NCBI GenBank assembly: GCA_007134085.1 | Contig: SLLL01000110.1 | Span: 1 to 37,087, forward strand | DNA: 37,087 nucleotides | Direction: 5' to 3' | Source: Balneolaceae bacterium | GTDB taxonomy: Bacteria > Bacteroidota > Rhodothermia > Balneolales > Balneolaceae | Shown here: positions 1 to 37,087 of the stretch, piece by piece | Layout of the letters: every line of letters starts with the position of its first letter | How positions within the stretch are numbered: the first letter of the stretch is position 1 | Program-made: the position numbers and the translations under genes | The notes under the pieces: generated by a model | Database searches by the model: none | What the model saw: only the letters and a program-made list of their open reading frames with translations | What the model was told of the DNA's origin: nothing

Positions 1-453
1 GGTTTTGCAATTGGGGATGAAGGCAGTGCGGCTGACCTTGGTCGAAGGCTTCTCAAACTCTATTTCAGAAACAGCGGGCAGGAAAAAACCCTTCGATTTA
101 TCGGTGAAAAGCTAAAGTATAAAGATTATGCAACCATGATGAACCGAATCTACAGATCAGGCAAGCCAAACCGCGAGCTGGCTTCTGTAGCGGGCGAGGT
201 TTTGAATAACCCAATGCCACCTGAACTTTTGAACCTTATTCGTGACGCATTCACCGATTTCGCTGACAATCAGCTGGCACAGCTCAGCCTCGCAGCTGAT
301 GAAGAAATCGTATTCACAGGTAAAGTTGCTCAGGTTCATAAAGAGATTTTAATTCCACTGTTGAATCAAAAAGGGTTTAAAAATGTATCCGTTCGCTATC
401 CGGTTATATCAGCCTGGCGCGAACGGATAAAAGCAGGAGAGGATTTTTCGTAA
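1..453 (+). CDS. C-terminal part of a BadF/BadG/BcrA/BcrD-type ATPase (N-acetylglucosamine kinase-like), truncated by window start
   Basis: Frame 1 is open from base 1 (GFAIGDEGSAADLGRRLLKLYF...) to the stop at 451-453; GDEGS..xLGRRLL resembles the BadF/GlcNAc kinase motif. The listed ORF at 136 is an internal Met. Confidence 0.7.
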   Translation, partial: GFAIGDEGSAADLGRRLLKLYFRNSGQEKTLRFIGEKLKYKDYATMMNRIYRSGKPNRELASVAGEVLNNPMPPELLNLIRDAFTDFADNQLAQLSLAADEEIVFTGKVAQVHKEILIPLLNQKGFKNVSVRYPVISAWRERIKAGEDFS

Positions 454-496
454 ATCTATAAAACTCAATCTACCAATACTTTAGAGAAACGTTTTT

Positions 497-1267
497 TTGA
501 TTATTACAGACACCCACTGCCATCTCTACCTCCCTCAGTTCGAACAAGATCTTGATGATGTTCTCGGCCGGGCAGCTGCCTCGGGGATAAAACACATTTT
601 TTTACCGGCAATTGATTGGCCTTCTATCGATGCGATGGCTAACCTGAACCACCCTAAAATTACCTTCTATAAAATGGCCGGTATCCATCCATGCAGCGTT
701 GAGGATAATTTGCCAATTGATGATGAAAAACTGTTCAAACTTTGCAGCTCTGATGATTTTGTAGCCATTGGCGAAACCGGGCTCGATTATTACTGGAGCT
801 CAGATTTTGTGGATGAGCAGAAAAAAAGCCTCCGAATACATTGTGATGTTGCCCGACAAACAGCCAAGCCGATTGTGCTTCACAACCGCGACAGCACCAG
901 TGATCTGCTTGATATCATCGAAGAAGAACAAGATGGCAGGCTTACAGGCGTTTGGCACTGTTTTACCGGAACTGTTGATGAGGGCAAGCGTGCGCTCGAT
1001 CTCGGCTTAATGCTTGGTGTTGGAGGCGTTGCCACGTTTAAAAATGGCGGGGTTGATAAGGTGTTGAAACATTTGCCTCTCGATTCACTAATCCTCGAAA
1101 CAGACGCCCCATATCTTACACCTGCACCAAACCGCGGCAAACGAAATGAACCGGCTTACATCAAGCTTGTTGCTGAGAAACTGGCATTTATCAAAGACCT
1201 TTCCTTGCAGGAAATAGCTGAAATAACCACTTCGAATGCATTCCGGCTTTTTGATATTGAACCTTGA
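497..1267 (+). CDS. tatD: TatD family metal-dependent hydrolase (DNase)
   Basis: TTG start; IITDTHCHLY, AIGETGLDYYW, PIVLHNRDS, WHCFTG and ILETDAPYLTP motifs of the TatD family. Confidence 0.93.
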   Translation: MIITDTHCHLYLPQFEQDLDDVLGRAAASGIKHIFLPAIDWPSIDAMANLNHPKITFYKMAGIHPCSVEDNLPIDDEKLFKLCSSDDFVAIGETGLDYYWSSDFVDEQKKSLRIHCDVARQTAKPIVLHNRDSTSDLLDIIEEEQDGRLTGVWHCFTGTVDEGKRALDLGLMLGVGGVATFKNGGVDKVLKHLPLDSLILETDAPYLTPAPNRGKRNEPAYIKLVAEKLAFIKDLSLQEIAEITTSNAFRLFDIEP

Positions 1268-1274
1268 AAGATTG

Positions 1275-3776
1275 CTATTCGGCGGATAGAGCCTGTTTGC
1301 CGGATTCCTGCCTCAAAAAATTTAAATCAGCAAACGCTGTTATGGTGTGGATGTCGTCCTCTCCTCTTGTACTTAATAGTGTTTCATAGCTTTTTGCCAG
1401 CAGTGGCTCAGCTTCCTGCAGCCTGCCAAGCTGTATCAAACAGCGGCCCAGCCTCGCCTCCGATTGTGCAATGCGCCAGTCGGTTTCTTCAAAAGCCTGC
1501 TTTCGGATGTCAAGTGCTTCGCGCAACATGGTTTCGGCTTCAGCAGCTTTGCCAAGTTCTATATACATACTGCCAACACCGTCCAGCGAGGTCGCAAGGT
1601 CGGAATGGGTAGGAGGCAGAGATCGCCGCCTTAACTGAAGCCCGTTTTCAAACTGTTGAAGTGCTTCTGCATAGTCTCCTAATTCCTCAAAAACTTTGCC
1701 CAGATTGTGATAAACAACCCCAATAAACGGGTGGTTGGCATGAAAAACCTGCTGCCCGATTTCAAGCGCCTTTAGTAAGTCGCCCATTGCCCTGTCGTAA
1801 TTTCCCAGGCCCTGGTGCACACCTGAGTAACCATTAAGAGTAAAAGCCATATATGGGTGTACGTCCCCCCAGATCTCCCGTATCACCTCTATGGCTTCTT
1901 CGAAAAGCTCACCTGCACCTTCAAGTTCACCGGTTCTGTGCATCAAAATGGCAAGGTTATTTAAGTTAGCTGCAAGATTGCTTCCCGGTTCCGGGTCTTT
2001 ACGCCTGATTTCAACCACACGCCTTAGCATGTTTTTTGCTTCTTCCATATTTCCCCTGCCTTCATAAATTATCGCCAGGGTGTTTAAAGTACTTGCAACT
2101 TCGGGGTGATTCGGCCCATAAAATTCCATATTCAATTCAAGCACTTCCTGCGTTGAAGATTGGGCGCGATCGAGCATTCCCATCCTATATTCAAGGTTTG
2201 CAAGCTCAAGCAGAGCAGAAACATATTGAGGCGACTGCTCTTGGATAGACCGAAATCCTTCTACCGACATTTCCAGTGCCGGCAAGGCCTGTTCGTAAAG
2301 CCCAAGGTTTTGATATACTTTGCCAATCATGCCAAGCATTTGGGCCTGAACTGCCGTTTGCCCTTCAAGCTCCGTCTGAACTTTTTCAAAGCCTTCGTCA
2401 AGCATTTCCCTTGCCGTTTTTGAGCCGTCATTGGCTTTAGTTGGGTCAGATTCCTCAAAAAGCTGAACCAGGAACTCAGCAATCTGCTCTGCCTGCTGGG
2501 CGTGAATCTCAGCCCGCTCGGCGTTTAACGTGGCCTGATGAGCCTGCCATAACACCCCGGCAACACCTACCAGCAACGCAACAAAGGCAATGGCTGCAGT
2601 TGCTGCTGCAACTTTATTGCGATAGATAAATTTCTTAACACGATATCTTAGTGTTGGCGCTCTTGCTGATATAGGCTCTCCATTGAGAAAATTTTCGAGA
2701 TCTTCGGCTAAGGAAAGTGCAGAAGGATACCTCCGATGCGGCTCTTTCCACATAGCCATTAGAATTATTCTGTCCAGATCGCCGGATAGCTGTTTGCTTA
2801 TCTGTACAGAATCGTATCCATTTCTGCTTTCACTTAATGCTGCCTCACTGGGTTTGGGTGGTTCCGTTTCGCAAACAATCTTTTCAATTTCCAGCATCGA
2901 CATGGTCTGGATCTGGTATGGCTTGCGGCCGGCTAGCAACAGGTAGAGCAGCACACCGAGCGAATACACATCCGATACCGTGGAAATTTGGATACCCTGA
3001 ACCTGCTCGGGGCTTGCAAACTCAGGGGTCATAATCCTCATTCCGGTTCGCGTTTGAAAAACATTGGCACCTTCCAACTCCGGTTCCAGAAGTTTTGCAA
3101 TGCCAAAATCAATCAACTTTATTTCACCCTTCTCTGTAACCAGTACATGTTCCGGTTTCAGATCCCTGTGCACCACAAGGTTCTGGTGGGCATAATGAAC
3201 TGCCTTGCAAACATCCTGAAATAATCGAATCCTCTCTTGCAGATTGAGCCTTTTTTTATCAGACCACTCATCCAGCGGAACGCCGTCCACATATTCCATT
3301 ATTACATATGGAGTGCCCTGTCTGGTTATCCCGCCATCTATCAGCCGCGCGATATTTGGGTGATCCAGTGAGGCAAGAATCCTCTGCTCCGATTCGAAAC
3401 GATGCCGCGAATTTGAATCGAAACCAATACCCCTGAGAAGTTTAAGAGCTACATACTCACCATTGGCATGCCGGGCTAAATACACCGTTGCACTGCCACC
3501 TTCGCCAAGCTTTTTTATAATTTCATAATCATCTATTTGCTCATTTTCCTGCTGATCTGAGGTGATGGACGACTTTGTGAGCGAATAAATTTTGCGCTGA
3601 AACTCCTCTACAAATAGCCGTGCATTTTTATTTTTTTTTTTTTTTTCTAAAACTTTCTCCCGCAATGATTCATCACCATCACACCATTCATCCAGCAGGC
3701 CGTCCCACTCTTGTTCCGGAATATTCGTCAGTTTATCGGCAAGCTCTTTAGCTTTTAGATTGTGATCCTCATCCAT
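1275..3776 (-). CDS. Serine/threonine protein kinase with a TM helix and C-terminal TPR repeats
   Basis: GEGGSATVYLA glycine loop, VALK, HRDLKPEHVLV, DFGIAK, APE-like PEFASPEQ; TM segment AAATAAIAFVALLVGVAGVLW; many TPR units (e.g. ALNTLAIIYEGRGNMEEAKNMLRR). Confidence 0.93.
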   Translation of the reverse strand: MDEDHNLKAKELADKLTNIPEQEWDGLLDEWCDGDESLREKVLEKKKKNKNARLFVEEFQRKIYSLTKSSITSDQQENEQIDDYEIIKKLGEGGSATVYLARHANGEYVALKLLRGIGFDSNSRHRFESEQRILASLDHPNIARLIDGGITRQGTPYVIMEYVDGVPLDEWSDKKRLNLQERIRLFQDVCKAVHYAHQNLVVHRDLKPEHVLVTEKGEIKLIDFGIAKLLEPELEGANVFQTRTGMRIMTPEFASPEQVQGIQISTVSDVYSLGVLLYLLLAGRKPYQIQTMSMLEIEKIVCETEPPKPSEAALSESRNGYDSVQISKQLSGDLDRIILMAMWKEPHRRYPSALSLAEDLENFLNGEPISARAPTLRYRVKKFIYRNKVAAATAAIAFVALLVGVAGVLWQAHQATLNAERAEIHAQQAEQIAEFLVQLFEESDPTKANDGSKTAREMLDEGFEKVQTELEGQTAVQAQMLGMIGKVYQNLGLYEQALPALEMSVEGFRSIQEQSPQYVSALLELANLEYRMGMLDRAQSSTQEVLELNMEFYGPNHPEVASTLNTLAIIYEGRGNMEEAKNMLRRVVEIRRKDPEPGSNLAANLNNLAILMHRTGELEGAGELFEEAIEVIREIWGDVHPYMAFTLNGYSGVHQGLGNYDRAMGDLLKALEIGQQVFHANHPFIGVVYHNLGKVFEELGDYAEALQQFENGLQLRRRSLPPTHSDLATSLDGVGSMYIELGKAAEAETMLREALDIRKQAFEETDWRIAQSEARLGRCLIQLGRLQEAEPLLAKSYETLLSTRGEDDIHTITAFADLNFLRQESGKQALSAE
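3631..3646. repeat. Homopolymer T16 on + strand (A16 in the kinase coding strand)
   Basis: Read directly: tgcattttta tttttttttt ttttttctaa. It encodes part of EKKKKN at codons 44-49 of the kinase. Confidence 0.95.
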
Positions 3777-3815
3777 ACTTTTTCTCCTAGATACCGGAAA
3801 TTGAGGTATTATGGC

Positions 3816-4388
3816 TCAATTTCCCAGTTTTTCATAAATCCAATTGCAGGCAGCCTGCCAATCTCGTTTTACCGTTGCGGGGGAGATATCCAGGGCAAAT
3901 GCGGTGTCTTCTACCGTCATACCGCCAAAAAACCTGCATTCAAACACTTTACTTTGCCTCTCATTTACCTTCTCAAATTGTTTGAGAACCTCATCCATCT
4001 CGAGTAATTCGGCAGCGGTTTTTTGATCACCTATCAGGTCTAAATCGTAATCTTCAGCGCGCTGGTATTCACCTCCTCGCTTTACCGAAGCTGTTCGCTC
4101 GGCATAATTTATGAGAATTTGTCGCATGGCTTTCGAGGCAAGAGCTAAAAAATGACGCTTGTTTTCAATTTGGTTCGGCTGGTTTTTCCAAAGCTTGAGA
4201 TAGGTTTCATGAATCAGCGCAACGGTATTTATTGTTTCAGCCCCGTTCCACCGTCCCCGTTGTTTTTTTGCAATCGAGTGCAGCTCATCATATACCAATT
4301 CAAACAGCTCATTTAAAGCAGTGCTATCGCCATCCGAATATTTCTGGATTAGCAAAGTTGGTGTATGAGTTTGCATCCCGCTCATCAT
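3816..4388 (-). CDS. ECF-like sigma-70 family RNA polymerase sigma factor (TIGR02999-like)
   Basis: LFELVYDELHSIAKKQRGRW, INTVALIHETYLKLW, ALASKAMRQILINYAERTASVKRGG, region 4 SPATVKRDWQAACNWIYEKLG. Confidence 0.9.
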   Translation of the reverse strand: MMSGMQTHTPTLLIQKYSDGDSTALNELFELVYDELHSIAKKQRGRWNGAETINTVALIHETYLKLWKNQPNQIENKRHFLALASKAMRQILINYAERTASVKRGGEYQRAEDYDLDLIGDQKTAAELLEMDEVLKQFEKVNERQSKVFECRFFGGMTVEDTAFALDISPATVKRDWQAACNWIYEKLGN

Positions 4389-4643
4389 TCCTCAATCCAT
4401 TTTAACTGCAACAACCTGGGATAAGCATTTATATAGTCACTTTAATATCACAGAATTTCAAAAAATGTAATAAAAACCCGCCTATTTATGAAAATGAATG
4501 AGCATTGAGCCCTCCTGATGTTTTTTTCTGTAACTGATTATAAACCTAGTGAATTCTTCGTCTCCAAAATGAAGCAGTGCATGGAGTTAGTCATGGGTAA
4601 TTAAGTCTTTCAAACCTTCATAACCATTAAAATTCTTCTCCTG

Positions 4644-5627
4644 ATGAAACGACTATTTCGATATCTGCTAATCATTGTTCTGATTTTCACTGTTACTATC
4701 GCTGCGATTGCAAGTTATCTTGCCTTCTTTCTGCCAAATGTTGGGCCGGCCCCCGGCCTGGAAATTGAAATTACAGAAGAGAGAATTGAGCGAGGTAAGT
4801 ATTTGGCAAACCACGTTATGCTCTGCATGGAGTGCCACGCCGTAAGGGATTTCAGCCTTTTTGCCGGGCCGCCCATTCCTGAAACACTTGGCGCGGGGGG
4901 GACCGTTTTTGATCAAAAATTGGGGCTTCCGGGAAGTTTTGTTTCAGAAAATCTGACCCCATACAAAATGGAGAGTTGGACCGACGGCGAACTCTATCGT
5001 GCCATTGTTTCCGGTGTATCTAAAGATGGAAGGGCTCTATTCCCGATTATGCCGTATCCGAATTTTGCACAAGTGGATGAAGAGGATATTTATGCTGTAA
5101 TAGCTTACCTGAGGACACTTGAGCCCATTGCTGCTGATCATCCTTCATCAAAAGCTGACTTCCCTATGAGCCTGATCATGAACACCATTCCGGCAGCTCC
5201 TTCACATCAGCCACGCCCCAATAAATCTGAACTGATTGATTATGGAAGGTACCTGGTAACAGCCGGAGTTTGCAACGATTGCCATACGCGAATTGAACGT
5301 GGTGAATTTGTGGGGGAACTTTATGCAGGAGGTAATGAATTCCCAATGCCGGATGGCTCAGTAGTACGGGCTGCAAATATTACACCTCATGCAACGGGTA
5401 TTGGCAACTGGACGGAGGAACAGTTTGTAACTCGCTTTAAAATATATGCTGATACATCGTACGTGCCTCGCACGGTTCAACCCGGCGAGTTTCAAACCAT
5501 TATGCCCTGGAGCAAGTATGCAGGTATGGCCATTGAAGACCTTCAGGCAATTTTTGCCTACCTGCAAAGTCTGCCGCCTGTTGATAACCGGGTAGAGATC
5601 TTTTCACCAGCTAAAGACATCAACTAA
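4644..5627 (+). CDS. Membrane-anchored diheme cytochrome c
   Basis: N-terminal hydrophobic anchor; two CXXCH motifs (CMECH, CNDCH); downstream candidate Met ligands (LFPIMPYP, TIMPWSKYAGM). Confidence 0.9.
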   Translation: MKRLFRYLLIIVLIFTVTIAAIASYLAFFLPNVGPAPGLEIEITEERIERGKYLANHVMLCMECHAVRDFSLFAGPPIPETLGAGGTVFDQKLGLPGSFVSENLTPYKMESWTDGELYRAIVSGVSKDGRALFPIMPYPNFAQVDEEDIYAVIAYLRTLEPIAADHPSSKADFPMSLIMNTIPAAPSHQPRPNKSELIDYGRYLVTAGVCNDCHTRIERGEFVGELYAGGNEFPMPDGSVVRAANITPHATGIGNWTEEQFVTRFKIYADTSYVPRTVQPGEFQTIMPWSKYAGMAIEDLQAIFAYLQSLPPVDNRVEIFSPAKDIN

Positions 5628-5643
5628 AACTAGGTATACATTT

Positions 5644-6597
5644 ATGAAAACAATAAACAACCATAAACTCAGTCTCCTTTGCCTGGTTGCAATTTTTAGT
5701 TTTTCTGGCATCATGTGGGGGTGTAGCGACTCTTCCACCTCAGCGGATGAAGAGATCGATGTAGACAGATTGATCAGTGAAATAAGAGCTGCTACGCAGG
5801 CATACCGTGACATTGAAGCAGCAAAAGCCGCAGGCTGGAATACGATGTTGTCGCCTTGTGTGGCACACCCTACCGAGGGCGGCATGGGATATCACATGGG
5901 CAGGATGCAGTTTTTCGATGGCAGAACCAACCACCTGGAACCACAAGTTCTGCTATATGAACCTACCCAGGGCGGTGGTATGGAGTTCATCGGGGTTGAG
6001 TATATCATCCCGTTCGATATTCTGCCTGCTTCTTCGGAACCCCCTATGATTCTTGGCGAACATTACTATCAAAATCATCAATTGGGATTTTGGGCTCTGC
6101 ATGTTTGGACCGAAAAAGACAATCCATCAGGTATGTTTGCAGACTGGAACCCCAGTGTTTCGTGCGAATTTGAGGTGGATGTAATGCTAAATGAAGTGAG
6201 GGCAGTAACAGAAGCCTATCATAATATAGATAATGCTATGGCCGCCGGCTGGGATACATTCATGTCCCCTTGTGTGGAGCATCCTGTAGAAGGAGGAATG
6301 GGTTATCACGTTGGAAGAATGGAGTTTGTTGATGGCCGCACAAACTATTTGGAACCACAGGTATTACTATACGAACCTCTTGAGGATGGTAGCATGGAGT
6401 TTATCGGGGTGGAGTATATTGTACCTTTTGCCATTCATCCGACTGATGCTGAGCCGCCCATGACATTGGGCCAGCATTATCACCAAAATCCGAATCTGGA
6501 AATATGGGCTCTTCATGTTTGGACTGAAAAAGAGAACCCATCGGGTATGTTTGCCGACTGGAACCCGAATGTTTCATGCCAGTATGCTGATGATTAA
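5644..6597 (+). CDS. Uncharacterised lipoprotein with two tandem copies of a ~130-aa domain
   Basis: Signal peptide with lipobox-like GIMWGCSDSS; two repeats sharing SPCV.HP.EGGMGYH.GRM.F.DGRTN.LEPQVLLYEP and WALHVWTEK.NPSGMFADWNP.VSC. Confidence 0.85.
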   Translation: MKTINNHKLSLLCLVAIFSFSGIMWGCSDSSTSADEEIDVDRLISEIRAATQAYRDIEAAKAAGWNTMLSPCVAHPTEGGMGYHMGRMQFFDGRTNHLEPQVLLYEPTQGGGMEFIGVEYIIPFDILPASSEPPMILGEHYYQNHQLGFWALHVWTEKDNPSGMFADWNPSVSCEFEVDVMLNEVRAVTEAYHNIDNAMAAGWDTFMSPCVEHPVEGGMGYHVGRMEFVDGRTNYLEPQVLLYEPLEDGSMEFIGVEYIVPFAIHPTDAEPPMTLGQHYHQNPNLEIWALHVWTEKENPSGMFADWNPNVSCQYADD

Positions 6598-6623
6598 TCA
6601 GCCGGGAACATAATCAGGAGATA

Positions 6624-6667
6624 GAGGTGGGCTGCATTTTTTGAGAAATCAGCCTGCCTCCTTTTTA
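6624..6667 (+). terminator. Probable rho-independent terminator after the duplicated lipoprotein gene
   Basis: GAGGTGGGCTG - cattttttgagaaat - CAGCCTGCCTC (11-bp stem with two G.T wobbles) followed by CTTTTTAATC. Confidence 0.65.
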
Positions 6668-6694
6668 ATCTACCTTTCTTTTATTTGCTCCTAA

Positions 6695-7369
6695 TTATCT
6701 GAGAACCTCCCCATCTTTCCTTGCCTGTTTTATCACATTGCCCGAAGTAATAGCATAAAACGGAGTAATGGGATAGCCGGTTTGTCGAAGTGCGCGTGCA
6801 GTCCATGTGTTTGATGTTTTCGGGATGAAATATCTGCCCCGAGCTTTAAAGAACGTACTGTTTCTGTAAAGTCCTTCTGCAGCGAATTGCGGTATATCCT
6901 CACGATTAAGCCGGAATCGATCCCCGATAAATTTAGCCAGTTCTTGTGCTCCCTCCTCTGTTACCTGCACCCTCACAATCGTACTAGCCGTAAAATAGCG
7001 TTCAACAGGCATATCAATTCCAACTACGTGAATTACACTTCTTGTAGGCAGTAGCGCTGCACGCATCATCAACCCAAAACCTGCCTCAGAATCAGTGTAA
7101 TATCTTCCATCACCCCAGCCAAACTTAAATATCGCAGCTTGGGGCATTTTTTCATGCTGGGGAAGAAAAGGTTCAATGTGTTCACGTTCAATGGCAATTC
7201 CTACATGCCAGCCATGGCTTATGATATACACAGGCACAGGCCGTAACTCCTCATCCTCCGGGTAGAGATGCTGCACAGGCCCCAAACACCCGCCCAGCCA
7301 CACTAAACAGAGAAGAAGAGGGATTAAGAATCCGGACATTCTTTTTACACCATTTCTAATATTCAGCAT
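6695..7369 (-). CDS. DUF2459 / TIGR02117 family lipoprotein
   Basis: Lipobox-like LVWLGGC; PVYIISHGWHVGIAIEREHI and FGWGDGRYYTD motifs typical of DUF2459. Confidence 0.8.
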   Translation of the reverse strand: MLNIRNGVKRMSGFLIPLLLCLVWLGGCLGPVQHLYPEDEELRPVPVYIISHGWHVGIAIEREHIEPFLPQHEKMPQAAIFKFGWGDGRYYTDSEAGFGLMMRAALLPTRSVIHVVGIDMPVERYFTASTIVRVQVTEEGAQELAKFIGDRFRLNREDIPQFAAEGLYRNSTFFKARGRYFIPKTSNTWTARALRQTGYPITPFYAITSGNVIKQARKDGEVLR

Positions 7370-7545
7370 CTGTAAACCAGAGATTAGGTAAATTTTCAGG
7401 TACCATGTAAAGACATCAGAAGTGCATCATAAACTTTCGTTCTTTCATCAAATTATTCTAAAGTACTGTTTTTGTGATGAAGCTCGAAAGTAAATAAGCG
7501 CTTTTGTACTTTAACGGTGCTAAACTGTTCACCCATATTGTTTTA

Positions 7546-8340
7546 ATGGCAAAATCAAAAAGTTTAACCTACACATCTTACCTGAAAGTAAAAGAGCTGC
7601 TCGAGCTTCAACAGCCCGAATCTAAGCCTGCCGAGCACGATGAGATGCTCTTCATAATTATTCACCAGGTTTATGAGCTTTGGTTCAAACAGATTTTGCA
7701 TGAGCTCGATAAGCTCAGGAAAGATCTTAAAGCAGGTAACAGCTGGGCAGCAGGCAAAACGATGAGACGTGTTTTGACTATTCTTAAAACCATGGTTTCT
7801 CAGGTTGATATCCTTGAAACGATGACACCTCTCGAGTTCAACAGTTTCCGAGGGTTTCTGCAAAGTGCCAGCGGATTCCAATCCGTGCAATTCCGGGAAA
7901 TGGAGATACTGTGCGGCATGCGGTCAAAACATATCATTGATGTACATAAAGATCAGCCTGAGCTTCAACAGAACCTCTTGAATCGGGAAAACGAAGATAC
8001 TCTCTGGGAAAGCTTCTGTGCATTTTTACAAAAAAGGGGACACAACATCAATATACCGCAGCGGATGAATGAACATGGGTTGGTACATGAGCCATCAAAA
8101 CATAATCAAAATATTCTCGTTGAGATTATGAAAAACGATCCCGAAGCGGCCCATCTCTGTGAACTTTTTGTGGATTACGATGAAGGGCTGATGGAGTGGC
8201 GATACCGGCATGTAAAGATGGTTGAGCGCACCATTGGCACCAAGCGGGGTACCGGTGGATCGGATGGGTCGGCATATCTGCATAAAACGCTGAATAATCC
8301 TATATTCCCAGACTTATGGGCAATAAGAACTTTATTTTAA
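7546..8340 (+). CDS. kynA: Tryptophan 2,3-dioxygenase
   Basis: AEHDEMLFIIIHQVYELWFKQILHELDKLR, MTPLEFNSFRGFLQSASGFQSVQFREME, RTIGTKRGTGGSDGSAYL. The ORF is open from 7504, but the ATG at 7546 (MAKSKSLTY) fits better. Confidence 0.93.
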   Translation: MAKSKSLTYTSYLKVKELLELQQPESKPAEHDEMLFIIIHQVYELWFKQILHELDKLRKDLKAGNSWAAGKTMRRVLTILKTMVSQVDILETMTPLEFNSFRGFLQSASGFQSVQFREMEILCGMRSKHIIDVHKDQPELQQNLLNRENEDTLWESFCAFLQKRGHNINIPQRMNEHGLVHEPSKHNQNILVEIMKNDPEAAHLCELFVDYDEGLMEWRYRHVKMVERTIGTKRGTGGSDGSAYLHKTLNNPIFPDLWAIRTLF

Positions 8341-8364
8341 CTCTAACCATATAAATAAACCGAC

Positions 8365-9177
8365 ATGCTAAAAAAATCACTTCTTTTACTTGTTTTAGGG
8401 TTTTGCATATTTATAGGATGTACTTCTACTGATGATGAAAGCCCGTGGCAGCTGGTGTGGTATGATGAATTTGATTCAGCGGAACTTGATCTGGAAAAAT
8501 GGACGTTTCAATATGGAACTGGTGAAGAGCAAGGTTTAAGCGGGTGGGGCAATTATGAACTACAGTACTATACGGACCGTGAAGAAAATATTTTTATAAG
8601 TGATGGCAAACTGCACATTGTAGCACTTGAAGAGTCCTACAACGACGAAGATTTTACTTCTGCAAGAATCAAAACGAGGGATAAGGGTGACTGGACATTC
8701 GGCCGGATAGAAGCACGAGCCAAGCTGCCACAAGGGCAGGGTATGTGGCCGGCAATATGGATGCTCTCAACCGACGAAGTGTACGGTGGGTGGCCCAAAA
8801 GCGGTGAAATTGACATTATGGAACAAATAGGCCACGAACCGGAAACCATTCATGGCACCGTACATTTTGGAGAAGATTGGCCTCAAAACCAGGAAAATGG
8901 TGCATCATTCACATTGAGCGAAGGAACCTTCTCGGATGATTTCCACATTTTTGCCATTGAATGGGAAGAGAACGAAATCCGCTGGTATGTTGACGATATT
9001 CATTTTCATACCGTAACCCCCGCCGACCTCGAGCCATTTCACTACCCGTTTAATGAGCGGTTTCATCTGATTATAAACCTTGCTGTAGGAGGAAATTGGC
9101 CCGGCGATCCGGATGAAACAACTGAATTTCCGCAATCTCTTATTGTAGATTATGTAAGGGTATATCAGCTTAAATAG
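8365..9177 (+). CDS. Glycoside hydrolase family 16 lipoprotein (laminarinase-like), copy 1
   Basis: Lipobox-like CIFIGCTS; WQLVWYDEFD; catalytic ExDxxE motif in SGEIDIMEQIGHEPETIHGTVHF; VDYVRVYQ C-terminus. Confidence 0.93.
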   Translation: MLKKSLLLLVLGFCIFIGCTSTDDESPWQLVWYDEFDSAELDLEKWTFQYGTGEEQGLSGWGNYELQYYTDREENIFISDGKLHIVALEESYNDEDFTSARIKTRDKGDWTFGRIEARAKLPQGQGMWPAIWMLSTDEVYGGWPKSGEIDIMEQIGHEPETIHGTVHFGEDWPQNQENGASFTLSEGTFSDDFHIFAIEWEENEIRWYVDDIHFHTVTPADLEPFHYPFNERFHLIINLAVGGNWPGDPDETTEFPQSLIVDYVRVYQLK

Positions 9178-9186
9178 CAGGTATAT

Positions 9187-9218
9187 TTGGCTGCGCTTGT
9201 TCTAATCTCTGCAGCCAA
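9187..9218. other. Perfect 8-bp inverted repeat between the two GH16 genes
   Basis: TTGGCTGC - 16 nt - GCAGCCAA; no clear T-tract on either side, so terminator function is uncertain. Confidence 0.5.
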
Positions 9219-9294
9219 CAAATCTGCACAAAACAACAAATAAATCTATATTCTCATTTTGTAGACACTAAGAACCAAAATTAAATCCCTCTTC

Positions 9295-10164
9295 ATGATC
9301 AATCCCAAAACATACCTCTCTCTACTTATTGCACTTTTATTTTTCACCTTCTCTTGCGACAGCAGTACATCTCTTGGTGGAAGCGCAACAAATGAAGGCG
9401 ATGATATCATCCCAACTGAGCGAGAATGGCAGCTTGTTTGGTCGGATGAATTTGATGGAGATACTTTAGACATGGAAAAGTGGTCGTACCAGTTTGGCAC
9501 CGGCAGAGAACAAGGTTTAACCGGTTGGGGTAACAATGAACTGCAATATTATACCGACAGGGAAGAGAATGTACGAGTTGAAGATGGGAAGCTTATTATT
9601 ATTGCTAAGGAGGAGTATTATGAGGGTAGAATGCACACATCTGCCCGGATAAGGACCATAGACAAAGGCGATTGGATGTTTGGGCGTATTGAAGTGCGTG
9701 CTAAGCTGCCAACAGGACAGGGCATCTGGCCAGCTATCTGGATGCTTCCATCCGGAGATAATAGATTATGGCCCCGCGATGGCGAGATCGACATCATGGA
9801 ACTGGTAGGGCATGAACCGGCAGAAGTACATGGCACCGTCCATTTTGGAACAAATGACCCTTATAACCATCAATTCGAAGGAACTGGTTACAAATTAAGT
9901 GAAGGAACATTTGCTGATGATTTCAACATCTTTTCCATAGAGTGGAAGATGGATGAAATTAAATTTTTTGTAAATGATAATCATTATTACACAGTAAACC
10001 CCGCAACAACAAGTCAGCATGGAATGCAATACCCTTTCAACAATCCCTTTCATCTTATTTTGAATGTAGCTGTTGGTGGCAACTGGCCCGGCTCTCCTGA
10101 CCACACAACCGAATTTCCACAGCAGATGGTGGTTGATTATATACGGGTTTATCAGTATAAATAG
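9295..10164 (+). CDS. Glycoside hydrolase family 16 lipoprotein (laminarinase-like), copy 2
   Basis: Lipobox-like FFTFSCDSS; DGEIDIMELVGHEPAEVHGTVHF; closely similar to the preceding GH16. Confidence 0.93.
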   Translation: MINPKTYLSLLIALLFFTFSCDSSTSLGGSATNEGDDIIPTEREWQLVWSDEFDGDTLDMEKWSYQFGTGREQGLTGWGNNELQYYTDREENVRVEDGKLIIIAKEEYYEGRMHTSARIRTIDKGDWMFGRIEVRAKLPTGQGIWPAIWMLPSGDNRLWPRDGEIDIMELVGHEPAEVHGTVHFGTNDPYNHQFEGTGYKLSEGTFADDFNIFSIEWKMDEIKFFVNDNHYYTVNPATTSQHGMQYPFNNPFHLILNVAVGGNWPGSPDHTTEFPQQMVVDYIRVYQYK

Positions 10165-10201
10165 TGAATTATGAGTGTGAGGTTTGGCAATTTTACATCA
10201 C

Positions 10202-12634
10202 TCATTCAAACCTGATAACAAGCGGAAAATTATCCATTTCTTCGGGTTTTTCCCGTAAAAAGAGAAGTTCGTACAGCTCGCCTGTTCTCCATGTTTCTAC
10301 AAACTCATCGTATGTTTCTGAAAGTGGATTGCCGGTTTGCCCACCCGGATACACTCCATAGCCTCTTACCCCCTCCGGGTCAAGCTCTACAATCATTTTC
10401 CATGATGGCCCGTGGCTCCCAAAAATTGCATTGACCGATTCGGGCCCTCCGCCCGTAAACAGATCCATAATGCCCATCCCGGGAATTTGGCCTATATGAT
10501 TGAGGTTGGTGTTGTTTACATACCCCCAAAGCCAATCATCCGTTGACTCTCCAAACCTATTCTGCAGATAGGCAATTGCGTTCTGAAAGGAGATAAAAAT
10601 CAGATCATCCAGTGTTTCGGTTTCATCAGTCAAAATATTATTGAATATCGGCGAATCTGGCTCATTCAAAATCAGTTCAACCGTAATATCTCTCCATGGG
10701 CGGCGCATAGGGAAGCCTGTATCGAATTTGTTATCCCAGATTTCACGGTTTAATTCAACCCACCATCGCCTGAAGATTGAAGGCTCGATTTTGTCACCAT
10801 CATTCATGTAATCCCACTCTAAAAGCTGATTGAGGAAGCCCCTTTGATACGCCTCAAGTTTTGTGCGTTCCGGTTCAATTCGCTCCAGCAAAACCGGCAG
10901 CAAATTGTAGGCATGGTAGCTGAAATTATCCATCAGCATATTTTTGAAATCTTCTGTGGTGATGTTATCCATCAACGCAAGCAGATCGTTAATTCGCCGG
11001 CCACGTTCAAACGGAGCAAAATCATCTCCCAAGTAGTAGGGATAATCAACATCTGCCGGATACTGATTTGCTGCGCTCAGAAATCCCCTATCAGGATTTA
11101 ATGAAAAAGGATTGTGTTCATAAGGAATAAATTCGTTCCAGCTGTATCGGGGATCTGACCCATCTCCCACCGTTCTTCCCTGATATTGCCATTTCACCGG
11201 AAACAACCCACCGGTTTGCATGGCTATGTTACCATGAATATCGGCAAAGTTCATATTCTGTGCGGGAGCTTTATACGTTCTGAATGCTTCTCTGAAATCA
11301 TCGTAATTCTCGGCTCGGTTCAGCAGGTAAAAGGTTCGCAGTTCGTTCGATGGCTCATGTGCAATCCATCGCAAGGCCAGATCTTTCTGAATGGCTTCGT
11401 TTATGGATGTTTCAGTTACACTTTCATAAACCGGGCCGTGATGCGTAAAGATTATTGTATCTGAAACGGCTTCTCCGCTATTTGTATAGATCGTTTCGAT
11501 TCGGGTTTCTGTGGGCAGCCACTCGCCATTGTATAAGTATTCGGTTTTTTCGTCATCACGAAAAGTAATTTCAAGCCAGTCCATCACAGAGGCGCCGGTA
11601 TTGGTTGATCCCCAGGCAATCTGCTCGTTAAATCCTACAATTACTGTGGGAGCCCCCTGCAATGTAACTCCATACACGTTGTGATCAGGTGTGTTCAGCT
11701 GCACTTCATACCAAATAGCGGGTGCACTCATATTCAGATGCATATCATTTGCCAGAATAGGGAACCCATCGGCCGTTTTCGATCCATCCACAACCCAGTT
11801 GTTGCTGCCGTTAAACGGATTCGGCTTCCATGGTTCTATCTGTTTTGTGAATGTGGGTTGAAAAAGAGTATCCGGCTTTTCTGCCAAAATCGGCTCGAAA
11901 TTCCATTCTGTGCCCGGGGGTATGATGGGATCCATCAAGTCCGGACGCTTACTCAGGTAGCGGTTCACGAACTCCTCTCCGTAATAAGCAATAACATTAC
12001 TGGCTTCAACTGCATTGTTATAGCCGGCAAGCATTTGAGTCATATATTTAAGCAATAAGGCTGTATTGAGGGGTTTCCATTGCTGCGGTTCAACATTCAA
12101 AACTTTGTACTCTACGGGGTATTTTTCATAATCTAATGTTACGATATAGGCATTCACACCTGCGGCATAAGCTTCAATAATTCCAAAAATTGTTTCATCA
12201 TTTTTGATCTCCTCGAGTGCTTTCTCAGCGCCATTTAGCATACCAAGCCTTCGCTGGTGGCGGTCGTATCCAATCAGATCATCTCCCAGCCACTCAGCCA
12301 AAAATCCCCCTGCTGCGCGTATCTGTAACTCCATCTGAAACAGCCGGTCTCGTGCCGTAACGTAACCTTGTGCAAAGTAGAGATCATGATCGTTTTGTGC
12401 GAAAATATGTGGCACTCCCCGCTCATCAAAAAATACATCAACCGGTTGCTGCAACCCCTCAACCTCGAGTAGAAGCTCACCACGTACCTGTACTTTCTCA
12501 GCGTTTGCAAGGAATCCAGTTGAAGGGTGAAAAAACTGGCCAACCGGAGGTAGCGGGCCAATCGCTGTAGAGTAGGTGAACCAAATAAGTGCGCCGAATA
12601 GAATTGCTGCTAACAGAGAGAGTTTTTTTGCCAT
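10202..12634 (-). CDS. Penicillin acylase family protein (Ntn hydrolase, S45)
   Basis: VDVFFDERGVPHIFAQNDHDLYFAQGYVTARDRLFQME; GSNNWVVDGSKT matches the autoprocessing/catalytic Ser site; start set at MAKKLSLLAAILF (12634) because the longer ORF to 12862 reads into repeats. Confidence 0.92.
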   Translation of the reverse strand: MAKKLSLLAAILFGALIWFTYSTAIGPLPPVGQFFHPSTGFLANAEKVQVRGELLLEVEGLQQPVDVFFDERGVPHIFAQNDHDLYFAQGYVTARDRLFQMELQIRAAGGFLAEWLGDDLIGYDRHQRRLGMLNGAEKALEEIKNDETIFGIIEAYAAGVNAYIVTLDYEKYPVEYKVLNVEPQQWKPLNTALLLKYMTQMLAGYNNAVEASNVIAYYGEEFVNRYLSKRPDLMDPIIPPGTEWNFEPILAEKPDTLFQPTFTKQIEPWKPNPFNGSNNWVVDGSKTADGFPILANDMHLNMSAPAIWYEVQLNTPDHNVYGVTLQGAPTVIVGFNEQIAWGSTNTGASVMDWLEITFRDDEKTEYLYNGEWLPTETRIETIYTNSGEAVSDTIIFTHHGPVYESVTETSINEAIQKDLALRWIAHEPSNELRTFYLLNRAENYDDFREAFRTYKAPAQNMNFADIHGNIAMQTGGLFPVKWQYQGRTVGDGSDPRYSWNEFIPYEHNPFSLNPDRGFLSAANQYPADVDYPYYLGDDFAPFERGRRINDLLALMDNITTEDFKNMLMDNFSYHAYNLLPVLLERIEPERTKLEAYQRGFLNQLLEWDYMNDGDKIEPSIFRRWWVELNREIWDNKFDTGFPMRRPWRDITVELILNEPDSPIFNNILTDETETLDDLIFISFQNAIAYLQNRFGESTDDWLWGYVNNTNLNHIGQIPGMGIMDLFTGGGPESVNAIFGSHGPSWKMIVELDPEGVRGYGVYPGGQTGNPLSETYDEFVETWRTGELYELLFLREKPEEMDNFPLVIRFE

Positions 12635-12731
12635 CAGGTAGAAATTATTTTGCCGTGATGCTTGAATAGTAAACGTTTTGTGACCAGCTATGCAACTTGA
12701 TTTATGGAGGAAATCAGATCCAACCCCCGTA

Positions 12732-12836
12732 GCTCGAAGCTCCCGCATCGAAAAGCTCAAACTCTGCATCAATATCTCAACCCTCCCCGAACGAGGACGT
12801 TCGAGGCTACGTAGATCGAAGCTCCTGCTTCGAAAA
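12732..12836. repeat. 82-bp repeat unit plus terminal partial unit (left copy)
   Basis: 12732-12813 full unit, 12814-12836 start of the next unit; matches the units at 13265-13449. Contains TCGAAGC/GCTTCGA-like and CCCGAACG/CGTTCGGG-like tetraloop hairpins. Confidence 0.85.
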
Positions 12837-12968
12837 TCCTTACAGACCACGATTTTCCACACCTACCGCCGTTTAGCCAACAAGAAATGACAACGCTCGC
12901 GATATGCCATTGATCTTAGCTAACCTATACTTCCATTGGCATTGAGCCTTAATCCATCCCAAAATCCA

Positions 12969-13212
12969 GCCCGGTTACGGGCGGCCGATATCGTAACCCA
13001 TGGTTTCCGCAAAGCGATCCCGTCGGGGTAACCATGGGCCTGGAAGGCACCCCAAACTGCAAAAGTGCCATAGGCACGATCCATATAGGCAACGTCCCGA
13101 GTTACGATCAATTCGCATCCCGGTATCCAAACCATAACCAATCGTATAAAGTGTGCCTGACGGCACTCTTTGGGTTTTGGGGCACACCCAATCCAGGGGA
13201 TAAATCCCTTGG
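12969..13212. repeat. Cluster of short inverted repeats (hairpin mosaic)
   Basis: GCCCG-gtta-CGGGC (12969-12982); CCCATGGTT...AACCATGGG (12997-13005/13030-13038); GTGCC-ata-GGCAC (13065-13077); GTGCC-tgac-GGCAC (13153-13166); CCAGGGGAT-aa-ATCCCTTGG (13193-13212, one mismatch). Confidence 0.8.
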
Positions 13213-13264
13213 CTACGACGTGTATCGTCCGCCAGCGAACTTATTTGATACATGTTTACGCGTA

Positions 13265-13449
13265 AATCGAAGCTCTTGCCTCGAAAAGCTCAAACTCTGC
13301 ACCAATATCCCATCCTCCCCCGAACGGGGACGTTCGGGCCACGTAGATCGAAGCACCTGCTTCGAAAAGCTCAAACTCTACATCAACATCCCAACCCTCC
13401 CCGAACGGGGACGTTCAGGGCTACGTAGATCGAAGCTCCTGCTTCGAAT
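13265..13449. repeat. Two tandem 81/82-bp repeat units plus a terminal partial unit (right array)
   Basis: Unit starts at 13265, 13346 and 13428; core gatcgaagcNcctgcttcgaaaagctcaaactctNcatcaacatcccaaccctccccgaacggggacgttcNgggctacgta. Confidence 0.88.
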
Positions 13450-13488
13450 ATCATTTATTAAACTTCTCTTAAAGCATCATTCATAAAG

Positions 13489-14259
13489 TCAGAAAGAGAT
13501 AATAATCCCATTTTTTAACTCATAGGTAAGTTTTGGGATGTCTATTACGGGATCTGAGTCGTTTGTGAGCACAAAACTAACGGAAAACAGTACCCAGCGG
13601 CTCATGCGGATATTGAGCTGATTTTCGAGCGTTACCCTCGGTTCAAAAAACCGGGATGGCCTTGCCTGATAATACCCGATAATTTGAAGTGAGGTTTGTT
13701 CGGAGAGATCCCCCCGTAGTGAGAGGTTGTTTGTACTTTTTATAAAGTTGTTCTGAATACCCTCCTCCCCTGAAAGCCTCCAGTTTTCATACTCGTGCAT
13801 CAAAGCAGTGCTGAATCGCCCTGTAATCGCATCGCGTGACAGAAAGGTATATCGAATACCAGCACCTGCAAGGGCACGCCCCCTCAACCCGAGATTGTTG
13901 TTGTATTGATGCTGCACAAACAGTTCGGGAGAAAGCGTTCTTTTTCTCAAAAAAACTGCCCTCAGATGTGCGTAACCACTGCTAACCAACGATGACCCAT
14001 CAACATTAATAATTTCAAGATTTGTTAAAAAAATGTAGTTATGCAGGTTAGAATAGTAAGCGGCATTTGCTTGATTACCCAGTTTAAAAATCCGGTCTCT
14101 GTATTTATTAACAGAAAGATCAAACCCAAGATCGCCATGCCAGCCGGTGGTATCGGCTACGGTACGTATTCTTTCAACATTTAATAATTGCGCCTTTAAA
14201 GTGGAAAAACCTGCCAGAAAAATGATGCAGAATAAAAGGGTACTTCTCAAAAATATCAT
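13489..14259 (-). CDS. DUF481-like outer-membrane beta-barrel protein
   Basis: Signal peptide; GDLGFDLSVNKYRDRIFKLGNQANAAYYSNLHNYIFLTNLE; alternating strand pattern; PELFVQHQYNNNLGLRGRALAGAGIRY as in DUF481 proteins. Confidence 0.7.
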   Translation of the reverse strand: MIFLRSTLLFCIIFLAGFSTLKAQLLNVERIRTVADTTGWHGDLGFDLSVNKYRDRIFKLGNQANAAYYSNLHNYIFLTNLEIINVDGSSLVSSGYAHLRAVFLRKRTLSPELFVQHQYNNNLGLRGRALAGAGIRYTFLSRDAITGRFSTALMHEYENWRLSGEEGIQNNFIKSTNNLSLRGDLSEQTSLQIIGYYQARPSRFFEPRVTLENQLNIRMSRWVLFSVSFVLTNDSDPVIDIPKLTYELKNGIIISF

Positions 14260-14293
14260 TCGTTTGATTTACTTGTGAAGGTATTTAACCGGG

Positions 14294-15586
14294 TTACTCA
14301 ATCGGGGAAAGTACACCCGTTGTATGGATAAAAATAAAGGCATCGTAACGATCTGCAAGCAGCGATGGCACATAATTCCCCTGATCTCCTGCCGGATTAT
14401 ATGTAACACCAATTGCCCTGTGGGGCACAGGGTTTTGAAGCTCTGCAATCAGATCATCCTGATCAAAGATTAAAAAGAGCCGCTCAAGGCCTGTTTCCAT
14501 CAGTATATGCTCCCAGCTGCCGGTTTGTGCATTCGGGGTTTCCATGGCCTGCATGGCTCCTTCCCAGTTACTTGCGGCAAGAACCTGGCCGGTGTAGGTT
14601 CCAAATCCTATCGCAAATGTGTTTTCACGGCCGAGCGCCTCACGGCTAAGCTGCCCAATATTTAAAACACCCATTCTCCCCATGTCCGTTGCACGGGCAT
14701 CGCCAATATGGGTATTATGTGCCCATATGATTCCCCTGCTGTTTTTACTATAAAAATCAAGAAGCCTTTCTGCGGTTAGGTAAAAGTGCAAGGCACGGTA
14801 ATTCCATGAAGCAGCACCACCCTCCAAATTTGCCCGGTAGTGTAGCTCGGCATTTACAGCCACTTTTGCGCCGTGCTCTGCTCTGAAAAACTCCCAGGCA
14901 TCAATTTCATCTGCATTGCGCAATGACTGTACCGTTTCGAGTACCCCTGCTATGTCATCTCCGCAATGCTGGCCGGTTCTCGCTACCATCTGTATGTAGT
15001 TCCCGATGTCGGCGTGGCGTGTCATACAGGAGTAGGCCCGTTCTGCACTTCTTCCCAAACCTGAATCTACACTGTTTAACCAGTTGACCACGTCCTGCAT
15101 AGCCGTTTCGTGATCGTAAACATCAATGCCGTACAATCCCACTCTCTTGTCCATGTCAAGATTAGCATTATACTCGTGTAACCACTCCACAAGCGCTTTA
15201 AATTCGTGGTTTTTCCACATCCACAAAGGCCAGCGCGTTAAGGCATTCATAGCATCATCTATGGTAGCCGGTGCACCCGGTTTATGTTTAACAAACTCAT
15301 TGATGCGGGCCATTGCCGCCCAGTCTCCCTCAACGGCAATAAAGTTAAACCCACGCTCGGCAACTAAATGCTTACTCATTGCCGCGCGTTTTGTGTAGAA
15401 CTCAGAAGTTCCGTGAGAAGCTTCTCCCATAAGTACCAGCCGCTCTGATGTGATGGCGTCTGTTAAAGCGGATAGTTCAAACCGATCTTCAAATGGAACT
15501 GCATGTTGCAAAATCAGATCGGGTGATTGCGAAAATGCTGCTGATCCAAATAATAAGAACAGTAGAAGTAAGCATAGTTTTTTCAT
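14294..15586 (-). CDS. Erythromycin esterase family protein (secreted)
   Basis: Signal peptide; LVLMGEASHGTSEFYTKRAAMSKHLVAERGFNFIAVEGDW; GIIWAHNTHIGDARATDMGRMGVLNIGQLSREALG. Confidence 0.9.
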   Translation of the reverse strand: MKKLCLLLLFLLFGSAAFSQSPDLILQHAVPFEDRFELSALTDAITSERLVLMGEASHGTSEFYTKRAAMSKHLVAERGFNFIAVEGDWAAMARINEFVKHKPGAPATIDDAMNALTRWPLWMWKNHEFKALVEWLHEYNANLDMDKRVGLYGIDVYDHETAMQDVVNWLNSVDSGLGRSAERAYSCMTRHADIGNYIQMVARTGQHCGDDIAGVLETVQSLRNADEIDAWEFFRAEHGAKVAVNAELHYRANLEGGAASWNYRALHFYLTAERLLDFYSKNSRGIIWAHNTHIGDARATDMGRMGVLNIGQLSREALGRENTFAIGFGTYTGQVLAASNWEGAMQAMETPNAQTGSWEHILMETGLERLFLIFDQDDLIAELQNPVPHRAIGVTYNPAGDQGNYVPSLLADRYDAFIFIHTTGVLSPIE

Positions 15587-15691
15587 GAGCAGATGATTAA
15601 TTGGGTTTCATAAAAAGATAAAAAAGCTATTCCGAGCATTGAAATGAATTCCTAATAATCGGACAGCAAGAAGATTAGTACATAAAATAAA

Positions 15692-16249
15692 TCAATAGCT
15701 CATCGCAAGCACCTGTTCCGCCTGCCAGAAGTGCCTTCTTTGATGGGCATCCCAAAGAAGAATGAACTCGGTAAGTGTCATACGAAACTTAAATACACTG
15801 TTTTTTCCTTTGATGCGATTCAGGTTTAGCCTGGCTTCTTTGGCGTTACGTATAATTTGTATGAGCTCTCTGTTTTGGCTGATGAGTTCATCAAAATCCG
15901 CACTAAAATCTTTAACCTCAGTCTGAAGAGGCTTCATTTGTGTGATGGTTTTGATCTTCAGTTTATATGGGGGGTCAAGAAACCGGATGAAAGGGTTCAT
16001 CAGAAAACGTGGCGAAAAAGAGTGCTGACCGGCCGTTGGTTTGTCACTTTTAGAAAGAGCTTTTCCAATAAACCTTAGATAAAGCTCATTAAACCTCACA
16101 AGGTGCTGCACAACTTCGCCTGCACACCATGCCTTTTCTGATGGCTTGAAAGAGAGTTTTTCAGGAGAAGTTTCTTTCAATTTTTTTATCTGATTGATAC
16201 AATTCTCAAAAAGAGTAATCAAATCGTCGTAGGAATAGGATTTCCCCAT
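15692..16249 (-). CDS. DinB-like superfamily protein
   Basis: AWCAGEVVQHLVRFNELYLRFIGKAL and LTEFILLWDAHQRRHFWQAEQVL contain DinB-type His positions; ATG directly abuts the stop of the upstream GH3 gene. Confidence 0.7.
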   Translation of the reverse strand: MGKSYSYDDLITLFENCINQIKKLKETSPEKLSFKPSEKAWCAGEVVQHLVRFNELYLRFIGKALSKSDKPTAGQHSFSPRFLMNPFIRFLDPPYKLKIKTITQMKPLQTEVKDFSADFDELISQNRELIQIIRNAKEARLNLNRIKGKNSVFKFRMTLTEFILLWDAHQRRHFWQAEQVLAMSY

Positions 16250-17371
16250 CTATTTCCATGCGTTTTTAGCCGCCATTATTCTGTTGTAAGACTCCCGAAT
16301 TCTCTCCTCAGAAATAGCACCCTCTTCGATCAGGTCTTTAATAATTCCAGTTACGCGCGGTACAATTTCGGGGTCATACACCGAATTATTCGCAAATACC
16401 AGCACATCAACACCGGCCAAAATGGCATTTTCAATAGCCATTTCGAGTCCATAGTACGACCTAATTGCATCCATCTGCATATCATCAGAAAAAAGCACCC
16501 CGTTAAAGCCAATCTCTTCCCTAAGCAACCCGGTTTGCACAGCTTTTGATAGTGTTGCCGGCACATCCGCATCGAGGTTTTCATTAAAAACGTGGGCTGT
16601 CATAACAGCGAACGGAAAATCCCCTGCAGCAAGGTTTTCATATGGAAGCAGCTCAACTTCTTCCCAGGTATCGGTAACATCCGCCATGCCCACGTGAGAG
16701 TCGTTCCAGGCGCTGCCATGGCCGGGAAAATGCTTCAGCACACCCAAAATATTTTGTTTGGTGAACTCCTCAAGAAAAATGGATGAATGAAGCGTTACAT
16801 AATAGGCATCCGCTCCAAAACTACGGTCAAGCTGGCCAATTACCGGATTCTCGGGATTGGTATTAAGATCAACGACAGGGGCAAAATTTACATTAAAGCC
16901 CAACTCATTTAGTTGCTCTGCCATTACTGCTGCATAATAGCGTGTTGAATCGGGGTTGTTCAAGGCGCCCAGAAAATCAGCTGATACATGGTGCACAAAC
17001 CCTCTTTCTGTTTTTAAACGGGCAACACGGCCGCCTTCCTGGTCTACCGCCATAAAAAGTGGTACATCCGTTAGGCTTTGAAGATCGGCAATAAGCTGTT
17101 TTACCTGCTCCGGGCTGTCAATGTTTCTGTTAGGTGTGCGGGTTGGCATATCGTAATCAAACAGAATAATTCCACCAGTATGGTATTCCTGGATATCACG
17201 GATAATGTGTGAGGTATCAGCAACCTGAAATCCTTTAAAACCCACCATAAGCATCTGGCCAATCTGTTCATCAAGTGTAACCGGGGGAATAGTGTCTTTG
17301 CTTTCTGAACATGCCAGCGTTGAAAAAAGTGCAACGGTTGCGGCTAAGAATAATGCGTGCATTTTTGCCAT
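16250..17371 (-). CDS. Glycoside hydrolase family 3 N-terminal domain lipoprotein (beta-N-acetylhexosaminidase-like)
   Basis: Lipobox-like FSTLACSES; DQEGGRVARLK, FAPVVDLN, KHFPGHGSAWNDSH (NagZ-type signature), GVLFSDDMQMDAI. Confidence 0.92.
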   Translation of the reverse strand: MAKMHALFLAATVALFSTLACSESKDTIPPVTLDEQIGQMLMVGFKGFQVADTSHIIRDIQEYHTGGIILFDYDMPTRTPNRNIDSPEQVKQLIADLQSLTDVPLFMAVDQEGGRVARLKTERGFVHHVSADFLGALNNPDSTRYYAAVMAEQLNELGFNVNFAPVVDLNTNPENPVIGQLDRSFGADAYYVTLHSSIFLEEFTKQNILGVLKHFPGHGSAWNDSHVGMADVTDTWEEVELLPYENLAAGDFPFAVMTAHVFNENLDADVPATLSKAVQTGLLREEIGFNGVLFSDDMQMDAIRSYYGLEMAIENAILAGVDVLVFANNSVYDPEIVPRVTGIIKDLIEEGAISEERIRESYNRIMAAKNAWK

Positions 17372-17405
17372 AATGGTTTAATTTATGATTGGAAATTAAC
17401 TGAAC

Positions 17406-17903
17406 TTATCGCCCGAAATCATCCTCAACCCGGATGATATCCTCTTCGTCTGAGGGATTTGAAGGGTCGCTGTGTTCCCAGATTTCAGCGACTATGCACC
17501 AGTCATCAAGCCCGATTAACCTGTGCCTTATACCACACTCAAGGCGGATGATGCTACCCTCTTCCAGTAGTTGCGGAGGGTTTTGCGAATCATTTTCGCT
17601 GATTACAACATGCACATCTCCCTGAAAAATCTTCCAATATTCCGACCTTCGGTTATGATATTGCCATGACAGCCGCTTGCCCGGTTCAATCAGTAAAATT
17701 TTTGGGCTGAGTGTAAGATTATTCAGATCTCTTGTTGAGAGTTCTCGCGCAAAGAAAAGATTGATGAACGTTTGGAGGGAGTCATCAGAAATAACAAAAA
17801 AGCCGCCCCATGGCCTCGACAAATCTTCAGATAGAACCCGAAGGCCCATTGAATGAAGTTCACTTTTAGTATCTGAAAATAGCTCAGCTTTAGTTAATAC
17901 CAT
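17406..17903 (-). CDS. Stand-alone type II mannose-6-phosphate isomerase-like cupin
   Basis: RPWGGFFVISD, LLIEPGKRLSWQYHNRRSEYWKIFQGDVHVVI, RLECGIRHRLIGLDDWCIVAEIWEHSDPSNPSDEEDIIRVEDDFGR matches the ManC/PMI-II C-terminal domain. Confidence 0.88.
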   Translation of the reverse strand: MVLTKAELFSDTKSELHSMGLRVLSEDLSRPWGGFFVISDDSLQTFINLFFARELSTRDLNNLTLSPKILLIEPGKRLSWQYHNRRSEYWKIFQGDVHVVISENDSQNPPQLLEEGSIIRLECGIRHRLIGLDDWCIVAEIWEHSDPSNPSDEEDIIRVEDDFGR

Positions 17904-17991
17904 AGTAATCAGATAGGTTTGCAGGTAAACGATTTCTGCCCAAAGGTAAGAAAATTGTTTGTTGAGTAAAACTGAAAATACGGCTTGCAGC

Positions 17992-19203
17992 CTAACTTTC
18001 CCGCAATGGCAGTGTGACCGTAAATTCCGACCCTTCGCCTTCTTTACTTTCTACTTCCAGTCTTCCGCTGAAAAGATCTACAAATCGCTTAATTATGGTA
18101 ACCCCAATTCCGGCGCTCTCTGCTTTAATTTTATTGTTTGTTTTACCGATAACTTCCCCATTTAAAACCATCTGAACGAGCTCGTCGCTCATACCAATAC
18201 CATCATCTTTCACTTTAAGAATCAGGCTTTTAGTTCCGTTATGCCCTACAACTTCGATTGTACTCTTAACAAAACCTCCATTTTCGGTGTACTTAATGGA
18301 GTTTGATAACAGGTTTCCAAATATCTGCTCAAACTTTTCTTTGTCGATTACTACATTTCTAATTGAATTGCCGCCTGTAATCTCAAGCTCAATATTCTTA
18401 AATCGTGCAAGTGGTTCATATAATTCTTTAGCTTTTGTTATACTCTCATTAAGATCATTCTCTTCACAATTCAGCTTTACCCCATCGCTTTTGATAAGTG
18501 CATAGTTCAAAATTCCACTTATCATCTGCTTTAACTGTACAGCACTTCGATTAATCCCGGAAAGGATCTCTTTAGTTTCCTCTTTTGTGAGGGCATCGTT
18601 ATCAGAATCTGCCAAAAGCTCAGATAAACCGATAATTCCGTTAAGCGGAGCTCTCAAATCATGGCTCAACATTTTCATCAACCGTACCTGATGGTGATTG
18701 AGTTTTTGTAATTCTTCGTTCTGCTTACGAATTTCGAGGTGAGCCATAACCTGATTGGCTAATATTCTAAGCTGATTTTTTTTATCTGTATCAAGAGTTT
18801 TGGGGACATAGTCTAAAATGCAGAGCGCGCCAATAACATTACCCTCACTATCTTCTAATGGTGCTCCAAGATAATATCTGAATTTGGGATCTTGTTTTAC
18901 ATAGGGCATATCTTTGAAGCGCTCATCTGCTGAAAGGTCAGGCACTTCGAAAAGATCATTTTGTTGAATTGCGTACTGGCAAACCGATTTGCTACGTGGA
19001 ATTCGGCGAAAGCTTGCAGCTATTCCATGTACAGATTTAGACCACTGCTCGTCTACATCAAGAAAGTTGATAAGAGAAACCGGAGAGTTACATATAGTTG
19101 CAGCAAGATGGGTTAACTCATCGTACTCTTTTTCTGAATCGGTATAAATTATTTTGTACGACTCGAGGGCTTTAACACGCTTTAATTCTTCGCTATCCAC
19201 CAT
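17992..19203 (-). CDS. GAF-domain sensor histidine kinase (HisKA + HATPase)
   Basis: GAF-type N-terminus (CQYAIQQNDLFEVPDLSADERFKDMPYV); H-box SHDLRAPLNGIIGLSELL; N-box NLLSNSIKYTENGG; DDGIGMS; AGIGVTIIKRFVDLF. Confidence 0.93.
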   Translation of the reverse strand: MVDSEELKRVKALESYKIIYTDSEKEYDELTHLAATICNSPVSLINFLDVDEQWSKSVHGIAASFRRIPRSKSVCQYAIQQNDLFEVPDLSADERFKDMPYVKQDPKFRYYLGAPLEDSEGNVIGALCILDYVPKTLDTDKKNQLRILANQVMAHLEIRKQNEELQKLNHHQVRLMKMLSHDLRAPLNGIIGLSELLADSDNDALTKEETKEILSGINRSAVQLKQMISGILNYALIKSDGVKLNCEENDLNESITKAKELYEPLARFKNIELEITGGNSIRNVVIDKEKFEQIFGNLLSNSIKYTENGGFVKSTIEVVGHNGTKSLILKVKDDGIGMSDELVQMVLNGEVIGKTNNKIKAESAGIGVTIIKRFVDLFSGRLEVESKEGEGSEFTVTLPLRES

Positions 19204-19228
19204 CTTTGCTTCATTAACCCAAATTATA

Positions 19229-19597
19229 TTAATGTTGATTTAAAATATTTACGCTTGAGAGCAGATCACGCAGTTCGCCCTGGCTAAACGGTTTTACAAG
19301 GTAACCAAGATAGGTTGTATTTTCCATTTGTTTGGTGTAATGCCTGTTGGAATTGCCTGTAACATAGATTACCTGAATTTCATTATCACCGCTTAATGTT
19401 TTAACCACATCAATACCGGTTAACTCCTCCTCCAGGTTTATATCTACAAATAAAAGGTTAGGCTTAAACTCATCAATTAATCTGATGGCTTGTTTATACG
19501 AATGAGCTTTTTCTATCTGCTTAAAGCCCATCTTGCTTACCACTGTCTCTAAATACAATGCCTGTATGGCATTATCTTCTATGATTAAAATTTTCAT
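19229..19597 (-). CDS. Single-domain CheY-like response regulator
   Basis: ILIIEDN, LLFVDINLEEELTGIDVV, VIYVTGNS and YLVKPFS: acidic pair, phospho-Asp, Thr and Lys all present. Confidence 0.92.
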   Translation of the reverse strand: MKILIIEDNAIQALYLETVVSKMGFKQIEKAHSYKQAIRLIDEFKPNLLFVDINLEEELTGIDVVKTLSGDNEIQVIYVTGNSNRHYTKQMENTTYLGYLVKPFSQGELRDLLSSVNILNQH

Positions 19598-19613
19598 TAC
19601 TTATTTCTCTCTT

Positions 19614-21800
19614 TTATCTAATTAATAGATTGTCCCTATATGTGATTGCACTGCTCGACCCTCTAAGGTCCTCAGTACGTTTGAAATAGATAACCACGTT
19701 GTTGGTTCCATTTGTGGTGTAGCTAATTTCCCCATCCATCTGCTTGATGAAAGTATCAATCAATAGTTTATGAAATGTTTGTGATTCGTCTGCAGCATCT
19801 AGCCCATTAATATTCTTCTTAAGGCCTTCAATTTCGAGTTTAACATCATTTTCATCATAAGTTAGATTGATATTAATTGTATGATTTGAGCCTGAACCTT
19901 CTGCTGCTTTCATTTGAATAAGCTCATTAATCACAAGCCCCAAAGGAACAGCCTGGTTTAGATTGAGCATTATTGGCCTTGAACTTTCTGTTCTTTTAAT
20001 GTTTAGTTTTTTCTCTCCGGCTACGTAAGACATAGATCCAATGATAGAATCCAGATACTCATTGAATTCTATCTGAACCACATCTTTTTGCTGATAAAGC
20101 GTTTCATGAATTTTTGCGATTGAGAAAATACGGCTGTGGGCCTCTTCAATTTTTTGTTTCACAGCCTCATTTTTCTCGTAAATAACCTGTAGTTCAAGCA
20201 ACCCGGCAATGATGGCAAGATTGTTTTTCACTCTGTGGTGAAGCTCCTGCAATAGTACATTCTTCTCATTCAAAGATGATTGCAGCTGCTGCGCGAGTTT
20301 CTTTTGTTCTGTGAGGTCTACATAGATTCCGTAAGCTGAAATAACCTCACCATGGCTCCAGATGGGCACCGTACTTACCAAAACCGGCACAGTATTTCCG
20401 TGTTTTGTAAGCCGTGTTGTTTCTTGCTGATGGGCAAAACCTGAAATAGCCCTATTACTCACCTCTTCTGCTTCTTCAGCATTTTTTTCTGAAGTGATTA
20501 ACGCATTAACATTTTGCCCAATTATTTCTTCGGCTTGGTAACCAAAAAGTGTTGTAAAGCCATTATTTACTTTCTGCACCCTGCTTTGCAGATCAATCAT
20601 AACCATTGCGAGGGGTGAGTTTTCAAACAGCTGGGTCATGAGGGCAAAGTTTCTCTCTCTTTCCAACTCAGATGTAAGAAACTCAGTAATATCAACTCCG
20701 GTACTTACAAGATACTCCTCTTCTTCACTCTTGAATCTGTTAATGTAGAGATGGAAAGAACGTATTCCGTTATTCTTTGATAGAATCTGTGTAACAAATC
20801 CATTATTGCCATATTCGTACGCATTATTGAACATCTCTTCGGCTCTTCCTCTTTCATCTTCTTTAAAGATTTCGAGAATGCTTATAGTTTGCAGTTCACT
20901 TTCATTGTAACCCAGCTCTTTTTCGATGGAATTATTCCATCTAATCAGCTTGCCATTACTATCAAGCACAAAGAAAATTCCCGGAATACTGTCCAATACA
21001 GTTTTTGTGAATCGGCGCTCTTCTTCCAGAAAATATTCTACCTGTTTTTCGAGAGTAACATCTCTGAATGTGTTGATTACTTTTTGCCCATCATGTTCAT
21101 CATTATACACAACAGAGATTATTTCTACTGGCACTGTATATCCGTTTTTGTGCAAGTACTCTCTTTCACCCTCGTAGATCGATTCTTCCTCCCGAATTCG
21201 CTGCATCTCGCTATTGGCGGGACTATTTTCGTCTACAATTAACTTGCGGCCACCACGCATCAGTTCTTCTTTTGTGTATCCCAGTATTTTACATGCAGCA
21301 GGGTTAGCATCAATAATATTACCATCTGGCGAACCCAAAATTATTCCTGATACCGAATGTTGAAATTGCTGGCTGTACCTCTCTTCTGATTCCCGCAGCA
21401 GTTTTATAGTCTCCATATTTGCGGTTATATCATCAAAAATTACTAACGCGAGTGGTTCACCCGCTTCAATCGCTGAAATGGATATTTTGCACCAGGTTCT
21501 AATATCACCATTCATAGCCATAGTCATTTCAAGAGAATCCCTCTCGCCGTCTAAAACTTCCCTAAGGCCAATTAATAGTTTCAGAGCGTAGTCATTGCCC
21601 TGTTCTGCTGCTCTTCTGCAATGGGAGAAGTAGTTATTTGTATCTCTCTCTAATCCAAGCCAGTTTGAGCATTTACGGTTTGCATCCCAATTTTCATTAA
21701 AACAGATGATTTCACCGTTTACATCTAATATTGCAGCTGCTCCGGGCAACGCTTTTAGGATAGCACTCTCTTTTTTCAATAAACTCTTTTGTTTAGCCAC
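19614..21800 (-). CDS. Multi-PAS (about 4) sensor protein with HisKA_2-type dimerisation/phosphoacceptor region and divergent ATPase region
   Basis: PAS blocks (FQHSVSGIILGSPDG, VLDSIPGIFFVLDSNGK, LFENSPLAMVMIDLQSR); LLQELHHRVKNNLAIIAGLLELQ (HisKA_2); usual HATPase boxes not recognisable. Confidence 0.9.
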   Translation of the reverse strand: MAKQKSLLKKESAILKALPGAAAILDVNGEIICFNENWDANRKCSNWLGLERDTNNYFSHCRRAAEQGNDYALKLLIGLREVLDGERDSLEMTMAMNGDIRTWCKISISAIEAGEPLALVIFDDITANMETIKLLRESEERYSQQFQHSVSGIILGSPDGNIIDANPAACKILGYTKEELMRGGRKLIVDENSPANSEMQRIREEESIYEGEREYLHKNGYTVPVEIISVVYNDEHDGQKVINTFRDVTLEKQVEYFLEEERRFTKTVLDSIPGIFFVLDSNGKLIRWNNSIEKELGYNESELQTISILEIFKEDERGRAEEMFNNAYEYGNNGFVTQILSKNNGIRSFHLYINRFKSEEEEYLVSTGVDITEFLTSELERERNFALMTQLFENSPLAMVMIDLQSRVQKVNNGFTTLFGYQAEEIIGQNVNALITSEKNAEEAEEVSNRAISGFAHQQETTRLTKHGNTVPVLVSTVPIWSHGEVISAYGIYVDLTEQKKLAQQLQSSLNEKNVLLQELHHRVKNNLAIIAGLLELQVIYEKNEAVKQKIEEAHSRIFSIAKIHETLYQQKDVVQIEFNEYLDSIIGSMSYVAGEKKLNIKRTESSRPIMLNLNQAVPLGLVINELIQMKAAEGSGSNHTININLTYDENDVKLEIEGLKKNINGLDAADESQTFHKLLIDTFIKQMDGEISYTTNGTNNVVIYFKRTEDLRGSSSAITYRDNLLIR

Positions 21801-21932
21801 TTAATCTTTCTATTGATTGAATATGTTGTTAATACAATTTCTTGTTTTCGTGGCATTTATGTCAGACGTAAAAAACTTAATTTTTTTTAATATTACAAAT
21901 GCCTGCCCTAAATACTAAAAACCTACGTCCTT

Positions 21933-22343
21933 TTACTTAGCCAATAAGAAAGATGGCACGTAACGGCCACCTTTCACTACCTTTTGAATTGCTTCATGGA
22001 GCTCATCTTTGGTTGGTTCGCAGTAAACGTATCCGTTTACCCCAAAATCAAAAAGTGGCTTTACAAGATTAGCAGAACGATACATGTGAAGTGCAATAAT
22101 TGCAGAGTTCCGATAGTTTTTTTTCAACTCACTGATAATCTTTTTTGCTGGGATATCAACCCCCATTAAATCCAATATTATTAAATATCTCTCTTTCAAT
22201 TTAGTGTGATTCAATACTTCATTAGGATCAATTACAAACGTATTCACATCAATACCGAAGCTATTTTTGATGAGCTCTTCGATTATCGATGCACGAACTT
22301 TCTGCCTAGATACGATTGCGATATTCTCTATTGCCGGACCCAT
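21933..22343 (-). CDS. Stand-alone receiver-like protein lacking several canonical receiver residues (pseudo-receiver)
   Basis: Receiver-like fold pattern YLIILDLMGVDIPAKKIISELKKNYRNSAIIALHMY...GVNGYVYCEPTKDELHEAIQKVVKGGRYVPS; no acidic pair, no switch Thr, no conserved Lys; no HTH. Confidence 0.75.
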   Translation of the reverse strand: MGPAIENIAIVSRQKVRASIIEELIKNSFGIDVNTFVIDPNEVLNHTKLKERYLIILDLMGVDIPAKKIISELKKNYRNSAIIALHMYRSANLVKPLFDFGVNGYVYCEPTKDELHEAIQKVVKGGRYVPSFLLAK

Positions 22344-22476
22344 AATACCAATCTATAGATGCCCCCTAAATATTGGAATAGGCGAATGATTGTATTTTTT
22401 TAATAGGTATTCAGCAAAACTACTTACGCAGAAAGTTTTTGCCAATTACTCAACCGGCTCAACTATTTAGAGTGGC

Positions 22477-23136
22477 TTAGTTTTGAGGGGGTGCTATAAT
22501 ATTGTGCTGAAATGCATATTTCACAAGGCCTGCGGTATTTCTTGCGCCTGTTTTTTGTAATAAGTTTCTGCGATGAGCATCTACGGTTCTGGAGCTTATA
22601 AAAAGCTTTTCTGCAATTTCATGATTGGTAAATTCCTGCACTATCAACTCAAGTATTTCAAGCTCTCTGTCGGTTATGTGTACAGAATCAGGCGAAGTTG
22701 GTTTGCCTTTCCCTTTTACAAGGTCCATCATAATACTGTACGTTGCTTCATCACTGAAATAATGTTTTCCATTCATTATAGAATTGATTGCATCTTTCAA
22801 TTCATTCCGCCCTGCACTTTTCATGATATAACCCGATGCACCAGCCTGTATCATCTGCCTAATGTGCAGATCATCGTTACTCATGGTCAGGGCTAACACT
22901 TTTACATCCGGGTAGGTATTTTTAATCTCTTTAGTTGCCGTTATTCCATCCATCTCAGGCATATTAATATCCATTATCACAATATCAATCAATGTATCTT
23001 TAAGTTGCTCTATAGCCTCGGCACCGTTGTTCGCTTCAGCTACAACATCTATTCCCACCTGCGTTTCGAGCATTAACTTAATACCATCCCGAACAATTTT
23101 ATGGTCGTCTACTAATAGAACTTTTACATTTGCCAT
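22477..23136 (-). CDS. NarL/LuxR-family response regulator
   Basis: VLLVDDHKIVRDGI, IVIMDINMPEMDGI, LALTMS, GYIMKSA; HTH ITDRELEILELIVQEFTNHEIAEKLFISSRTVDAHRRNLLQKTGARN. Confidence 0.95.
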   Translation of the reverse strand: MANVKVLLVDDHKIVRDGIKLMLETQVGIDVVAEANNGAEAIEQLKDTLIDIVIMDINMPEMDGITATKEIKNTYPDVKVLALTMSNDDLHIRQMIQAGASGYIMKSAGRNELKDAINSIMNGKHYFSDEATYSIMMDLVKGKGKPTSPDSVHITDRELEILELIVQEFTNHEIAEKLFISSRTVDAHRRNLLQKTGARNTAGLVKYAFQHNIIAPPQN

Positions 23137-23151
23137 GATCTGGTAGTTACT

Positions 23152-26100
23152 TTATAGCGATACTACAATATTTACAATTGTACCGCGGCCTTTGTTACTT
23201 ATTATATCGAGCTCAGCTGCCATTGCCGCGGCCCTTGTTCGCATACTGCGTATTCCAAGGCCAAAATGGCTTTCATCATTTAAATCAAACCCTACTCCAT
23301 TATCTTCTATGGTAAGAAGAAGCTCTTTTTCTGAATATACCAATTGCACATCAACTCGCTTAGGCTTTCCATGCTTGATAGCATTGTTAACTGCTTCCTG
23401 AAATATACGATACAAATTTATCTGAACTTTATCAGATATCTCTGCACCCTCAAGATTTTTGTAAAAGTAAAAATCAATTTCATTACTGTTTTTAAGGTGG
23501 CTGATGAGTGATTCAATTGCAAGCTCCAGGCCGTAATCCTGAATTGCTTTGGGCAATAAATTCTGAGAAATATTACGTGTTTCTGATATAGCATGGCTCA
23601 AAAACTCAAGCCCTGACTGATAAGCACCATGTAACCTGTTTGAGATTTCTGGAAGGTCTTCGAAAACAGATTTCAGATTCATATTTGCAGCTGATAAATA
23701 TTGCCCGAGGCCATCGTGCAGCTCTTTTGCTATACGCTGCCGTTCCTGCTCTTCACCTTCAATAATGGCACTTATTGCGCGTTCTTCTGCTCTTCTCTGT
23801 TCTGTAATATCATGGGCAATTACAAGCCGATGAATTTTCCCTTTATAAAAAATGTCAGAAGCAGATACTTCCACTATCAGCTTTTCACCCTGTTTGGTAA
23901 AATGAACCCACTCTCCAAAAGAGGTTTTGCCTCTGTTTTTCTTTATATCTTGTTTAACTTTTTCTATTTCACTCTCATCTCTTATACCAAAGATTTGCAT
24001 CTCTAATGCTTCCTCTTTGCTATATCCATACGTCTGAGAAAAGGCATCATTTACAGAACTAAATTTATATGTATCTGGATCAAAAATAATCATGGGTATT
24101 GGGTTCTGCTCAAAAAGAAGCCTGTATTGCTCTTCAGATGCTTTTAACTCTTCGTTAGATTTTACCTCAGTAGTTACATCTGAAATAGCGCCTATCATGT
24201 ATTTCATTTTACCATTTTCATCCCGCACAAAATATCCTCTGTCTATTACAATGGAGTATTCTCCAAAACCGTTTTTGAATCGATAGTACTCAACCCATGA
24301 ATCTTTTCCAGAATCAATAGCCATATTGAGGCTTTTGATTATGTTATTCACGTCTTCAGGATGCACCCTGCTTTCCCACCATTTGATTGAATTTTCAACC
24401 TCATTTTCTTTAAAACCAAACCTCATAAACCAACCATCACTCCACCAAACAGTACCGGATTCATAGTCCCAGTCATACAAAACATCATTCGAGCTTTTTG
24501 CAATCATCTCGAACTTGTAACTCTGCTCAGACAGGGCTTTTCTATACTCTATTTCCTGGGTTTTATCAACCATTGCACCGATAATTCTCAATATCGAGCC
24601 ATCTTCTTTTCGTAGAATTGTAGCTGTATCCTCAACGCTCTTTTTTGATCCGTCAGCTGCATAGAATTGGTACTCTTCCGACCAGAACGTTGAGCCATCG
24701 TTTTCAGCAGTTTCCATGCTATTTATGACACGTTCTTGGTCTTCCTCCACAATTTTTTCATGCCAGAATCTATTATTTCCCTTATACTGCTCTTTTGTAT
24801 ACCCAAGTACAGATTCAATACCATCTCCCCACCATAGCTTATTTTCCTCGGGGTTCCACTCCCAAATCACATCCGTTGTTAAGTTGGCTGCAACCTCAAA
24901 TCGTTTTTGCTCTTGCTGCAGTTTGTACTCCATAAATTTCGTTTCTGTTATATCCAAAACAGTTCCGGCAAAGATGTATTTAGCTGTATTAGAATCAAAA
25001 ACACGTTTACCTCTTACCTGTACAAAACCTGTCTGCCCATTACTCCTTATTATTCTATGGTTCAGCTCAAAGCTATCTTTCTCGATATATTCTGATATGG
25101 TATCCCTTACAAGATCAACATCATCATGATGAGACAAGCTGAGATAACGTTCGAGATTGGGGTTGAATTGATCAGGGTCTTTATCGTAAATCTCATAAAC
25201 AATGTCAGACCACCACAGTTCACTGCTCTCAATATCCAATGACCAATACCCTAATCGCGCAATTTCCTGAGCTTGCAAAAGCCTTTCCTGGTTTCGCATT
25301 AATTCATACTGCTGTGCTTTGATTCGCGAAATATCCTGCACGGTACTAATTCGATATCCCCTTCCAGTATCGGAATCGGTAACTAATGTAAGGTTAACAA
25401 GTGCATCAAACGTTGAGCCATCCTTGCGCATCATTTCACTCTCAAAGATGGTAAAACCAAAATCATCGAGCTCTTTAATGATTCTGTTTATATCATTCTT
25501 CGACTTCTCAGAATAGAGCCTGTTCACAGGCATTCCTTCCATCTCATCCTTAGAATACCCAAACAGCTCTGCATAGGCTCCATTAACTCTCTCAAGTTTA
25601 TTGGTTTGATGGTTACTGACAGACAGGCCGGTGTTTGATTGTAAAAACACCTCAGCAAGTAACTGATTTTCTTTTTCAAAGTTTACTCTGTCAGTAATAT
25701 CTACATGAGTTCCGGCAAGCCTGGTTGGTTTTCCGTCTTTGTCCCATTCCACGGTTCTGCCACGATCTAAAATCCACACCCAGTGGCCTTTTTTGTGTTT
25801 CATCCTCACTTCTATTTCATAGATTTCAGTCTTACCTTTGAAGTAATCCTCAACTGATTTCTCAAACCGTAAAAGGTCATCAGGATGCACCAAACTGTTC
25901 CACGTTTCAATTGATATTGGCTCCAGCTCCTCCTTAGTGTAACCAACAAGTAAAGCCCACATGTCGTCGATTTCAACCTGACCTGTCTGTGGATACCACT
26001 CCCATGCACCTACATTTGCACTGGTTGTTGTAAGCTCCAGCCTCTCTTTACTCTTCTGAATGCTCTCTTCCAGGTTTTTTCTTTCGGTGATATCTACTCC

Positions 26101-27369
26101 AATACCTATATATTTATCTTCACTTATTCTGGCATTAATCCAGGTGGTGTAGAGTTTTTCTCCGCTTTTACTGATCAGCTCAAAATCCGACCATTTACCT
26201 TCTGCCTTAGAAATCTCTTCTTTTGCTCTGTTATAATCTTCCTTTGTTGTAATCAGTTGCAGGAGATGGCCTTTTTTTGCATCCTCGTTTGTATATCCAA
26301 CCTTTTCCTCAAAATATTTATTTACAGTAATTACATTGGAGCCGTTGTCATGCAGATTGATGAAAACAGGCATATTATCGAAAATTGCCCGCAGCTCTTC
26401 ACGTTCTGCACGTAACTGATTTTCAAGTTTTTTCCTTTCGGTTATATCATAACCAACACCAACAAAAGAGTTATCACTGAGCGCAATATTGGTCCACAAT
26501 TGGTTTCTAATTTCGCCACTTTTTGTATGAACTTCAGATTCAACCCATCCCTTTACCCTCTTGTGAATAATATCCAGAACCCTATTTCTTGCTTCAGGGT
26601 CAGGATAACACAATTCAAGCAGTGAGCTTTTCTCAACATCATCGTACGTCCATCCTAAAATATCCTGGTGGTATTTATTGAACTTTATCAGGTTATTTTC
26701 TTTATCGTAAAAGTTGATCAACACCGGTATTCTGTCGAACAGCTTTTCAAGGCGCTCTCTTTCTAATTTCAGCTGTTCTTCGAGCAGTGTATTCTCTGTG
26801 ATATCAAGCGTTACCCCGCTTACTTTTTTAATGGCTCCGTTTTCAATAGTAGCCTCCCCTCTTGACCAGAGCCATCGAACAGAGCCATCGGGCAAAACAA
26901 CCCTGAACTTTACATTTAAGTCCTCACCTTCACGTAACGTTTTATCACCCTTTTTTTTGAATATCTCAGCATCATCTTCATAAATAATTCCAAGTACATC
27001 AGAGCGGGCTAACTCTTTGTTAGGAGAAATACCCAAAAGTGGGTTGTGATTATTTGAGGTGATGTAAGAATCGGTTTCAGGAAAATATTCCCAGGTAGCA
27101 ATCTGTGCAGAATTCAGGGCAAGATTCAGGCTTTTTTCTCTTTCCCTCAGTTTACGCTCATTTACGGAAATGTAGTTTTCATAACTCTTTATCATCCAAT
27201 AAAGTACAAGGGCAGTCATAATCACATAGAAGTAGCCCTTTGCAGTTTGTAGTCGCGAAAGGAGAATAATATCATCCACAAACCACTCTAAAATCTGATC
27301 GGTTGTGGTAATCCAAACTAATGCAAAACCGAGATAGATTAATGCAATGCGTAAAGGTGTAAATCTCAT
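23152..27369 (-). CDS. Large membrane-associated multi-PAS (about 9 PAS) histidine kinase with HisKA_3
   Basis: Two N-terminal TM segments; nine PAS-like blocks ending in DITE/DITD-type motifs; EEQERQRIAKELHDGLGQYLSAANMN; FQEAVNNAIKHG; IEDNGVGFD; GLGIRSMRTRAAAM. Confidence 0.95.
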   Translation of the reverse strand: MRFTPLRIALIYLGFALVWITTTDQILEWFVDDIILLSRLQTAKGYFYVIMTALVLYWMIKSYENYISVNERKLREREKSLNLALNSAQIATWEYFPETDSYITSNNHNPLLGISPNKELARSDVLGIIYEDDAEIFKKKGDKTLREGEDLNVKFRVVLPDGSVRWLWSRGEATIENGAIKKVSGVTLDITENTLLEEQLKLERERLEKLFDRIPVLINFYDKENNLIKFNKYHQDILGWTYDDVEKSSLLELCYPDPEARNRVLDIIHKRVKGWVESEVHTKSGEIRNQLWTNIALSDNSFVGVGYDITERKKLENQLRAEREELRAIFDNMPVFINLHDNGSNVITVNKYFEEKVGYTNEDAKKGHLLQLITTKEDYNRAKEEISKAEGKWSDFELISKSGEKLYTTWINARISEDKYIGIGVDITERKNLEESIQKSKERLELTTTSANVGAWEWYPQTGQVEIDDMWALLVGYTKEELEPISIETWNSLVHPDDLLRFEKSVEDYFKGKTEIYEIEVRMKHKKGHWVWILDRGRTVEWDKDGKPTRLAGTHVDITDRVNFEKENQLLAEVFLQSNTGLSVSNHQTNKLERVNGAYAELFGYSKDEMEGMPVNRLYSEKSKNDINRIIKELDDFGFTIFESEMMRKDGSTFDALVNLTLVTDSDTGRGYRISTVQDISRIKAQQYELMRNQERLLQAQEIARLGYWSLDIESSELWWSDIVYEIYDKDPDQFNPNLERYLSLSHHDDVDLVRDTISEYIEKDSFELNHRIIRSNGQTGFVQVRGKRVFDSNTAKYIFAGTVLDITETKFMEYKLQQEQKRFEVAANLTTDVIWEWNPEENKLWWGDGIESVLGYTKEQYKGNNRFWHEKIVEEDQERVINSMETAENDGSTFWSEEYQFYAADGSKKSVEDTATILRKEDGSILRIIGAMVDKTQEIEYRKALSEQSYKFEMIAKSSNDVLYDWDYESGTVWWSDGWFMRFGFKENEVENSIKWWESRVHPEDVNNIIKSLNMAIDSGKDSWVEYYRFKNGFGEYSIVIDRGYFVRDENGKMKYMIGAISDVTTEVKSNEELKASEEQYRLLFEQNPIPMIIFDPDTYKFSSVNDAFSQTYGYSKEEALEMQIFGIRDESEIEKVKQDIKKNRGKTSFGEWVHFTKQGEKLIVEVSASDIFYKGKIHRLVIAHDITEQRRAEERAISAIIEGEEQERQRIAKELHDGLGQYLSAANMNLKSVFEDLPEISNRLHGAYQSGLEFLSHAISETRNISQNLLPKAIQDYGLELAIESLISHLKNSNEIDFYFYKNLEGAEISDKVQINLYRIFQEAVNNAIKHGKPKRVDVQLVYSEKELLLTIEDNGVGFDLNDESHFGLGIRSMRTRAAAMAAELDIISNKGRGTIVNIVVSL

Positions 27370-27463
27370 GGTATTCTATTGTTATAGCTAACTACACTTT
27401 ACTGAATTGTAAACTGCCGAACAAATACCTGTTTACAGTGTTGCTGTTAAGTTTCAGCTTAAT

Positions 27464-28612
27464 CTACCACTTTCCTTCGCGTACCGGATAGCTGCCCAAA
27501 ACCTTTAAATACTGTGCTTTTTTCGCCAGTTTTTCGAGTGCATCTGCCACTCTTGAGTTATTAGTATTGCCCTCAATATCAAGATAAAAAAGTGATTGCC
27601 ACGGATGCCCCATTCGCGGGCGAGACTCCAGTTTCGTCATATTTATTCCATTGGCATCGAGCAGGTTAAGGCACTTTAATAAAGCACCCTTTTCATCGAT
27701 TGTAGCGAAGATGAGGGATGTTTTACAGTTGAGCTGAGGGTCGCAGGAAATCTCATCTTTATTCACTATTACAAAGCGCGTGAAGTTGTCTTCCTGATTA
27801 GCTAAATCGCGTTTCAATATGTTTAAACCATAAATTTCAGCGGCATATGAGCTGGCTATTGCAGCTTGCGAAAGGTCATCATCATCCCGCACTTTCCGGG
27901 CAGCCATGGCAGTATCGAAATACGACTCTACATGGCACCTAGGCAGCGAGCTCAAAAAACGGCTGCACTGTGCAATAGCCTGCGGGTGAGATAAAATTCT
28001 CCTTACATTGCTCAATTGAACATTCTCCGGAGCCATTAGGCAGTGATTAATTTTCAGAACCTCCTCACCAATAATGTAGAGGTTCTTTTCATTAAGAAGA
28101 TCGTAGGTATCGTTGATGGAGCCGGCAGTAGTATTCTCAATCGGCAGAATGGAAACGTCAACATCGCCTTTTTCAACAGCATCAGCAGCTTCTTCAAAAC
28201 GGGTGTACCCAATACACTCCACATGCTTATACCGCTGTTTAAAATGCCGCATAGCCGCCTGATGGCTAAACGCCCCGTCAGTACCCTGATAAGAAACACG
28301 TATCACCTCTTCTTGTGCCTTATCGTTCTGATGGTCTAATAACGCATGTGTTTGGTAACGGACCGAGTGTTGAATAATCTCACGGAACAGCTGCTCAAGG
28401 AAAAAAGGATCCATGCCTGCTTCAGGCGCTTTTTCACGAATTTTCTTCAGCAACTTTTCCTCCCTTTCGGGATCGCGGATTTCGTCTGCACGTTCAAGTT
28501 TATCATGAATAACCTGCTGTACCACTTTTTGCCTTTCACCCAATGCTTTTACAATGGCATCATCGAGTTGATCGATGGTTTTTCGGATCTCTTCCAGTCG
28601 TTTTTTTGACAT
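27464..28612 (-). CDS. pheA: Bifunctional chorismate mutase / prephenate dehydratase (P-protein) with ACT domain
   Basis: AroQ-like N-terminus; VSYQGTDGAFSHQAA; ILPIENTTAGSINDTYDLL; ACT region KLESRPRMGHPWQSLFYLDIEG. Confidence 0.93.
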   Translation of the reverse strand: MSKKRLEEIRKTIDQLDDAIVKALGERQKVVQQVIHDKLERADEIRDPEREEKLLKKIREKAPEAGMDPFFLEQLFREIIQHSVRYQTHALLDHQNDKAQEEVIRVSYQGTDGAFSHQAAMRHFKQRYKHVECIGYTRFEEAADAVEKGDVDVSILPIENTTAGSINDTYDLLNEKNLYIIGEEVLKINHCLMAPENVQLSNVRRILSHPQAIAQCSRFLSSLPRCHVESYFDTAMAARKVRDDDDLSQAAIASSYAAEIYGLNILKRDLANQEDNFTRFVIVNKDEISCDPQLNCKTSLIFATIDEKGALLKCLNLLDANGINMTKLESRPRMGHPWQSLFYLDIEGNTNNSRVADALEKLAKKAQYLKVLGSYPVREGKW

Positions 28613-28614
28613 TC

Positions 28615-30327
28615 TTAGCGAATCTGTTTCTTCAGTTCCTGTATGCGTGTTAATACGTTATTACGGTCTAATTTACGGAATCGATCGGGTAAAAGTGCTT
28701 TTGATGTGCATTCTGCCACAGCTGTTAATGTTTGCAGTTCAACTTCGTCGGGATAAGTAGGCGGGAGAAAATCTTCGAAAACCGAATCTAAAATTTCAGG
28801 TGTAGTTTTATCAAGCCCTTCTGATGCTGTTCTGAACTTGGCTCTTGTAAGTGCAGCTTCCATATCGGCGCCGGAATAATTGGCATTGCCTTTTAATACT
28901 GCAGCCGGCACATACGGCTCAGAGAGTTCAAGGCCTGTTTTTTTCTGCATTGCCTCAAACAGTTCGATACGCTCTTCTTTTGTTTCGGGCGGAAATAGCG
29001 CAATATGCTCCTCAGCACGTCCCTGCCTTTTCAGGTCAATCGGCATCAGGTCAGGCCGGGCTGTCATCAAAAACCAGATGATTCGCCCACGGTTTTCGGT
29101 ATTACTCATAAACGTGGCAATCTGCGAAAACACCCTGCTCGAAACACCACTATCACCTGATGCGGCCCTGTCGCCCAGATAGGCATCGGCTTCATCAATC
29201 ATCACTGCCACTGGAGACATGGCCCTGAGTAAATTCAGAATTTTTTCAAGATTCCCCTCTGTAACACCCTGCCACTGGCTGCGGAAGTTTTTAAGCTTTA
29301 CCATGGGTATGCCTACCTCTCCCGAAAACGAGGTTACCAAAAAAGTTTTACCGGTACCAACCGGGCCGCAGACAAGATAACCCATTGGCAGCACATCGCG
29401 CCGGCCGGCTTTTAGTGCATTTACAGCCTGCCTCAGGTGATATTTTACTTTTTTATGGCCTGCCACTGAATCGAGATTTCCTTTGGTGTTAACAAACTCC
29501 AGCAAGCCGTAAGCCTCTGCTTCAATCATCTCTTTTTTGATTTTTGTAAGCGAACCAAAGGTTATTTTCTCACCATTTTGTACTGCATTAGAAAGAATGC
29601 TCTTGAGCTTCAGGTAGCCAAGGCCGGCTGTCATCTGTGCCATCACCTTTTCAGGCACTGAAGAAATCTCATTATATCGTTTAGGGTCAATTTCTGCCTT
29701 GATGAACCGAAGCCTGCCATCCTCATCAGGCAGAGTTATACGAACATCCGATGAGTATGGATTTTGCAGAAGTGTTCGGTTCAGGTCTGCCCGGTTTTCG
29801 GTGAGGAGTACTGTGGTAAAATCTGCTGCAAGAAAAAGCGGGTCATGAGCCCATTTCAACAGATAGACGAGCGAATTTCGGTCTTCGGTTCCTGAACTGC
29901 CGGTATCGCTTGCAGGCACAATGGTTTCTGCAAAATCGATAATAAGGGCAATACTTTTGTTCTGGTCGAGCCGCGAACGGAAATATTGCTCAAGAATAGA
30001 GAAGACCCGCACAGGATCTTTTGGCAGCTTTTTAGCATACTCCGTTCCGGCAAACGAATCCTGGCCGGCAACTGCCCGGCTAAAATCCCGTTGTGAATCC
30101 TGATCTCGGAAATAGATACCGGAGGCACGGTCGTAGAAAACCACAATATCACGGGCACCAAAAAACTCTTCCGCCATGAATGTTTTCAGGCGCAGATATT
30201 TTTTATCTGTTTCAGGCCCTACAGGTACAAGGTCGTGTACATTTCCATGTATGATAAACTGGTTAAGCGTTCTGCTGAGATACTTTCTAGCGAGCTGCCC
30301 TGCCCATTCGGGATATGTATCTATCAT
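28615..30327 (-). CDS. Two-module AAA ATPase: N-terminal module without Walker A, C-terminal classic AAA module
   Basis: Walker A GPVGTGKT (aa 321-328), pore-loop-like SQWQGVTE, Walker B VAVMIDEAD, sensor/SRH MTARPDLMPIDLKRQGRAEEHIALFPP. N-terminal half has Walker-B-like SIALIIDFAE but no P-loop. Confidence 0.88.
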   Translation of the reverse strand: MIDTYPEWAGQLARKYLSRTLNQFIIHGNVHDLVPVGPETDKKYLRLKTFMAEEFFGARDIVVFYDRASGIYFRDQDSQRDFSRAVAGQDSFAGTEYAKKLPKDPVRVFSILEQYFRSRLDQNKSIALIIDFAETIVPASDTGSSGTEDRNSLVYLLKWAHDPLFLAADFTTVLLTENRADLNRTLLQNPYSSDVRITLPDEDGRLRFIKAEIDPKRYNEISSVPEKVMAQMTAGLGYLKLKSILSNAVQNGEKITFGSLTKIKKEMIEAEAYGLLEFVNTKGNLDSVAGHKKVKYHLRQAVNALKAGRRDVLPMGYLVCGPVGTGKTFLVTSFSGEVGIPMVKLKNFRSQWQGVTEGNLEKILNLLRAMSPVAVMIDEADAYLGDRAASGDSGVSSRVFSQIATFMSNTENRGRIIWFLMTARPDLMPIDLKRQGRAEEHIALFPPETKEERIELFEAMQKKTGLELSEPYVPAAVLKGNANYSGADMEAALTRAKFRTASEGLDKTTPEILDSVFEDFLPPTYPDEVELQTLTAVAECTSKALLPDRFRKLDRNNVLTRIQELKKQIR

Positions 30328-30368
30328 AACTTTTTCTTTTCACTGTTATTCGCTAAATGGCTACCCTG

Positions 30369-31652
30369 CTAATCTCCAGTACCTGTAATAAGCTTTACAG
30401 TTTCCAGCTTACTTTGGGTTGCCTTCGTAATTATAAACGTATTTCCGTTGATCAAAATCTCTTCATTCACTTTTGGAATTCGGCCGGTATGATGAATAAT
30501 GTAACCAGCTACCGTTTCGAAATCATCATCTTCATAATTAAAAACAATTTCAGGATAATGCTCCTCAAGGTCATCCAGTTCAACCGAGCCCGATAGCAGA
30601 AACGTGTTATGATTGATCTTCTTAATCACATCACTTTCTTTATCATACTCATCCTGAATATCGCCTACCACCTCTTCAATTAAATCTTCAATGGTTACCA
30701 TACCCGCTGTACCTCCATATTCATCAATTACCACCGCAACCGAAATGTTACTCTGCCTGAATTCGGTTAACAGGTCTTTCGATTTTTTACTGGATGGAAT
30801 AAGCTTTACCGGCCGTATGATCTCACTGATGTCCTTCGGGTTGCTGAACATATCATATGCAAAAACCACCCCGATAATGTCATCAATTGTGTCCTGGTAA
30901 ACCGGAACTTTTGAGTAGCCCGATTCAATGAATGCCTTTTTAAGATCCTGCAGGCTGGCGCTCTTTTCAACAGCAACAATTTCTGTACGGGGTACCATCG
31001 TTTCGCGAACCCGCTTATTGGAGAGCTCGAGAACGTTATGCAGTATTTCCGAATCATCATGATCAATATCCTTGCTGCCGCCGCTCTCCTTAAGTTCTCT
31101 GAAAATCATTTCAACGTCCTGCCGCCGAAATACTTTATCACTACGTTCATTGCCTACTTTAAGCATTCGAATGAGCAAACCGGATGCACTGTTGCTCAAA
31201 TAGATGAGTGGCCATAACAGATATTCAGTTATTCGCAAAGGAATGGCAATAACTTTAATGATATGATCTGCCAGTACCCTGAAAATGGCTTTGGAAAGAA
31301 TTTCTCCAAATAAAAGAATTAGTACCGAAGCGATGACAGTCTGGAGAAAAAGAACCATCGCCCCGCTCGGCATATCCGCAAAAAACGAAGAGTACATGGC
31401 ACGGATGGGTTCAGCGAGGAAAATGGCCATCAGTGTAGCATAAGCCACATTGATGATGTTATTCCCTACAAGTGTTGTGGAGAGAAATTTTTCGGGATTG
31501 TCACTAAAATAGGCGAGCGACCTGCCACGAAATGTATCTTTACGCGACTCTATTTCGAGCTTCAGTTTGTTGGCGGTTACAAATGCCATTTCCGAACCCG
31601 AAAAAAAAGCACTAATCAGAATTACAATTACAATGTAAAAAACTTCAGGCAT
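30369..31652 (-). CDS. CNNM/HlyC-CorC family membrane protein (DUF21 + CBS pair + CorC_HlyC)
   Basis: FYIVIVILISAFFSGSEMAFVTANK; NKRVRETMVPRTEIVAVE; VVIDEYGGTAGMVTIEDLIEEVVGDIQDEYD. Confidence 0.93.
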   Translation of the reverse strand: MPEVFYIVIVILISAFFSGSEMAFVTANKLKLEIESRKDTFRGRSLAYFSDNPEKFLSTTLVGNNIINVAYATLMAIFLAEPIRAMYSSFFADMPSGAMVLFLQTVIASVLILLFGEILSKAIFRVLADHIIKVIAIPLRITEYLLWPLIYLSNSASGLLIRMLKVGNERSDKVFRRQDVEMIFRELKESGGSKDIDHDDSEILHNVLELSNKRVRETMVPRTEIVAVEKSASLQDLKKAFIESGYSKVPVYQDTIDDIIGVVFAYDMFSNPKDISEIIRPVKLIPSSKKSKDLLTEFRQSNISVAVVIDEYGGTAGMVTIEDLIEEVVGDIQDEYDKESDVIKKINHNTFLLSGSVELDDLEEHYPEIVFNYEDDDFETVAGYIIHHTGRIPKVNEEILINGNTFIITKATQSKLETVKLITGTGD

Positions 31653-31691
31653 CTAGGAGGTTTCGCAAAGGTTGAAATTGAGAACTGGCTA

Positions 31692-32477
31692 TCATCTGCC
31701 TTTAAACTCTGCTTTTCTTTTTTCGAGAAATGCGCCGGTACCCTCGGTAAAATCTTCTGTTTCGCACAGGCCTCCAAAAAGTACAGCTTCACGGGCAAAT
31801 CCGTTTGCATTGCCTGCCCGGTTTACCGCCTCAATTGCCGCAGCGATTGCAAGCGGGCCATTTTTGCTGATGGTTGCGGCCAGTTTTTTAGCATATTCAA
31901 GTGCTTCATCAGCAGGCAGAACAGCGTTTACAAGGCCGGTTTGAAGGGCTTGTTCTGCATTAATTGGTTTTCCGGTGAGAATCATCTCCATCGCTTTCGA
32001 TTTACCTACCAAAGCAGGCAGGCGCTGCGTACCACCATAACCCGGAATCAACCCAAGAGAAACTTCGGGCAAACCAATTATTGCATTTTCTGTTGCTACC
32101 CTCAGGTGGCAGGCCATTGCCAGTTCAGCGCCGCCACCAAGTGCATAGCCATTTACCAGTGCAATTACAGGTTTTCTGCTTGTTTCAATAGCCTCAAAAA
32201 TCTGCTGTCCTCTGGAAGCAAGTTTCTCACCCGCCTGCTTATTTAACGTACTTAGCTCTTTGATGTCGGCGCCGGCTACAAATGCTTTCTCCCCGGCACC
32301 CGTGATGATGAGCACTTTGATGGCATCATCGGCTTGTACCATTTCTACCGCATCAGAAAGCTCGCTGAGCACCTGTGCGTTTAACGCATTCAGTTTGTCA
32401 GGGCGGTTTATGGTAAGTGTGGCAACGCCATTCTCATCGGCATCTAACAAAATCGTCTCAAATTCAGGTTGGCTCAT
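31692..32477 (-). CDS. Enoyl-CoA hydratase/isomerase (crotonase) family protein
   Basis: LTINRPDKLNALN, AFVAGADIKEL, ALGGGAELAMACHLRVA, LPEVSLGLIPGYGGTQRL. Confidence 0.95.
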   Translation of the reverse strand: MSQPEFETILLDADENGVATLTINRPDKLNALNAQVLSELSDAVEMVQADDAIKVLIITGAGEKAFVAGADIKELSTLNKQAGEKLASRGQQIFEAIETSRKPVIALVNGYALGGGAELAMACHLRVATENAIIGLPEVSLGLIPGYGGTQRLPALVGKSKAMEMILTGKPINAEQALQTGLVNAVLPADEALEYAKKLAATISKNGPLAIAAAIEAVNRAGNANGFAREAVLFGGLCETEDFTEGTGAFLEKRKAEFKGR

Positions 32478-33358
32478 ACAGATTTTCTAACTTTCTTTTC
32501 TGTTTCGGTGTGCAGCTTTTCAGCATCTTTTTTCAGCTCGGCTAATTTAAGCTCTTTATCCATCTCTTCCATACCGGGGAACATATCATATTCCAGTTCC
32601 TCAATAACTGTGGTGGTCTCTTCAACCTCACTGAGAAGATGGTCAAGTTGATGCCCAACATCATCGGCGTTCGGCATGGTCATCGATTGTTCATAGATAT
32701 ATCTGATGGCATCTTCTATAGTATCGAGATGCGTTTCGGTAATCAAATACTTCTCTTTTGCTGTATCAAACTTTTTGAGGCGCTTGTTCAGAATACTCAG
32801 CCGCCGTTTTCCTGTGGCAAGAAGCTGTTCAGAGTCTGTTTCATTCAGTTTCGACTCCTGAAGTTTAACATCCCGCCGAATTTCATCCTCCACTTCCGAG
32901 TTCATATAAACCTCATATCTTCTGTGCATTTCAAGAAGATTAAGGTAGGTTGAGAGCAGATCTTCCATCTTATTTTGAATATGCTCCAGCATGCCTTTTG
33001 AGGAGTATGGAAGTGTATCAAAATTCTTTTTAACCTCTTTGGTGATGTGTTTCAACACCAGAAAACGTTTTTGCGATTTCGCATCAAGGCGATAAAAAAC
33101 CTGCTTTTCGTTCGATCCCTGCTGCTGCTCTTCTTTCTCTTTCTTCAGCCGGATATTTTTTTGATAGGATGGCAGCCTTGGCACAATACCCAAGTAGATA
33201 AGCTCCATCCCAAAAGCGAAGGCAAGAATTGCGTTAGGGGCAAGGCCAACATCGTTCAAAACAAGTGCGGATACCATTGCCACCAGCAGGCAAACAAGGT
33301 TTACCGGATGCAAAAATGCTTCTTTGGTGAAGTTTGTCTCTTTCTGTTCAGTTTCCAT
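32474..33358 (-). CDS. Uncharacterised protein with two N-terminal TM helices and long coiled coil
   Basis: LVCLLVAMVSALVLNDVGLAPNAILAFAFGMELIYLGIVP then a charged helical region; 4-bp overlap with the downstream crotonase; start abuts the stop of the upstream gene. Confidence 0.8.
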   Translation of the reverse strand: METEQKETNFTKEAFLHPVNLVCLLVAMVSALVLNDVGLAPNAILAFAFGMELIYLGIVPRLPSYQKNIRLKKEKEEQQQGSNEKQVFYRLDAKSQKRFLVLKHITKEVKKNFDTLPYSSKGMLEHIQNKMEDLLSTYLNLLEMHRRYEVYMNSEVEDEIRRDVKLQESKLNETDSEQLLATGKRRLSILNKRLKKFDTAKEKYLITETHLDTIEDAIRYIYEQSMTMPNADDVGHQLDHLLSEVEETTTVIEELEYDMFPGMEEMDKELKLAELKKDAEKLHTETEKKVRKSV

Positions 33359-33805
33359 CTACTTGTTTTCAGAATCTTGCTTTGGTTCCGTTTCGCCATC
33401 CGGTACTTTTCGTCCAACGGTTTTTTCGGCCTGCAGTTCATCAGCCTGTTGCTCAATTTCCCGGTAAAGCAAACCCATCTCCATTTTTATCTGTTTCAGC
33501 GTATTCTTGGCATTCTCTTTTCTCATCGATTCATCGAGCTCGGCATCGCTGGTATCACTCTCCATAAAGTGATCCATCGCTACATCGAGCCGGGCTTCAA
33601 TATGTGCCATTTTGTGGCGAACTTTTCCGAGAAAATCATCCACAGATGAGAGCAATTCATCAGAATTCATGCGCCTAAGTGATTCGTTCACATTCTGAAC
33701 ATAGGTTGAACGCCGGAGTTTTTCTTTTGCATCACGTATCTTCCGATAGTGATCTTTGTACTCCTCTTTGAGGCGTCTCCGCTCTTGTTCGCTGTTGCTA
33801 CTCAT
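33359..33805 (-). CDS. Uncharacterised soluble coiled-coil protein (148 aa)
   Basis: Highly charged, helix-rich sequence; lies 42 bp downstream of pspA; stop abuts the next ATG. Confidence 0.78.
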   Translation of the reverse strand: MSSNSEQERRRLKEEYKDHYRKIRDAKEKLRRSTYVQNVNESLRRMNSDELLSSVDDFLGKVRHKMAHIEARLDVAMDHFMESDTSDAELDESMRKENAKNTLKQIKMEMGLLYREIEQQADELQAEKTVGRKVPDGETEPKQDSENK

Positions 33806-33847
33806 GGGTTTGTCAATTTTGGATGAACATCAGCCGTTTCACAGTTA

Positions 33848-34612
33848 CTAAGCTTTGGTACGGCCTTTACCGATTGTTTTTTGAGACTCTTTCGCAGGCT
33901 CTTCTTCCTCATCAACCTCAATTTTCTTACTCTTAGGTGCTGGCTCTTCAGCTTTACCCATCTCCTGCTTAAACTGGTTCACAAGTTCTTGCGCGCGCAA
34001 TTTCTCGGCATTGGCTTCAATTTCCATTGTTTGGGTATCTACGCTTTCAAGGGCAATTTCCATCCGGGCTTCGTTGCGTGCTGTCTGCTCGTTCAGCCTG
34101 TTTACCATCTCACTGTGGGTTTGATCAAGCCCGCCCATCTCGAATGATTCAAGCGCATCAGCCACACGGCTCTGCCACTCTGCACGTTCACTCGCACGCA
34201 GCGCTTCACGTGCCTCTTTGATCTTCCGGTCTTTTTCGCGCATAAATGCCTGTTTCACTTTTATCGCTTTATCGTAAGCTTCATCGGCATACTTCATCTG
34301 CTGTTTAGACTGCGCAAGATTTTCTTTCGCCTTTTCGAGCTGTAGGGCATACCCTTCTGCAAGGTCATCCCGGTCGGCATTAATCGCCGATTTAATTTTT
34401 GCTGTGATCTCTGCAATTGTTTTTTCGTAGCGTTCTACCTCTTTGCGCAACATTACAGCATTCGCTTTTACAGTCGCGATATTTTCATTCATCTGAGGTA
34501 TCTGGTCGTTGAGCTCACGAATATTTTGCTCAAGAATAAGTTTGGGGTCTTCCATGGAGCTAACCATTCCGCCAAACATAGATTTAATGGCTCTGATAAA
34601 TCGTTTAAACAT
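33848..34612 (-). CDS. pspA: PspA/IM30 (Vipp1) family protein
   Basis: MFKRFIRAIKSMFGGMVSSMEDPKLILEQNIRELNDQIPQMNENIATVKANAVML...; amphipathic N-terminal helix plus long coiled coil; acidic/lysine-rich C-terminal tail. Confidence 0.9.
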   Translation of the reverse strand: MFKRFIRAIKSMFGGMVSSMEDPKLILEQNIRELNDQIPQMNENIATVKANAVMLRKEVERYEKTIAEITAKIKSAINADRDDLAEGYALQLEKAKENLAQSKQQMKYADEAYDKAIKVKQAFMREKDRKIKEAREALRASERAEWQSRVADALESFEMGGLDQTHSEMVNRLNEQTARNEARMEIALESVDTQTMEIEANAEKLRAQELVNQFKQEMGKAEEPAPKSKKIEVDEEEEPAKESQKTIGKGRTKA

Positions 34613-34693
34613 AGTTTTTAAGTTTTTTTGGTTAATAAACCTTTGTTAGAATCTTAGTGTATAATTTACAGGTTTTCGTGGCTTTCGCAATCT

Positions 34694-36040
34694 TTAAGCG
34701 CCATATTTGTGAAGTCCGTCTTTATCCACCATGTGTGTTATCTGCTGAAGCTTTTCAGGAGGTTCATTATCTAAGGTAATTGCCCTTTGCATCCCGTTTA
34801 CCGCTGATTCCACCATCTCTTCCTTGTTCGTGTGGATGGTGGCAAATGTTTCACCTTTATTTACCCGGTCACCTATTTTTTTATGGAGAATAAATCCTGC
34901 AGCGGCATCTACACTATCCTCTTTTGCACGGCGGCCGGCTCCAAGTTCAACAGAAACCATACCCATCGCGAAGGCATCCATTTTTGAGATGTACCCGTTA
35001 CCCGGTGCAGTTACTTCTTCAATATGTGCTGCCGCAGGATAACTTTCGGGGTTTTTTATTACGGATGAATCCCCTCCCTGCTCTTCAACAATATCAATCC
35101 ATTTTTGGAATGCGCTGCCATCGCTTATAGCCTCTTTACTCTTTTCTATGCCTTCCTCTATCGATACGGCTTTTTTGCCAAGATAAATCATGGTGCCGGC
35201 CAGCAGGTGGGTAATTTCCATCACATCATCCGGCCCACCACCTTTCAGGCAGTCGATACTCTCCTTCACTTCAAGCCAGTTCCCGATGGCATTTCCAAGC
35301 GGCTGTTCCATATTAGTGAGGAAAGCGATGGTCTGTTTTCCAAACTCTTCACCAATACCAACCAGCGTTTCTGCCAGTTTTACGGCATCTTCGTGTTTTT
35401 TCATGAAGGCACCTGACCCAAATTTCACATCCAGCACAAGTGCATCAATTCCCTCAGCCAGTTTTTTGCTCATTATGCTGCCGGCAATCAGCGGGATAGA
35501 TTCAACCGTTGCCGTAACATCACGCAGTGCATAGAGGCGTTTATCCGCCGGGGCAATCTCCTCAGTTTGCCCAACAAGTACAAGGTTCTGCCTTTCAAGA
35601 ATCTCTTTATAACGGTCAAGGTTTACATCAACCGTAAAGCCGGGTATCGACTCCAGTTTATCGAGCGTGCCGCCGGTATGGCCAAGCCCTCTGCCCGAAA
35701 TCATCGGCACGGGCACACCACAAGCTGCAACAATGGGTGCCAGAATGAGGGAGAGTTTATCACCAACCCCTCCGGTGGAATGTTTATCTACTTTTGTGCC
35801 TTCCACGTGGCTCAGATCAACCACAATACCACTGTGTAGCATAGAGTGTGTAAGTGCTGCGGCTTCCGATGTATCAAGGCCGTTCAGAAAAGATGCCATC
35901 AAAAAGGCACTCATCTGGTAATCTGGGATGCGGTCATCAGTGTAGGCCCGTATCAAATACTGTATTTCCTGCCGGGTTAATGTTTCGCCTTCTCGTTTTT
36001 TTCTAATGAGGGATACGGTATTAAACTCTTTTTGAGACAT
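34694..36040 (-). CDS. Pyrimidine-nucleoside/thymidine phosphorylase
   Basis: YQMSAFLMASFLNGL, DKHSTGGVGDKLSLILAPIVAACGVPVPMISGRGLGHTGGTLDKLESIPGF, VLDVKFGSGAFMK. Start taken at MSQKEF (36040); the ORF opens at 36046. Confidence 0.94.
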   Translation of the reverse strand: MSQKEFNTVSLIRKKREGETLTRQEIQYLIRAYTDDRIPDYQMSAFLMASFLNGLDTSEAAALTHSMLHSGIVVDLSHVEGTKVDKHSTGGVGDKLSLILAPIVAACGVPVPMISGRGLGHTGGTLDKLESIPGFTVDVNLDRYKEILERQNLVLVGQTEEIAPADKRLYALRDVTATVESIPLIAGSIMSKKLAEGIDALVLDVKFGSGAFMKKHEDAVKLAETLVGIGEEFGKQTIAFLTNMEQPLGNAIGNWLEVKESIDCLKGGGPDDVMEITHLLAGTMIYLGKKAVSIEEGIEKSKEAISDGSAFQKWIDIVEEQGGDSSVIKNPESYPAAAHIEEVTAPGNGYISKMDAFAMGMVSVELGAGRRAKEDSVDAAAGFILHKKIGDRVNKGETFATIHTNKEEMVESAVNGMQRAITLDNEPPEKLQQITHMVDKDGLHKYGA

Positions 36041-36128
36041 GAACAATTTTTCTTTTAAGTGATCTAATTCTTTAAGTTAGTCAAGTGATTTGCATAGATA
36101 AAAAAGAATCTCGTCTTCATTCGTAACT

Positions 36129-36146
36129 CCCGGTAAACACACCGGG
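36129..36146. promoter_or_regulatory. Short inverted repeat in the divergent phosphorylase/pdxB intergenic region
   Basis: CCCGGT-aaacac-ACCGGG, perfect 6-bp arms between two divergent start codons. Confidence 0.4.
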
Positions 36147-36267
36147 TTTACTCATCGCGCTCGATTTGACGATAGTTTTATAGTTCTATTTAACTCACAT
36201 AATCTTAATTAAATGTAGCAACTATTGCCACTTAAATCATAGCCAGCAAATTGCTATCATTACAGCT

Positions 36268-37087
36268 ATGAATGTATTGGCAGACCAATTTCTTTACCGT
36301 GTTCGAGATCTTTTACCTGTTGATTGCAAATGCACACTATTTGACCCCGCTGAAGGCTTCCCGAAATATGCCACATCTTTCGATGCCCTTCTAATCAGAA
36401 CAGTTACAAAGATTGATAGTAAAACTCTCCCTTTTGGAGGAAACTTAAGGTTTATCGGTACAGCGACTGCCGGTTTCGACCATATTGACAGAGGGCTTTT
36501 GAATGATTTAGACATTACATTTGCCAGATCTGAAGGGTGCAATGCCAATGCCGTGGGCGAATACGTACTTACGGCTTTGTTCAAATGGGCTGAATCAAGA
36601 AAGCAATCCATCGATGAACTTCGTGTTGGCATTGTAGGATGTGGCTATACAGGAACCGCTGTTAATCACTATCTCACAAAACTCGGGATTGAAACCGTTC
36701 TTTACGACCCCCCAAAAGCACGAAGAATTCCTGCGTTCAAGTCTGCACCTCTCCAGCAGCTTTTAGCCTGTGATGTTCTCACATTTCATACACCGCTAAC
36801 CACTTTCGGTGAGGATAAAACCTTTCACATGTGTGGAGAAGAGTGGCTGAGTAAAGGGTTCAAACTGATCATCAACAGTGCAAGAGGTGGAGTAGTTGAT
36901 GAAAAAGCACTGCTGGATGCCAAAAAAAATGGTGCGGTTGGCAATTTTATTCTTGATGTGTGGGAGAATGAGCCGGATTTTTTGGATGAAGCTGCAAAAA
37001 AAGCCTTCATCGCCACACCACATATTGCCGGTTATTCACGAGAGGCAAAGTTCAGAGCTTCTGAAATAGTGGTCGCCAAGCTTTGCA
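36268..37087 (+). CDS. pdxB: 4-phosphoerythronate dehydrogenase, truncated by window end
   Basis: MNVLADQFLYRVRDLLP; LLIRTVTKID; FIGTATAGFDHID; EGCNANAVGEYVLTAL; VGIVGCGYTG; DVLTFHTPLT; INSARGGVVDE; DVWENEP; TPHIAGYSREAK. Frame open to the window edge; absent from the supplied ORF track. Confidence 0.9.
   Translation, partial: MNVLADQFLYRVRDLLPVDCKCTLFDPAEGFPKYATSFDALLIRTVTKIDSKTLPFGGNLRFIGTATAGFDHIDRGLLNDLDITFARSEGCNANAVGEYVLTALFKWAESRKQSIDELRVGIVGCGYTGTAVNHYLTKLGIETVLYDPPKARRIPAFKSAPLQQLLACDVLTFHTPLTTFGEDKTFHMCGEEWLSKGFKLIINSARGGVVDEKALLDAKKNGAVGNFILDVWENEPDFLDEAAKKAFIATPHIAGYSREAKFRASEIVVAKLC

Follow-up and report, generated by a model that had tools for sequence, protein, structure and literature searches.

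A Balneolales operon linking PspA to a tandem AAA ATPase, a half-length PspA paralog and a shared C-terminal tag

A Balneolaceae contig (SLLL01000110.1; the window of 37,087 nucleotides analysed here) carries pspA in a minus-strand gene string with an AAA ATPase and two coiled-coil proteins, which raises the question of whether the ATPase remodels polymers of PspA, a member of the ESCRT-III superfamily. We consider it reasonably probable that the operon serves to remodel PspA polymers at the expense of ATP, through a tandem AAA ATPase that grips a tag. The functional link of the ATPase with PspA is strongly supported; the mechanism and the tag recognition are inferred.

Both the PspA–ATPase linkage and the remodelling idea have been published. 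The passages of Ravi et al. 2024 (mSystems) considered here describe PspA beside an ATPase with two AAA copies, the N-terminal one inactive, propose ATP-dependent membrane remodelling, and report longer operons with an ABC ATPase, a permease and a PBP/OmpA protein, as well as loci in Bacteroidetes where PspA is accompanied by a Snf7-like gene and by a third coiled-coil gene (CBH24266.1; PMC11237479). We found no experimental test in the literature of the PspA–tandem-AAA link predicted in 2024. We take CBH24266.1 to be from Salinibacter.

Gene string and neighbourhood conservation

All six minus-strand open reading frames of the initial annotation are present at the sizes it gave, confirmed to the base (Table 1), and its spacing from pspA to the AAA gene is exact (42 bp, abutting, 4-bp overlap, 39 bp and 41 bp). 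The string continues with a chorismate mutase/prephenate dehydratase gene (27464-28612) 2 bp downstream of the AAA gene, and a pyrimidine-nucleoside phosphorylase gene precedes pspA at a distance of 81 bp. Promoter and terminator scans gave nothing exceeding shuffled expectation, and therefore the transcription units are not readable from sequence. Pfam finds an AAA domain (87 bits) in the 570-aa protein and CNNM, CBS and CorC_HlyC domains in the 427-aa protein; the latter scores 251 bits against GldE (TIGR03520), under the cut-off of 376. An anti-phage defence reading was rejected, as PADLOC gave only weak matches to IetA (generic AAA) and coiled-coil proteins.

Table 1. Features of the PspA–AAA gene string, in window coordinates
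Feature	Position	Strand	Evidence
PspA/Vipp1-family protein (ESCRT-III superfamily), 254 aa	33848..34612	-	PF04012 PspA_IM30, 62 bits
cc148, half-length PspA paralog, 148 aa	33359..33805	-	BLASTP and profile-profile comparison
cc294, two N-terminal membrane helices then long coiled coil, 294 aa	32474..33358	-	AlphaFold2
Enoyl-CoA hydratase (crotonase, ECH), 261 aa	31692..32477	-	PF00378 E=2e-68; ECH_1; synteny
CNNM/CBS/CorC_HlyC transporter-like protein, GldE-like, 427 aa	30369..31652	-	PF01595, PF00571, PF03471
Tandem AAA ATPase, 570 aa, degenerate D1-like and active D2-like module	28615..30327	-	AlphaFold2, Foldseek
Degenerate first AAA module, residues about 1-280, without Walker A	29488..30327	-	49-member alignment; fold
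D2 Walker A GPVGTGKT, residues 321-328	29344..29367	-	49-member alignment
D2 pore loop 1 FRSQWQGVTE, residues 348-357	29257..29286	-	49-member alignment
D2 Walker B AVMIDEAD, residues 374-381	29185..29208	-	49-member alignment
PspA C-terminal tag KTIG, residues 245-248, preceded by acidic linker	33869..33880	-	motif counts
cc148 tag KTVG, residues 128-131	33413..33424	-	motif counts

The order pspA–cc148–cc294–ECH–CNNM–AAA is repeated at 21/21 Balneolales AAA loci examined, from five families, and so is far beyond chance. Although two metabolic/transport genes sit inside the string, a chance or purely metabolic order with no functional meaning is effectively refuted by this conservation and by recurrent linkage in unrelated phyla. 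The crotonase gene, kept in the block, is probably a passenger or co-regulated.

Elsewhere in the class (Rhodothermia in all counts, Balneolales being the order of the window) the pspA–cc148–cc294 block is kept and the AAA gene lies apart from pspA (19 loci), in most cases beside unrelated metabolic genes. The AAA family occurs in many phyla, where its loci show several different operon layouts; pspA or a relative of cc294 lies in the examined flank at 56 of the 71 non-class loci. At one of these (L208) PspA was not found in the stretch around the AAA gene examined, and a cc294 relative is directly upstream. Any resemblance of the 236-aa gene after the AAA gene at L208 to PspA is no more than a weak coiled-coil match.

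Presence of the ATPase follows that of PspA. All 136 AAA-positive class genomes carry PspA, as do 28/28 AAA-bearing genomes from elsewhere, and the AAA gene is missing from each of the four class genomes that have no PspA. Among the 149 Bacteroidota sampled outside the class, only about 33 have PspA. The AAA gene thus co-occurs with pspA and the coiled-coil genes in related genomes and in many phyla, and the earlier suggestion that the ATPase acts on PspA or its coiled-coil partners gains from this linkage, although not in the form of a Vps4-type ATPase.

The ATPase, PspA and the coiled-coil proteins

The AlphaFold2 model of the ATPase (pLDDT 90, pTM 0.84) matches D1-D2 of Cdc48/p97/Afg2/NVL along its whole length in Foldseek. 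Walker A (GPVGTGKT) and Walker B (MIDEAD), both assigned to the second module from the outset, are kept in the 49-member alignment, together with FRSQWQGVTE and the RQGR arginine region. The D2 pore loop 1 aligns to SKWVGESE of the archaeal VCP-like ATPase 5vc7. We found GxxxxGK[ST] in the first AAA module of 0/49 members, and no family match to an MIT domain. The proposed likeness to Vps4, katanin and spastin thus survives for the pore loop and fails for the architecture: by its model the protein is not a Vps4 but a tandem of the Cdc48 type, its first module apparently dead.

PspA, the only copy in its genome, exceeds the PspA_IM30 cut-off of 33.9, and a profile built from 16 proteins of the class aligns with Vipp1/PspA structures across residues 1-201.

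The two coiled-coil proteins, which had been grouped as unknowns and have no Pfam match above any cut-off, are unlike each other. We found that cc148 is a paralog of the C-terminal half of PspA (BLASTP E=1e-7 against PspA 129-219; profile-profile E=5.7e-14 and 1e-19). The homology covers PspA residues about 128-220 only, making cc148 a partial ESCRT-III superfamily member with the last part of the hairpin and the following helices; it lacks the amphipathic helix of the N-terminus and the greater part of the membrane-binding hairpin. A solved-structure search with cc148 found nothing, so the assignment rests on the PspA homology. This paralogy appears to be new here.

By comparison, cc294, kept class-wide, has no detectable ESCRT-III relation. 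Its AlphaFold2 model (pLDDT 90) has helices at 18-33 and 40-61 and then a coiled coil. As an ESCRT-III/Snf7 protein it found no support by profile, fold or structure-sequence search: in the comparison with PspA/Snf7, hhalign gave a probability of 2%, Foldseek gave no PDB match at E<=0.001 (the best being BAR-type coiled coils at 0.16), and no solved relative reached a convincing E-value. For coiled coils, such comparisons are a weak test.

A C-terminal tag and its loss together with the ATPase

The ends of PspA and cc148 share a tag, K[T/S][I/V/L/M]G, which is present in PspA, cc148 or both in 115/115 AAA-bearing class genomes. We found [KR][TS][ILVM]G in the last 25 residues of PspA in 103 of these 115 genomes; by comparison, the shuffled mean is 1.0, and among 580 background ORFs, drawn from 20-kb loci of related genomes, 2 have it. 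The tag is also present in the last 60 residues of 104/106 cc148 proteins (shuffled mean 1.4). It is absent from cc294 (0/113), from the PspAs of non-class Bacteroidota, in which the AAA gene is absent (0/29), and from the paralogous unlinked PspAs of AAA-bearing genomes (L072, L291, L292 and L319). In other phyla, 34/42 AAA-linked PspAs have related tags, as in KELGP and KDMGP (Fisher p=6e-13 vs the 29 controls). Because linked PspAs group into subfamilies of their own, common descent accounts for some of the tag signal.

The clades into which the AAA tree divides have strong support. One of them has T/S as the second residue of the tag and the other often D/E, and the clades seem to match tag type (KTIG-like T/S vs mostly acidic/GP, as in KELGP and KDMGP).

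The ATPase, cc148 and the PspA tag are all missing from near-complete genomes of two lineages (G108 and G113 in one, G090 in another), which retain PspA, ECH and CNNM. In G090, a fragment of the AAA C-terminus with stop codons sits exactly downstream of CNNM. Since G108 and G113 dropped the AAA gene and the tag yet retain cc294, the tag tracks the ATPase and not cc294. The tag is still present in three genomes without the AAA gene (G107, G128 and G141); as they are 89-92% complete, the AAA gene may simply be unassembled. Direct support for the AAA–tag link comes from only two independent joint losses, one of them seen in two related genomes. We found nothing relevant in a literature search for the tag string together with PspA, which is not proof of its being unreported; the shared tag and its joint loss with the AAA gene and cc148 in two lineages appear to be new here. 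The tandem-AAA motor is probably tied to PspA through this short tail tag.

These patterns bear on two other readings. In the first, the ATPase serves general quality control as a Cdc48-like unfoldase and shares an envelope-stress operon with PspA for regulation only, which suits its Cdc48-type fold and its place beside unrelated metabolic genes, away from pspA, in most non-Balneolales Rhodothermia. Strict dependence on the presence of PspA, independent linkage in many phyla and the joint loss with cc148 and the tag make this quite unlikely. In the second, the ATPase works with the PspA system while the tag is read by another factor (a kinase, a phosphopeptide-binding domain, a protease or the membrane); on this view the partner of the ATPase is cc294 or an envelope transporter, and PspA is no more than a stress protein under common regulation. 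Distant cc294 homologs lie directly upstream of the AAA gene at 27/71 loci outside the class, L208 among them; the operon includes an ABC transporter with an OmpA/NMT1-type binding protein in many phyla; T/S vs D/E would suit a phosphosite; and a Ser/Thr kinase gene is just upstream of the AAA gene at several Myxococcota loci. However, G108 and G113 have cc294 without the ATPase and tag, cc294 is untagged, and the Rhodothermia operon has no kinase. We regard this second reading as somewhat unlikely.

Proposed mechanism and relation to known systems

For the favoured reading, a tag-gripping remodelling module, we propose that PspA would build ESCRT-III-like polymers on the inner membrane, that cc148, as a PspA fragment, would probably join or cap them, and that cc294 would keep the machine at the membrane via its two transmembrane helices. 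The ATPase, as a putative hexamer of Cdc48 type in which the D2 ring works and the D1 ring is dead, would bind the K[T/S][I/V/L]G tag on the flexible acidic tails of PspA and cc148. It would thread the tail into its pore, lined by the aromatic pore loop (FRSQWQGVTE), and extract subunits, and this extraction would drive polymer turnover, as Vps4 does for ESCRT-III. A more detailed version is possible, and we offer it tentatively: the ATPase may read K[T/S/D/E]xG on PspA-family proteins, tagged cc148 may be both a capping subunit and an adaptor bringing the ATPase, and T/S vs D/E may reflect phospho-regulation vs constitutive engagement by lineage. Against remodelling by the ATPase, we count that PspA rods are able to remodel membranes in vitro when no partner ATPase is present (PMC11746142).

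The ATPase family, which occurs in many phyla, is a specific candidate motor for PspA/Vipp1 polymer disassembly, and the tag, being short and deletable, makes the disassembly question simple to test. If the mechanism holds, tail-guided ATPase remodelling of ESCRT-III-type polymers would also exist in bacteria, with a different (Cdc48-type) motor, and if the tag-mediated tie holds, the operon would be a bacterial counterpart of the ESCRT-III/Vps4 machine.

Like the one in the system of Ravi et al. 2024, our ATPase has two AAA+ modules, of which the N-terminal copy is inactive, and is encoded with pspA, and the longer operons of ABC/PBP-OmpA type are seen again; in contrast, the passages of that paper considered here make no mention of a PspA C-terminal tag, the half-PspA cc148, joint loss or a Balneolales crotonase/CNNM operon (PMC11237479). 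The enterobacterial PspF-PspA pair likewise joins an AAA+ protein with PspA; however, according to the same paper, PspF is an enhancer-binding AAA+ protein of the NtrC type and has a DNA-binding domain (PMC11237479); no such domain was detected in the ATPase here. Liu et al. 2021 considered it unclear whether PspF has a Vps4-like part for PspA, or Vipp1 an equivalent ATPase (PMC8281802).

As in ESCRT-III/Vps4 (Cdv in archaea), an ESCRT-III-superfamily polymer, PspA, is linked with an AAA ATPase whose pore loop contains W, and the C-terminal tail motif of the polymer subunit is comparable in position to the MIM. To our knowledge, the sequence of the PspA/cc148 tag is unrelated to known MIMs. 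Vps4/CdvC has just one AAA module and carries an MIT domain at its N-terminus, whereas here the AAA modules are in tandem and the first appears dead. The D1-D2 match over the whole model and the classic AAA motifs in D2 are shared with Cdc48/p97, Afg2/Drg1 and NVL. Unlike Cdc48/p97, with its double-psi N-domain and two active rings, the protein here starts at the D1-like module, and it differs from all three in having no N-domain, a D1 without Walker A, a bacterial origin and a tie to PspA.

Gene order around the ATPase

The six minus-strand genes from pspA to the tandem AAA ATPase gene (AAA) have the positions, sizes and gaps reported in the initial annotation. Pfam matches cover PspA, the crotonase (ECH), the CNNM/HlyC-type protein (CNNM; CNNM/CBS/CorC) and one AAA module; the 148-aa and 294-aa coiled-coil proteins encoded after pspA (cc148 and cc294) matched no Pfam family above its cut-off. 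PspA is single copy in the source genome, and a bifunctional chorismate mutase/prephenate dehydratase gene starts 2 bp past the AAA gene.

Coordinates of features in the window and in two other Rhodothermia genomes
Sequence	Position	Strand	Feature
Window	8365-10164		Tandem pair of closely similar secreted proteins, resembling GH16 (laminarinase-type) glycoside hydrolases by eye
Window	10202-12862		ORF with, near its start, a stretch similar to the 13034-13486 repeat
Window	13034-13486	+	ORF formed by an imperfect internal repeat (..SCLEKLKL.. / ..TCFEKLKL.., ERGRSG); more like an intergenic repeat than a gene
Window	14294-15586		430-aa secreted protein, resembling the erythromycin-esterase family by eye
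Window	22477-23136		Response-regulator-like gene (by eye), adjoining the sensor-kinase-like gene
Window	23152-27369		1405-aa protein, resembling a multi-PAS sensor histidine kinase by eye
Window	28615-30327	-	AAA, 570 aa
G071:C4 (L072)	3889858-3890544		Second, classical, untagged PspA beside a tagged PspA
G090:C11 (L082)	4849-5055		AAA C-terminus fragment carrying two TAA stops, directly downstream of CNNM

Among 146 Rhodothermia genomes, we found AAA in 136 and PspA in 142; the four PspA-negative genomes are all AAA-negative too, and comparison of both lists gave no genome with AAA and without PspA. Balneolales AAA loci from five families (21/21) all keep the uninterrupted order pyrimidine phosphorylase-PspA-cc148-cc294-ECH-CNNM-AAA. 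Hence, the co-occurrence of AAA with pspA and the coiled-coil genes, on which the initial annotation depended, holds in related genomes.

Outside Balneolales, pspA was not found at 19 Rhodothermia AAA loci (mostly ~9 kb examined on each side), and the typical neighbors of AAA at these loci are aldolase-like, amidohydrolase-like and EutN/CcmL-like genes (named by eye). By eye, a small EutN/CcmL-like gene and amidohydrolase-like genes lie near AAA at L058, L064, L071 and other such loci, and a EutN-like gene is common to three of these non-Balneolales loci. PspA-cc148-cc294 are kept together class-wide, often with ECH and CNNM. Hence, the coiled-coil genes go with PspA throughout the class, and the AAA locus layouts place AAA physically in the block, within the class, only in Balneolales.

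Family and distribution of the ATPase

The AlphaFold2 model of AAA is confident (pLDDT 90, pTM 0.84), and with Foldseek its whole length aligns with the D1-D2 regions of Cdc48/p97, Afg2 and NVL (E ~1e-20, query TM up to 0.58). Walker A was found in the first module of 0/49 members, and the second module of these 49 retains a GxxGTGKT-type Walker A, a DEAD Walker B, a FR[S/D]xWxGxTE-type pore loop and the arginine region. Hence, AAA is a tandem ATPase of the Cdc48 type whose first module is dead.

Within the phylum, the family is nearly confined to Rhodothermia (98/395 genomes, one outside the class). In this outlier, G356 (L208), a cc294 homolog lies immediately upstream of AAA (hhalign E=5e-9), and PspA is encoded elsewhere. 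Using an alignment headed by the G356 sequence to scan bacterial genomes, we obtained relatives from Planctomycetota, Acidobacteriota, Armatimonadota, Riflebacteria, Fibrobacterota, Myxococcota, Verrucomicrobiota, Elusimicrobiota, Cloacimonadota and Ignavibacteriota, among others. Only the 80 top-ranking loci were retained, giving a sample rather than a census. Among these best-ranked loci, many with incomplete flanks, 56/71 outside Rhodothermia have pspA or a cc294 relative, and cc294 is directly upstream of AAA at 27/71. Many phyla share the layout PspA / PBP-OmpA / ABC permease / ABC ATPase / cc294 / AAA (Pfam), Verrucomicrobiota have PspA-(TM protein)-AAA, and others have PspA-AAA, AAA-PspA or, in Myxococcota, a looser cluster. 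PspA is present in 28/28 AAA-bearing genomes tested outside the class and in about 33/149 sampled Bacteroidota outside it (counted from listed genomes). We consider a functional link between AAA and PspA highly probable.

The Myxococcota loci L249, L251, L254, L255, L259, L263, L270, L272, L274, L286 and L288 carry, upstream of AAA by one or two genes, a gene for a Ser/Thr protein kinase with an HRD[VI]SPQN-type active site.

A shared C-terminal tag and its loss with AAA

PspA and cc148 each terminate in a flexible acidic tail bearing a K[T/S][I/V/L/M]G motif (the tag). Among AAA-bearing class genomes, the tag is in PspA of 103/115 and in 104/106 cc148 proteins found, with at least one copy in 115/115; the background is 2/580 ORFs, and ~1 for shuffled tails. 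Related tags (KELGP, KDMGP, RNMGP, KSMGP, KTIGK etc.) are on 34/42 AAA-linked PspAs of other phyla vs 0/29 PspAs of Bacteroidota outside the class (Fisher p=6e-13, descriptive only, since the tails had been inspected before the general pattern was defined). The tag was not found in unlinked PspA paralogs of AAA-bearing genomes, and the untagged PspA of L072 serves as an internal control.

Clades in the AAA tree are strongly supported, and tag type tracks them (T/S tags in one, mostly acidic/GP tags in the other). Shared ancestry accounts for part of this match; joint losses are independent evidence for the AAA-tag link. Three near-complete, AAA-negative Balneolales genomes (G090, G108 and G113; two separate losses by family labels) have neither tag nor cc148 and retain PspA, ECH and CNNM; cc294 is kept in G108 and G113 and absent from G090. 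The L082 fragment in G090 is a decayed AAA gene; hence, this loss is real rather than an assembly gap. Three further AAA-negative genomes, only 89-92% complete, retain the tag.

We found cc148 aligns to PspA residues 129-219 (BLASTP, E=1e-7, composition-adjusted; profile-profile E=5.7e-14, or 1e-19 with more members). Hence, cc148 retains the hairpin end and C-terminal helices; the bulk of the hairpin and the amphipathic helix at the N-terminus are missing. Since helix alpha5 is swapped between subunits in ESCRT-III polymers (PMC8281802), a fragment of this kind could join PspA polymers or cap them.

Proposed mechanism and known systems

The cc294 model is confident, with two N-terminal helices, predicted to span the membrane, before a long coiled coil; no convincing relative was found by fold or sequence, and a membrane anchor is a reasonable guess. 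In the best-supported reading, the tail tag would recruit the ATPase to PspA polymers, from which it would extract subunits using ATP; cc148 would serve as a partial subunit bearing the tag, and cc294 would be the anchor. PspA-family polymers are the likely substrate; that AAA itself recognizes the tag is an even call.

Passages of Ravi et al. 2024 (PMC11237479) describe PspA beside a two-domain AAA+ protein whose first domain is inactive, the ABC/OmpA operons, and loci of Bacteroidetes that combine PspA and Snf7 with a third coiled-coil gene resembling PspA; they put forward ATP-dependent remodelling. Hence, the outline of the idea was already known. Those passages were not found to mention cc148 as half a PspA, the tag, or the loss of the tag together with AAA and cc148 (subscription literature was outside the search); a short peptide tag makes an open question testable. 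In contrast to Vps4, AAA has two modules and an MIT domain was not found, which rules it out as a Vps4. The initial annotation's reading of an ESCRT-III/Vps4-like module is good as to function but wrong as to family: AAA is a Cdc48-type partner of PspA.
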